Below, one piece after another: positions 1-64,000 of a DNA stretch of 64,000 nucleotides (positions are counted from its first letter, which is position 1; the number at the start of each line of letters is the position of its first letter). The stretch spans positions 11,904,001 through 11,968,000 of the forward strand of contig AP026542.1 in assembly GCA_026075535.2 (NCBI GenBank). Reading direction: 5' to 3'. The position numbers and the translations under genes are program-made. This stretch comes from Tricholoma matsutake (Eukaryota > Basidiomycota > Agaricomycetes > Agaricales > Tricholomataceae). The notes beneath the pieces were generated by a model that was not told the DNA's origin, made no database searches, and was given only the letters and a program-made list of their open reading frames with translations.

Positions 1-284
1 AGTAACTGCATTCCAACTCACTACATCGACCCTCCATCTCTTTTTTGCAGACTTGAGGACCATTCTATGGTGTAATTCTACCAACAGTAACTTGGTATGT
101 ATGTCTATAGAACAATTAGTGAGTTCTATGAGCTGGCATGGTGCAATAAAGAGATTAGGTGAGTATGTTAAGTTCCTACCCTGTAGGGTGAAGTATTGAC
201 TATATGGATCTCTTGTAGGCAATAAACGAGGGGCACAGGACTACTCTAGATATGTAGGAGGAGGTTTTGACAGCAGGTGAGGTG
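1..284 (+). other. Unidentified intron-rich gene remnant, 5' part
   Basis: The stretch contains several close GT-AG pairs: an acceptor tttttgcag near 50, a donor gtgagta near 159 with acceptor tcttgtag near 219, and a donor gtgagg near 278. The short exons can be read in the plus direction as peptides such as SSMSWHGAIKRLG and KRGAQDYSRYVGGGF. I do not recognise the protein. The copia element at 290 interrupts it, and similar tiny exons resume at 5696. It could be a host gene or an older transposon gene. Exon calls are uncertain because no homology supports them. Confidence 0.3.
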
Positions 285-289
285 TGTGA

Positions 290-618
290 TGTAGAAAGTC
301 AATCCTAGTGTAAACAAGATCAAACTCAGTCTCTGTATAAGTGCCTTTATTCGTGTATACTGTACCTAGTGTAAACAAGATCAAACTATTGATACAGTAA
401 GTAAAGACTCGCATCTAAGTATGACGGTACTCACCTCAGTCTCTGTATAAGTGACTGAGGTGGTTGGGTAACTGTATACTGTATATATAAGTGTCATGGA
501 ATAAAGAAAGGACAAGGTATAAAGGAATCAGCAGCATGCATACAAACACACACCTCAAAGGGATGTGCCAAATATAGCACATGCATCAAAGCGTGCACTC
601 ACGGTGTGATTCTCAACA
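290..618 (-). repeat. 3' LTR of copia element 1
   Basis: This direct repeat matches 5362-5690 over the full 329 bp at about 95 percent identity. It contains an internal duplicated motif (cctagtgtaaacaagatcaa occurs twice, and ctcagtctctgtataagtg occurs twice). The flanking pentamer tgtga at 285-289 matches 5691-5695. Confidence 0.95.
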
Positions 619-659
619 CTCCTCCTCACTGTGAATACTCCTCCTCGCATGGAATCATG

Positions 660-1355
660 TTAGTGAAGACTGAGAAAGCTCCTGAGGTAAGTGAATTGTT
701 CGACATCCAGTGCCTTTGTGAACATGTCCACAATGTTTTCGCGGGTGTTAACATAGGTGAGTTGTAAGTCATTTGATTGTACGCGCTCATGGAGGAAATG
801 GTATTTTATATCAACATGTTTGATGCGGGAGTGGAGAAGGGGGTCTTTGGATAGGGATTTAGTCACAGAGTTGTCACAATAAATAATTGTTGGGGAATAT
901 TGTTGGTAGTTGATGGAATGGAGTAGGGTACACAGCCAGATGCATTCTTTAGCCGTTTCAAATGCTGCAGCATATTTGGCTTCACAAGATGAAGTTGCCA
1001 CAACTTTCTGCTTCCGTGCTGTCCAAGAAATGGCTCCGGAGTCGAGCGAGCATACATAACCACCAACACTACAATGTGTGTCAAGACAATTCACCCAATT
1101 GGAGTCGCTAAAGGCCTGGAGAACAATGGGATTATCTCCACCAAGGTAGAGTTTGAAATCCTTAGTGCCTTTTAGGTAACGCACCAATCTAATTGCCACT
1201 GCCCAGTGTTCAAAGGAATAACAATCAAGATATTGTGATAGTTGTTGAACCGCATATGAAATGTTGGGGCATGTAGATATGGCCAAATAGAGTAGGCAAC
1301 CTACTAGTGAATGGTATGGAAGTTTACTGAGTTGGAGTTGGTCCTCAGTGGACAT
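660..1355 (-). pseudogene. Copia 1 RNase H domain (end of pol)
   Basis: This 231-codon open segment holds the end of RT and a full copia RNase H. Recognisable pieces are YLAISTCPNISYAVQQLSQY at the RT end, SDSNWVNCLDTHCSVGGYV (the usual DADWAGD motif, here altered to DSNWVNC), ATSSCEAKYAA and WLCTLLHS (S-EAEY motif, with the second E changed to K), and IYCDNSVTKSL plus HVDIKYHFLHERV. RNase H would remove the RNA strand during reverse transcription in cytoplasmic virus-like particles. The altered acidic residues argue against activity. The segment stops 42 bp from the 3' LTR. A stop and frame change separate it from the RT piece upstream. Confidence 0.85.
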
Positions 1356-1370
1356 AGCTTGTCGATTTGT

Positions 1371-2389
1371 TCAGTGTAATTTGGAACCGGGTTCAAGGGG
1401 TGCTGATACTGGGTGGGCATCTTTCTGTCCAAACTGGTCAATGATTTTTTCAATCAAGGCGGTCTGTGAGAGCACAATGGTTCGAGTAGCCCTGTCCCAG
1501 GTGACAGTGATTCCGATGATAAAGCGTGCAGTGCCCAGTTCCAAAATAGTCCATACTTTCTCCATTTGGGTCTTGAAATGCTCATTTTCATCGTGTTGGC
1601 AATCGACAGGTAATCATCAACATGGACAGGTGCAATAATAATTCTTGAGTCAGATTTGCGGTAATAAATGCAGGACTTGCAAGATAGGCAAGTGAAACCC
1701 CATTCAATCATCTGAGCATTGAGCATTTGGTTCCATATATGCCCGCTCTCCTTCATACCATACAATCCACATTGTAATTGCCACACCCAATCTTCCTTCC
1801 CAGACTCCTCAAAACCCACCAGTTGTTGCATGTATTGCACTTTGTTGTCTGGTAGTAGTCCATAGAGGAATGCAGTTTTAACGTCGATTTGTTGCGCATC
1901 CCAACTGAGAGAGGCTGCCAGGTGTAAAAGTATTTGCCATGATTCCATGCGTGCTGTCGGTGAGGTGGTCTTGGTGTAGTCCTTTCCATAGATCTGTTCA
2001 AAACCCTTGAAAACAAGACGTACTTTCCACCTAACAGCTTTCCCAGTCTGGTCCCGCTTGATGTGGAAAACTGGTTTCTCTTTTCAGATTTGCTTCCCTT
2101 GCGGTACGTCATCCCGGGGGATGAGTTTGTAAACACCCATGTCTTTCAGTGATTTCAACTCTTCTAAATAACCCTCTCTCCATCTCTCAGCATCAACAGA
2201 ACTTCTAGCCTCCTCCCACATTTTAGGATTGTCCTCAAATTCCAGTGATTTGGGATCAAAATCTACCATCTCTGAGATCAAGGCGTGGAATTGATGTGCC
2301 TGATCACCAAGGTCAAGGTTGTTGAATAGTTCTGTGATGATGTCACGATCATGATCAATCATCAGATCTGGTGTGTGGTCAGGGTCCAT
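1371..2389 (-). pseudogene. Copia 1 reverse transcriptase, frameshifted
   Basis: The copia RT is spread over four overlapping frames. In order on the minus strand are DMGVYKLIPRDDVPQGKQI (entry to the RT fold), FHIKRDQTGK-like sequence, QIDVKTAFLYGLL (RT motif A region), LYGMKESGHIWNQ, and the catalytic box VHVDDYLSIAN, which stands for the usual YVDD. The N-terminal 2084-2389 piece carries the acidic linker typical between integrase and RT. Several frame changes between 1753 and 2136 show this is a dead copy. The family assignment to Ty1/copia is firm because of the motif order and the D-V-K-T-A-F-L box. Confidence 0.85.
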
Positions 2390-2422
2390 GCATGCAGCTA
2401 CAGTGGCTGCCCACCGTTCCCA

Positions 2423-3910
2423 TCATGCTTCCTTGATCTGGGCGGCGCTCTCCCTTGATTCTTGAACAGCTGCTGCGGTTCTTGTGATGTCTGGTCCTCC
2501 ACTTGAATGTTTCTCGGTGGGGATGGGTATGCATGATGAGCGGCATGGTGGTTCGGGAGCAGGTGGGTTGACCATGACATGGTTATTTTGGTTGGGTGGA
2601 AGTTGTTCGGTTAAGGGTACGTTGACATCGTCATCATTTGGTGACAAGGGCCTGAGGGTCTGTTCGTCCCCTGCAGTGTGGTCGACTGTTTCATCATTCC
2701 TGGAGTTGGTGGGTGCGAGGGGTATATGGCCATCGTGACTTTCAAGGAACCTCACATGGTAAGAACTGTGAATTTTCTGCGTAGCACAGTTATAACATCG
2801 ATAAGATTTGGACTTTGGATCATACCCAATTAATACACATTCAATTGAATGTTCGAATATTTTTGGATTATCCTTCTTGGGAATGAGTACGAAAGCACAA
2901 CACCTGATTTCATGGAGGTATGAGTAGTCAGGTTTTCTCTCGAACCATAGTTCCCAAGGGGTACAACCCTTGAGGGAACGGGTAGTGGTTTTGGCATGTA
3001 GGTGGGAAGCTGTGAGGTAAAATTCGTCCCAGAGGTAAGGTGGTAAACATGCATAAATTCGCATTGTGCATGCTTTTGCCATAAGCGTTCAATGCATGCA
3101 TTCAACATGGCCAATATGCGCTGAAGTGTGGGGGGCGGTGAATCAATGATCAGTCCCCCAGGTCTTCAACCAAGCTTCCATTTCATGTGATTTTAATTCG
3201 CCATTATCAGTGATATATGTCCCAACCTTGAGTCCAGTCTCAGCTTCTCGGGCAAGTTCCCAGGCCTTTAGTTCTGAAAATGAATTGTCTTTGTTACGAA
3301 GCGGTATTGACCAAGGAAATGAGGTATAGTTGTCAACAATATCCATAACGTATGAATTCCCAGTACATGATTGTATGGCATGTGGCCCTAATAGATCCAC
3401 CCAAACTTTCTCCAGCTTCCTTGTCACTCTATGCCCAGGCCCCTCTTTACGCTTCTTCAGTACTGGCATTTTCGTCTGTTTACCCAGAACACATGATTCA
3501 CATTTGGGCAGTTTGAGAGTGGAGATGACAGGCGCACCTGTGAGTGTCCCCTTCTTTGCCATATCCCAGAGTGATTGGTAATTTGCATGGCCGAGGCGAC
3601 AGTGCCATGTCTCTAAGGTGGGAGACTTGTGTACAGTGAATGCATGATCAGCAGTGGCAGAGTGAATATTAAAGGAGTAAAGTTTCTTGGAAAGGCGGGA
3701 TCCACGTGTGATAAGCATGCCTGTGGACTTATCAGTGATCCAACATTCTGAGTTGTTGAAATGTATTATGGCGTTGGAGTCATCGGCCAGTATACCTACT
3801 GAGACGAGGCGGACTGCCAAATGTGGTATGTATAGCACATTACATAAAATGATTGATGCACCTCGGGCTATCCGAAGTTTGACATCACCGACGCCAACAG
3901 CAGCAATCAA
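2423..3910 (-). pseudogene. Copia 1 integrase, frameshifted
   Basis: Read from 3910 downward, the piece starts with the GAG-pre-integrase zinc site (WHCRLGHANYQSLWDMAKKG followed by PKCESCVLGKQ, an HHCC pattern). It then gives the catalytic core with the first Asp in VWVDLLGP, the second in YITDNGELKS and the Glu in IGHVECMH. A stop and frame change lie at about 3083-3142 between the second and third catalytic residues. The C-terminal part (2423-3082) keeps MRIYACLPPYLWDEFYLTA and the GYDPKSKSYRCYN box typical of copia. The damaged Arg codons in this stretch (TGA and TGC where relatives have CGA or CGC) fit C-to-T decay. Confidence 0.85.
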
Positions 3911-3970
3911 AGTCCCTCCAACACCTCTGACAGATTGGGGTGGAGTTGTACAAAGGGTGAGGAAATCACT

Positions 3971-4378
3971 TCAATCAGGTGAAATATGCATGGTTGCACC
4001 TGAGTCAACAATGAATGGGTAGTCATCTAAGGATAGTTGGGTGCAGTGGGTTTGGTTAAGTGGTTTGGCAGTGAACACATTGTCAGCGGGTGTGGAAGTG
4101 TGTTGACTCCAATCTATGGTAGTAGTTGCCTCCTCCTCAATGACAACCCAACCATCATATTCCACTTCATCAATAGTGGCAGTGGGAATGGGATCACTGG
4201 CAAGGCCAGCGAATTCTGAGCGAGGTGGGGTGGGTACATCGGCTCCGGAATCAACCATGACCGTAAATGCGTGCCCATTGATGTCCTTTACCATGATTGG
4301 AATCTTCAATCCCAGTGTCTTTTTCTCGAGTGCTAACTTACGAGCTGCCTTAGATTCCTCAATAATCTTCCCAGCCAT
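3971..4378 (-). pseudogene. Copia 1 protease region
   Basis: The 135-residue open segment ends with YPFIVDSGATMHISPD, the aspartic protease active site of copia elements (D-S-G-A). A second MVDSGADVPTPP sequence lies about 70 residues before it. This looks like a duplicated or partial protease box and is unusual. The segment begins just after the gag zinc knuckle and would be cleaved from the Gag-Pol polyprotein. A stop separates it from the integrase part at 3910. Confidence 0.75.
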
Positions 4379-5206
4379 ACCTCCTCCAGGCTTAATACAA
4401 TACTCTGTTGTATGTCCAGTTCTTTTACAAACTGGGTTCCCACAAGTAGGTACATTGGATGATTTGGAAGGTTTTGCATGAGCAGTGAGAGTGACGGGAG
4501 AATGGGAGTCATTGCGCTGATCATTCTCGAGTAAGGACTGTTCATTCTCCAGGAGTAAACAAATGTCCTTGGACCCATATGAGGAAGTGGTGGTCGAAGC
4601 AGCAATATCGTGGGATATGATTCAATGTGCATGAGGAAAGTTGTTGCTAAGGGAATTAAGGAGTGCAATACAACATAGGAGATCGGCTTTGATGTCTCCC
4701 ATGGCAAAAGCTCATTCTATAAGATTGCAAATCTTCTCTGCTGTTTCAGGCAGCGGAACGTCCTTCGTGCACTGAATAGAAAGCGCCTGCTGGAGTAACT
4801 GAACCTGACGAACAGGTCCTTCTTTCTGATGATGGTCCTTGAGTATTGTCCAATTGACATCAGGACCCTTCTTGATGTTGATAAAAGGGCACTTGGAAGG
4901 AGAGATGCTGGAGGCTAAAAAAGCATATGCAAGGCGCGAATTAGCCTTCCAGTTGGTGAGAGCCCATGGTTCCATAGATGTAGGTTCAGTAATGTCACCA
5001 GTAACATACTCATAAAGACTGTTCAAGGATAGGGCGATAGTGATTTCCTCGCACCACTCTTTGTAGTTGGATTTGAGCTTGTTGAGTTTCTCCCTGGAGT
5101 ATTGAACAGATAATTTGATGAGGGAAATGGATGGTGGGCTGGTTTTAACAGTCATAGTGGAAATGGTCAAGAAGAGGATAAAAGGGTAGTGGCAAACAGA
5201 AAGCAT
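4333..5206 (-). pseudogene. Copia 1 gag with zinc knuckle
   Basis: The first ORF on the minus strand starts at 5206, about 155 bp inside the 5' LTR. It contains KLNKLKSNYKEWCEEITIAL, the start of the copia Gag (UBN2-like) fold, then MEPWALTNWKANSRLAYAFL and LLQQALSIQC. After a frame change, a zinc knuckle is encoded around 4385-4450, reading CGNPVCKRTGHTTEYC (C-x4-C-x4-H-x4-C). Gag would form the particle shell and bind the element RNA. The knuckle spacing differs from the canonical C-x2-C-x4-H-x4-C. The frame change near 4707 makes this a pseudogene. Confidence 0.75.
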
Positions 5207-5361
5207 TTGAAAGACAAAGGGGAGGGAATAAACCCGGTTCCGTTAATTTGTGGTCTGAGATCTAGTGATCAGGCAGACTGATCAAAAATGATGTATGCAA
5301 GCATCGAGTGGCTAGGAGAATTTCTACCGTCATCTAAGTGCGACGGGAGTGGCCCATAACC

Positions 5362-5690
5362 TGTAGAAAGTCAATCCTAGTGTAAACAAGATCAAACTCA
5401 GTCTCTGTATAAGTGACTTTATTTGTGTATACTGTACCTAGTGTAAACAAGATCAAACTATTGGTACAGTAAGTAAAGACTTGTATCTAAGTATGATGGT
5501 ACTCACCTCAGTCTCTGTATAAGTGACTGAGGTGGTTGGGTAACTGTATACTGTATATATAAGTGTCATGGAATAAAGAAAGGATGAGGTATAAAGGAAT
5601 CAGCGGCATGCATACAAACACGTGCCTCAAAGGGATGTGCCAAATATAGCACACACATCAAAGCATGCACTCACGGTGTGATTCTCAACA
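5362..5690 (-). repeat. 5' LTR of copia element 1
   Basis: This is the direct-repeat partner of 290-618. In minus orientation it would carry the promoter and precede gag. A stretch with tatatata lies near 5553-5561. The sequence just inside it reads ggttatgggccactcc on the minus strand, which is where the primer-binding site should be; I could not match it to a known tRNA end. Confidence 0.93.
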
Positions 5691-5695
5691 TGTGA

Positions 5696-6100
5696 TGCAA
5701 GGTGAGCAAAAGTCTCCTCTCCTGATGGTGAACCCATGTCCTGGTGAGTCATGACCTTATCCCCCTGCCTTAACCTTTACTAACCCTCATTCTATTTTAC
5801 TATTAGGCCTAGTAATCGAAGAAAGCAAACACTTTGGTGCCATGGATCTCACAAGGTAAGCATACCTTCTCCTGGATGCATGTACTGTTTTACGTCTCTA
5901 CCAATAACTGCAGGGCCTCTAAGGGGTCTATCAGGTCATTTATTAGGACTGTTATACCATATTCCAATGCACATTTTGTCAGGGGAAGTCCTAGGATTGC
6001 AGGTAAGTAACAACCTCTCTCCCCTCTCCATACAGGTGCATTGACAATGAGCCCCTTGTTACAATCACTCCCTACATCACTCCCTACCTCTACATACATC
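5696..6100 (+). other. Unidentified intron-rich gene remnant, 3' part
   Basis: Short exons with clean splice signals continue on the far side of the copia element: acceptor ttttactattag near 5808, exon LVIEESKHFGAMDLTR, donor gtaagcat near 5855, acceptor taactgcag near 5914, exon GPLRGLSGHLLGLLYHIPMH, donor gtaagtaac near 6003, acceptor ccatacag near 6036. Together with 1-284 it appears to be one intron-rich gene into which copia 1 inserted. I do not recognise the product, and no reading frame longer than about 30 codons is present. Confidence 0.35.
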
Positions 6101-6944
6101 CCTCCACCCCTCTACATATACTTCTTTGGTTCTAGAGGGTGTGCAAGCCCAGTAGATGGTACACTCCTCTCACTCCTCCATACTTCCCTTCTTCCCCACC
6201 CCTGTACAGCCTTGCCTAGTCATGTATTGAGCTAAATAAATCATTTTAGAGTTCTGTATATGTAGTAGAACCCCTCAATAGCAAGAAGAGACCCCTGCTT
6301 ATCCCTTGTTCAAGGGAGAATGTTGATTGCATGCTTAGACATAGGTGAAAATGTGAAAATAGATGTTGATAATCACTATATATACATACAGAAGTACTAT
6401 ATACCAAAAAAAGCAAGGGAAAGTGGTCAGGAATGAATGGTAAGACATGCTCATCATTGGGGATGATGAGCACGATGGTAGCTGAAGCTGTGATGCGTGT
6501 TGATCAAGCATGGGAGACATGATCGGACAGTGATCAGGGTGGGAACAGTGGCTGGAAGTTGTCCCGCACATCCCCAGAGCTATGCTTATGTGAGCATAGT
6601 GTGTATGCTGGCCTTGGTGAAGATTAAATGGTGCTTGGGGAGGGAAATAATGCCGGTGTTGGGATTTTATGGAAACGAGCCTTATAATAGTGGGTGAGTC
6701 ACCGGATCACCCACTATTATAAGACTGGGTTTGTGGGAAGATCAGGTGGGAAATTCCCACGAGTCCCACAACAGTGTCAACACAACTTATTATAGTCAAA
6801 TGAGCAATGTAGAAGGTGAAAACAACGCCGGCCAATACTCCAACACTCCCAAAACAGAAGTACCACTTTTACTGTCACACTTTTTTTGCAGGTGTTGCCA
6901 GACCCCACGATCATGTCCTTCAAGCAATGAGGACAGGCTTTGAC
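6101..6944. other. No gene recognised; contains a perfect hairpin
   Basis: All open frames here are short and mutually overlapping, and I see no family motif. The main structure is a perfect 17-bp inverted repeat at 6681-6723, listed separately. The right end leads into the FunK1 exons. Confidence 0.5.
6681..6723. repeat. Perfect 17-bp stem hairpin
   Basis: cttataatagtgggtga at 6681-6697 is followed by a 9-base loop and by its exact reverse complement at 6707-6723. It could be the core of a very small foldback element or the scar of one. No flanking duplication was found. Confidence 0.8.
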
Positions 6945-7167
6945 ATCTTTGCAATGCATTGATACACCCCGTACACCTCCTCAGCACTTTACTCTGCTTT
7001 ATGAGACACAATTAGTAACAAAGTCTCTGGTGCCATGCCCTACATGTCAATGCACTACAAAAGAGACACGAGGATGAACAACCTTGGGTTGGAGATGAAG
7101 GGTAAATTTGTGGGGCCCATTTGCCCTTTGGAAATTTTGCAGGTCTTCCTGCCTTTCAAAGCAGAGG
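6945..7167 (+). pseudogene. FunK1 fungal protein kinase, N-terminal part
   Basis: The segment encodes a DTPRTPPQ stretch, common at FunK1 starts, and after a frame change MKGKFVGPICPLEILQVFLPFKAE. The last part resembles the FunK1 N-terminal motif (FVGP-x-P-x-x-FL-x-x-FLP). The frame runs straight into the large element at 7168. Joining base 7167 to 22070 continues it as FLPFKAEELQQPPRRM without a frameshift, which shows both pieces were one exon. The gene is therefore interrupted by insertion. The exact start codon is not clear because of the frame change upstream. Confidence 0.65.
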
Positions 7168-7653
7168 CACATAGGTAAGCTACATTGTATCAAATGATAC
7201 AGGCTCAATGGATGCTGTCAAACTCACTATATAAAGTCACTATACTATATTAACCAATGACTACATTGTACACTGATTATTATACCTTACAATAGACATG
7301 CATTAGGAATGTAATACAGACATTAGTAATGTTTGAAATGCAATGGGCACAGACGTGGCCACGGACATGGGGATGGCCACGGCATCGCCATCGGGCATGG
7401 ACACAATATTAACCTATGAATACTATTGACTTTTGATGGATGCTGTCAAACTCACTATATATTTGTACATACTCTATTAATTAACCAATGACTACATTAC
7501 TACTTTACTTGCTGTACCGTACAGACATTAGTAATGTTTGAAATGCAATTGGAGGGAAGGGGACCGGGACTGGGGGCAGGGACCAGGACCAGGACCAGGA
7601 AGCGGCACTGACATCGGAGCTTGACAGGACCACAAAAACAATGATATTTACTA
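7168..7653. repeat. Left terminal inverted repeat of the 14.9 kb element
   Basis: The repeat begins cacataggtaagctacattg and matches the reverse complement of 21497-22062. It contains its own internal duplication: acattagtaatgtttgaaat occurs at about 7320 and 7526, and gatgctgtcaaactcactat occurs at about 7212 and 7440. A G-rich tract at 7552-7605 (runs such as gggactgggggcaggg) could form G-quadruplexes. Confidence 0.88.
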
Positions 7654-7697
7654 TGTACAATGTACTACTACCCACAACACTATATATACATGATGCA

Positions 7698-9210
7698 TCA
7701 TTCAATGTCAGTGTCCATCATCATCTCATCAGGGCTAGACAACCAAGTCTCATTGACATAACTGAAGTCTGCAGGAGTGTAGATCAGCAAAGTGAAGTCC
7801 ACAGGAGGGTAGGTCGGCAAAGTGATACGAGAAGGAGTGGGGTTCTCTATCTGTGATGTGGTAATGGAATCTTCAGAATCGGCCTCAGCATTGGATTCAC
7901 CATTAGATCCAGTCTCTAAGGATGACAGAAAAGCATCTGCAGCATCAGATGCAGTGGGGAAAGCAGCCACATCTGTTGAAGTTGGATTGGCGGCTGGAGA
8001 CAAGGAGGTAGAATCGGAAAGATAAAAAGGTGCAGCATCAAAGCCAGTCAGGGAACCTGTAGGGGAAGACAATGACTGATCATTGTTGCCCTGCCATGCC
8101 ATGAGTGCCTGAAAGGCGGTGGGCTGATCAGCATCACTTGATCCATCGTCTTTGACTTGCCATGCCATGGCTGCCTGAAAGGCAGTGGGCTGATCTGCAC
8201 TTGACGCATCATCTTGGCCTTGCCAAACCATTGCAGTGGGCTGGCTGGCTTCTGCATCGGGCAAGGCATTGGGGACAGGAGTGGCATTGGGAATGGGAGT
8301 GGGAGTGGGAGTGGGAGGAGGAGCAGGGGCAGGAGTGGGGGTGGGAGGCAATGAATTGTCTGCTCCATCACCTGATACTGTGGGTGGTCGACCATAGGCA
8401 TTAAATGCAACTGTTGAGACCATTGGTGTGCTTGACCACACCTTTCTTCCCTTCGCACCATCAGGCAGAGACAACTGATACCCAGAATGCTGTTGTTTGC
8501 CCTTGCTCTTGGTCTTCTCATTAGCACCCAAAACATCACTTTCTGTGATGTCGACACCCCAGGTCCACTTGTAGGAGCTGGGGGGAAGGGACTTCAGGCA
8601 CTCAAGTTCTGCCTGTGCATTTGCTGCCACCAGTTCCGATTTTCTTCTTACTGCTGTTTGCCTTGAAGGTTGCCCAGCGTGTTGAGGGGGTTTTGATCCC
8701 ATTGCCAAAGCCTGTGGTTCAGCCTGGAGCTCCTTCAGCAGGGCAAGCTCATGAACTCAGTGTAATGCTGCTGCTTTCCTGACATTGGCATTCAACGCAG
8801 CATCTGCTGATGATTTGCAGCCATCTATAAAGTGTACTGCGCATTTCATGCAGCATATCATTCAAGAGACCCTGGAGGTTGATGCAGGATTGGCCATCGG
8901 CAGTGGGAGCAGCAACAGCCTGGGAAGCGGGAGCGGGTGAGTCAGACTCAATGAAGTACTGCTTATGGTGATCAAGGCACTGATCCAGGGTGTTGATGCC
9001 CATAATGCTGTCTGCTGCCAGTTCACTATGATGTCTCCACCAATCCAGGGCATATGAGGGCACTAGACTGCTTGTAAGTTCTGGGGGGACACCATCATCC
9101 AACACGGCCAAGAGGGATGGATGGAATCCGAGTGGTAGGTGGTCAAAGTTTACCTCAGCAAGACTGTCAGCCAAGGAACAAAGCAGGATCGGTGTTAGGG
9201 TGACACCCAC
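7698..9210 (-). CDS. Gene A: proline/threonine-rich protein of unknown function
   Basis: The likely start is at 9210, giving LADSLAEVNFDHLPLGFHPS and LDWWRHHSELAADSIMG. A frame change with one stop near 8755-8830 joins it to a 336-residue open part (7698-8708). That part holds KPPQHAGQPSRQTAVRRKSE, then a PTPTPAPAPPPTPTPTPIP run, then three copies of a module like PTAFQAAMAWQGKDDxSS, and an acidic Ser-rich tail ending MMMDTDIE. The module [12 protein letters not shown] followed by WQGQDDASS occurs almost identically in gene C, so the two genes share a repeated cassette. Low-complexity coding may hide introns. I do not recognise a domain; the position inside the TIR element suggests cargo. Confidence 0.5.
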
Positions 9211-10079
9211 TATCTGCTAGCTAAGACTGTGTGGGTTCTCTCTACAAGAAGGGGGTGGGATCCACGCTTGTGATGGGGGGAATTGATGGTTTTGATGTGA
9301 GGGGTTATTAATAGGTGAGTTTGTTGACAAAGGCCTTTCACACCAAAAACGTAGGTGGAATACCTAAGAGAACACAACTGGGTCCCCTAGGTGTATATTT
9401 AGGGTTTATATACTATGTTACACATATTGTACATTGTTGTTACTGACATGTGTGTACATGCACGTACATCTTGATGCATGCGAAATAAAATTCTCATGCT
9501 ATCAAAGTGTAGCATCATTTAGCGTCATTTGGCGTAATGTAGTGTAATTCGACATAATAAAATAAAAATGACATTTTATTAGGTAATGGGGTGGTTTCCT
9601 AACAATCGGCACCTCAAACACCAGGCCGATTGATGTGGCAAAGCTGATTTGAGACATGATGCATAGCTGCAATATTTTTGAGTGACAAATCTCTTACTTG
9701 ATTCATAAAAGGTCCTGCTTACAAGCTCACAATACAGAGCCTTTTGCATCCATTTTTGCTTTAAGACATTTGCCCCTTGCATGTGCAACAGGACTTGATG
9801 GAAACGGGACTCTGCATACCAAATGATCTGCTGTGTACACATTTGGAGTGGACCTTTCAGCCCTGATTGTAAAGAAAAAGGGTTGAAGACTGAGAGACAT
9901 TTATTTGACATGTTGATTGTGGTTAGAGATCAAGATGATTGAGTTTACATATCTAATAGAGGGTTGTAGAGGGGAGATGTAATCAACATTTGCTGATGTG
10001 CCACCGTTCACTGTGATAAATGAAATACTGCACAGTCCACTGCATTTCATATGTGACCAGCAGAAATTCCTCCTTCCAT
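9211..10079. other. No convincing gene
   Basis: The stretch between gene A and the KDZ transposase has an AT-rich part with repeated tagcatcattta/tagcgtcattt/ggcgtaatgt/agtgtaattc variants (9505-9550). One 110-codon open frame on the minus strand (9579-9911) has no recognised motif; it may be a decayed KDZ C-terminal extension, but I cannot show this. Confidence 0.4.
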
Positions 10080-12194
10080 CTATGTCTCTGAGCCCATGAG
10101 CAAAGCCAATGTACTTGCCTGACTATCCAAGAAGTTCAGTGCAATGCAAACAAATAGCCACAAAATAGATGTACATTCCCAGAATCGATCAGCGGGATTG
10201 GGAGCAGGGCCATTAAAGGAAGTGGGATTGGGAATGAGACCGGGAGCGGGAGCGGGTACAGCAGCAGCAGCAGCATCAGGGAGGGCAGTAACACCAGTCC
10301 GAATGTGAGAATTATGCCAAATCCAGGACAGATGAATATTAATGGAGCCTGGCATATTCGGGTTCAGAATAGCTGTGCTAGCATTGAGGTCATCCTTTTT
10401 TAACTGCTGAAACATATTTAAGGTGTCAGTGTCACAATCCAGTGCCACCAATCTGCTTCGGCAATGGTTATACATTCAGGAATGCAGGGCAATTTGGTTA
10501 ACCAACTCCTGGACAGTGGCTCATGCTTGTGTGTGTGAACTACCTTTCTTGGGGCCGCTCGAATAATGTGTGAATATTGAAATGACTTGTCCACAATGAG
10601 CTCCCGCAGCCGATGCAGCAGTTGGCTTGCCTGATTCTTCCTGAGCTGAATCTCCACCTCTGCCAGAGGGCCATTAAATGGAGGTATACTTGTTGCTCCT
10701 CAACTGGAATAGCATTTCTGTCAGCTGGAAGATGTGAAGGCCCCAATGCTGTAGGTGTGTCTTCATCTGAAGGGTCTAACTCATCAGAGTTGTCAACATT
10801 GTAATGGCTGATTTGTGATGGAGCAATGTCATGGTCAGCAACATTGGCAGCATTTTGTAAATCTGTTAAGGTTTCCATGTGGGATGCGAGAGCTTCCCTT
10901 TCCCTTTCAACAGATTGCATGTCAGAAACATTTGGTGATGTACCAATTTGGCAGACTTTGTCTCGTAATTCAATCCTGGTGTATGCCAACAATGGGTTGT
11001 GATATATGAGTATGTTAGGCAGTACTTACTGCATTTGTTGAACAATGATTGCCAAATCAATCCACTCCTCAACTGCAGATTGAACCAGTGCTGGTGCCAC
11101 TCCCATTGCTGGTGCTGATGCTGATGCTGTTCCCACTCCCACTCCCGATCCCTGAGTGGCATAGATATCCATGGCCTTAACATCTGTCAGCCTGAGCGAT
11201 TCTGCTGCAGTCACTTCATCCTCCCATCTTTGGACTGCCTGTTGACCAAATGCTGCTGTAAGGTCAGCATGGTGCTTGCTGAGTTGCATGGAGATCTCAA
11301 GGGCTTCTTGAGATTTTGCACACAGCATAGCGGTCATGCCAAGCATTTTCTTGTGATTTGAGTCTGTAGCATGATCGTTGAGCATTTCTGCCCAATGTGG
11401 CAAGGTCGCTGTCCTGACTGTTGGGGAAATGGAATTCAGTGATGACCACAGGGACTCTAGTATTTCTCCTGCTATGATGCCAGAGCCTGGAATGAAAGAT
11501 GGAGCATAGCAAAAAAAGCATTCATCCTTGTGACCATGTACATGCATAAGCTCAATGGCCTGGTCAATGGTGAGGTCAGCTGGAAGAAGTGGACCAATGC
11601 ACTCCAGAAGGTAGATGATGTACTGGCAGACATAGTGTTTTGAGGTCCAGTTGGGTTGCAGTCTTTTGCAGTCTTTTTAAAATTTAAACTGCCTCCTACT
11701 ACCTCAAACAATGAGATAAAATCATGAAAATATTTGAGCAGATAGATCTGGCCAAAGACTGGGGGGTCATCTCTGGAACATAAGGATTCTGGTCAGTGAT
11801 TGTCAATATAATCACAAAATTTAATCATGGATAGAGAAGTGAAAATAATGGGGGGTCCTCTCTTTGATGAAATGATTTCATCCAGTCATTGCTGAGATAC
11901 AGCAAAACAGCAAAAGACTGGACCTTGAAACACTAGGCAGACAATGTCATAAATCAGCATTACTCCCTGTTGAGGGTCAACCCTGGTAGTCTTCAGTGCT
12001 TGAAGGAAAGCAAAGTCAATGTTCTTTTGCTGTTCTCCCTGGAACAAGTCTACCAATGCATTGGGTGCATAACATCCATGTCGTGCACATGCAATAGCAG
12101 CTACTCCAATCCTATCACATGCCTTTGATGCCAGAAAAGCATTCACAATGGCTAGGAATTTATTTTTGCAAGGTGCCTTCTGCAAAAGGGGCAT
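10080..12194 (-). pseudogene. KDZ (Kyakuja-Dileera-Zisupton) transposase, 5'-truncated
   Basis: On the minus strand, the first piece (from 12194) gives AIACARHGCYAPNALVD, GEQQKNIDFAFLQALKTT and VMLIYDIVC. After a MITE insertion it resumes with QYIIYLLECIGPLLPADLT, HVHGHKDECFFCYAPSFIPG, GEILESLWSSLN and LNDHATDSNHKKMLGM. C-terminal pieces include LRKNQASQLLHRLRELIVDK (10418-10657) and LKKDDLNASTAILNPNMPG (10080-10475). These match the RNase-H-fold core and C-terminal half of KDZ transposases. The N-terminal region with the first catalytic Asp is missing: an intron acceptor tttttgcag-like signal precedes 12194 and gene B starts about 115 bp away on the other strand. The piece is split by frameshifts at about 10600, so it is not functional as it stands. 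Confidence 0.82.
11633..11935. mobile_element. hAT-type MITE inserted in the KDZ transposase
   Basis: The 303-bp element starts tagtgttttgaggtccag and ends with the near-perfect reverse complement (ctggaccttgaaacacta). The 8-bp duplication ggcagaca stands at 11625-11632 and 11936-11943. The terminal TAGTG fits the hAT consensus YARNG, and 8-bp duplications are typical of hAT. Excision of the element plus one duplication copy rejoins transposase residues YDIVC and QYIIYLLE in frame. It has no coding capacity, so a transposase must have come from elsewhere. Confidence 0.9.
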
Positions 12195-12299
12195 GGATCA
12201 GATCACATCAGATCGGGAGTGGGCATGGGAGCAGGGGTGGGTACAGCCACAGCCACAGCCACAGGAACGGCAGTTGCAATGACAGTGGCAGCGGCAAGG

Positions 12300-14291
12300 G
12301 AAGTGTACTTACTGTTAATTGAATCAAAAGCTGCCCAATTGCAAATACTCAAGACTGACATTCTCCCCACCATATTTAATTACTGGGCGTCAATTGAGAT
12401 GACCCCAATAGATCCAGAGGAGAGTCGCATGTGTGCCAAGGTGGGGTATCATCCCATTCAATGTTGTATTATTGATCACATTGCCAGGAACTAACAAACT
12501 GGCTTTCAAACAACTGGCAAATGACGAAAGGCTCCTCAAGGAAGTCAAACAACTTCAAAGTGAAGTGATCAGAAGTGATGTGGAGCTTACACCAGGACTG
12601 AGTTTGGAAAGAGATCGGAGATATGTTAGGTGTTCAGGATGTGTCCACAAGTATGCCTGTATGGTTCCAGAACCAACTGCCAGCCATCAAGAGGGTTTTT
12701 GAAAGCATGACTGCAGAGGGAAAGGCAGTGCTTGAGGCCGATCAGGAGAAAATGGAGGGGGAAGGTTATCCAGAGAAAACAAAGTGAATGTAAGTTAACC
12801 CATTGCTGTTGCCATTGCTGTTGCCACTGCCGATGATGTTATTGATGTTTTGCAGTCAAGCAGAGAAGAACCTGGTTAAGCATGTGGAGGAGACTGCACA
12901 ACAACAGTGGCTAGAAATGGGGGTGCTATCTGTGACATTCACGGCCTACACTGCACCTGATGGTTTGATGGTTGTTGATGCATGAGTGAAAATCTTCCAC
13001 TGCCATTGCTGCTGCCATTGCTGATCCCGCTCCCAATCACAGTCACGAAAATGTTTCATCATTGATGGCCACCCCTGCATGATCCTTCATAGACACAGAT
13101 AATAATGAGATCGCAGAGCTCAAGCGCCACTTCATGGGCTATATCAAGGCTTTATGTGCATCAGACGTTGCTTCAAGGTCAACAGCGCATGGTGACTCAA
13201 TGCAAATCCAACTTGAGATGACTAGCGATGGGTTCCCCATCCTACCCACACCATGGAAAGGCTCACTGTACAAGAAAAAAGAGCTGGAGGAATGGTTTAA
13301 GCTGCATGTTGGGCAGCATTACAGTATGATCACTTCCTTTTCAATGAGTTGTTACTTATCTGCATGCAGAACTAGCAAACAATGGTCATACTCACCATGT
13401 CCCATTTACAGCAATTGCTGAGCACACATTGACATTCATCAATCCAGAATATCTCCCAGCCAGGTTCAAATGGACAGACCCACGGAACATGCAAAAGAGT
13501 GTCATAGAAGACTTCTTCAACCACATTCTGCAGCGGCAAATGGCACAGGGCCCTGAGAGGGCATTCAGGTTCAAAAGAATCAAGCTACACAATGGTAGTG
13601 TCTCTCCTGTGCAATATCCTAATGATTTGAATAGCCCTACACCTTCTCAATGGATGCGCAAACACACTGGCCGACATAATGCAGATGCCACTGCCATGCC
13701 CGATGTAGACTCCCCTGCTGCCGCTACCACTGCCGTGCCCAGTGCAGACAACTCAGTGGCCTGTGCTGACTCAGTCGCTCCTGCACCCGCTCCCATGCCT
13801 GTGCCTGTGCCTGACCCCGAAGGCCAATCCCAAGGCTTAGGTGCATCTTCTCCCAACCCACATTCACAATTGAGAGTCATAAAAGCTGCAAAAGGCAAAT
13901 CCAAGCCAAAGAAACCTGGCCAAAGGTCGATGGCAGAACAGGCACACAACTCAAACACAAGTGCAACTCTGTTGAATGATGGACATACTCTAATGCTGGC
14001 GTCACTCAGCCACAGCCAATTAATGGTCCAGGTGATGGTGAACTGCAGTATCTTATACCTCGAGACACATACATGAGGTACATGGGACCCATGTCAGGCA
14101 ACAATGTGAATGACCCCCCTATTGATCTGTCCCTGTTCCAAAACGACCACTCCACTCTGCCTCCTCAACAAACATCACAATGTCCTAAACCTCGCTCCCT
14201 TTTTCACAACCAGAATATGGGAGTGGCCAGGATACAGGAGCAGCCAGCATGCCCAATGAAGGATTGTCAGCAGTTAGCTATCAACCAATGA
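12300..14291 (+). CDS. Gene B: multi-exon cargo gene of unknown function
   Basis: Several spliced pieces read on the plus strand: AQLQILKTDILPTIFNYWAS (about 12330), NQLPAIKRVFESMTAEGKAV ending GEGYPEKTK at 12786 before a donor-like gtgaatgt, NLVKHVEETAQQQWLEMGVL (from 12856, after acceptor tgttttgcag), EIAELKRHFMGYIKALCASD with SDGFPILPTPWKGSLYKKKE (13100-13320), an intron gtatgatc...gcatgcag (13324-13371), then LTFINPEYLPARFKWTDPRN and a Pro/Ala-rich tail with a Lys-rich patch (KGKSKPKKPG). A late frame shift near 14030 leads to GELQYLIPRDTYMRYMGPMS. The family is familiar to me only as a TE-linked hypothetical of Agaricomycetes. No catalytic motif was seen. One in-frame stop near 13072 suggests decay or an unrecognised intron. 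Confidence 0.5.
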
Positions 14292-14449
14292 CCCCACCCC
14301 CATCCCAACAAAACCTGACAATCAGGCAATCACATCAGCAGTGGCCAGCATGGCAGTGGCCAGCTTGGCCGACATAGGATCATCAACGGTTAGCTATCAA
14401 CCAATGACCCCACCCCCATCCCAACAAAACCTGACAATCAACCAATCAG
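14272..14449. repeat. Direct repeat, period about 116 bp
   Basis: The segment ttagctatcaaccaatgacc ... cctgacaatca occurs at about 14274-14330 and again at about 14391-14446 with almost no change. It overlaps the 3' end of gene B and the spacer before gene C. Confidence 0.8.
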
Positions 14450-14619
14450 AGGGTCGACAATGAAAGACAGCTGATGACCTTGCGCAACAGGAGGCCATTT
14501 TAAACACAACCCTTGGTAAAAGAGAGAAGAGGAAAAATGTGAAATTTTCAGACTAATTATACAACAATATTTCTGTATGAATGTAAAATAAAATGGTCCA
14601 ACCATTACTTTTTTCTGCC

Positions 14620-16503
14620 TCATTTGACCTCCTCTCTGTCCTCGGATGTTCCCGCTCTCTTCTTTGGGTTTGGCTGAGGGCTGGTACTTCCCAAAGGCTG
14701 GGTGGGTGACAAATGGCGAGGGGATCGGCATAATTGTGGAGGAGGAGGGGAATGCGATGCCAGCGGTGAAGGAGGGGCGGGTGGTACAAACACATTGCTG
14801 GTGGATACCGTTACTGGTTCCACAGGGTCAGCATTGGGGATTGAGGGGGGTGGAAGGAGGGGAGGAAGGGGTGCATCCACAGAGGTCATACATTGAACTG
14901 ATTCATGAGAATCTTGTGGTGTGGCAGGGATGACCTTGATTTGAGGACCATGTCCTTCTTCCTCAAGCCCAGTGGGAGCGGGAGTGGGAGCAGCATGTGG
15001 CAGTGTGGGAGCAGGAGAGGGAGCAGGAGTGGGAGTGGGAGAGGGACAGGGAGCACTTGATGCATCATCTTGGCCTTGCCAAGTGGGCTGGCCGGCTTCT
15101 GCATCGGGCAAAGCATCGGGAGCAGCAGCAGCAGTGGCAGGTGGGGGTGCAAGTGCAGGAATGGGGGCGGGAGCGGCAGGTGGGGCATCAGGTGGAAGTG
15201 CGGAAACAGGAGCAGGGGTGGGGGCAGGAGCAGGGGCAGGAGCGGGAGCAACCTCATGTCTGTCTTCCTCAGGCCAAGACGCCTCATGTCTATCTTCCTC
15301 ACTACCAGCATCAGTGGCACCAGCCCTGTGCCAGAGATCCTCCCAAGCAGCGTCCCCAGCATCCTGCTCATCTTTGTTGACCTCCATACCATACCTTCGC
15401 CTATAGCTGGGACCATCTCTAATATAGTGCAGCTCACCTGCACCATTGTACAACACAAGGGGATGTGGGCAGAACCCCATGTACTCTTCCATCTCATCCA
15501 TCCTCCTGCTCAAGCTGGCCATATTCTCCCATATGTTGGCCATTGCTCTGGGGAAGTTCTGATGGAGCCAATCACCCTGATTGTACAGATGGTGCTCCAG
15601 TTCTTGTATACAGTTGTTGAAGTCACAGAGGTCCCCAGCAGTAATGGGAGTGGGAGTGGGTGAGGGCTGGTGTTCATGCACAACATCAACCATCTCGACG
15701 TCAGAGGAATATGTTGCTGTGGTCAATGTTCAGTGGTTATTTGTATGGTGATACATAGTACTTACCCTTTGATTTTCCTTTTTCTTCCCTCATGAACCTC
15801 CACCAGGATCCAGACTTCTTCACCTTTCTTCTGGCTGCACCCTTTCCTTTCTCTGGCTTGTCCCCTCCATGACCATCTTTCATTTTTTTGCACTTGAATT
15901 TGCCCTTCCCACATTTGAGACATGTGCCCTTCCCATTGACCTGTTTGTGACATGACATTGTCTCCCAAGCCGGATGCATTGTATGCAGGGAGTGGGCCTT
16001 ACTGCCCCACACGCTGGTTGTCACCATTGTTCCCTTTGCTCCTTTTGCTCCAACAATCCATCTCCATCGCTTTCCATCCCCTCTGATTCCCCATCATTTT
16101 CACAAATCCTCACCAGAGGTCCTGCCACTCCCACTTGGTCTTGCTGGAGTGGTTGGGGTGGGTGGTGCTGATGGGCGTGTATCTGGGTGTCAATGTTCTG
16201 GCTGGCATGACCTGGATCCAGATGGCTCTGCTGGTGCCTGTGGTTTCCTTCGCCTGGTCTCCCCTGGAGCTCCCGTTCCCACTCCTGTTCCCATCCCCAT
16301 CCCCACTCCCGTCCCCATCCCCACTCCCATCCCCATCCCCGCTCCCATCCCCATCCCCGCTCCCATCCCCACTGCCATCCCCATCCCCACTGCCATCCCC
16401 ATCCCCACTCCCATCCCCATCCCCACTCCCATCCCCATCCCCACTCCCATCCCCATCCCCATCCCCATTCCCATTCCTGTCCCCTCTCCCCTCCGTCATC
16501 CTG
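14620..16503 (-). CDS. Gene C, 3' part: Zn-cluster and coiled-coil protein with Pro/Ala-rich tail
   Basis: Reading on the minus strand from 16503, a long GGGATG-type hexamer tract leads into [20 protein letters not shown] and [16 protein letters not shown] cysteine cluster follows near 15900-16000: [12 protein letters not shown] in one frame and [13 protein letters not shown] in the next, spacing C-x2-C-x6-C twice, as in small fungal Zn clusters. A frame change lies between the two halves. After an intron, ATG at 15726 opens a 368-residue frame with [10 protein letters not shown], a probable coiled coil ([20 protein letters not shown] through [16 protein letters not shown]), a Pro/Ala repeat, and a basic end [17 protein letters not shown]. 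The N-terminal exons continue at 20032-20484 beyond the gypsy insertion. Function unknown. Confidence 0.5.
16265..16485. repeat. CCCATC/CCCACT hexamer array
   Basis: About 35 tandem six-base units of the type cccatc, cccact, cccgct run here. The array reads as [14 protein letters not shown] or WGWEWGW depending on frame, so apparent long ORFs on both strands are products of the repeat. The target site of the gypsy element (ctccc) lies at its right end. Confidence 0.9.
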
Positions 16504-16508
16504 CTCCC

Positions 16509-16640
16509 TGTTACAAATTTTGTTATTGTAACCCATGACGACCAGATGTACGCCAGCAAGACTGGGTACTTTATTTTTCTCATTCGACTCGACTCACTTC
16601 TGATGGGAGATGCCTTGATGCATGGTGACACCATGCACCC
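16509..16640 (+). repeat. 5' LTR fragment of gypsy element 1
   Basis: The stretch starts tgttacaaattttgttattg and matches 19356-19487 until ccatgcaccc, where homology stops. About 13 of 132 positions differ, all transitions. At four places one copy has TG where the other has CA. Confidence 0.88.
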
Positions 16641-16652
16641 GAAGACCTGGAG

Positions 16653-16999
16653 TAGTGTTGCCATGGCTCGAGCCGCGTTTTTTGCTATCTTGGGAAATAA
16701 ATTACATAAAATCACCAAAATATTTGAGGAGCTAGATCCCATCAAACGCCGAGGGGTCTCCTGCCAACTCTAAGTGATCAGAGAAGCAGTTCCTGAGATA
16801 TTCCAGTGGCTTTGAAATGGCTCAAGCCAAGCCATTTCAAAGCCACTGGAATATCTCAGGAACTGCTTCTCTGATCACTTAGAGTTGGCAGGAGACCCCT
16901 CGGCGTTTGATGGGATCTAGCTCCTCAAATATTTTGGTGATTTTATGTAATTTATTTCCCAAGATAGCAAAAAACGCGGCTCGAGCCATGGCAACACGA
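16653..16999. mobile_element. Palindromic hAT-type MITE with identical 168-bp arms
   Basis: The left arm (tagtgttgccatggctcgag... to 16822) is repeated as an apparently perfect reverse complement from 16830 to 16999, apart from two bases at the very ends. The spacer is 7 bases. The 8-bp duplication acctggag lies at 16645-16652 and 17000-17007. TAGTG fits the hAT terminus rule. Internal words such as aaaatatttgag and the ggggtc segment are shared with the MITE at 11633-11935, so both belong to related families. It inserted in the RNase H region of gypsy element 1. Confidence 0.92.
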
Positions 17000-17007
17000 A
17001 CCTGGAG

Positions 17008-18715
17008 ACACTACCTAGTGGGTTCAGGACACCCATTGGTAATCCTGTCGGACCACAAGAACTTGATGTACTTCTGAACAGTGCAGAAATAGAACAGACG
17101 ACAGGCAAGATGGAGCCTATTCCTATCAGAATTTGACTTGCAAATCGTCCATGTGCCTGGATCACAAATGGTACAGAGCGATGCGTTATCACAGAGTGCA
17201 GATCACATACCAGAAGAAGACAACAATAATGAAGACATCATGATGCTGCCAGAGACAGTATTCATGAAATTCATTGATACCGAAATGCATGACTTACTTG
17301 CAGGGAGTATCATGAAAGACGACCTGGTGAAAAGCGCAATCGAGGCGCTAAAGACCAAGGGAATACTGCCGATAAAGTCAGCTTTGGAAGACTGGAAGAT
17401 AGAAGATGGCCTTTTATTCTTCCGAGACAGATGTTACATCCCAGACAATGGAGATCTATGAAAGAAGCTGGTGCAAAAGTACCATGAAGGAGTGACCAGC
17501 AGACACCCAGGACAATGGCAAACAACCAAAATGATCAGGAGAGACTACTGGTGGCCGGGGATGATGATGTACATCAAGAACTATGTTGCTGGATGCGCAA
17601 TATGCCAGCAGATGAAGATCAACATGCACCCGACGAACCCCCCGCTACAACCGATCAAATCTGAAGCGACAAGACCATTCGCTATGGTGACGACAGATTT
17701 CATAACCGACCTACCGGAGTCCGATGGTTATGATGCACTCATGGTCATGGTAGACCATGGGCTTACGAAGGGGGTAATTTTTATCCCTTGCAAGAAAACG
17801 ATAGATGCATTGGGACTGGCCACCCTCTACCTAGACAATGTCTACAAATGATTCGGCCTCCCAGACAAGATCATCTCTGACAGGGACCCACGATTTGCCT
17901 CGCAGCTATTCCAGGAGCTAGGAAGATTGCTTGTAATCAAGCTGGCAATGAGTATGGCATACCACCCCCAGACCGACGGGGAGACAGAACGGGTGTATCA
18001 AGAAGTAGAAGTGTACCTGTGGATCTTCTGCTCGAACAACCAGGAGAATTGGAAGCACCTTCTCCTGACTGTGGAGTTCACACACAACCAGAGGACACAC
18101 TCAGTACAGAGGAACTCCCTGTTCTACCTCATGATGGGCTACGAGCCCAAGGCAATCCTTCTCCCCTACCTGAAGACAAACATACCAGCCATAGAGAAGC
18201 GACTTGTCGCACTACAATGGGCCCGAGACAAAGTGAAGGCAACTCATGAGTTGGCCAGACAAATGATGGCAGAGAGAAAAACGAGACACTTCACCCCATT
18301 CAGAGAAGGAGATAAGGTGTGGCTAGAAGCGAAGAACCTCAAGATGACACACTTGATGAGGAAACTCGCACCGAAAAGAGAAGGACCCTTCACTGTCAAA
18401 GAGGTCTTAGGCCCGCTCTCCTACCGGCTGAAGTTGCCAGAACAGTGGAAGATACACCCGATATTCCATGCAGCACTCCTCTCCCCATACAAAGAAACCA
18501 AAGCACATGGTCCGAACTTCCCAGAACCACCGCCTGATCTAATAGAAGGCGAATCAGAGTATGAAGTGGAAGCGATCATCAGACACAAAAAGAAAGGAAG
18601 AACCATGCACTTCTTAGTGAAGTGGGTCAGATACCCAACCTTGGAGAACTCATGGGAACCCAAGGGAAACCTGACTAATGCCAAGAAAATCCTAGGGGCA
18701 TATAAACAGCGATGA
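17008..18715 (+). pseudogene. Gypsy 1 pol: RNase H, integrase, chromodomain
   Basis: RNase H remains read HPLVILSDHKNLMYF, RRQARWSLFLSEFDLQ and VPGSQMVQSDALSQ. Integrase follows with its HHCC zinc site (YHEGVTSRHPG ... AGCAICQQMK) and the DDE core: TTDFITDLPESDGYDALMVM, SDRDPRFASQLFQ, and YHPQTDGETERVYQEVE. The C-terminus has the GPFTVKEVLGPLSYRLKLP module and IHPIFHAALLSPY, then a chromodomain (YEVEAIIRHKKKGRTMHFLV, KWVRYPTLENSWEP). Chromodomains direct integration to modified chromatin. Premature stops at about 17075, 17098, 17459 and 17849 each fit CGA-to-TGA or CAG-to-TAG changes. The 262-codon part from 17927 is intact. Confidence 0.92.
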
Positions 18716-18842
18716 CAGCTATAGAAACCCCAGACTGAAAACACCCACCAAACTGAAGAAACCACAGAATGCTCCCCCCCTGCCCCCCCCCCCATCGACA
18801 CTTCACCAACCAAACCAACTACAAAACACACCACCCAGATGA

Positions 18843-19298
18843 ATGGTCATTGACCAAAAACCATTAATGAACATACTCCCAGGCAGACCCTCTTGGTTAT
18901 GCCCACATGGGATTCCCTTCTGGATAACAAGGGATGACTGGATTAGAAGGGTGTCCTCAACCTGTCCAAAATGCTGCCTCTTTGCCTGGAGGAGCACGAA
19001 GGCAGACCTGACTCAGGTGAGGACACAGTACGAGGAGTGGTGCTTTGAAGGAGAACTTGACAATGAAGACTATTTCTCCGAAGACTTCTGCATTGATCGA
19101 GAAGGGCTCACCCCCGGTACAAGACCACTAGCGGGAATAAGCAGACCCCTGTGGAGAGACCTCCAATGGAACACCCATTATGATGAGGAGAGCGGATACA
19201 GCCTGGCAAAGAGGCTCCTGCTTGGGGAACATGGAGAACTGGGAACATTACTGAGGTCCAACCGATTCCCTCAGACCCCGATCTGCCCTACCTCCTGA
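18843..19298 (+). CDS. Conserved extra ORF downstream of gypsy 1 integrase
   Basis: This 151-codon frame lies between pol and the 3' LTR. It has RPSWLCPHGIPFWITRDDWI and STCPKCCLFAWRS (two Cys pairs that could hold a metal), then an acidic stretch TQYEEWCFEGELDNEDYFSE and PLWRDLQWNTHYDEESGY. Nearly the same sequence occurs in gypsy element 2 (43972-44247, for example QFEEWCFEGELDDEDYF), so the ORF is a kept part of this family. No membrane or signal segment is visible, so it is not an obvious env gene. Function unknown. Confidence 0.6.
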   Translation: MVIDQKPLMNILPGRPSWLCPHGIPFWITRDDWIRRVSSTCPKCCLFAWRSTKADLTQVRTQYEEWCFEGELDNEDYFSEDFCIDREGLTPGTRPLAGISRPLWRDLQWNTHYDEESGYSLAKRLLLGEHGELGTLLRSNRFPQTPICPTS

Positions 19299-19355
19299 AC
19301 AGAGAAAAGAAGATAGTGATCGAAGTCAGTGACTTCGAAGATAGAGAGAGGGTGA

Positions 19356-20026
19356 TGTTATGAATTTTGTTATCATAACCTACAACGACCAGACATACGC
19401 CGGCAAGACCGGGTACTTTATTTTTCTCATTCGACTCAACTCACTTCTGATGGGAGACGCCTTGATGCATGGTGACACCATGCACCCAAACCACTCCCAC
19501 ACACACTGTGGTATGACAGCCCCTTGTCATGAGGCTTATCCCTTATTGTTCCCTGATATGCTGCACTGCAGCACTCCATGACATCGGACACCTCATGCAA
19601 GTATGAGGCCTGCTGTTTCTATTGCTCTTGTCTATATTTACCTGATAAGCATCTCACCTTCCGATTGGACGATAGATAGTCCTAGAACAGTATATAAGCT
19701 GTAGCTACACTCTGTGTATTCTTCAGCTTGACCTAATTCAATCAACGGTCTTAGACTCAACCAGAACACTTGACAGCTTAGGAAGCCCCTAGCTGTGATA
19801 ACTCAAACTCGACAGTTGGAAAGCCTCCAACTGTGATACACAAACCGATGGTCTACTCAGAAAGCCTCTGAGTACAGATAGCCACAACAACTTGAGGAAG
19901 TACCCAAGTGAAGGCCAGAAGCCTGATACACTAGGAAAGCCTCCTAGTGTGATACCGATATAGTTGGAAAGCCTCCAACTGTGACATACAAAGCCAAGGC
20001 TGAGTTAAAGACCTATATTCTTAACA
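19356..20026 (+). repeat. 3' LTR of gypsy element 1
   Basis: The 671-bp LTR runs from tgttatgaattttg to ctatattcttaaca. A purine tract (gaagatagagagagggtga) precedes it. It holds a TATA-like tatataagc near 19690 and several copies of a ggaaagcctcc-aactgtgat unit near 19810-19985. Flanked on the right by ctccc. Confidence 0.9.
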
Positions 20027-20031
20027 CTCCC

Positions 20032-20484
20032 ATTCCCATTCCCATTCCTGAACCCCCACCTGCCACTCCCACTCCTGATCTTGAAGGACCATCGGCCACT
20101 CCACCTCCCACTCCCGATGCCAAAACCCCTGAGGTTCCTGCAATCCCACCTTTCTTGTTGAATTTTTTCACTGCATGCAGCTGACCTTCCATGAAAATCT
20201 CATCTCCCATTCTATCAGAACTTCCCCATGCTACCAAAAAACCCCACAAGAATAACTTGGCACCAAATGCCGCTTTCAAGTCCTCCCCAAGATCCTGTCT
20301 TTGCCATGAAAATAATGTGTTCTACAGTATATTAGTCCCACTGTCATCCTGATAGTATTTTACTTACAAGTGCCCATTTTTGTTCCCTCATGACGGCCTT
20401 GATGTTTTGTGTTTGAAGGCCGCTTTGAACAGCCTGCTCAATCTGGCTGATGTGGCTGAGGACTTGTTGAGCTGTAACATTCAT
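20032..20484 (-). CDS. Gene C, N-terminal exons
   Basis: The start ATG at 20484 gives MNVTAQQVLSHISQIEQAVQ and KAVMREQKWAL, followed by a donor gtaagtaa and an intron of about 70 bp. The next exon reads DLGEDLKAAFGAKLFLWGFL, SSDRMGDEIFMEGQLHAVKK and FNKKGGIAGTSGVL, then GVGVAGGGSGMGMGMG, which leads into the hexamer tract. Gypsy element 1 cuts the gene here, and the rest continues from 16503 downward. The split is proven by the ctccc duplication. The family is unknown to me beyond being a TE-associated fungal hypothetical. Confidence 0.55.
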
Positions 20485-20672
20485 GTTGAGATGAGTTGGG
20501 AACAGGGATGGGAATGGGGATGGGAGTGATGGGGTTTGAAAGTCAATGAAAGTTGGAAAGATGAAAATCAACCATCACATGTGTTTGTTCATCAAGGCCA
20601 AACAAATAACATCAATATCTGATCACTAGATTAGATGCACATTATAACCTCTGTTACATTGATCCATCCACA

Positions 20673-21411
20673 ATGAGCGACCAGCAGCAAATGCAAGGCA
20701 ATGTTCTAGATGGCTACGTCCCTATCTGAGCCAACAATGGGCACCACTATTTAGTGCCCCACTTTATGATTCCCGCCACTCATCAGGCGATGAATGCCTA
20801 TTGCCAGAAGTTGGAACTTGATGTCCGTAATGCAGATGGAGGAGTAAGCTTTGTTTATTTCAAATTAGGTTGAAGTTAAGGGCTGCTGCCGTGTCTCTGG
20901 CCACTGCTGTGTCTTGGCCACTCCTGTATCCGGGCCGCTCCTGTATCCTGGCTGCTCCCATTTCTCTATCCACTCCTGTGTCTTGTCTGTCCCAACTGAC
21001 ATTATGATCAATTTGCAGTCTGGCAACATGACTGCGCCGCCATACTACCTGGTGGCACGGTGGCCCACAACCAGCTCACCCTACCTGCTGATCCAGTAAG
21101 TGTCATCCTCATTTGTGTTTCTACATTAGTTCATCCTGTTGCAGGACTTGACAGACAGGGAGTTGTTGAGCTGCCATGCTGAAGTGAAGGCCCTTCAAGA
21201 CCAGCTTGGCATATCATACAAGGATGCCAGTCATTGTCTGTACATGGCTGAGGTGGAGAAGCTCGAACAACAAGATATAACATTGAAAACATATGCCATT
21301 TTGAAGGAAAGGGTTGAAAATAAGTTGAAATCATTCGAAAGGAGGTTCTCAGAAATTATGCCATCATCCCACTCAGATGCTATGGCTGATTGCCCTGCCG
21401 ATTCCCAGTGA
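20673..21411 (+). CDS. Gene E: small three-exon protein with coiled coil
   Basis: Exon 1 starts at ATG 20673 (MSDQQQMQGNVLDGYVPI, then a TGA stop, then HHYLVPHFMIPATHQAMNAY) and ends before gtaagctt near 20843. Exon 2 is about 21018-21096 (MTAPPYYLVARWPTTSSPYL), bounded by atttgcag and gtaagtg. Exon 3, 21145-21411, gives LTDRELLSCHAEVKALQDQL, GISYKDASHCLYMAEVEKLE and KERVENKLKSFERRF, a likely coiled coil. Splice signals are clean. The single TGA in exon 1 would end translation after 18 residues unless it is bypassed or translation starts later. Function unknown. Confidence 0.55.
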
Positions 21412-21496
21412 TGTGGAAGGATAATTAATACCTTACTCATTATATATATATCTATGTAGCTTTTGTCTGTATTCTGTTCTTAATGCACATCATTGT

Positions 21497-22062
21497 AGTA
21501 ATATCATTGTTTTTGTGGTCCTGTCAAGCCCTGATGTCAGTGCCACTTCCCCATTCCCATCCCCATCCCTGCTCCCATCCCCTGTCCCCATCCCCACTCC
21601 TGTCTCCATCCCTGTCCCCATCCCTGTCCCCTTCCCTGCAATTGCATTTCAAACATTACTAATGTCTGTACTATGTTCTTAATGCACATCTATCTGTACG
21701 GTACAGCAAGTAAAGTAGTAATGTAGTCATTGGTTAATTAATAGAGTATGTACAAATATATAGTGAGTTTGATGGCGTCCATCGAAAGTCAATAGCATTC
21801 ATAGGTTAATATTGTGTCCATGCCCAATGGCGATGCCGTGGCTGTCCCCATGGCCGTCCCCATGTCCGTGGCCATGTCTGTGCCTGTTGTATTTCAAATG
21901 TTACTAATGTCTGTATTACATTCCTAATGCATGTCTATTGTAAGGTATAATAATCAGTGTACAATGTAGTCATTGGTTAATATAGTATAGTGACTTTATA
22001 TAGTGAGTTCGACAGCATCCATCAAACCCATATCATTTGATACAATGTAGCTTACCTATGTG
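21497..22062. repeat. Right terminal inverted repeat of the 14.9 kb element
   Basis: It is the reverse complement of 7168-7653 and ends ctacaatgtagcttacctatgtg-like sequence at 22062. It is about 80 bp longer than the left copy because of an expanded C-rich tract (21549-21640, ccccatccc units). It carries the same internal duplication as the left repeat. Confidence 0.88.
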
Positions 22063-22063
22063 T

Positions 22064-24949
22064 CAGAGGAGCTTCAGCAACCACCAAGGAGGATGAAAAA
22101 GCCATTCCAACATGTGGCTGAGCAGGCAGTGGAGACCGCCATGTATGGCCCTATGGTATGTCCCCTGGCTCTGTCTGTTTTGTATATGCATATGAGTCCC
22201 CCAGATCATAGTGCTGAAGTGTTACTGTCCTGGCTTCGATCTCGTGGACACCCTATGATAGTCATTGGGACATGAACATCAGTAAGAACAAACCTGAAAT
22301 CAAACCAGATGTTTCTCCCTATATATCGGGGTGTTGTAGAGACTCCACCATCATAACCAACATCTCTCAAATCAATGTTCATATGGAGTTCAAGATGGAC
22401 CCTAACGACGACCCTTTCCATGATCCTGTCCCCCCTTTGGAGAACAACACTCACGACAGCAATGACCCTACCCATGGTAGTCTCCCATTTGAGAACAACA
22501 CACTATCGAGTGCAGTGTCAAGACCGATTCTTCCGACCGGACTTCCAATCGTTTTCTGCCCCCCTTTCCAGCTGCCTTACATCACAGCCCACCTCCTATC
22601 AGCAGCACTGCCTAGAGGCAAAATTCCCTCATTTCCAATTAAGTGAAACAGTTTCAGGAATTGCCTCAGAAGCTGGTTTTCATATTAGCCACAGCCTCGG
22701 AAACTCCGACCTTAGTATTTAAGCTAGCTACTTCCATTTTGTATCGCCAGTTTGTAAATCAACCAAGTCTCCTACTTAATCCTATCCTCTTTAAACTCCA
22801 ATTACGTTCTTAAGTCATTTTTGAACTCTTGCTCATCCTCTCCAGAAACTCTCCAGACCTCTGGTCATCTTCCTTACCCTCACCTTGAAATTAGGACACT
22901 TGACGAGGAGAAGGGCGCAACTTCTTATAAGTTGAAGCCAAGTCCTTTCTGCTCCCCCACTTGGTGCGACACATCAAGTAAACCCCGCCCCGGATTTCCA
23001 TAGGATTCCCTGTCTTACTCGTTCCATCCTCTACAACTCCTATTGTCCGGGTACAACCGGAATTCTGACGACTTCCCTTTCAAGTTCAGTACTTAACACA
23101 TGGACACCATGGGCCAAATAACCTGTTATGCTACACAACAACTTGCCAGCCAGTTTCACACCCATTCATTCTCTGTGCTCATCTGTAAAGATAGGGTGAG
23201 GCTGATCCACTGGGATTGTTTGGGCACCATCATTATGTGATCCTTTTCATATGTGGAGGAGCCGTGGTTGGTCAATTTTTTCTGGCAATATACCCACTCG
23301 TCACACAGCAGTGCATGGAGTTGATGAATCTGTCACCGCACCTGGCAATGCAGATGCAACCTATGTTCAAAAAGCAAGAGCCACTCTTGGGCTCAAAGAT
23401 GAAACGCCCTTGTGCAAGTTTATGATCTATGGGGAGGTGGAGGGGGATGTCACTTATCATTTTGGTAACAAGCCATGGTTCAAGGGCAATGGGTTGCCAA
23501 CAGGTCGAGCCACCCAGGTCTTCACTGTTTACACCCCGGACCTCAATAAGTGTGTCCTCATGAAAGACACTTGGAGGGTATCCCTTCATGGTATGCAAAG
23601 AAGGTGCTATATATTGGTGCCTTCATGCAGCTAAAGTGTTATTGCACGTTTTGTCTGTGGTGGCGATGTCACTTTGCCATCATTCACACTTGTTTGCCAA
23701 ATGCTGTGGTCTAAGACTCTGACCCCATAGCCACTATTGCTTCATTCTTGACAATATTGGTTGTGATCTGACATTGTTCACAATGACGAAGGAGCTGGTT
23801 GAGACTCTGACTGTTGGCTTGCAAGATATGTGAAGCAAAGATTTCTGTTCCTGTCTGCTTATCCCTCTTTCCCCTTAGCTCATATGGAAGCTTTTGAAAA
23901 TGCAAAAATCCTACATCACAATATTAGTGTTGGCAACATCATAATCAGTGATTGTGGTGGGCTCTTAATCAACTGGGATTTTGCCAAGGATATCAAGGAT
24001 CTTGGAAAGATCTCTCAGCAACCATTCCACAGGGTAAGTCTCACCTTCGATGAATCTGATGACCAGTGTATCATGGCTGTCCTGACATCCTTGCAGGGGA
24101 CATGGCAGTTCATGGCTGCCTGGCTGTTGCAAGCCAAGGAATTGGCAGTACACACCCAGGCTGATGACTGGGAGTCTTTTTTCCATGTCTTGAGTTGGGT
24201 TGTCTTGCACTTTACTAGACATGGACTCAACTCAGCTGAGCTGACAAATGAGTTGAGGAATACCTACGATGACTCATACTTGGACAGCAGTAAGGTCTAC
24301 AGAGGTGGGAACAAGAAGAGTTGTATTAAATCCTGGTTCATATCTTCCAATGCTCAAATCCCTCCTGGCCCTCTTCTTGATCTTCTCAAGGACCTTGTCA
24401 ATGTGTGTGCTATCTGCTATGAAGACCCACCTACCAAGGAAGCTCAGGAGCAATATGAGCTTTCTTTACAGGCAGTTGTTTGAGATCTGTCCCTTGCTGC
24501 TATTCTGGTCGACCATCCTGTCAAACTTTACCACAATCTCAAAGAGAAACTCAAAGCATTGTGGATAGATTTAGGGAGGCAGAAAACAGTCAGGCATGGG
24601 ATATGGGGCCAGAAGGACAACAGTTTGAAAATCCATTAACTTGGGTTGATGAAGTGGTCATCACAACTAAGCACCAAAGTGAATTCAAGACTGACATACC
24701 CCAACAGAGCAAAAGGTCAAACCGATGCTGAATGGTGGTGAACATGCAACAGTGCAGGACATATCAAAGGCAGATCCTGATGACATCGCAGAGGAAGGTG
24801 ATGAATGTGGTGCCAGCGAGAATGGGGAAGATATTGATGAACACAAGTTGAATGAACATGTAGTGGTGGCAAAATGGGATGAAGCTGAAATGGACTGGGA
24901 GGGTGATGAGGGCAAACTGCTTGATGAGCCTCAGAGAGGCTCAGTCTAG
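22064..24949 (+). pseudogene. FunK1 fungal protein kinase, main part
   Basis: After the TIR element the exon continues EELQQPPRRMKKPFQHVAEQ and AVETAMYGPM to the donor gtatgtcc at 22156. The next exon begins after cccccag near 22204 (VLKCYCPGFDLVDT) and runs, with a 1-base frame change, to HMEFKMDPNDDPFHDPVPP. A solo LTR (22511-23098) interrupts it, then MGQITCYATQQLASQFHTHS, FGNKPWFKGNGLPTGRATQV and VLMKDTWRVS follow. The catalytic region reads ILHHNISVGNIIISDCGG and LLINWDFAK, then GTWQFMAAWLL and DDWESFFHVLSWVVL. FunK1 kinases normally have HRD and a D-W-D box; here both key Asp positions are Asn, so activity is unlikely. The end near 24949 is acidic (ADPDDIAEEGDECGASENGE). Confidence 0.85.
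22511..23098 (+). repeat. Solo LTR (gypsy-like) inside FunK1
   Basis: The interrupting sequence runs from about tgcagtgtcaagaccg to caagttcagtacttaaca. It has a TATA-like tagtatttaagc at about 22712. Its second half is related to 35280-35464 (shared ggtgaagggtgcaacttct type sequence, then gttgaagccaagtcctttct), so both come from one LTR family. No target duplication is visible; the 5' boundary is therefore approximate. Confidence 0.65.
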
Positions 24950-25937
24950 GTAATGAAGCAGTTACAGATTGCATTCTATATGTTTTTTTTTTTCAAATGG
25001 TGACAGCTCTGGCTAAGTCCTGGTAGGGGAAACCCAAAATCAATCAAAGATAAATAGATGCTCCCTCCTACCTATATTATTCTGTCTGGTGATAGATTAA
25101 TTGATTAACTCTAGTATTCTGTCACTGAGGGGTCTAGTAACAGTTTCATAGAGCTAGGCATCACAGAGAATGGGATTCAGGGGATGAGGAATGGTGGCAA
25201 ATAAGACTCAGTCCATGTATTAACAGTGTTAACTAATGTTGCACTTACAAGTCAATAATATTTGTATACTAGCTATATCAACACACCTAATACACTCATC
25301 ATGGAAACATATGTTGTACCATGGTTACCACATATAATCCAGTGATTTTGACCCCTGGTTCATGAAAAGCAGTTAAAAACTGAGTGAGATGTAACCAAAT
25401 CAAAAGACTCCTACACAGCTTGTACTTAAGTATACATTGCATTTGTCATGGATTCATGTTCTGACATCAGAGGATTTACAAATTCTGCATAGTTACTACC
25501 TGAAAATGTATTGTAGCACTTTTATACAATCAGGAAAGTGGCCAGATGTTCATTTTTTGACTCAATTGATAATGAAAGTGATTTTAGTCACTCATCTGAT
25601 GATACCATCTTGGGGTATTGTGTACCTCATATACCCCTCTATCACCAGGGGCAAAAGCTAGGGCAGTTGAGTTTCAACTGCCTTCGAGGCAGTGGGTATG
25701 GCAGTTGACAGAGTAATTATGTAATATTGCCCTTGTGATCATAATGAAGTTATCAATATATATATCAATAATCATTAAATTGGTTAATCATTAATCATTG
25801 ATCATTGATCATCTTGTGGTGTGACAACTTTTGTTGTATTATTCTTGTTACCAGGTTACATACTTTACATAAATATGGAGTAGCAGTTAGCACCATGAAT
25901 ACTCCTTTCTTCCATTCCCTTCCTCTTTCACTCAACA
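24950..25937. other. Intergenic, no gene recognised
   Basis: AT-rich sequence with only short, unmatched open frames. It holds repeated aatcatt/gatcattg words near 25770-25815. I see no promoter, RNA gene or element boundary that I can support. Confidence 0.5.
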
Positions 25938-28900
25938 ATGCCTTCAGTTATATGTACATGCACAGTTTGCAGCATAAAAACTGTCTGCATTCATGGTGTT
26001 GAACAACCAGGCCAGTCTGTTAGTGGTCCAACTCGTTTGATGCATGAGAAATAGGATAAAAACCCTGCCTTGGCAAGATGGAAGCCACAATCATCCCCAA
26101 GTTCATCATCAAAAAAATCTACAGCTTCCAATTCTCCAACAGGTAAGTGCTAAACTGTTTCCATAAGAATATAGTTGAAAAGTATAGTACAGATATCAAC
26201 TTTTCCACTACACTTATTATGAAGATGGTCTGCCTTCTTGTCATCTGGCTCCACACCAGAGCTGGTGTAAGTCATGCTGTCACCAACAAAGTTCTACAAG
26301 CAATTCAGGCTATCATCTCTGCAACTCTTTATCTTGTTGGCATTGCTTTGATGTCATCTGGATTTGCTATCAAACTTTCTGATGTCAAACTTCCTCATGA
26401 TGTTCGTACAGCCTATCAGCTTCACTGCCCTGAACCAGATATCATCCGGACAGCATGCTGTCCCCAGTGCCTTTCCCTCTTCCCTTATCAAATTCCTTGG
26501 AAATGTCAGTGGAAGGAGTCTCCAAGATCACGTGCATGCAATACAAATCTCTGGAAAATTCAGAATACCCAGAATGGCCCCAAATGGGTTCCATGCCAGC
26601 TGTACAGTACACAGTCATTTGACTCTTGGCTTCAATTTTTTTTGTCTTGCCAGATCATAGAAAACTCTCTTCACAAGACTTATCATGACCATATAAATCA
26701 TCCTCCAGCTGTCTTTGGTGCCACTATTAATGATATCCAAGGTAGCCCTGCTTGAAATGATATTTTAGGCTTTCTCCAGTCTCCCTATCATTTACTCTTT
26801 GGAATTTATGTTGATTGGTACAACCCTCACACAAACAAGATTGCTTGTAGGTTGCTAGAAAGAAATTATATACTAATATGGCTAATAATATTACATATAG
26901 GTAAAAAGGTATCCTGTGGTGCCATTTTGCTTTATTGCTGGAATTTACCTTTCAATCTCCGGTATCAACCTGAGAATATCTTTATTGCTGGTCTCACACC
27001 TCCACCTCATCTTCCTGACCCTACCACTATTTCCCATGTTCTTGATCCTGTTATTACTTCTGTTGCCAAGTATGGTGTTGCACCCAGTCAAAATGTGCCA
27101 ACATCCAGACATCCCAATGGTATTCCTGTGCAAGCAAAAATTGCACCTGTCATTGCTGATCTGGAGGGAAGTTGGAAGGTTACTGGCTTTTTAGCACATG
27201 GTGCCACAATGTTTTGTTCCTTCTGCCTCTGTACCCAACATCAGCTAGAAGACCTTAATATGCAATCTTGGGAACTACGTAATGGTGCCCAGGTGCAAGC
27301 CCAAGCAGAGGCATGGCTTAACCAGACAACCAAGGCTGGCCAAAATGCTCTATAAAAGTCAAATGGTGTACGGTGGACTCCATTACATCGTCTGCCATAC
27401 TGGGACCCAGTCAAACATGTTGTTCTAGGTTTTATGCACAACTGGCTTGAGGGTATTTTACAGCATCATCTTCACTCACTCTGGAGAATTGGACAAGATG
27501 AGGATGAAATCCAGAAGATTAAAGAAATAGAGCTTGATGAGCAATTGACTGAAGAGGATGTATCAGACTCTGCCAAAGAGTTGGAAGGTCTTTTCCAGGA
27601 AACAGCTGAATATGAGACTACCATGATGATGCCAATGCAACATACACCACCACCTATGTCTCCCTCACCATCTTCCTCATTTACTGCTGGTTCAAGCATG
27701 TCTGAATCATCCTCAACCCCTACAGTTACACAAACCCATCCAGTTCCCTATGACCTCAATTTTGATGATGAAGATGATGGTGATGATAGTGACTATATTC
27801 CTGCAGACACAGTGCCATTCAGCTTTACACCTACAGAGCTACAGGCAATACAGGATTGCATTTAAGACATTACTCTTCCAACATGGATACAATGACCACC
27901 AGTCAATCTGGGTGAACCAAGTCATGGCAAGCTCAAAGCAAGAGAATATCTCACTCTGTTTACATGCATTTTCCCTCTCATTATTCCTGAATTCTGGTAC
28001 ATTGTTGCTGCTACAGACTTTCACCGCCAACACTTTGAGTGCTTCTATAACCTTGTTGCAGCTACAAATATTATTGCTGCATTCAAGACTTCAAATGCTG
28101 ATGCTGATGCCCATACCCAGCATTATATCTGGTATCGGACTGCAATTCAAAAGCTCTTCCCTTACCGTCCATCCAAGCCAAATCACCACTATGCCATGCA
28201 TAATGGCTCCCTGCTCAAATACTGGGGTCCTTTGGCTTCATTGAGCGAGTTTTCAGGAGAGTGAATGAACGGAATGTTGCAAAACATTAATACCAATCAC
28301 CATATTTGTATGTTTATTTACACTCATTTATGTAAAGCTAGTAGCTAATATCAATTGCAGGAGATTTGGATTTAACAATGCTCTGCCAAATGAGTCATAG
28401 AGCTTATCTTGATGCTTCACTGCACAGTGACAATGCTATAAAAGAGCTGTCTGACATTCTGGAGCCAGTTGACATTTCAGTGGATGATCCACCAGTACCT
28501 CTGATGTCTACTGAAGTGGCAGAAATTCTAGAGAAGGCCCCTAGCCTTCAAGATGTAGAATATAATGGGCTGCTTCATTACCTTCATCAGACAGGAAGGC
28601 CCTACCAAGCCTACTCTGATCTTCCCCATCCATTATTATTCTTCCTCCACAAGCTCAGCATCTTATGGAGATCCACCAAGACAAATGTACCTTTAGTTGT
28701 GAAAGATCACACAAAGGAAATAGTGCCATACAGTTTTACAATCCTTTGACTCAAGTTCATGATACAGGTTTTATTCAACAAATTTGGAGGCTTCCAATAG
28801 AAGGCACAATGCAGATCTTCATAAAGGTCTGCCCACATCAACCACTATCTGAACAACAGGAAGGAAAAGCACCATTCAAATATTATCCTGGATTTATGAC

Positions 28901-29057
28901 CCGGATTGTTGATGCAATCCCCTCTAACACCAATATCATTATTGAACCTGCTCATATCATTACCCATGTTGTAACCTTACAGCACCCATTAGGGACTTAC
29001 AATATTGGAAGAGAGGTGCTAGTTGTTTGTTGGGCTCCAAATAGAGGATGTAGATAG
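25938..29057 (+). pseudogene. Tnp2-like (Plavaka/CMC-type) transposase
   Basis: ATG at 25938 opens with SVICTCTVCSIKTVCIHGVE, a Cys-rich start. Later pieces are LSDVKLPHDVRTAYQLHCPE (26370 region), GIYVDWYNPHTNKIA before a short intron, PFNLRYQPENIFIAGLTPPP, FLAHGATMFCSFCLCTQHQL, YWDPVKHVVLGFMHNWLEGI with LQHHLHSLWRIGQ, PSKPNHHYAMHNGSLLKYWG, and a C-terminal part ending VVCWAPNRGCR at 29057. These motifs match the abundant Agaricomycete transposases that carry a Tnp2-type core and use an RNase-H-fold DDE mechanism. Stops at about 26752, 27354 and 27863 and frame changes show decay, though a few may be missed introns. I could not find its TIRs. Confidence 0.82.
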
Positions 29058-30218
29058 GAACAAGATCAGGAGTGCCAGTGGATGCTTAGGGACAAGTATT
29101 TAATTGTACATTTGTATCCACTCAACTTAATATATCTTGTTGTTGGGAAACATGTCAGTTGAATTTTCATAGTAGTTTCCTATTATTTGAGCACAGGAGC
29201 AGTTGGGAGAATCCTGACTATCTGGTGACAAACATGTCAAATGCATTTGATTTGGGTCGCATGTCATGTGACATTTGTCATGTGTTTCAACTTGATGGGT
29301 AACTATCAAGTTTCACTCAACTCCTACTGGTGAATGACTTGTACATCGTTCACCTTTCCTTCTTGGGGTGTAACACACCCCAAGTCTCTCGTCGACTCGT
29401 TCCGACCTCCTATGGTGGCCAGATTCCCTTGTGACCATACCAGGTGAGTACACATGTTTACTTGGGTCCATGACAAATGCTAACAAAGTGTTTGACTTTG
29501 CTTTAGATATAGTGTTTGAATTCGAACATTTCATGTGTACCATGTCATGCCGACACCATCTCAACACCTCAAGATGATGATGCCGCAACAATTGGGGACA
29601 ATGCAGGTTGGTGGAGGCTACAGCCTTTTTGGGACTGTAGAAATGACAGATATGCATTTTCAGACGCATTGGGCCTTGAGTAATTCTACTTCTTTCTTCT
29701 TCTTAGTACTAACAAACATCTTTTGCCTTTTGTTCTAGATGCAACAGTCACCTTAGCTTGACAATGGCTGTGTATGCCTGCTCTGCCCTCCTCACCATAG
29801 AATCAGGATGTGAGGGCTTTGTCTTAGTACAGGATACAGCTGAGGGGTGCCAGGAGACCCAAGGAGCGGCATACCTGCCAGGTATGCCCCCCTACCCCAT
29901 CTTCCCCCTTCCCAACTCTCACCCACCATGAATACAAGCAGGATCACAGTTACCAGTGACAGAGATGGCAGAAGAGGGAGCAGGCATAGGGTAATGACAT
30001 GATGCATGCCCAGACATGTCCATGCAAACCCCCTTGCAATCCAAACAGGATAGAACTGATGACAACGATGACATCCTCCCTCTCTTGCTGCCACCACCAC
30101 CACACATCATAGCACCCCAAACCACTGTCATGAGCAACTGCTCGCAGGGTGGAAACGGGGAGCAATGAGGATGGAGACAACAAGCAGGGGGAGCAGGCAC
30201 AACAATGACAACAACAGG
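29058..30218. other. No gene recognised; low-complexity and hairpin motifs
   Basis: A small hairpin, cttggggtgtaacacaccccaag, spans about 29363-29385. No long frame with a familiar motif was found on either strand. The right side begins a zone of ccaccacc and gcaactgctc motifs also found at 30539 and, diverged, at 32968. Confidence 0.45.
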
Positions 30219-30457
30219 CACCACCCCCCTCTCGCTGCAAACACGAGCGGGGATGTTTCATGTTCTGTTCTCAGTGACAACCCACCACCACCCCCTCTCT
30301 CACTGCAAACACAAGCAGGGGTGTTTCATGTTCTGTTCTCAGTGACAACCACCACCACCCCCTCTCTCGCTGCAAACGTGAGAGGAGGGGTTTCTCATTC
30401 TGCTCTTGGTGACAACATGCACTATCACCCCCTCCCTTGCTCCAAACGTGAGGGAGG
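30219..30457. repeat. Tandem repeat of about 70 bp with hairpin-forming units
   Basis: Four imperfect copies start with ccccctctctcgctgcaaac or variants, followed by ggtttctcat/ggatgtttcat and gttctgttctcagtgacaac. Copies 3 and 4 contain cctctc/gagagg and cctccc/gggagg as opposed arms around a ctgcaaac-type loop. The same gcaactgctcgcagggtgg word flanks the array on both sides (30133 and 30539). Confidence 0.75.
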
Positions 30458-30838
30458 AGACTTCTTGGGGGAGCAGGCTCAACAACAACAATGATGACGG
30501 CCACCACAACAACCACAGCTCCCCCACCCACCGCTGTGAGCAACTGCTCCCGGGGTGGAAATGGGGAGCAACGATCTTTTTTTTGTAACTTTTTTTAATG
30601 AATAAATATCATAATTTTGTATTAAATGAAGTGTCCATATCATAATGTACAGTGAGTCAAGAGAATCATAGAGAAATCATAGAGCATACTACTAAAGAGA
30701 CCATAGTGAGTAAATAGGCATAGAATTGAAATATTAGTGGAAAGCATAGAAGTGCTGCTAGCAGCTACCAGTTCATTGCAAAGGGCCAAACATGCAAAGT
30801 CAAGAAGGATATACCTTGATCTATCCTGCATTCTTAGG

Positions 30839-32450
30839 CTAGTCATCACCATACAAGTCATCACCATCATCATCATCATCCCCCTCTTCTGCCCCATCTG
30901 CCTGCCCCTCCTGCTCTTCATCATATCGGTCAAGCTGTTTCAGCTCCTCCTCAGTAGGCAGTTTATATTGTGTCAACACATCATTCCCATACTTCTCCAT
31001 GAACTCTTTCTCCAGCAGATTTTCCCATGCCACACATGCAGACCAGGTGCTGTACAACTGTGGATCACCAGGCAGAGCAACATGCTGTCCACCCCGGGTG
31101 TAATCAGCATGCTCACAGAGCGTAAGGTGTTCATTCCAGTAGATTGGATCAAACCAATCAATTGGGACTGACTTTGGTAGTACCAGAAGCTTTGATTGCT
31201 TTGGTATTGGAGGATCTTCACAGCGTCGCTCAGTTCTGTAATTATAAAATTAGCCAATGATAAAAGGTAATGACACTTGAACTCACCTGAAGCAACCACT
31301 TTTGCTTTTATTCATCTGCTGGCATTGCTTGTCTGCCATACAGAAGAATGCAGCCACCCCTGTTGCCTGACCCTCCTTCTCCTTGATATGGTAGACTGAG
31401 TCTGGGTCCCCTTCTGCCAACTCATCATCAGAAGGGGCCTCATTTTCATTAGCTAAGGCCAAGACTCAATCATTGAAACCCTGTGCTTTGAATACTTCAA
31501 CTCTGCCACTAGCAAGCTATTGAACTTATCTCAGTATAGTCCACATTTCAATGGAAGCAAAATACACACAGTATTATGTCTCTTCCACACCGAAGTCATC
31601 TGCTTTCCCTTTGCAACACTCCCTGGACTCTTTGCCTCTGACTTTGCAAGCCCATACATGTAGGAAAAGACAAAACTTTGGTAAAGTTTGCACATGAGTG
31701 CAAAGTCATGGACACAAGCTCCCATGTGACTATACCCATACACAGTTGAAACCTGCTCAAATGTCTTGAGTGCAATATGTTCATGGAGTAGGTTGTACAT
31801 GGACTCAGGATTGCCACTTAGGACATCGGGTGCCCACTTTGCAAGTCCAAGGCATGCCACAGTCCTAAAGATGAGTAACAAATGACACTCCTGGATGCGC
31901 CTAATGTTCACAGCAATCATCCCATCCTTGAAAGAGCTGACAAGCTCAGCTACCTTGGCTTTGGCATCTTGTATCCTACCTGAGTTGTCATCCAGGCTGG
32001 ATGTTACTGAGTTTTGGAGCTGTGCTTCAGACAAATAACACTGAGTGAATGGTACTTTGTCTTCAGGAGTGACCTTTGGGGGAACAGTGCTCTGGTGTGG
32101 TAGACACCACAGGACACAAAGATGAAGCTCAAGAGCTGCCTAAAATACAGAAGAACCGTGAAGTGATCAAATACAATGTAACAAAAGTTGCACACCTTTG
32201 TTTTCTCTGCCTCTTTTGGTACCTCTCCCTTTCTCATGTGCCAGTCACTAGGTTTCTTGGGTTTCCTGGGTTGCTTAGCAAAAACTTTGCATGCTTTCTT
32301 CGCTCGTGAGGAGTTGGTGTTTGCACTGCTACTGTCCGGTGAGCACTTGCACTTGTTACCAGATGAGGTGCCCTCCCCTAACCCAGATTCAGAATCAGCA
32401 GGAGGTTGCATGTGAGCATCAGAGTCAGCCATTGGGATGGTGGTGGTCAT
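30839..32450 (-). CDS. Multi-exon TE-associated gene, function unknown
   Basis: The start is ATG at 32450 (MTTTIPMADSDAHMQPPADS). Exon 1 ends with HMRKGEVPKEAEKTK at 32196 before gtgtgcaac. Exon 2 starts at 32139 after ctgtattttag (AALELHLCVLWCLPHQSTVP) and continues through NIRRIQECHLLLIFRTVACL, WAPDVLSGNPESMYNLLHEH, HMGACVHDFALMCKLYQSFV and KSPGSVAKGKQMTSVWKRH. After a disturbed stretch near 31520-31560, SDDELAEGDPDSVYHIKEKE and QQMNKSKSGCFR follow. The last exon starts at 31235 (TERRCEDPPIPKQSKLLVLP, VPIDWFDPIYWNEHL, LEKEFMEKYGNDV) and ends in a run of Asp and Gly. Splice phases agree. This protein type is frequent near fungal transposons; no catalytic motif was seen. Confidence 0.65.
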
Positions 32451-34130
32451 GAATCAAGGTATTCAGTCAAGCCAGAATGTGTGCACAGTGCATGGCACAA
32501 AACACATTGAGAACAAAGGAATTCAGCGCAACCATGTGGTGGAATAAAGGATCCTCATGCCAGAAAAAATTGGAAAGTCTGGGGCGATCTGATGGGCTGC
32601 GATCAGTATGGTGGCATATCAGCAGGCGAAAACATCATGGGCATCGATCATCGGTTGGATACTTTCAAATTATATTACATAACTGCTAAGTGTTTAAAAT
32701 TTTAAATCCAACTGCCCTAGGTTTTGCCCCTGGTGTATGCCCTTACCCATTCCCATGACCCTTGTGAGGGGTAAGGGGTTTTGGGGGGGAAGGTTAAGGG
32801 TAGCCTCAAAATACCCTGCCATTCTCTAGATGCTATCTCAGCCTTCCCTCCTTCATCCCTGTCATCATGGGCAGGTGCTGTGTCATCCCTCATCCCTCTC
32901 CTCTCCTCAGCCTGTGTCACTGTGCCCCTATCCCCCTGTTGCCAGGTATGCACCAGTCTTCCTCCCTATGAGCAGTTGCTCATACCCCTGTCATTGTAGA
33001 CAGGCTGCACCCATGATTGGATGCTGGCACTGTGGTTGTGGCATTGAGAGCATTGCATCATTCTGGGCCATTAATGGTGTCATCAATGTCTGCTGCTCCC
33101 ACCATGGGAAGTAAAACTATTAGTTTATTCAAAACAAGAGAGAAAGAAAAAAATACCCACACCCAAACAATGATACATGTCATTTGGGCCACAAACCATT
33201 CATAGGCATGGTGGTGGGTGCCAGGGGGTTGTTCTGGTGCTCCCTCCATTGTGCCCCAGTCTCTGTTGCCCCCTCATCATTGCCATTGGTCATTAACCCT
33301 GCAATCCACAAACATTGCTTGTAGGGCTGGGAGTGGGTGCTGGGCATCTGGGTTGGCAGTGCATGGGTTGTTACCTTGCTGGTGGCATCAGTGTTGGCAT
33401 TGTTGGCATTGGCATTGGTGTTCATCACTGGTGTTGGCAGCAAGCACCCCATAAGCATTTGCTTGTAGGGTGGGGGAGTGGTGCTAGGTTGTCCCATCAT
33501 TATAGGCCAGTGGTGGTGTACCTCTTGTTGGGGTTTCAGGGAGGGATAGACAGTGTTAGTCATGACATGTGTGTAGCTGCATAACTGGCATCCCCAGGTC
33601 CATGGCACCCCCCTCCTATATCCTACCCATCCCTACTAGCCTCACATCCTGTTTTGACAGGGAGGAGGGGATAGAGTAGTGGTGGGCATGGGTCATAGTT
33701 AGGGTATAGCATGGGTGTGGGTCAACCTGTGGCGAGTAGGCAGTAGGTTTGACAGGTATGGGTATGGTTGCCAAAATGCCATATCTGTGGCACACCATAC
33801 CTGTTTCAACAGTGTCATGGGTATTTACAGGTTGTTTGAGCAACTGGATCCAGACATTGCCAGACATTGATTCATGTTGGTCCACATTGATCACAGCTTT
33901 CCTCTCACCTTCATGGGTTTGGCTTTTCATTGCCCATCATGAGTTTGACTATACATCATTCACCCCCCAGTCAGGACCATCATACATGGCCTCCAACACC
34001 CAGTCTCATACCTCTTATGCAACCACATGCTCCAAATGATGACCTTGGACACAACACAGGCCCAAATGACCACAACTGTCATTTGGGCAGTTGGTATTTT
34101 TTTTTGGTCTGTTTCTGTTTCTATTAATTA
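32451..34130. other. No gene recognised; simple repeats
   Basis: The stretch is rich in tggtgttggcattg and gggtatgggtatg type repeats (33360-33440, 33745-33770). Open frames of up to 142 codons exist on the minus strand (33180-33608) but consist of low-complexity Asn, Thr and Pro sequence without homology. Motifs related to the gcaactgctcg word appear at 32968 and 33451. I regard it as decayed repeat DNA. Confidence 0.45.
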
Positions 34131-35464
34131 TTATGCAGTCAAGACACTGCTGTAGCTTCCAAACTATTCTGCTTCACTTCTGCACTCTGCTATTTAAGCA
34201 TGGCTAGTTCTATTTGTATTCTTCAGTTTGTATATGGCAGTCCTTTGCAGCATTTGTCTGTTCCTCCATCTTGTTCATGAAATTCTGTGCAGCTGTACTG
34301 TCGATGGTGGAGTCAGATGGCTGGGTTGTGGAAATGAGGGGGGGGAGCAGGCATGGGGATCTACCCATCTTCAGCATGAATAGTAACACACCATAGATGC
34401 ATTGGTGGTGTTCATGATGTCAAAATGGACCTTTGGCAGTGCCTTTACCCAACCCTTTTGATTATGTTTGATGTGGAAGCATAGGCATTTGCTCATCTGT
34501 TCAGATGACCCATCAGTCTGGGGGTGGTATGACATCAAGATTTTGTGGTGTATACCCATGAGTTTCATTAGAGCACACCAGAATTTGGAGATGAACAATT
34601 TGTCTCAGTCACTGATGATATCCAATGGGCAACCATTTTCACAGTACCACTTGTTGAAGAAAATGTATGCAAACTCTTTGATGGCCATGTCAGATTTACA
34701 TGCAGGCAGCTAATTTTTTTCCCAGCCTGTCTGTCATCCTCAGTATAGTGTTGAAGCCATCATCCCTAGGCAGTGGACCGACGAAGTCAATAGCCACTGA
34801 CTTGAACCTGTTATCAGGAATTGGTAGTGGGTCCAGGGGTCCAGCTCATCTAGACATATTTGCTTTGTTCCATTGGCAGTCAGGGCATTCAGGTACATAT
34901 CCACATGCCAAGTCCCTTTGCATGTTTGGCCAGTAGAAGTCATCATATAGATTTGCATAAGATTTCTCCATTCTAAAGTGCCCAAGATTGTCATGGGCCA
35001 ATTGGAAAAGGTGCTTGCACAGCTACTTGTATTTGGGAATAATCAAGTGATTCCCAATGAAAAGTAAACCATGTTTCAGAGTGATCTGCAGCTTTGCATC
35101 TATGACTTCTCAATTCAGACTGACATAGACAATCCTAGAATCCATCTAGTTCTCCTCCCAAGTCTGAACCTCTGAGAGTCTGATCTCTCTCCAACTCCAA
35201 CTCTAGTCTCACCCTCAAGTTCTGGTTCCATCCAAACTTACTCTTAAGTCCACCTGCACTCACTCACCTGCATTACCTGCACTTAAAATCCTGTCTTGAA
35301 ATTAGGACACAGATGAGGTGAAGGGTGCAACTTCTTACAAGTTGAAGCCAAGTCCTTTCTGTTCCCCTTTTGCCAGATCTGTGACAACCTGACATCTTCC
35401 TACTGACAAACCTGCAGGATCCAATCAGATTCTGACATGGCTTTTCTTGGGTTCAGTTCTTAAC
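34131..35464 (+). repeat. Gypsy-type LTR interrupted by foreign DNA
   Basis: The left part (34131 to about 34260) holds gcagtcaagacactgctg and a TATA-like gctatttaagcatggctag, matching the 5' half of the LTR at 22511-23098. The right part (about 35110-35464) matches its 3' half and ends gttcagttcttaaca. Between them lies about 850 bp that includes an integrase fragment in opposite orientation. A gag fragment follows downstream, as expected after a 5' LTR. Confidence 0.55.
34371..35060 (-). pseudogene. Gypsy integrase fragment inverted within the LTR
   Basis: On the minus strand the piece reads LGHFRMEKSYANLYDDFYWP (zinc-site region), DLACGYVPECPDCQWNKANM, DNRFKSVAIDFVGPLPRDDG (first catalytic Asp), CENGCPLDIISD (second Asp) and ILMSYHPQTDGSSEQMS (the Glu position as E in SSEQ). 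The frame changes several times. It belongs to Ty3/gypsy but is not obviously the same family as elements 1 and 2 (its first Asp box is AIDFVGPL). It ends abruptly at both sides. Confidence 0.8.
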
Positions 35465-36265
35465 AGTATATATGGACTTGAACTTGTCTTGTCTCACTCA
35501 TTTATTCCATGACACCTACAAACACCCAAATTTTCCAGTGTACAACCAAGAATGCTCAATGCGCTGGCACAATACCAGGCATTTCTGCCATTCAATGATC
35601 CACTCTCCCAGACCCTTGACCCACTATGACTTTCAGAGTGTCTACTAGACCTTCAAACATTTTCTGACCAATCAGCTCAGGAGCACCTTCAATTAGTGCA
35701 AACCTCATGTCTACCTGCATCCTGCACTCTTCTGCAAACCCAGAAGATTTTTGACCAACAACTCCCCTTGAGTATGTAAGGGGACATTGATCAGCCTGAA
35801 AACTTTGGTGGGGAAGAGTCCCAGTGGACCCAATGACCCTAGTGGTCCTGACAGCCCTGGAGGTAACCCTAATCCTGATGATCCTGATGATCAACCTCCT
35901 GCTGCAGGAAACCCTGACCCAGGGGATAGGTTCATAGATGTTCTCTACAACTTCTTGGATAGTCTCTGCACACTTCATCAAAATTTTGCACCCAAGCCTG
36001 AGAAAATGATCCTGACACTTCCAATGGCACCAGCCTGAAGAAACTCCATGACTTCCTAGTCTCATGTAACCTCCATTTCCATGACCACCTGCATGTATTT
36101 TCAGATCTTATTTATCCTTTCTTATATCAAGGGATTATCTCTCAGTTTGTTTGAGCCTGGTCTCAATGACCCAACAGATTCTACACATTGGGTGTGAGAT
36201 TATGAGGTCTTCCTCAGTTAGCTAGAAAGCAACTTCAGCCTGCATGACCTGGTCAGAGTAGGGTT
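35465..36265 (+). pseudogene. Gypsy gag fragment
   Basis: Downstream of the LTR, frames read VGKSPSGPNDPSGPDSPGGN, PNPDDPDDQPPAAGNPDPGD, FIDVLYNFLDSLCTLHQNFA, then after a frame change KLHDFLVSCNLHFHDHLHVF and WFEPGLNDPT-like sequence. This is the usual gypsy Gag N-terminal fold after a Pro/Gly/Asp-rich linker, located where gag is expected after a 5' LTR. It breaks off at about 36265, where the TIR-bounded element begins. Confidence 0.6.
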
Positions 36266-36639
36266 GCTGAAGTTCAGTTCAGTCCAGTTCTTGGCACTTT
36301 TTCTGTAATTTACACTGCCCCACCTATTCTGGTCGGACTCCAGTTATTCCAGTTATTCTGGTTGGATTCCGGTCAGGCTAACTGGAATAACTGGAGTCCA
36401 ACTGGAGTCCAGTGGATTCCAGTGGATTCCAGTGGACTCCGGTGGAATCCAGTATAATAGACTAACTTGGTTTTAGAAATGTATCCATATAAATAACATT
36501 GAACATAGACAGAATTGTTACATGTCATCATCACTATCACTATCACTAATTATAACCTAGAAAACTAAAGAAACTGGTTAGTTAGTTTATAAAAACAAAA
36601 AGCAAACGAAAAAAAACTTACCCACTGGGTGCAGGGCAC

Positions 36640-37060
36640 AATACCCCTGATGGGGTATTATGTAAGTATCTTGGAAGTATTCATAATACTATCAAGATAC
36701 TAGCCCAGAAGTATGTTGCAAGTATGCTGATTGTTGAGTACCATACCTCCACATTAGTAACTTGTACATATTGTAACTGTATTCTGAATGTCTTGGCTGA
36801 AAAATAATACAATATTTCCTCCCTACTATCACAATAATATTAAGATACTTCTAATGGAGTATTGAAGTTAAAGATTGAAATATTTTTCAAGTACTGAACT
36901 TGGTGGTATTGAGGTAATTTCTTCAGTACTACCAAGATACTATCTACAATACTATCAAGATGATATTGCAATACTTTGCTTGGGATATGTTAGCAATATG
37001 ATGGAAAAGATCTAGAAAACCTCTGTGTCAGTATGCTTGAAATATCATGGAAGTACACAA
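36640..37060. repeat. Diverged repeats of an aatactatcaagatact motif
   Basis: The words atactatcaagatact, actaccaagatactat and gaagtattgaag recur about every 30-90 bases. They are an old, degenerated tandem repeat; there is no coding potential. Confidence 0.55.
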
Positions 37061-37254
37061 ACAAAAGGGTAGTCATGCACCCCATACCTTCACCATACTA
37101 AAGCCAGGGAATATTGGAAGTATTGAAGTGTTGTTTATTCAATACTGTCAAACTACTCTATGGGAAGTATATAAGAAGAAATTTGATAAATTGGGAAAGT
37201 ATTATTAGCAGATGTCTGCACATGAAGGTCTGCTGTTGCAAGTATCTACTTCCA

Positions 37255-37725
37255 TGTCTGAGTACCTACATGTCCACTGGCAGGTATCTATCTACTCAGG
37301 TACTCACTTGCACATCCAAGTTGTATGTCCAAGTACTTACTCAAGTACTTACTGGCACCTATTTGAGTACTGACTAGTACTTGCCAGTGCATATCCAAGT
37401 ACTTACTCAAGTATCTACTGGAACCTATTCAAGTTTGAGTACTTACTTGTATACCAAAGTACCTACTTGAATGTCCAGGTATCTACTCAGGTACTTATCT
37501 TCATCCAAGTTGTATGTCCAAGTACTTACTCAAGTACCTACTTGCACCTATTTGAGTACTTACTTGCATATCCAAATACCTACTTTATATCTACCTGCAT
37601 GTTCAGGTATCTACTCACTTGCACATCCAAGTACTTACTCAAGTACCTGCTGGTACCTATTTGAGTACTTATTTGTATATCCAAGTACCTACCAGTGGTT
37701 ATTTGAGTATTTACTTGTATGTCCA
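37255..37725. repeat. Minisatellite built on caagtacttactcaagtac
   Basis: About 470 bp consist of alternating units such as ccaagtacttactcaagtac, ttgcacctatttgagtactt and tatccaagtacctac. Because the units contain caagtactt and its near reverse complement gagtacttg, the array is itself partly palindromic. Open frames over it are accidental. Confidence 0.85.
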
Positions 37726-37729
37726 AGCA

Positions 37730-37873
37730 GCCTCCCCCACATTTTGTGTGGGGAGGGTCTTTATTACTTTTAATTTATCTCTGCCCCCCCCCCCTCTCGC
37801 ATCTTGTGAGAGGGGTTTTTTTTTGTTTATTATTATATTATACCCACTCCCTCGTGTAGGACACGAGGGATGT
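37730..37873. repeat. Three successive GC-rich hairpins followed by T-rich runs
   Basis: Hairpin 1 at about 37731-37757 pairs cctcccccaca with tgtggggagg. Hairpin 2 at about 37790-37815 pairs cccctctc with gagagggg. Hairpin 3 at about 37850-37872 pairs ccctcgtgt with acacgaggg. Each is followed by a T-rich stretch. Arms differ but the fold is kept. Confidence 0.75.
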
Positions 37874-37974
37874 GGTTAATTAAAAAATTTTGATCTTAAT
37901 TGTTTGAAAAATGCCTCCTCGAAGAATATGAAAAGTTGAGTCATAAATAAACCTTATATTGATCTCTAATAAGT

Positions 37975-38060
37975 CTCCTGTGGCTCAAGTGGTTGAGCAC
38001 ACTTGTTTGGTTTGTCATGTGATTCCTTATGGTGAGGTCTTGAGTTCAATTCCTGCAGTA
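37975..38060 (+). other. tRNA-like sequence (possible SINE head)
   Basis: tggctcaagtgg (37981-37992) fits a Pol III A box and lies in a D-arm-like stem (gctc-aagtggtt-gagc). gttcaattcc (38044-38053) fits the B box core GTTCRANNC. Spacing is about 52 bases, normal for a tRNA gene. The acceptor and T stems do not pair well, so it is not a functional tRNA. A related segment lies at 42234-42306. Confidence 0.5.
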
Positions 38061-38294
38061 CACAAATTTGTTTTGTGGGTACTTTATGAAATTCACCAAA
38101 TCTGAAGTCCTTTGAGCTCATATCTAATTGACTTATCATTTGGTTGAAATGCATTCCACTCGGACTCCAGTTGGACTCCAGTGGGGGATTGAACTTGACA
38201 TGACTTAATGTAGTTCAATTGGACTTCACTCGGACTCCACTCAGACTCCAGTCAGTCCGGTCAGAGTCCACTAGGACAGGTGGGGGACTGTAAA

Positions 38295-39344
38295 GTACTG
38301 CAAGAATTGAGAAAGCTTCTTTTGTAATTTCACCAATTGCAAGATTATCCCGAACTGACAGCTCTGTATCAGCAGAAGCAGCAATGGTGCGGATGGACTC
38401 TTGAACAAAGGCCTGCCATATTTGACGATGTGACAACCGATGAAACCCATGTTGCTGTGTTTTCCATAAGAATTGTTCCAGAATTCCATGTATGATGAGG
38501 CTGAGGCATGAAAGCTGTACATGGAATTCACAACAGCATTTGAGAAAACCCGATCAACCCATACACTACCAACTTTGAGGAATTTGGCAGAATTCAGATA
38601 CAAGCTGGTGAACTGGTTCTCTTCATTGATTTCTGGAGTGCGCTCATGATTGGTACTATATGATGTCATGCAATTGGGGCATCTTCCAGTAAGAACTGGA
38701 ACATCCTTGTGAAGGGTATTATTCTTCACAAGTGTTACCAGGGGAATGTCTCTTTGTTTGGTTGTCTGAACCAGAGACCAAAATCCACATCTGCTTGTGA
38801 CACATTGATATGATTGAGGACAAATGATATGCACAGCTTCAATTGCTGTATATGATATTGGCTTGAGAGCAGTCTTTAGATGGCCCTTTTTGTTGTATTT
38901 GATGAGGTGCAAGTGCTGTGCCAATTCATCAAGTTTGGTTGCAATGTTGCTGACAATGTGGTTTTCAGAAATGCCTTCATACCAGTCAGATTCATGCAAC
39001 AGGGATGCACTGTCGTTCACTTTTGCATGTACTGCCCGTGACAAGCTTTTGATCCAACTGTTGATAGTAGATATGTTTTCTCCTTTTGCAAGTGAATACT
39101 GTTGTCTTGCATGTAAACTGAGAAGATCGGGATTTTCAGTCATTGTAAACAACAGTAATAAAACCATTGAGAGTGAGATGTCAGCTGGGAAGTTTTTCTG
39201 GATGAATTGACTGAATGAGAGGAAAGTCAATTCTGGAAATGGGCTGAATTCTGACAATGCAGCAGCTGTGGGCAAAAAACTAAGACCCAGCAAAATCCAC
39301 AATGGCAAAGGTAGACAGCAAAGACTTGAAAACAGCCAGAGCAT
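38295..39344 (-). CDS. CxC5-type cysteine-cluster protein (KDZ-associated), 3' end cut
   Basis: The start at 39344 opens a 357-codon frame. The N-terminal part is helical with LTFLSFSQFIQKNFPADISL. The diagnostic part is ICPQSYQCVTSRCGFWSLVQ, RDIPLVTLVKNNTLHKDVPV, TGRCPNCMTSYSTNHERT and FLKVGSVWVDRVFSNAVVNS, a pattern of paired cysteines that I know as the CxC5 cluster found with KDZ transposases. A frame change near 38430 is followed by QIWQAFVQESIRTIAASADT and EITKEAFSILAV, which also belongs to this family. The sequence then meets the TIR of the element at 36309-38294, so the C-terminal part (where a further cysteine cluster is usual) is missing. Confidence 0.72.
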
Positions 39345-39386
39345 TGCATTTGGGCAATTGGGGTCACTAAAAGAGGGGACTTAGAA

Positions 39387-40613
39387 CTATAACATGATTG
39401 GATTGGTCCATTGTACAGCCTTAGACTTCTGCTTTTTTCTGCCAGTTACTTCTTTTGCTTTGCCGTTTCCATTCTCTTTCTCTTTCTCCTTTTCCTTTTC
39501 CTTTTCCTTTTCCTTTTCCTTTTCCTTTTCCTTTTCCTTTTCCTTCTGAGTTTCCCCCATGTCAGATCCTGCCTCTGTCTCTCCCCCTGTCAAACCCTCT
39601 CCCCCATTTGCCAGCCATTCCAGAAGATCAGAAAATGCATATGCAGGTTTCAATATTCCCCACAACTCAATATCTGAGAGCTTGTCATCACTGTCCTCAA
39701 GCCAAGACACCATCATAGGATAACTGGAAAGCTTTGGAAAAGCCATGCTATACATCAAGTGCCACTGTGATTTTCCCTTGAAAATGCTGATGATATCTGC
39801 ATGTGTCAGCTTCTGATCAAAAACTTCTTTCAACTTTCCAGTCTCCCATAACATATTGCAGGTCTTGACAGCCACCAACCATGCCTTGTACTTCTGCCAT
39901 GCATAACCCAAATTTACATCCTTGTGATTGGTTAACTCAACCGGAATACTAAGAGAAGCAACCATCTTGTCTTTGAATGGAGAGCCAGTGACAGAAAGAG
40001 GTGTAGACATGTGAGTCTCAGGTGGGGCAGTACTAGTAGAACCAACCGGAGTCAAGACAGATAATGCAGGAAGGAATGTGGGTTGTTGTTCCTTATGTGA
40101 AATAAATATCAAGTAATCTTGGTGGAGACTGTAAAAGTGTCTCACATAATGGACTGGAAGAATATAGTCTTTCTTTCTCTTAATCCATTCAATGTCTTCA
40201 TCAAATGATACTGCAGCCTCATATCGGCCTTTGTCAGTCCACTCTCCTTGTTCATAAACAGATATTTGAGGGTTGGTTTCTATCATGGGATTATTATAAA
40301 TGATAATAGGTATGCATGAAGGCTCCATACTTTCAATTGGAGACCACTTTGCAGCAATAGATTTGAGGATGGGTGCCATAGAAAACTGAACATCGACTTT
40401 GAGAATCTGGAATGGCTGGACTTCGATAGAATCAACTAGCGAGTTATAAATATGTACTCTGCCCATCCTCAAAACTGGAGTCTCAAAATTGTCATCATCA
40501 CCTGCATCAGCAAAATTGAAGACATTCCCAGTGGCATGTCCACACATATGTCCACCAGTAGTGCGGGATGATCCATGGAGAGCAGGTGGTGGACTGGATG
40601 ATGGACTAGTCAT
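39387..40613 (-). CDS. Intact 408-residue protein, TE-associated, function unknown
   Basis: A single uninterrupted frame of 408 codons starts at ATG 40613. Pieces: GGHMCGHATGNVFNFADAGD, ETPVLRMGRVHIYNSLVDSI, AAVSFDEDIEWIKRKKDYIL, LGYAWQKYKAWLVAVKTCNM, KLTHADIISIFKGKSQWHLM and LSDIELWGILKPAYAFSDLL, then an (EK)n run encoded by a ttttcc array and a basic end. It lies 42 bp upstream of the CxC5-type frame on the same strand. The type is common in Agaricomycetes near transposons. No enzyme motif is visible. It is the longest undamaged reading frame outside retroelements in this window. Confidence 0.75.
   Translation of the reverse strand: MTSPSSSPPPALHGSSRTTGGHMCGHATGNVFNFADAGDDDNFETPVLRMGRVHIYNSLVDSIEVQPFQILKVDVQFSMAPILKSIAAKWSPIESMEPSCIPIIIYNNPMIETNPQISVYEQGEWTDKGRYEAAVSFDEDIEWIKRKKDYILPVHYVRHFYSLHQDYLIFISHKEQQPTFLPALSVLTPVGSTSTAPPETHMSTPLSVTGSPFKDKMVASLSIPVELTNHKDVNLGYAWQKYKAWLVAVKTCNMLWETGKLKEVFDQKLTHADIISIFKGKSQWHLMYSMAFPKLSSYPMMVSWLEDSDDKLSDIELWGILKPAYAFSDLLEWLANGGEGLTGGETEAGSDMGETQKEKEKEKEKEKEKEKEKEKEKEKENGNGKAKEVTGRKKQKSKAVQWTNPIML
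39478..39548. repeat. (TTTTCC)n hexamer array
   Basis: About eleven units of ttttcc encode alternating Glu and Lys near the C-terminus of the 408-residue protein. Confidence 0.95.
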
Positions 40614-40865
40614 ATGAACATCTATGGATGTTTTACAATGCTAAAAAGCAAAAACAAAAGTAAAGACCTCCTACCTGGATCTTGAAACCCTTTGGCTCAG
40701 ATCATGGATGTTGCACCAGGAACAACTACAATGATATATTAAAAAGACCAAGTAATATTATTTTTTCATTACCTGTGTCACCTGTCAAGGAGCCACCCAG
40801 TAAATGATCTAATAATAATTCTAGATTTTAAATTACAACTACAACAAATCAAAATACCTTTGGAC

Positions 40866-42133
40866 CTAAGGGCTACTACAGAGACAGGGGATGGTCAGGA
40901 TGTAACCAGTAAAAGAAAAAGAAAATGGGGGCTTGCTAGTGGTTTTAGTACCCCCGTCGTTGGCATTGGCACCAGCGTTGTCATCCGTGGCCTTTCTGCC
41001 ACTGGTGTTGGTGGTGTTGACCCCATCATTGGTGTTGTCATTGGTGGTGTTGTCGCAGGGTTTAGGGCCTCCATTGTGGTCATCACCCCAGCCCTCCCCA
41101 TGGCTGGCATTGTTGTTGGTGTTCATGTCATTGTCCTGGGCCTCCTCATCATTGTCATCCTGGGCCTCCTCATTATTGTCGTCCTGGTGCTCCCCGTTGC
41201 CGTTGTTGTCATTGTCATCCTGGTGCTCCCCATTGTCAGTGTCAGTGTTGGTGTTGTCGTTGGTGTCATTGGCAGGCTTGCTGTTGTTCCCACCATCAGC
41301 CTTGCCATTGTCCTTGTTGTCAGCCTCCCTGTCATTGTCATTGTCAGCTGCAGGCTCCCTGTGGCTCGAGCAGTCATCAGTGCTGTTGTTGTTGCTGAAT
41401 TCATTGCTGGTCTCCTCTTTGCTCTCCTCGCTGTCACTGGATGGGGCCTGCAGGGCTCGGGATCGACCAGCACTGCCCTGACCAGGAGGAGGGGGCAGGA
41501 AACTCACCTTGACTGCTTGAGCACATTTGGGGGGGGGCAACAGAGACTCCACTTGCTTCAAGAGCGAGTTCAGCTCTGTGGAAGAAAAAAAGAATGAGAA
41601 AAGATATTAATAAAAATGAAACATACCTTAAAGGGGCAGCCGAAGCCGCACCCTGTCCTTTTGAGCCTCTTTTTGAGGTCCTGTAAAAGGAATAGCATGT
41701 TAGTATACCATAATGATGATAAAAAAGAAACATACCTTAAAGGGGTGGCCAAAGCCACACCCTGTCCTTTCAAGCCTTTTTTCAAGGTCCTGTAAAAGAA
41801 ACAGAATGTTAGTACCATATTGGCTGGATAGAAGAGCTGGGTTACTTACCTTTTGCTACCTTTCCCCTTCCCAGACTGTTCCTCTTTTTCCTTCTTCTTG
41901 TCTTGCTTCACTTTCTTTGAGCTGTCCTTTTTGAGTGCTGACATGGCACGTTTGCAGGTTCGCAATCCTGATTTGGGTGGGGATTTTGATGGCGATGGGC
42001 TGGATCCCTTGTTGTGTGTGTTGGCATGGGTGGTTGGCATGGTCTTTGATGGGGGTGGTTGGCGGATGGGGTCGCGATGTGTCGGTGGTTGGGTTAATGT
42101 GGTGGTTGTGTGTGAGAGCATTTGTGATGACAC
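40866..42133 (-). CDS. Asp/Asn-rich spliced gene with a duplicated 54-bp exon
   Basis: Exon 1 (41850-42133) starts MSSQMLSHTTTTLTQPPTHR and ends in a Lys-rich patch (KKVKQDKKKEKEEQSGKGKG). Exons 2 (41736-41789) and 3 (41627-41680) are both 54 bp, flanked by ag and gtatgtt, in the same phase, and encode TLKKGLKGQGVALATPLR and TSKRGSKGQGAASAAPLR. Exon 4 starts at 41575 (AELALEASGVSVAPPQMC). It either ends at a stop at 41434 or splices on into a long Asp/Asn-rich tract (40866-41480, e.g. NTNTDTDNGEHQDDNDNNGN). Without a transcript I cannot choose. The plus-strand frame over this tract is Val/Leu-rich and looks membrane-like, but is only the complement of the repeat. Function unknown. Confidence 0.5.
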
Positions 42134-42199
42134 ATCACACAGCTGTGATGCACTATTACTGATGATGATTTGTTACCACGCACCTTAATTGGGTAATAA

Positions 42200-42563
42200 A
42201 AGTGTCAGATGTTGGGTAAAGAGAACGGCTTGGTAGCTAAGTGGTTAAGTGTGCTGTTCTATTTATAGTCCAACCCACAGTCAGGTGTTCAATTCTTGTT
42301 GGATGTGAAACTTTTATTTGGTAAAGCATGTGCTGTCTGGTTAGTCCAGTTGTGCAGTTGGTCATGCGTCCGGGTGACTCCGGTAAATCCAGGTGATTAT
42401 GAGTCCGTTCAGATTCTGGGGATTCTGGGTGTGAATTTGTTAATTTGTCCTGCCAGAATACTTCCACAAAGGGACAATTACATACAAAAAAAATTCCACT
42501 GGATTCCAGAAATTCCAGAAATTCCGGAATCCAACTGGAATAGGTGGGGGAGTGTAAAGTACT
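42200..42563. mobile_element. Second tRNA-like/TIR element copy, 3' end
   Basis: A tRNA-like part has an A box tagctaagtgg (42234-42244) and a B box core gttcaattct (42297-42306). About 250 bp later come ggattcc/aattcc repeats and the end ggtgggggagtgtaaagtact, nearly the same as 38280-38299. The layout (tRNA-like part, then GGAGTCC-type repeats, then TIR) is the same as at 37975-38299. A left TIR was not found, so the copy may be truncated. Confidence 0.5.
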
Positions 42564-42896
42564 CGAGTTCAGACTGAGTGAATAAGTAATGTGAATAGAC
42601 TTTAAGCGGGTAATGGTCCAGGTTTCTGCGGGTAGCAGGTGTGAAAATCCGCAAGGAGTTCTTGGGTGTGGTCAAGTTCTGTAACAGGTAGTCAGGAGGT
42701 CTCTTCATTGGTTCCCTGGTAACCTTCCCATCAGACGAGGTAGAGAATTTTGCAGCGACATCGGTTGTTGACCTTGGAGTTGAGAACTTTGGCAATCTCA
42801 TATTCGAGCTCATTGTCGATGGTGATTGGAGGAGGTGGAGGTTGTGCTCGATTTGGAATTGTGTTCAGGAAGTGTTTTTCTAGTTGAGAGACATGG
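42564..42896 (-). other. Unidentified open frame next to gypsy element 2
   Basis: A 111-codon frame (42478-42813) reads MSSNMRLPKFSTPRSTTDVA and LTTPKNSLRIFTPATRRNLD, then crosses into the TIR end. It may be the first exon of a gene cut by the element. No motif recognised. Confidence 0.3.
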
Positions 42897-43587
42897 TGTT
42901 AAGGGTGAAGCCTCAACCACTCGATCTAGTTGATGTCATTCGATGAGGTGCTTCCTCGACGAGTCGTTCAGCACTAGTCTTACTTGGAGCATCTGACATA
43001 AGGTAGATAGTGCACTCTAGCAGGCCTTCTGCATAGAGTCATTCCAGTTCACACACTAAGGGGCTTCCTTAGTGGTTTCGAGTAAGTTTATGAGTTTGCA
43101 AGTTAAGGCTGTAGATTGCCTAGATCTAAACTAAGGACATCCCTACTATGAGTTGCAGTACTTATACTACAAGGGAGGACCTTATCGTCCAATCAGAAAG
43201 ATAGATGCATATCAAGTAAGAATAGAAACAATAAGCCTCATGCCTAGCATGAGGTGTCCGATGTCATGGATCCAATGTCAAGGATCCAATGTCAAGGACA
43301 TGCTGCACCGCAGCATGTTGATTGTGAGAGTCTGACGTCATGGACCTCATGTCAAAGGGCTGTCATATCACAACATGTGTGGGAATAGGTTCGGGTGCAT
43401 GGAGTCACCATGCATCAAGGGTGCCTTCCACGGGAAGGGGATCGAATGCATGTTGTCGGCATGCATCATGTGTGTGTCTGGTGTCAAGGACATGCTCTAA
43501 GCATGAATCAGGGAGTGCTTCCCATCTGGAGGGCATCGGGTTGGTCGGGTTGGTCGGGTCTCATGAGTTACAAGGAAAATTGTAACA
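42897..43587 (-). repeat. 3' LTR of gypsy element 2
   Basis: The 691-bp LTR runs from tgttaagggtgaagcc to aaggaaaattgtaaca. A purine tract lies directly inside on the minus strand (aatgagggggtaa). It contains repeated words such as atgtcaaggatccaatgtca (43264-43300) and paired gcatgag/ctcatgc hairpins. The first 100 bp match 48657-48757. Confidence 0.9.
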
Positions 43588-43789
43588 TTACCCCCTCATT
43601 ATGGTCGAAAGTTCCACACTTCAACCTAAATCTTGAAATGGAGGGACTGTTCATGTCCGAGCTTGGACTGTGATTGGGTTCTTTTCATTTTATACTGCCC
43701 CTAGCAATGGTGTCAAGGAGTCGGTGATGTTGTCAGAAGGGGGGGGGGGGGGGGTCTGTAGGGTCTGTGCAGTATCAAGGGCAATCACC

Positions 43790-43900
43790 ATAGTTTTACA
43801 TCTTTGCAGATGCTCAGTAGTTTAATGTCTCTGCAGATGGTCAGTAGTTTAACGTCTTTGTGGACAATTGGTAGTTTAATGTCTTTGTGGACGATTGGTT
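43790..43900. repeat. Tandem repeat, about 29-bp period, in gypsy 2 spacer
   Basis: Four imperfect units of the type gtagtttaatgtctttgcag followed by atggtca run between the 3' LTR and the extra ORF. A run of about 16 G lies just before (43738-43754). Confidence 0.8.
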
Positions 43901-43971
43901 CGCACCTACTTGTGGGGTGTCAATGTGTGGGGGTGTCGGCTGGAACGCAGCAATGTCCCCAGTTCTCCATG

Positions 43972-44247
43972 TCATCCAAATAAGAGCTGCCTTGCCAGCT
44001 CAAATCTGCTTTCTTCATCGTAGTGGGTGTTCCACTGGAGGTCATTCCACAGTAGGGGGCTAATTCCCATTGGTGGTCTTCTGTTTGGGGTCAGGCCATA
44101 GTGATCGATGACAAACTCCTCAGGGAAGTAGTCCTCATCATCTAATTCTCCTTCAAAGCACCATTCCTCAAATTGTGCTTTTACCCAGGTTAAGTCTGTC
44201 TTTGAATTTCCAGTCCTCCAATGCAGACTTGATTGGGGGAGTTCCAT
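43972..44247 (-). CDS. Conserved extra ORF of gypsy element 2
   Basis: This open frame is the counterpart of 18843-19298. It reads LTWVKAQFEEWCFEGELDDE, DYFPEEFVIDHYGLTPNRRP and LLWNDLQWNTHYDEESRFEL. The first, Cys-rich part seen in gypsy 1 is missing here because the deletion that removed integrase reaches into it. Conservation between two diverged copies suggests the ORF once had a role for the element. Confidence 0.6.
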   Translation of the reverse strand: MELPQSSLHWRTGNSKTDLTWVKAQFEEWCFEGELDDEDYFPEEFVIDHYGLTPNRRPPMGISPLLWNDLQWNTHYDEESRFELARQLLFG

Positions 44248-44311
44248 TGTTCTTCAGGGCTCATAAAGCGTCATTTACGAGGTTGTCCTTCATTATTGCT
44301 GAGACCAGGGC

Positions 44312-46274
44312 TCACTGGAGTTCAGTGTCAATTATTTTTACAAATAGTTCATTGGTGAGGATGGTCTTGTCCTCCTTATTGGTGTCTTCTTTGGCTATAT
44401 GATCTGCTCTCCTCAATAGGGTGTCAGATTGTACCATCTGTGATCCTGGTATGTGTTGTAGCTTCAGGTTGAATTGTGACAGGTAGATGCTCCATCTAGC
44501 CTGTCGTTGGTTCAGTTTCTGTGCCTGATGGAAGTACATCAGGTTCTTGTGATCGGACAGTACCATCACAGGGAACGGTGTCCCCTGTAGGTAGTGTCTC
44601 CATGTCTCCAGTGCTCAGATTACTCCCAGTAGTTCCCTGTTGTATATCTCGTAATTTCTTTTGGCTTTGTTGAAAGAATGTGAGATGTAACCGCATGGGT
44701 GCCAGTCTCCATTGGTGTCCTGTAGTCTGAGTACTGCACCTGTCACAAATTTCGAGGCATCAGATTCCACCACAAATGGCTTCGTTGCATCTGGCATCAG
44801 CAGTACTGGGGCTTCATTGAATTTCCTCTTCAGCACATCGAACAACTGCTGGCAGTTGTTTGTCCATTCAAATTTTTGGTTCTTCTTTGTCAAATCATTC
44901 AGCAGTCTAGCCAGATCTGTGAAGTGTCTGATGAATCTTTGATAGAAGTTCCCAAATCCTAGGAAGGATCTTACATCCTTCACTGTCCTTGGCGTGGGCC
45001 AGTCCTTGATCCCAGCCACTTTCGTGTTGTCCATTGCAAGTTTGTTGGGCCTGATGATCATGCCCAAGAAGTCGACTTCTTGCACATTGAACTTGCACTT
45101 CTCTATTTTCAGGTAGAGATCGCATTATCATAGTCGTTTGAGGACCCTTTCAGTCCTTGTCCTGTGTTCTTCTTCCATCTTCGAGAAGATCAGGATGTCG
45201 TCCATATAGGTGATGAGCCATCCTTCATCTAGCATGTCTTGGAAGAGATCATTCATCATGGCCTGGAATGTCACCGGTGAGTTGCACAGCCCAAAGAACA
45301 TCACCATTGGCTCGAATAGCCCTTGGTTAGTCTTGAATGCTGCCTTCCACTCATCTCCTTTCTTTATCCATATGTTATGGTATCCCCATTGAATGTCGAG
45401 TTTTGTGAAAAATCTTGCTCCTTTCAGCTTGTCCAAGAGGTCTCCAATCAGTGGTAGAGGGTAGTTGTTCCAGATTGTTCCTTCATTCAGATATGCAGCT
45501 GGGGCTGACCTGTGTTTCACATGGAAACACAGGTCTCGGAAACATGTTTTGTGACTTCTAATCCATGTTTCCTTGGGATAACCATTACATAATCACCTTT
45601 TTGGCAGTGCTTACATAAGGTGTTTCTCAAGGAAACACACATCAAAGTCACAAAACATGTTTCCGAGGCCTGTGTTTTCATGGGAAACACAGGCCAGCCC
45701 CAGCTGTGATAGCGATAGTCTTGGCAGGGTCATAGAGCATCGGAGTCCTTCTTCAACACAAAGAAGAACAGGGATGCCATGGGTGATTTCAATGGTTGGA
45801 TGTATCCTTTCTCCAGGTTTTTGTCTAGAAACTCATTGAGTTTCTCTTGTTCTTTTGGTGTCAGTGGGTAGACTTTGCAATCCTTTGGTACAAAGCCTTC
45901 CTTCAGGTCGATCACATGATCCCATGGTCTTGATTCCAGGAATTGTTCAGATGCAGCTTTCTCAAATACCTGTCTGTACTTCTAGTATTCCAGTGGCAGT
46001 AAGTCATCCAGGGTCTGTTGGCTAGTCTCCTTTCCCTATGCGCTAGTCATTGAGATATGGATGTCTTTGCTCTGATCCATATGTCCGAGTTGAGTAGGTA
46101 CTGTGGGGAGCCTTTGCTCTTCGTAAGCCTGTTGATTGTGTTTGTTTTTCGGATGTATTTGTATCTTGGCTCTTGATGTTCCTCCATCAGGGGCAGTTCT
46201 ATATCTGGTCTGAATAGGCCAATGACCAGTTTGCCTTGTACATATGTGATCAATACCAAGTCGTCTTCAATCAC
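44312..46274 (-). pseudogene. Gypsy 2 reverse transcriptase and RNase H
   Basis: RT begins near 45915 with [20 protein letters not shown] and [20 protein letters not shown]. After the MITE it continues [60 protein letters not shown] and the catalytic [14 protein letters not shown] (YMDD for the common YLDD). RNase H and connection follow: [94 protein letters not shown]. The stops and frame changes at about 45126, 44615 and 45720 mean it is inactive. The upstream part (46047-46274) is the protease-RT linker. Confidence 0.9.
45501..45701. mobile_element. 201-bp MITE with long inverted repeats in gypsy 2 RT
   Basis: The ends are ggggctgacctgtgtttc and its reverse complement (gggaaacacaggccagcccc). 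A second inverted pair, ggaaacatgttttgtgactt, lies inside both arms. The tetramer agct flanks it (45497-45500 and 45702-45705). Without it the RT frame reads AITAAYLNEG in frame. The boundary is ambiguous because cagctggggct reads inverted on both sides; a 3-bp or different duplication is possible, so I do not name a superfamily. Confidence 0.82.
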
Positions 46275-46301
46275 ATCTCATTCAGGGATCTGGTTCATTG
46301 T

Positions 46302-47510
46302 TCATATTTCCATGCCTGTGTCTGCCAATAGTTCTTTGTCTGGTACCTCTTTGATCTTTACTCGAGGGGGGGTCTCTCTGGGTAACGGTACTCTGGTGTC
46401 GGTAGTACCATAATCTGGGGTTCCGTAATCATGTATTGGGGTAGCCTCCTGATGAGGGTCTTCTGTCCTGTTTTGTAGTGCCATTTTCAAGTTTTGTTTG
46501 CCAGTGCTTTCCTCCCCTGTGGAGGTCAGCAAGTCTTTTTTCTTCTGCAAGATTTGTTGTGTCTTGTCACATTTGTTGTGTTTGCCCTTTTCCAGTTGCT
46601 TCTTCTTCTGATTTTCTCGGGTCTTGGCAACAGCACATTGTGCTGCTTTGAGGTTTCTGGTTTCTCTAGGAGTGCTGCTGCTTCTGGTCTTTGCGACAGC
46701 TATCTGGGTGGAATTCAGTTCTTTGGCTTTTCTTTCGGAAAGCCTTTCCTTTGTCTTTGCCATGGCTAGTCATGCTCAGGCAAGGTTTCTCTCCTTTTCT
46801 TTGGAGAGTCTTTCTCTTGTTTTTGCCATGGCCAATCTGGCTCAGGCAAGGCTCTTCTCTTTTTCTTCAGAGAGCCTCTGTCTTGTCTTGGCCACGATGC
46901 GTTGAATTCGTGCCATCTTGTCATTTGGTGCCTCCCTTCCAGTGTCAACCCTGGGGAGGTTTAGGGTGCTTGGGAGGGCCCATTCGGCTCTTCTTGTCTT
47001 CTCCAAGATTCGTTTGATCTGAGCCCATCGTTCTTCATCTCGGAACTCAAAAGTTCCCTTCTTCCAGTCGATGATCAGGTTTATCTCCCACAGCCATGGC
47101 AGACCCAGGATTACCGATTCTTTGCCTAGTCCAGTGACTAGGTATTCCATTGGGTAGCTCCTCCCATTGATGTGGAGCCTCCCTTTCACACATCTGGTGA
47201 TCGTTCCCTGCCTATTCAGGGTTCCATCTACATTTGTGGCCTGGATGGTGTGGCCTAAGGGATATGTCCTGATCCCTTCTCGTTCAACGAATTTCAAGTC
47301 AATAAAGATTCCTCCTGCTCCAGAGTTGAGGAGCACGTTTGTTGCAATGTCTTTCCCATTGTCTGACTCAGCTACCTGAATAGACAGGCACATAGATTGT
47401 CTATTCATGGTAGCTAAGAGTACAGATTCTAGGGAGACTACAGCAGTGACTGGCGTCGTATCAGGCCACTGTTCTAAAAACCTGATTCCTCCATGAGGTT
47501 GAGGGCTCAT
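46302..47510 (-). pseudogene. Gypsy 2 protease and repeat linker
   Basis: From 47510 the frame gives VAESDNGKDIATNVLLNSGA and GGIFIDLKFVEREGI, the retropepsin site (normally L-x-D-S-G-A; here Asn replaces the Asp). GLGKESVILGLPWLWEINLI follows, a typical protease C-terminal box. After NKMARIQ the frame runs into a tandem Lys/Arg repeat interrupted by stops. Loss of the catalytic Asp (GAC or GAT to AAC or AAT) agrees with G-to-A decay. Confidence 0.82.
46744..46905. repeat. Tandem repeat of about 75 bp encoding AMAKTRERLSKEKE
   Basis: Units reading VAKTRQRLSEEKEKSLA, MAKTRERLSKEKERNLA and MAKTKERLSERKAKEL follow one another on the minus strand, separated by stops. They lie in the linker between protease and RT of gypsy 2. 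Confidence 0.85.
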
Positions 47511-48490
47511 TCCTTTTCTTCTTTGTCTAGTTCATCCAGCATTGTGCAAATCTTCTGGTAGGTGTCCACCCCAGTCTTTTTCTGGGTGAAGTGGTTTTGG
47601 TAGGGAGGGGGTGCTGACCCCATATGGGTGGGGTTCTTTCCATCCCTGTGGTCAGATGATCGGTGTCCCAGTTGGTGGCAGATGAAACACAATGCCTTTT
47701 GGAGGTGTTCCACTCGTTCTTGGTTTGTCAGTCGGTTGATGTCAAGAGAGGGCTGTCCTTTCTTCATCGTTTCGTTTGTCTTCTGGTTCTGCCTGGTCTT
47801 TCCCAGGATTGCCATGGCCCATTTCCATTGGCCTTTGAGAGTGTTGGGTACCATCTCCATTGTGTGTACCCTCTTCAGTAATTCAGGGTGCAGTCCATCC
47901 ATGAAGTACTCAATCATGGCTGCATCTTCTGTGATTCCCGTCCTGTCTTTCAGGATGCGGAAGTTTGCCACATATTCTTCAAGGTTCCCTGAACCTTGTT
48001 TGAGATTCTTGATCTCAGTCTTTGCCATTCCAGCATCGTCAATCAGTGAGAAGGCTTCTAGGACCTTCTGTCTGAAGTCTGCATATTCTCTGAGTCCCTC
48101 AGATTGATGTTGGTTGACAAATGCCTGTGCCCAGGCAGCTGCTGTCCCTCCATTCATGAAGGACAGCATGAAGATGATCTTCTTGTCATTTGTGTCATAG
48201 ACCTGGTCATTGATTTGCAGGTATAGGTCTATCTCCTGCAGGAACTTGGCAGTCTTGGTCCACTCTCCTGAGAAGTCTGTGGGTGATCAGATTCAAATGT
48301 CCTTCACGGACGTCATAGGTGTGGTTGCAGCGGGTTTGGACATCTCATTATAGAGGTCATCAATTTCATCCATTGGGAAGTGGGATGTTTCAGGTAACGG
48401 TGTGTGTGGTTGTTCGAAGTCTTCATTGGTGAGGTAATCTCCTCTTTGTCTGTCAGTTGTTCTGTAGAACCAACACTGTGCTGGGGTCAA
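47507..48490 (-). pseudogene. Gypsy 2 gag
   Basis: The start near 48490 (MTPAQCWFYRTTDRQRGDYL) continues to FPMDEIDDLYNEMSKPAATT, then a stop near 48293. The Gag core follows: MLSFMNGGTAAAWAQAFVNQ, FRQKVLEAFSLIDDAGMAKT, LEEYVANFRILKDRTGITED and AMIEYFMDGLHPELLKRVHT. The zinc knuckle is LCFICHQLGHRSSDH (C-x2-C-x4-H-x4-H; the last Cys is His). Gag assembles the cytoplasmic particle. The stop and the altered knuckle make it non-functional. Confidence 0.85.
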
Positions 48491-48656
48491 GTAACGGACT
48501 AGTCTTCCATTGTATTGGTACCAAGATGAACCTGGCTGTGGTTCTGCTTTTCTTGGTGGTCAGTCTGGGGTTTGTCTAGACCCAGGTCATTGTGGTGTGT
48601 TTCGAGACGTATTGCCTACACCTAGGTAGGTGGGCTAGCAGATAGTTTAGATCTTA

Positions 48657-48757
48657 TGTTAAGGGCAAAGCCTCAACCACTTGATCTAGTTGATGTTGTT
48701 TGATGAGGTGCTTCCTCGATGAGTCGCTCAGCACTAGTCTTACTCAGAGCATCTGAC
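48657..48757 (-). repeat. 5' LTR stub of gypsy element 2
   Basis: tgttaagggcaaagcctcaa and the following bases match 42897-42997 with about ten transitions. Homology ends at gcatctgac, directly at the border of gypsy element 3. Confidence 0.9.
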
Positions 48758-50368
48758 GTGTTGAGTTTGGAAGAACTCAAGCGCCTGGTGATTGGTGAAG
48801 ACATGAATGCATCTACCATTCAGTTTGTCTTCCCACTTGAGGAGTGCCTCAAGTATGGCAATAGTTTCATGCTCAAAGGTACGGTAGTTCCTTTGAGTGT
48901 CAGAGAATTTCTTGGACAGGAACCCAGCAGGGCGGCAAGTCTGCCACTCAGGTCCCTGACCATACATCGCTCCAGTTCCAAAGACGGAGGCATCACAGAT
49001 CACCCATATCGGCTCAGGTGAATCTGGGTCAATAGGCTTCAGCACCGGCATCATGCAACAGATGTGTTTAATCATCTGGAAGCAATGATCGTGCAACAGT
49101 CACCATAAAAAGGCTTGACCCTTTTTAGTCATTGCTGAAAGGGGACTAGTGAAAGCACTTATATCTGGCAGGAAATGTGCCAGATACTGCACGAGTCCCA
49201 GAAAACGCTGGACTTTGTGATAATTATGAGGAGCTTTCCACTCTTGTATATGGGCCATTTTGTCACTATCCACGTGTAGGCCATGCTCGTCAATCATATG
49301 ACTGAGACACTCTACCTTTTCAGGGTAGAGTTCACATTTCTCTGCATGGAGGTACAGAGAATGCTCACGTAGTCTGTTAAACACAAGCTCCAGATGCTTC
49401 TGGTGTTCTTCAATTGTGTCACTGAACATGAAGATATCATCCAGGTAGGCGTGGATGAAGATTCCAATGTAATCTCAGAATATAGAGTTCATCAACCTTT
49501 GGAAGGTTGAGGGTGCATTGCAGTCACCTTGTTGCAAAACAAGACTCTTGTATACACCTTGAACCATCGAGAAGGCAGTTTTCCAGATGTCTTCTGGGGC
49601 AACTCGGACCTGCTCATAGGCATCAGAGAGGTCAATTTTCAAGCAGTACTTAGCTCGAACGACATCAAGACAAATCAAGTCTTGATCAGGAAACAGTGTA
49701 ACATCTTTCACCATGTTAGCGTTATGTTTCACTGCATTGATCACAGTGCGAAGTTTCCCAGTTTTCTAGGGAACTACTAGCATCGGAGCGGCTTGCTCCG
49801 TGTGGGCAGGATGCCACCAGCCTGCTTTGCAGTACTTGGCTATTTTCTCAGTGAGGGGTTTCCTCATTGAGTCGGGGCATTTTGGAAGATAGTAGTTATA
49901 CTTCTTCTTCTCATCCACCAATGGGATGTGGTGGTTTATGTCCCTCAAAGGAGGTAGTTTGTCAGGAACTCCATTGAGGATGTCCTGACAAGATTGTTTC
50001 CACTCCTCTCAGAGGTGTGGAAGGTCCTTTTTTGAAAGGGGTCCTTTGCATTTAGCTTTATTGCCCAGCTCTTTGCAAATTGCCAAGAGTATGTCGTTCA
50101 GGTCATCGACCTGATCTGGCAGAAGTACCGCAGGGATAGAGGGGTCAAATCTGGGAGGTTCAAAATTGGGTCCCTTGGGGAATCTATCCTGAGTAAATTC
50201 CTGGACGATCTCTTCTAGATTGCCTTCTTTGTCACTCAAGGGTTTGTCTTTGGGTCCTAAAAGGACGGGGTCTGAAGGTTTTAGTGTAGACCAACGATGT
50301 TTGTCAACATCATCTACTTCTTCCATTTCAACATTCCTATGTCTAATGGATGGAGGTTGCACCTTCAT
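48758..50368 (-). pseudogene. Gypsy 3 reverse transcriptase and partial RNase H
   Basis: RT starts with PPLRDINHHIPLVDEKKKYN and EKIAKYCKAGWWHPAHTEQA, then CLKIDLSDAYEQVRVAPEDI (motif A), VLQQGDCNAPSTFQRLMNSI and the active site AYLDDIFMFSDTIEEH. The thumb/connection reads LYLHAEKCELYPEKVECLSH and VQRFLGLVQYLAHFLPDISA. RNase H begins WVICDASVFGTGAMYGQG and PAGFLSKKFSDTQRNYRTFE, and ends at the junction after FFQTQ. A few stops (about 49475, 49766, 49098) interrupt it. The segment 50009-50368 is the protease-RT linker. Confidence 0.88.
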
Positions 50369-50431
50369 GGAACTCAGACCAGGCTTGTCTGGGTCCTTCT
50401 TCTTTAGTGCAGCCAGGGGGCCGCTCTCATG

Positions 50432-51829
50432 TCACTCATCCTTGGGAGGTTGAGGATGCATAGCATGCTGATGGGCTTGCTTGAAAGTGTTAGGGCCCTC
50501 GATAATGGTATTGAGGTGTTTGCCCTTGACACATGCTTTGTCACGTTCAAAGTCTAGGACTATACCATGTTTCCTCATGAAGACAGTGCCTAGAATGGCA
50601 TCATATCTATTGATGTTAACAACATCAAAATAATGGGTGTTTTTTATTTCACCAATTTCAAAATCAGTGAATAGTCCAAAGTTTATCTTTGAATGGCTTC
50701 CAACAGTGCCCAATTGCAAGGGCACTGGTTCTTCCAATTTGTGGGCTTTAAGATTCACTGACATGGTGAATTCTGGGGAAATCAAATCAGATGTGCAGCC
50801 TGAATCAAGGAGTACAAAGGCTTCAAGTTCATGAAGCTTCATTTTCGCCACGAAGCACCTGTTATCCTTCTCAGAGCGAGGAGAATGGGTTATTTTCTTA
50901 GAGGATTTCCTCAAAGTGGTTGCGCCTCTGAAGCGCAGCTTGTTTTTGAATAGGTCATCCATCATGATGCCTAATCTTTCAGAAAATGACAGAGAATTTC
51001 TCCCTGTCTTGTCCTCAGAGTCTTCCTCTGAGTCAGACACTGACTGGGTGGAGGGGCATCTGTCAGAGTCATACTCTGAAAGGATTTCTTGGATCGCACC
51101 AAAGTGTTCTGATCCAGAATATACACCGTTGGCATCACCCCCGGTGTTGGACTCCATGTTGCACAGTTCACCTTCTGAACTATACTGAGAACCTTCAGGG
51201 TCCATGTCTGACAAGGCAGACCCATACTCAGAGTGAGAGTTATCCTCTGAGTCCCTGTACACTGCAGCGAGTCTCTCATTTGTCACAGAATGTGAATCTG
51301 AGTCCCGGGTAGGACTCGAATGGTGCTCACCACTTGGTTGAGCATGGGAGGTTTGGGGATCAGCCGTAGACGCTGATCCTTCTCGAGCAGCGTACATCTC
51401 AGCCAATGGTTTGGGCTGTCCGTACTTAGGGCAGCCCTTATCTGTGGAGTAGTGTGGACCTCCACAGCTGTAACAAATCAGGTTCTTCTTGTCATCAGAC
51501 CTTTTGTCTGATTTGGATCTGGAGTGTCTGGATGGTTTCCCTCCAGACGTGCAATGTCGAGTATCACGACAATCTTTGTTACAGCAATCACTATTGCCAT
51601 GACTTTGAAGCTCCTTGGTAGGATACTTTGACCCCAGATATTTAGAGCTATCACAATAGTTCTTATCGTGTTTTTGAGAACAATCCTGGGATCGGTCATG
51701 AGACCGTTCAGGAGAAGGTTCTTTTGTTTTAGAAGTTTTAGTCAAAGAGGATGTGCTCTTCGACTTGGTGGACTCCATTATACACTTCTTTTCATTGAAG
51801 CATTTTCTCATCTTACCAATTTCCTCCAC
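50432..51829 (-). pseudogene. Gypsy 3 zinc knuckle and protease, long open frame
   Basis: This 465-codon frame is open. It starts in the Gag C-terminus, a Ser/Asp/His/Lys-rich region (KSTSSLTKTSKTKEPSPERS), then a knuckle LICYSCGGPHYSTDKGCPKY (C-x2-C-x3-H-x5-C). A long acidic, Ser-rich spacer follows (SDMDPEGSQYSSEGE). The protease is AFVLLDSGCTSDLISPEFTM with the DSG triad kept, plus YDAILGTVFMRKHGIVLDFE near the end. The protease would mature the polyprotein. This is the best preserved part of the element. Confidence 0.85.
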
Positions 51830-51868
51830 CTGGCAGGCGAAGTGTGGATATCTTGCACTGAGCTTGTC

Positions 51869-53844
51869 TCAGCAGAACATCCTTTGTCTAGTACAAAGGA
51901 TATGATGCTTGTGGGCAACCCAGTCACCAATTGTGTCTTGAACATAAATGGATTTGGGTGCCTGTATCATCCTGGTAGCATAGTGCTCCAGTTTGTGGTA
52001 ATAGCCCATAACACCCTCATCGGCATTATAATTGACGTGCCAGAATTTGTCAGTTGTGTCGTGGGTTGCATTTTCATGCACAAACCAGTCATATAGGCCA
52101 GTGATGACTTCTTTGAAAGTCCAGGCTGATCATTGACGGTATGCCCCGTCAATGCTGTCTTCAAACCAAGTGAGGGCGGTGTTCTCCAGGAACATCGCCG
52201 TATACTCAATGCGGTCTGAGTCCAGCTCAGGGCCACACACCTTGTTCACCTTCAACCACCAAAGAAGGGCATTCAGCCATCTTTCAAAGGTCTCGGTGTC
52301 AGGTAATCTGCCGTACTTCGATGGATTGGGAACTCAGGGACCATTCTTGCCTCCAGTGGCAGGAATTTCAGTCAAGACAGAGACCTTGTTGTCGATCTGT
52401 CTATGTATCTTGGTATGGATGTCCCTCAAATATTTTGAGGGACAGCGAGAGCCTTTATCTTGATAAGAATTGGGATAGGAAGATGTATACCAGTAAGGGC
52501 TACTTGATTCTCATGGGGTACCAGAACGTCCAGACGGGGTACGTCTGGAAGAAGTGCATGTTTGCACTCCTCGTCAGGGATTTGATGAGGTTCTGTGGGA
52601 TGCCTTGAATCAAATCGGGAAGAATGTTCAGTACTCATCATTGCTCGATGTGCAATACGTTGAGTCGCTATCACTTCCATTACCATCATCCTCAGACCCA
52701 TCTCCATCTGGTGGTCCTCCATGGCCTGTGTGACTCTGCGCAGGCCATCTGGAATTTACAGATGGTGGCTCTCTTGCTTTTGATGGTGAGATGAAGGGTC
52801 ATCCTTATCCCAAGGTTGACCATCTTTGTTGAAATGGATCCCCTGATCAGGGATCGAAGTGGGATGTCTGTCTTGGATATTGGCATTGCACATCCTTTGA
52901 AGGACAATCTGGTTGTTGTTGATATAGTGTACCTTCTTTTTAGAAGGTAATTTACGAGGTAACTCGGGGGTTTGTAGATGTGGGGAACCATGTCTGTGGC
53001 TGGAAGGATGTTCTCATTCTGCTGGGTTAGTGGAATGAGGTTGGACAGGGTTGGGATCTCGTTCCATTGCTGGGGAATGAGGTATAGTAGGGTTGATTAT
53101 TTCCCTATGGGAAAAGTGACTGGCATAACTTAACGCCAGATCTTTAAGTTGGAAAACCAACTTAATCAGTTCAAAATCTCTTGCATCCATGTAGCGGGTA
53201 AACATATCCATTGCGATCTGAGCAAAATGCTCAGCTCCAAATTTGTTGTCTGATTCATCCTCTCGAGGTTTGGCCTCAAGGGGTCTTTTGGTGCAGCCGA
53301 TCATCAGCGTTCATCGGCATTGCAGGTGCCGATGCTGTTAAATCCGGCCATACAGCAGGGAGTAATCCAGGTGTTTCATACATCTGGCTGTTGTGGGGAA
53401 GATCGATACCACTACTGGGGGTAATCCAGTGGTTGTTGGGTTCTGGGGTCAATTCATCCAGAGGAGAAAGCTTCTGCAAGCCAGGAGGAGGTCCTGGATT
53501 GGAATGAGTGTCATGTCGACTGTTGTTTGACGAGAAAGATTTTCTGGATTCGGGTTCGCTGTCATCAGCATCCTCAATGGTGTGGGCAGAGGGCAGAGGA
53601 ATCGAGATTTCTCAAAGTGGCTGTATACACTTCAAGGGTCTGAAGGAGAAACATCGTTTCTCGAGGTGCTTGTATGCCCCTCGAGTGGATGGGATCCAGC
53701 CAAATCTTTCGGAGTGCACCAAGGGGAATCTGACCCTGATGTTGACAGATGAGATTTACCTTGCACATCCTGCTTGGGAGCAGGCTTCAGCTTGTTCTTG
53801 TTCTTGGCCCTGGTCAAAACCATGGTCTCGTTCTTGACGTACAA
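51869..53844 (-). pseudogene. Gypsy 3 gag, broken
   Basis: Between 53844 and 51869 short frames on the minus strand include NETMVLTRAKNKNKLKPAPK at the start, SDNKFGAEHFAQIAMDMFTR, ELIKLVFQLKDLALSYASHF, and near the end HENATHDTTDKFWHVNYNAD with GVMGYYHKLEHYATRM. These fit a large Gag with helical core, but many frame changes break it. The boundary to the zinc-knuckle frame is at about 51830. Confidence 0.6.
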
Positions 53845-54069
53845 TCTTCAGCAATGGAGAAAAGGAATTTCAGTCGTAGCAGCGGGTGAAAAGCAAAGAG
53901 TCGAGTGCAAAGAAACTTGATTTGGGTCCTAGCAACAGATATGCTTCCATTGCTGATCGCGTTGAGAATTTTCTCCCCTCATGGGAGTAGTTCAGGGTCA
54001 TGTTGATGATGATCGCTGATGGGGCGATGTCAAGCTTAACTCTATATGAGTTTGAGTGTTTAAAAAACT

Positions 54070-54267
54070 GTAGTGAGTCATAGGGGGGTCCCTTAATATC
54101 ACACAGGCGCTAAACACGACTAACGTATATTTATCATGTGTACTTGAGGTGGTAGTAAAAAGATTGCTTATGTAAATAGAAGGCTGGTCCCTTTATAGGG
54201 GCCAGCTAGGTCAATAGCAAAGAAATATAATATATACAAACATGGGGTCAAGCCCTGGGTCACCACA
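54070..54267 (-). repeat. Candidate 5' LTR of gypsy element 3
   Basis: On the minus strand the sequence starts tgtggtgacccagggcttga and contains a TATA-like cccctataaagggac framed by ggcc-type inverted repeats (ggctggtccctttataggggccagc at 54183-54207). A CA dinucleotide near 54075 could be the end. There is no second LTR in the window to compare with, so the limits are provisional. Confidence 0.45.
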
Positions 54268-54279
54268 AACAGCCAAAAT

Positions 54280-54945
54280 CTGGTTGAGCCTTGCACTGAT
54301 GTGGCATGCCTCATAGCAAGGCCCATTCCACCCAAAGATTTTCTCGCTACTCTTGACCAGACATTCAGTCAATCATGGCTTGATGGCTCAAGGTCAATTA
54401 TTGATCAGTGTATAACATCAGCTGCCACTGTGGGCACTGACCTTCTGGCAGAAAATGGCAGAGGTTACAGAGAAACAAGGTGCATGGAAGAGGAGTGCTC
54501 ATTGGCTTGATACCAAAGAAGCAAAAACTAAGCAGAAAGATACCATTTCAAACAAGCTGCAGCTGGCACAGAGGGAGTTATCAATCCTGGGTTGGGATGT
54601 CACAATGTGTTATCAAAGAGGAGAGGTTTCATCTTATGTGCTATCTGCTCTGCTAAGCACTGTGTGGCTCCATGACGAGCACATTAATATGATGATGGAA
54701 GAACTTGGAGCAAGGTTGGCATCAGATCCTGACATGTCATCAAGGGTCATCATTGCATCACTGGCCTTTCAAATCCAAATCAACAACAATGTGAAGGTGA
54801 AGACTTACACGAAGAGTAACTCACCCCTTCTACATCACTATTGCAAATGAAAATGAATTGAGGAGGGGCTTGAAAAGATCTACTTTCCTATTAACGTCAA
54901 TGGTGACCACTGGATTGTTGGTGTTGTTGATCTTCAAACATGATC
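54280..54945 (+). pseudogene. Ulp1-like cysteine protease fragment
   Basis: Frames read GYRETRCMEE / AEVTEKQGAWKRSAHWLDTK, then VWLHDEHINMMMEELGARLA, SSRVIIASLAFQIQINNNVK, and after a frame change GLEKIYFPINVNGDHWIVGV with VDLQT. The last part carries the catalytic His of the Ulp1/SENP fold (G-x-HW). Ulp1-like proteases occur in several fungal DNA transposons. The Asp and Cys of the triad would lie further downstream but the sequence ends at about 54945. The left end abuts gypsy element 3. Confidence 0.6.
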
Positions 54946-55490
54946 AGTTGGCTATGGTACAAACAATTTGCCAAATACTTGCTTGAAATGTACTCATGAA
55001 CATCGATTATGAGATTCAATTTTGCCATCCTCGAGGACCGGGTCATACATGATGAAGACTTGGGCTCATAGGCTCGACCTGTCAGCGAGTTGTTGCCCTT
55101 GAAACATGGATTGCTACCAAAATGACTCCTCTTCACTCTTCATTATATAAGCAGACCAAACACTGTGCACAGGTCAGCTGACTCACACAAACATTGTTCA
55201 TGAGTGTTCATCCCAGTCGATTGTACTTGTCACATCGTGAAGGTCACCCCCAGGTTTGCTTCTAGATAACCTTCCCCTTACAAGCATTCTTTCGTGTATG
55301 TTATGAAAAGTAAGGTCATTGATACTGTAAGTAGCTTTCTCCATCGGGCAAGAAAAGGCGATAATGCATCAGCAAACCCAACACAGCCTCCAGCCAAGGA
55401 TGCCAACACCCTTTCCCCACACTCGTCCACACCTGACCAAGTGGAGGCCACTATCACAACAGCCAAGTTCCAAGGCAGTTGACTCGCAGT
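54900..55490 (-). pseudogene. FunK1-related fragment, antisense
   Basis: On the minus strand SHFGSNPCFKGNNSLTGRAY corresponds to YHFGNKPWFKGNGLPTGRAT in the FunK1 gene at 23455-23515, and VFIMYDPVLEDGK in the next frame continues it. The rest (towards 55490) is less clear. The fragment is broken and in opposite orientation to the FunK1 gene at 22-25 kb, so FunK1 pieces were present more than once in this locus. Confidence 0.5.
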
Positions 55491-55784
55491 TGACTCATGG
55501 TTGACTCACGGTTGACTCATGGTTGACTGGAGTTTGCACCTTATTACATAATCCTACCAAATTGAGCACTTGGATTGATGCTTCTTTTACAAACAAATAT
55601 CTGTTTAAATCAATAGGTTCATGATAATGACTATGGTGACAGGTATCAGACTCTTGCATGGGATGGTTAGAGGATGTACATCAGTTACAATAGCAACCAA
55701 TTTTGATGTTTCTATTAAAATGGTCCAAAACAGCTGTCATTCTTTCCCCCTTTTTTCCTTCACTGAGGCTTCACCAAGTTCACC

Positions 55785-56348
55785 ATGCCTCCAGTCATAT
55801 GTAACTGCATGATTTGTAGCACAAAAACCATCTTCATCCATGGTGTTGAACAGCCAGGACAGTATGTTGATGGTTCTACCCATTTGAAGCATGAGAAACA
55901 GGATAAATGGCCTGTTTCACAACTGGCAAAGGGGAAGTGGCAATCATCATCCCCAAGCCCATCACCAAAATGTTCTAGAGCTTCTAATTCTCCCACAGGT
56001 AAGTGCTACATTGTTATTGTTAGATCAAGACTAATAGTAATTATGCAGATATCAACTTTTCTACAGTACTTATCACAAAGATGATCTGCCTCCTTGTCAT
56101 CTGGCTCCACAATAGAGCTGGTGTGAGTCATTCTATCACCAACAAAATTCTACAATGACTTCAACTTATTATTTCTGTGACTCTCTCTATTGTCGAGGTT
56201 GCTCTTTCATCATCTGGACTCAATGTCAAGCTTCCAAACATCAAACTTCCTCATGATGTCCGTACAGCATATCAGCTTCACTGCTCAGAGCCAGAAATCA
56301 TTCAGACAGCATGCTGCCCCAAGTGCTTTTCCCTCTTTTCTTTTGCAG
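55785..56348 (+). pseudogene. Tnp2-like transposase fragment (N-terminal part)
   Basis: ATG at 55785 gives VICNCMICSTKTIFIHGVEQ and PGQYVDGSTHLKHEKQDKWP, the counterpart of 25938-26040. A donor gtaagtgc near 55999 and later KLPNIKLPHDVRTAYQLHCS with IIQTACCPKCFSLF match 26380-26480. It is cut at 56348 by the LTR of copia element 2, and no continuation is found on the other side of it. It is a second, diverged copy of the same family. Confidence 0.75.
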
Positions 56349-56663
56349 TGGTAGGGTAACTGGAACAAGAAGCTAGAAGAGAATAACATAGTAACCTCAG
56401 TGGTGGGTAACAACACTATATTGAGTAGTAGTACCTAGAAGAGAATAATGTAGTACTACTACGAAGTAAGTAAGGAATATAATGAAGTAAAGTAATGGGT
56501 CTTACACCTCAGTGGTGGGTAACAACACTGAGGTGTCAAGATATGACTATGGGTATTACATAGTAATGAGAATAGGGGTAGTAATAAGTAAATGATAGAA
56601 AATGGTACAACGTGATCATGAATAAATGAAGTACTGGGTATCACAGGCATCACAATGACGACA
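56349..56663 (-). repeat. 3' LTR of copia element 2
   Basis: In minus orientation it starts tgtcgtcattgtgatgcc at 56663. It includes three copies of cctcagtggtgggtaacaac or close variants and two of ctagaagagaataa. The left limit is set by loss of transposase homology at about 56348. Confidence 0.75.
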
Positions 56664-56687
56664 CTCCCCCTCAAGATGGACGTGGGT

Positions 56688-57937
56688 TCAGAGGACTCCG
56701 AGGAGGCTACGGAACTTCTCAAACTTGAAATGGGTGAGTGGCTTTGTAAAAACATCTGCGATCATGTTGTCAGTAGGACAATATTGCAATGCGATATGAC
56801 CATGGGAGACAGTTTGATGGATGAAATGAAAGTGAACATCGATATGTTTGGTGCAGCTGTGGAATGTGGAATCCTTTGAAAGATGGATGGCACCTTGGTT
56901 ATCGCAATGAAGTGTAGTAGGTACTGTAAAAAGGAAAATAGAAGAAAGTTCAGTAAGTAATTTATGAATCCAAATGATATCCTTTGAAGAGTGAGTGAGG
57001 GCAACATATTCGGCCTCTGTGCTTGAAAGAGTGATGATTGGTTGTTTCTTCAAGCTCCAGGAAACAGCCCCATTGCCAACAAAGAAAACAAATCCAGAAA
57101 TAGAGTGGCGATGGATTTGTGAAGCCCAATCCGCATCTGAATACCCAGCAATAGCAGAATGAGAACTCCCAAGGACAAGTTGAAATCCTTCATGCCAGAG
57201 AGATAATGAAAAATTCAAGTTACTGCTTGAAGATGGGTGGTGTGAGGTGCATCAAGGTATTAGGAAAGAGTGGAAACTGCAAATGCAATATCTGGATGTG
57301 TCATGACAGTGGCATACATGAGGCAACCAATCATTTCATGATACATGGTTTTCTCGGTAGGTGTGAGTAGAGTGGGTGAAAGATGGGGTGAATTGGGGCT
57401 GAGATCCAGTCCTACCTCCATTGGGGTGACAGCTGTGCGAGTGTTCTCAAGGCTGAAATGACCAAGGATTTGTTCAATATAAGCTTGCTGTCCCAGTGAA
57501 AATGTACGGGTGGTGGTGTCTCGAGTGATGCTGACTCCAAGTAGCCAGTTAATGGGTCTGAGGTCTGAGATTTTGAAGCATTCCGGAAGTTGCTTCTGAA
57601 TCAGATCGTTAGCACTCTTGGTGGAATCGGCAATCACAGTAAAATCATCAGTGGCAGCAGCAACGATTGTGTACTTGTTACCGTCGAATTTGTAGAACAT
57701 GGTCTCATCTGCAATGGAAACCAAATACCCGAGATCAGTGAAAAACTTCTTCACCTCAGCATACCAATCGTGGGCTCCCTGTTTTGACCCGTAAACTGAT
57801 ACAAGCCATTTGCAGACTACATTAGGCTTGTCCTTGAGTTCCAGCAGTAATTCACAGAATTGAGTATATTTGGGAGGAAGTTCAGAGTACAATACAATAT
57901 CATCTTGTAGGTGGGAGTTGAGGTATGCGTTTTTCAC
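56688..57937 (-). pseudogene. Copia 2 RT C-terminal half and RNase H
   Basis: The RT part (57260-57937) reads MKNAYLNSHLQDDIVLYSEL, KWLVSVYGSKQGAHDWYAEV, the active site region AAATDDFTVIADSTK (DD kept, the usual Y-V replaced by A-T), and LLGVSITRDTTTRTFSLGQQ. It ends MYATVMTHPDIAFAVSTLS. A frame change near 57240 leads to RNase H: AIAGYSDADWASQIHRHSIS, AVSWSLKKQPIITLSSTEAE, YVALTHSSKDIIWI, TLHCDNQGAIHLSKDSTFHS and HIDVHFHFIHQTV. The RNase H acidic residues are intact. Confidence 0.9.
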
Positions 57938-57988
57938 ATCACAATGATGGACAGCGGCACCTTTCTGAGCTGCAAATGACAGGAGGAT

Positions 57989-58918
57989 TCAGAGAGTGGA
58001 TGGATGAATGGTTGGAGCAAATGTTTCAATGTAATCAACCCCAAATTTCTGTTTGAAGCCTTTGATGATGAGGCGGGCCTTGTAATGGACAATACTACCT
58101 GTCTCATTACATTTGCGGTGAAAGACATAGTGGCTAGGGATGATGTTGGCATCACGAGGTGGAATGACAGGAATCCAGGCATTGACTTTCTCCATTTGGA
58201 CAAGTTCTGCATCGATCACATCAGTCCAAGCTGAATGCTCATCACCACCTAACGCCTCCGTCAAAGATGGTTCATCTTCACTTATCACCATTGCCTGCTC
58301 TGTTGACTGTCCAAACCACTCTGCTTCATCTATGTTCAGCTCTACTCCCCCTGGCTCTAACAAACTTTCCTCTTCCAGCATGAACGCTCCCTCAAAATTG
58401 GCAACTCCGGCATTAGTGCATGACATGGCAATGCATTGGCATTTTCTGCAACCAAATTCTGTTTCTTCAAATTGGGGAAGACCTTGAAGCAAATTTCGCC
58501 TTATAGATCTTTGGTGTGGGGCTGGTATCTTGTTACTCTGAGTTGCCTTTATGGTATCAGAGCTCTGATCTGTCTTTGCGACATCAGAAGGGATGACAGG
58601 TGGATTTTTGGTCATGTTTTCTTCATTTTTGGATTCAGGCATCTTGTTTGTTGCATTTGGCATGTTTTCAACAAGTGGTGAGGGTTCTGGAAAGATTTGA
58701 GAGGTGTTGGATGGCTGGGGAAGGTCCAAATTGGTGAATATCTTGCACTCCCCTTCAATTGGAACTTCCTCAGGTTCTAATGCCTCATTCTCATTGAAGT
58801 ATACATCCCTCTCGACACTGACTCGTTTATCTCCTGGCCAGTAGATCCTATACCCTTTCGACTCACTGTCAATGCCCATGAAACAACCCTCCTTGGCCCT
58901 CGACTTGAGTTTCCCCAC
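57989..58918 (-). pseudogene. Copia 2 integrase end and RT N-terminal half
   Basis: The 309-codon frame starts with the integrase C-terminal box (GKLKSRAKEGCFMGIDSESK, GYRIYWPGDKRVSVERDVYF), then an acidic/Ser linker, and the RT entry EALGGDEHSAWTDVIDAELV, VNAWIPVIPPRDANIIPSHY, VFHRKCNETGSIVHYKARLI and KGFKQKFGVDYIETFAP. A stop and frame change at about 57960 separates it from the rest of RT. Confidence 0.9.
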
Positions 58919-58924
58919 ATTAAG

Positions 58925-59761
58925 TCACTTCACCCATGCCTTAGTGCCCCAAGCACGTATGGCCGATAAATCTGGCTTCTCACCAGTTCCCATCTCATGT
59001 GGTGTCTTCATCTCAGGAAGCGCACGAGAGGGTACGCAGTTGCAGATCCACACATGGTGACAGACCCCTTCTGCCCACAAGTTTTTCAGGAGTCCTGCAG
59101 CTTCCATCATGGCTCAGGCACCTTCAACATGCATTCGATTGGCTCGTTCGGCAGCACCATTGGATGATGGAGAGTCATGAACAGTCAGGTGGCAGACTGT
59201 TCCTGCATTCTCAAGGTGTTCAGTGAACTCTTTGCTAGTAAATTCACCGCCTCGATCACAACCAAAAATATGTATTGGTGCGTTCCTTTGGACCTTAACC
59301 CAAGCCTTGTACTTCTTGTACTCAGCAAAGGTCTCAGACTTCTGTCTCAAGAAGGAAACAACCTCCTCGTGGCTATGAAGATCTTGGAAGAGTGTGTAGT
59401 ATCACTTCCCCCCTATGGATTGGACTGAGGCTGGACCCCAAACATCTGATACAACTTTATCGCTGTAAGATTTGTGTTCAGTTTTGCTCTCCTTTGGAAA
59501 TGGCATATGCGTTGCCTTTGCTTTGATACAGGCTTCACAAAATTCTGGCTTCAACGACATGTCAAGATTAATGCCAGATACCATTCCCTTCTCAATCATA
59601 CGTTGTAAGTCATCATGATTAACATGCCCCATCCATTGATGAAGCTCACTAATTGAGATTTGTTTGACAGCAGCACTAGCAATGTGCGCATGTGGTGAAA
59701 CTGGGAAGTTGCTGACTCGACATAACCCTCGAACTTCGGGAATGTGACCAATGATGTTCAA
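58925..59761 (-). pseudogene. Copia 2 integrase
   Basis: The zinc site is SELHQWMGHVNHDDLQRMIE with PEFCEACIKAKATHM (HHCC). The core has SDKVVSDVWGPASVQS (first Asp), IHIFGCDRGGEFTSKEFTEH (second Asp) and DSPSSNGAAERANRMH (Glu). The final part reads LLKNLWAEGVCHHVWICNCV and RALPEMKTPHEM. Stops lie at about 59402, 59112 and 58922. All three catalytic residues are present, but the frame is interrupted. Confidence 0.9.
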
Positions 59762-59815
59762 CTTTGGGCTACAAATAACACAGGTACCGCCTTTAATGAA
59801 AAGTGAATATCCGGC

Positions 59816-60199
59816 TCAATCAACACAAGACACGGACATAAGGGTGAATGCCATATGCAGTGAGTAGTATACATTCTTCAGGGTAATTGGGGTCAATTTC
59901 TGATCCCCATTTGGTAGCTCAACCTGGATATCCCCTTTGCCAAGTGAGCTGAATGTACATCCATCTGCGCCTCTTATAGGCTCAGGGTTAATGAGTTCCT
60001 GATAATTTAGGAACTTCAAGCAATCAGGAGAGAAGTGACGACTGGCACCGCTATCGAGGATTGTTCCAGCATGGTTGGAGATTGTGTGTGCTTTGGAGTG
60101 AAAGTCTGAGGTGCATACAAGGGCTGTTGGATCATCGGGGACATTATAGGTGAGCATAGCATAATTCTCTGGTTCATCGCTTGTAGGAGCACTCTCCAC
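59816..60199 (-). pseudogene. Copia 2 protease
   Basis: The open frame holds TSDFHSKAHTISNHAGTILD followed by SGASRHFSPD, the copia aspartic protease site with DSG intact, and RGADGCTFSSLGKGDIQVEL. Upstream is a zinc-knuckle area (about 60200-60320) whose frame is broken. Confidence 0.85.
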
Positions 60200-60301
60200 A
60201 ATGCTTGCGCTAGCTTGTTTACCACCTGTCCTCCACCAATCAGGAGCCTGACTTTCTCTTCCTCCCCCTTTTGCCCACCACTGGTCCTTTGTGTGTCCAC
60301 G

Positions 60302-61000
60302 TCAACCGCAGTTTGTGTTTGTACACAGGATGTCATTCTTCAAGGACTTGGAATTTCCACTTTTGGCCTTTGATGTAGCTGCAAGCATCGCAGTGTTGGA
60401 CTTATTGATGCTGTCCTCAATCTCGGCTGACGTTGCCTCTTCAGTGAGATGCCAGATCACATCAGTAGGGGTGAGCTTCTTCCCCATTTGATGAGCCGTA
60501 GCACTGAGAGTTGTAAATAGAGTTCAGAAGGATGGTGCAAGTGAGAGCGAGGTGTGAAGGTAGAACACAAAGGACTCATCAGATACTGGTGTATTCATCT
60601 TGGCTAACCATTCCCTTAGTTCTGTCATCTTTGCAATGTGATCCCTCATACTCTCCCCCTCAGGGTAGTGAGTGTTCTGAAGTTGCATAAGGAGGTTGGT
60701 TTCATACAGGCTGCCTTTGTCGGCATGGATTGATGCAACCTTCTTCCACATAGCTGCAGCATCAGACTCATTCTTGACCTGGAGGAACATGGTGTTGTTG
60801 ACAGTCCTGTATATCACCTCGCTGATGATGCTCAACCCAGGAAATCCACAAAAACTGCCGATGAGGCAATCGATGATATTTGCGACGAGTCAGAGGAAGG
60901 TTGCGAGATGTTCCAAATGCTTGTGGTCAAACCTATGGGAAGATTACTAGTTAATACTAGTTGTAAAGGTAGTGCTATCAGAGATGAAGGTATTTGACAT
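60302..61000 (-). pseudogene. Copia 2 gag
   Basis: Pieces: VIYRTVNNTMFLQVKNESDA, MWKKVASIHADKGSLYETNL, LMQLQNTHYPEGESMRDHIA and KMTELREWLAKMNTPVSDES (Gag UBN2 fold). GKKLTPTDVIWHLTEEATSA follows in another frame. The beginning of gag near 60835-61000 is frame-shifted and its start codon was not identified. Confidence 0.8.
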
Positions 61001-62154
61001 GGTCCAATGGGGTATCGATCGATATCGAGGACGATCAATGAGATTGACAGCGAATGAGTTCTATCGTTGATGGTCAATATGTGAATTCTGAGGACCTTTC
61101 GATAGGTCAATAGTGTACAAAGGGTATGGCAAATGTCTATGAAGTGTTGGGAGGGTTGCTAGTGCTAATGATGAGAGGATCAAGGGAAGATCGAGGACAC
61201 GATGATCACAGAGGTTTCTTGTCAATCGAGAAAACTCGTAGAGACTTTCAATCACTTTAGATAGTTGATTGGACACTTAGAACTGTATACGAGATGATAG
61301 GTGAAGATGATTTTCTCCCATTTTCTAGTAGATACTACAGAGTTTTATATGTTTTGAAGAAACTTCCTAAAATGGAATGAGAAACATGTGTAGAACATGA
61401 GGCAGAAGGTATGAGTCAAGGCACAAAGCCAAAAAGGAGACTGAAATTCAAAGAAAGATATATATATCATATGATGAAAGAGTAATAAAGGGAAAGAACT
61501 AAAAAGAGACTGTCTTTTGTGTATAAACCATGCTAAGTCTCGCAATAATCTGTCCAGCGGGTTCTGTACACAATAGGGACTTGAAACGAGGCTGACCTAC
61601 TATCAGCAGGTTCAGGCACGAGTTGGAATCCTTCCTGGCACATGGTACTCCACCATTTAGATAACGAAGACAGCGCCCGATGTTGCTCGTAGTCTCTCGA
61701 TATCGATTGATGATGCTCGATGATGGTCGACGATGTTCGATCGCAGTTGCGGCTGTTCGAAGTTGATCGGGTATGTTCGATGGTCATGTAGAGGGATCTT
61801 AGGGGCTTTCGAGGTAGTCCTAAGGTTATGCGATGTGGGCTCTTGATATGATCAATGTCGCTGGTGATGTTTCGACGTGGTTGATATGATATCGCGATCG
61901 ATAGACTGGGTCGCGCTGTGTCTGGGACATCGTAGGAGTTAGCCGATGTGATTAGAATGATGTTAAATTGGTGAATCAGTCCTTGAGCCGAGGAGATGAC
62001 CTATCATCCTCCCCCTTACTGAAATTCTGACCGTCCTGGTCAGTCGAGCCGAAATAACCAGGTCATGTGACATTGTTGATTGTTGATTTAAGACACATCA
62101 TGGTTTGAACTTTTCTTTTTCTATTTGATCTCTTCCATCCATCTCCTCGACAAC
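61001..62154. other. No gene recognised
   Basis: The region has many tcgat/atcga words (61010-61030, 61690-61780) and only short frames. It may be promoter and upstream DNA of the Zn-cluster gene, but no defined signal can be supported. Confidence 0.45.
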
Positions 62155-63555
62155 ATGTCTATCCTCACTGAACTCGCCATTCCTATCCTTGATCATGTGA
62201 AATTGATGCCCGAGGCTGGCAAAGCTGAAGAGTTGGACTTCGAAATCTGGGGTCAAAGGTTTTGTGAGAAGATGGTGTCTTTTTCCCTTTTCTTTCGTTT
62301 ATCTGCTTCCTAACCTCGTTCGATAGGCTGAATACGATGACCTGATCGGGTCGTTTGACAAGGCACATGACAAATGTGTGCAAGCTACGTTCATGAGGGC
62401 TGGTTGTCTTGGGGGGGCAAGTATCTGTTTGAGGAGTATTTGAGGACAATCGAGGAAGAGAGGAAGAGAGAGGAGGAGAGGGAGGCTCGGCAGGTGGCCA
62501 TCAAGGCCAAGGTCAAAAGGATCAAGGAACGACGAGACGCACTGGTCGAGGCACATTGAGCATTCTTGGCCGCAGTCTGAGTGAAAACCATTTCGAAGGA
62601 CGTGTTTTGCAATCGGACCGCCGTGCTCGAGCTCATGCGCCTCTCGATCAATTGGGACAAGGCCAAGAATGAAGAAGAAACTCTGCTCAATGACCTACTG
62701 GTCGTCGAGCAGATCGTCAAGAAGAGGAAGGCGGACGAGATGGCCGAGGAGGAGGAAGGTGAGGACGAGCTGGACAAGGAGCCCGTGGTCGCAAGATGGG
62801 TGCAATTGGAGGAGGGTGACCTGATCACCTTCCATGGGCCAGTAAGTAGTCTTTTTCTTTCAGTCTTGTTCAGACTAATCAGGCTTTCAATATTGCTTTA
62901 GTGTGATCAATGCGCAGGACTAAGGACGCCTCAAGAGTGTATTGTCGAGGAGGGCGCCCCAAAGTGCAAGCTATGCACTCAAGGGCTTCAGGGGTGTTAC
63001 TGGGAGGGAGTATCAAGGCGAGGACTTCGTCGAGGCAAATCGAGGAAAAAGGTGGGCTCCAAGCGAGCAACACAGAGTACTGTGGAGTCGACAGAGGTGT
63101 TGACTCCGAAACGTAGTAAGTGATTCTTTTCAATAATGAGTACGATCGCTAATCTGTATAATTACTTAGCCATATGCATTCAGGCTATCCAGCCCATCCA
63201 AAACGCAGAGGCCGGGCCCTCAAAAGTCGATGAGCAGCCAAAATGAACAACGAAGTCCGCTGAGAAGGACAAGGGGAAGGGGAAGGGGAAAGCGAGAGTG
63301 TGAGAAGTCGAACCTGACATCGTGGATATGGTCGAGGGGGCGTCAATGGTGGTGGAGGACGAGATGACGCAGTCAGATGCAGCGAGACTCCATCGTCGGT
63401 ATTTGGCAGAAGTCCTGGTGCGGAAAAAGCTGGAGGTGGAAGTCTTGATGGAGGAAATCGAGGTGTTGGAGAGGAAGTGGGAGGAATCCCAGCAGCCATT
63501 TATTGTTTTAATTTTATCATTTTTCTTGTGTCTGAGCGAGATAAGTTTGAAATGA
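62155..63555 (+). pseudogene. Zn-cluster protein gene, decayed
   Basis: Exon 1 starts ATG 62155 (MSILTELAIPILDHVKLMPE) and ends FEIWGQRFCEKM before gtgtcttt. After an acceptor ttcgatag the sequence reads EYDDLIGSFDKAHDKCVQAT. A frame change leads to a charged helix (YLRTIEEERKREEEREARQV), a stop at 62557, then LMRLSINWDKAKNEEETLLN and KKRKADEMAEEEEGEDELDK. After an intron (gtaagtag...ttgctttag) comes CDQCAGLRTPQECIVEEGAP followed by KCKLCTQGLQGCYWEG, a six-Cys cluster C-x2-C-x7-C and C-x2-C-x6-C. The last exon (from about 63180) ends in a coiled coil (VRKKLEVEVLMEEIEVLERK). This type of protein is common near fungal retroelements; DNA or RNA binding is likely but unproven. Confidence 0.6.
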
Positions 63556-63817
63556 GAAATATCGTGTGCGATCGAAGCCAGAAAATGTAAGATATATGTG
63601 AAAATAACATAGGAGAAAAAAAAGAAAAAGAAAGTACGATGGATGATTCATCAAAATGAGACATAGGGGAAAGGCTCAGAACTCCTTCATAGCCAAAAAA
63701 CCCCGTTGAGCTTGCGCAAACACGTTTCGAACGATATCACGACTTGTAATAGTACACTGTTATAAGATCGAGAGTTTGTTTTAATATCACAAGTAAGAAA
63801 AAGAAAAGGAAAATGCT
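63556..63817. other. Spacer, no gene
   Basis: A/T-rich sequence between two convergent genes. It holds short aaagaaaaag runs (63615-63630 and 63797-63809) and no other feature I can support. Confidence 0.5.
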
Positions 63818-64000
63818 CTATTCGTCTTCATCGAGGTCAGGAATGCCTTCGTCAATGTCTCTGTCGACATCTGATGTTGTTCGAAGTTGTTTGAGCTGAT
63901 GATCGTTGATGTCGAAGAAGTTTGGAGGAAGGGGAATTGATTTCCGTGCTAGATAGGGTAGAACTCGGAAAGCAGCTACTGGTCGATGCAGAACTGAACC
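63818..64000 (-). CDS. C-terminal end of an unidentified protein, cut by window edge
   Basis: On the minus strand the frame enters at 64000 and reads VLHRPVAAFRVLPYLARKSI, PLPPNFFDINDHQLKQLRTT and an acidic end SDVDRDIDEGIPDLDEDE before TAG at 63818-63820. I do not recognise the family. The frame is undamaged over 60 codons. It converges on the Zn-cluster gene. Confidence 0.5.
   Translation of the reverse strand, partial: GSVLHRPVAAFRVLPYLARKSIPLPPNFFDINDHQLKQLRTTSDVDRDIDEGIPDLDEDE

What the first reader, a model, noticed from the sequence alone, without database searches (positions are those of the whole stretch)
7162..22069. A 14.9 kb gene-carrying TIR element sits in a kinase exon and its removal restores the frame
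Long inverted repeats (7168-7653 and 21497-22062) bound a unit holding a KDZ transposase and at least four unrelated genes. The flanks share cagagg. Joining base 7167 to 22070 gives an in-frame FunK1 sequence (FLPFKAEELQQPPRRM), so both boundary and target are fixed by the sequence itself. KDZ elements with cargo are known from basidiomycetes, but this gene set, and TIRs that begin cacatagg with internal duplicated blocks, are not something I recognise. This is the best candidate here for an undescribed system.
Basis: partly seen in the sequence, partly recalled or inferred. Interest (0 to 1): 0.85.

Follow-up and report, generated by a model that had tools for sequence, protein, structure and literature searches.

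The report
Mushroom KDZ transposon disrupting a kinase
A damaged copy of a jumping gene that is common in this mushroom genome (probably matsutake) sits inside a fungal kinase gene; the "extra genes" it seems to carry are its family's own gene set, part of which has relatives beside related transposases in other mushrooms and has no known function.

Summary
A 14,895-bp unit (7168-22062) with long imperfect TIRs lies in the 5' exon of a FunK1-type kinase gene (PF17667); the target duplication is 7 bp (GCAGAGG/TCAGAGG, 6 of 7), not 6. A paralogous exon in the same genome is uninterrupted at the joint. The "unrelated cargo" reading fails: such termini occur 543 times in the genome (control 0), and 4 of 7 other copies of 11 kb or more carry the same five genes (KDZ transposase with CxC2 plus four proteins without a Pfam match above cut-off); two more carry part of the set. 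The window copy is degraded: 2.0 kb of transposase/gene 3 is missing, a 0.3-kb insert splits the KDZ domain, and a 3.5-kb insert carries Ty3/gypsy domains. Nine of 14 copies have exact 7-bp duplications. 7-bp TSDs and CA..TG ends match published Kyakuja elements, which are described without TIRs and with TET/JBP genes; here TIRs are long and no TET gene was found in 14 copies. Genes 3 and 5 have relatives on contigs with related KDZ transposases in Amanita, Panaeolus, Flammula and Phlegmacium. Verdict: a long-TIR variant of a known transposon kind, with an unexplained accessory module.

The parts
7161..7167 (.). left target-site duplication, GCAGAGG
22063..22069 (.). right target-site duplication, TCAGAGG (6 of 7)
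7168..7653 (+). left terminal inverted repeat, 5'-CACATAGGTAAG, with internal duplicated blocks and a G-rich tract
21497..22062 (-). right terminal inverted repeat
7701..9216 (-). gene 1 (frames 8752-9216 and 7701-8756), no Pfam match; in 10 of 14 copies at 0.78 coverage or more
10083..12197 (-). remnant of the KDZ transposase gene; PF18758 in 11889-12197 and 11029-11676; the rest assigned by similarity to other copies
11633..11935 (.). about 0.3-kb insert in the KDZ domain; absent from 6 of 6 copies that align on both sides
12319..12321 (.). junction at which about 2.0 kb is missing that 6 of 6 copies aligning on both sides have (CxC2 half of the transposase and start of gene 3); E11k lacks the region altogether
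12321..14288 (+). gene 3 remnant; relatives named in Amanita and Panaeolus
14623..16093 (-). gene 4; in E11k, E17k and E23k an open C-x2-C-x6-C-x9-C-x2-C-x6-C motif with Zn2Cys6-like spacing, not open in the window copy
16510..20027 (+). later insertion with Ty3/gypsy-type domains: Integrase_H2C2 (17462-17848), SH3_Tf2-1 and Chromo (17852-18712); absent from 5 of 5 copies that align on both sides; described only
20610..21408 (+). gene 5, short protein with predicted long helices (model made from a relative, P0010); the window copy has a stop within its first exon
7075..7167 (+). 5' part of the interrupted kinase exon
22070..22155 (+). 3' part of the interrupted kinase exon (GT follows at 22156)
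23803..24480 (+). Pkinase_fungal (FunK1, PF17667) domain, taken to be of the same gene

Best explanation
The unit is a degraded, non-autonomous copy of a high-copy DNA transposon family of the KDZ kind in a genome that fits Tricholoma matsutake. Shown: TIR ends, 7-bp target duplication, empty paralogous site, many copies of the ends, a common gene set (KDZ/CxC2 transposase plus four further genes) in 4 of 7 other long copies, and short derivatives with the same ends. Shown by lists only: relatives of genes 3 and 5 on contigs with related transposases in other Agaricales. Inferred: cut-and-paste transposition with a 7-bp staggered cut by the KDZ transposase acting on the long TIRs; short copies moved in trans; accessory proteins (one with a Zn2Cys6-like Cys motif, one largely helical) serve as DNA-binding or assembly factors of the transposition complex, or regulate the element. 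The insertion broke a FunK1-type kinase gene that carries a second interruption as well.
For: Termini 261+282 with control 0; 14 convergent neighbouring pairs among the 98 listed exact termini, 721 bp to 45 kb; 7-bp TSDs; shared interior and gene set; KDZ E 1.2e-34 and CxC2 E 3e-16 on other copies; empty site; pN/pS lowest in the coding frame for the KDZ core (0.40 against 0.77 and 0.82), a C-terminal KDZ part (0.52 against 0.64 and 0.71), gene 4 (0.44 against 0.69 and 1.14) and two of three gene 1 parts (0.38 against 0.57 and 0.79; 0.57 against 0.69 and 0.74); relatives beside KDZ in other species.
Against: No copy was shown to be active; no transcripts. pN/pS does not favour the coding frame for the N-terminal KDZ part (0.63 against 0.60 and 0.60), one gene 1 part (0.89 against 0.84 and 0.52) and gene 3 (0.57 against 0.41 and 0.73), and only slightly for gene 5 (0.56 against 0.63 and 0.80). 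1 of 14 copies has no duplication. 3 of 7 other long copies lack part of the gene set. That KDZ and no other enzyme cuts these ends is inference from its presence in the long copies and from known families.
Confidence: 0.88

Rival explanations
1. Cargo transposon: the non-transposase genes were picked up by this copy and differ between copies.
For: Copy lengths vary widely (721 bp to 23 kb among the 13 complete pairs read), and E19k covers only 0.10 of the window interior.
Against: 4 of 7 other long copies carry the whole set, two more a part of it. E19k holds a different KDZ gene (KDZ E 8.7e-24), most simply another element nested in a short derivative, and the window's own extra 3.5 kb has Ty3/gypsy domains.
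Confidence: 0.05
2. The accessory genes are a passenger block, for instance another old element nested in the KDZ ancestor and merely amplified with it.
For: No known function and no Pfam match above cut-off; no or weak pN/pS signal for genes 3 and 5; 10 of 16 contigs outside Tricholoma with gene 3 or 5 have no listed KDZ; in the tree the linked transposases are not significantly clustered.
Against: Genes 3 and/or 5 lie beside a related KDZ elsewhere (Amanita JOM56_014239/014243, Panaeolus CVT24_010959/010960, three Flammula contigs), which a passenger would hardly keep over such distances.
Confidence: 0.15
3. The interior is ordinary introns and exons of the kinase locus, or an assembly artefact.
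For: One assembly; no reads were available.
Against: Uninterrupted paralogous exon; exact 7-bp duplications at 9 of 14 copies on different contigs.
Confidence: 0.01

Closest known systems
Kyakuja lineage of KDZ transposons (Kojima 2025, PMC12730594; outline with abstract, passages and figure legends seen)
   Same: KDZ transposase; 7-bp TSDs; 5'-CA..TG-3' termini; Agaricomycetes
   Different: [quoted passage not shown] here long TIRs, and no TET gene in 14 copies
KDZ1-3 of Cryptococcus neoformans (PMC12810828, passages seen)
   Same: KDZ elements of about 9-11 kb with TIRs of 139-241 bp that insert in a gene
   Different: TSDs of 8 bp (4-8 bp for KDZ2 and KDZ3) and a CxC1 domain; here 7 bp and CxC2
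CxC2-preceded KDZ transposons of Pleurotus ostreatus (PMC7641404, passages seen)
   Same: intact KDZ transposons preceded by a CxC2 region
   Different: no TSD, TIR or accessory module in the passages seen
Giant KDZ elements with accessory genes, Ectocarpus and fungi (PMC12477816, passages seen)
   Same: KDZ elements above 10 kb with additional genes and nested insertions
   Different: other host; this gene set is not named in the passages seen

Membership tests
KDZ superfamily | KDZ transposase domain PF18758 | tested here: met
   window pieces E 6.1e-16 and 1.3e-13; E15k copy 1.2e-34
KDZ superfamily | Cys-cluster domain of the CxC type upstream of the core | tested here: met
   CxC2 PF18803 E 3e-16 in copy E17k; this half is missing from the window copy
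Kyakuja lineage | 7-bp TSD | tested here: met
   9 of 14 exact, 2 of 14 6/7, 2 of 14 5/7, 1 of 14 3/7
Kyakuja lineage | 5'-CA..TG-3' termini | tested here: met
   CACATAGG..CCTATGTG
Kyakuja lineage | no TIRs, as described for the two Laccaria families | tested here: not met
   end-to-end local alignments from 136/142 nt (E17k) up to the 900-nt limit of the test in 14 copies; whether lack of TIRs defines the lineage is not stated in the passages seen
Kyakuja lineage | transposase falls in the Kyakuja clade of the KDZ tree | not tested
   reference Kyakuja, Dileera and Zisupton sequences were not at hand; the tree holds 29 of the 120 listed database hits and two rows of this genome
TET+ Kyakuja | TET/JBP gene inside the element | tested here: not met
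   5 TET frames of this genome against 14 copies by tblastn, E 0.01: no hit; the same frames find the sibling locus at 5.5e-42 or better
Zisupton lineage | 8-bp TSD | tested here: not met
   comparison at 8 bp gives at most 4/8 in 14 copies
Cargo element with copy-specific genes | gene content unrelated between full-length copies | tested here: not met
   4 of 7 other long copies carry the whole set, 2 of 7 a part, 1 of 7 (E19k) mostly other sequence

The most novel reading that the evidence does not exclude
A clade of KDZ transposons in Agaricales works with a conserved multi-protein set: the transposase, gene 3, a Zn2Cys6-like DNA-binding protein (gene 4) and a helical partner (gene 5) form a dedicated transposition complex that recognises long, internally repeated TIRs, in place of the TET/JBP strategy of other Kyakuja-type elements.
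Probability: 0.3. Interest if true: 0.65.

Novelty: new variant of a known kind. Interest (0 to 1): 0.42.

Why it matters
KDZ elements are named among the largest DNA transposons (PMC12477816) and called understudied (PMC8290104). An accessory gene module that has relatives beside related transposases in several mushroom families gives a concrete set of proteins to test for a role in transposition, and the family shows that KDZ elements with 7-bp TSDs and CA..TG ends can have long TIRs. The kinase insertion with its empty paralogue is clean but ordinary.

Tried and rejected
Cargo reading: rejected by comparison of copies. A second transposase type under the same ends: suspected from long reading frames in the KDZ list; not so in the one such copy fetched (C10el carries the family's gene set); the others were not read. 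E19k as a true cargo carrier: it holds a different KDZ gene; that this is nested is inference, its ends were not looked for. Codon-position profile along the element: too weak to draw exons. TET association: one sibling KDZ (85% over 188 residues of the core) lies next to a TET/JBP domain at C5:722500-731500, but gene 3 breaks off before it, so a nested or broken arrangement cannot be told from a TET+ family. A first TET search took frames of the wrong strand for 3 of 4 loci and gave one weak hit in E19k (2.6e-4); it was replaced (no hit, with a positive control). The model of gene 3 (from the Amanita relative P0002, mean pLDDT 50.3) was too poor to search; that of gene 5 (from P0010, 78.1, pTM 0.46) has no PDB match better than E 0.98. 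Papers: the listings of searches show no title or abstract start on this family or module, and a paper on T. matsutake transposons (PMC6980582) holds none of the terms KDZ, Kyakuja, DNA transposon, TIR, class II; supplements were not open to me. Iyer et al. 2014, which defined KDZ (recalled, and cited as such in passages), is not held and could not be checked.
Full report
What was checked. The two ends of the unit are inverted repeats: three ungapped pairs of arms of 215, 183 and 95 nt with 93, 92 and 81% complementarity, offset by insertions and deletions; a gapped alignment runs 598/714 nt from the very ends with 90.8% identity apart from gaps. The flanks are GCAGAGG (7161-7167) and TCAGAGG (22063-22069).

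The genome. The window lies in an assembly of 161,040,721 bases in 13 contigs. This agrees with the published telomere-to-telomere assembly of Tricholoma matsutake, 13 sequences of 161.0 Mb with 71.6% repeats (PMC10211490, abstract start and passages), and the best database hits of the family's proteins are named T. matsutake (85% for the transposase; 84% for gene 5).

Copies. The 24-base terminus with up to 3 mismatches occurs 261 times on one strand and 282 on the other, the reversed control 0 times; 100 places were listed, 98 of them exact. Among these 98 there are 14 convergent neighbouring pairs closer than 60 kb, 721 bp to 45 kb long. Besides the window I fetched 12 of them (the 45-kb pair was left out) and one further copy found from a KDZ hit (C10el). 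Of these 14 copies 9 have an identical 7-mer on both sides, 2 (window, L020) 6 of 7, 2 (L018, E17k) 5 of 7, and 1 (E13k) 3 of 7, that is none; no other length from 2 to 11 gives such a pattern. The target duplication is thus 7 bp.

The empty site. A query made of the two flanks joined at 7167|22070 matches C1:15045029-15045450 over bases 5-449 of 449 at 87%, and the alignment has no gap at the joint (gaps of 2 and 21 bases lie elsewhere in the exon). A more distant copy on C9 has the same exon and a Pkinase_fungal domain downstream. In the window this domain lies at 23803-24480, so the broken gene is a FunK1-type kinase. Compared with the C9 copy the gene has another interruption between about 22512 and 23102, so it is broken more than once.

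What is inside. In window order: gene 1 (minus), KDZ transposase (minus), gene 3 (plus), gene 4 (minus), gene 5 (plus). By tblastn of six protein pieces against 14 copies, E13k, E15k, E17k and C10el carry all (coverage 0.91-1.00 of each piece); E23k all but gene 5; E11k genes 1, 4 and 5 but neither transposase nor gene 3; L022 (8.3 kb) the transposase and gene 1 with bits of genes 3 and 5; E19k gene 1 and a distant KDZ (0.76 and 0.39 of the two transposase pieces); L018 and L021 gene 1 only; L019 and L020 part of gene 5 only; L017 (721 bp) none. The window has all but the CxC2 half of the transposase. The transposase of other copies has CxC2 and KDZ domains. In the window about 2.0 kb is missing at 12320 that 6 of 6 copies aligning on both sides have (E13k, E15k, E17k, E23k, L022; C10el), and a 0.3-kb insert lies at 11633-11935 within the KDZ domain. 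The stretch 16510-20027 is absent from 5 of 5 copies that align on both sides (E11k, E13k, E15k, E17k; C10el); it encodes Integrase_H2C2, SH3_Tf2-1 and Chromo domains and is a Ty3/gypsy-type insertion or part of one. E23k holds a diverged stretch of the same kind elsewhere (67-74%). It was described only. So the window copy is dead as it stands and owes part of its length to later insertions.

The accessory genes. None of the frames tested has a Pfam match above cut-off; the weak ones are DDE_1 E 0.078 for gene 3 and Rox3 E 0.0086 for gene 4. Gene 4 has, in E11k, E17k and E23k, an open motif C-x2-C-x6-C-x9-C-x2-C-x6-C (the same pattern also met one low-complexity frame of the window, which I take for chance); the spacing is that of Zn2Cys6 clusters as I recall it, but Pfam's models do not report it. 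Gene 5 is predicted, on a relative, as two short strands and long helices with no PDB match better than E 0.98. In comparisons within the family (E15k against 7 other copies) the coding frame has the lowest pN/pS for the KDZ core, a C-terminal KDZ part, gene 4 and two of three gene 1 parts, slightly for gene 5, and not for the N-terminal KDZ part, one gene 1 part and gene 3. Most substitutions are those of dead copies, so this is weak evidence.

Outside this genome. Gene 3 found 8 proteins, two named by species: Amanita muscaria JOM56_003789 and Panaeolus cyanescens CVT24_010960. Gene 5 found 101 proteins, those named by species from Tricholoma, Amanita, Flammula, Phlegmacium and Hebeloma. The transposase found 121 proteins at E 1e-60 or better, 120 listed, among 5080 candidates. 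Putting the lists together: JOM56_003789 (gene 3) and JOM56_003791 (gene 5) share a contig of 4,577,153 bp, without a listed KDZ; JOM56_014239 (KDZ) and JOM56_014243 (gene 5) share one of 1,007,979 bp; CVT24_010959 (KDZ) and CVT24_010960 (gene 3) share one of only 10,211 bp. Counted by contig, a listed KDZ is present on 3 of 4 Flammula contigs with gene 5 (18,688, 215,760 and 348,834 bp), 1 of 4 Amanita, 1 of 6 Phlegmacium, 1 of 1 Panaeolus and 0 of 1 Hebeloma: 6 of 16. That two proteins lie on one contig is read from equal contig length within one species, and their nearness from running locus tags; the DNA itself could not be fetched, and a KDZ beyond the listed 120 would be missed. In a tree of 31 transposases (29 of the 120 hits and two rows of this genome) the window family, both A. 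muscaria rows and the 3 linked Flammula rows fall in one supported set of 10 (98/95), while 3 Flammula transposases without a listed gene 5 fall elsewhere. Against a single origin, the linked Phlegmacium and Panaeolus rows lie outside that set, and 'linked' is not significantly clustered over the tree (7 changes, 147 of 500 shuffles as low). So relatives of the module sit with this kind of transposase in several families of Agaricales; how strictly they travel together is open.

Comparison with what is known. Kojima 2025 (PMC12730594; outline with abstract, passages, figure legends) reports for Kyakuja 7-bp TSDs, CA..TG ends, no TIRs, and TET/JBP genes; Zisupton has 8 bp. Tricholoma does not occur in that text. 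C. neoformans KDZ1-3 have TIRs of 139-241 bp, a CxC1 domain and TSDs of 8 or 4-8 bp (PMC12810828, passages). Intact P. ostreatus KDZ transposons are preceded by CxC2 (PMC7641404, passages). KDZ elements are said to carry accessory genes frequently in fungi (PMC12477816, passages), and TIR motifs of KDZ and Plavaka elements were characterised in Marasmius oreades (PMC8290104, passages; the figure was not seen). So the kind is known. Here TSD and end dinucleotides agree with Kyakuja, the long TIRs do not, and 5 TET frames of this genome find nothing in 14 copies, although the genome holds 61 TET/JBP matches, 3 of them within 15 kb of one of the 150 KDZ places that I took from the list. I call the family Kyakuja-like and do not file it as Kyakuja, since the decisive tree could not be made.

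Verdict. A real, well-bounded insertion; a dead copy of a very common element; an interesting but not unheard-of element family, whose open question is the job of the accessory proteins.

Noticed in passing
window 16655-16997: A 343-bp near-perfect palindrome (two 168-nt arms, 100% complementary, 7 nt apart) inside the later insertion; a related single arm lies in another copy (L021 3494-3665, about 80%).
   Followed up: partly
window 22512-23102: A second interruption of the same kinase gene, downstream of the transposon, relative to the C9 copy.
   Followed up: partly
L047+L050 (C5:722500-731500): A sibling KDZ element (73-75% DNA identity, same start of gene 3) with a TET/JBP domain about 0.6 kb beyond the point where gene 3 breaks off; nested or a TET+ relative.
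   Followed up: partly
L029+L030 (C3:2178815-2198126): A 19.1-kb copy with an exact 7-bp duplication whose interior holds a different KDZ gene and a Cys-rich protein without Pfam match.
   Followed up: partly
window 16216-16509, 8252-8347, 14994-15248: Arrays of 6- and 18-bp repeats in coding frames (Pro-rich tracts) that resemble the G-rich tract of the TIRs.
   Followed up: no
window 26147-28746: A row of long plus-strand frames that recalls a Plavaka-type transposase from memory; 5 of 5 frames tested have no Pfam match.
   Followed up: partly
L017 (C1:17172544-17173264): A 721-bp derivative with the same ends and an exact 7-bp duplication, a short non-autonomous form.
   Followed up: partly
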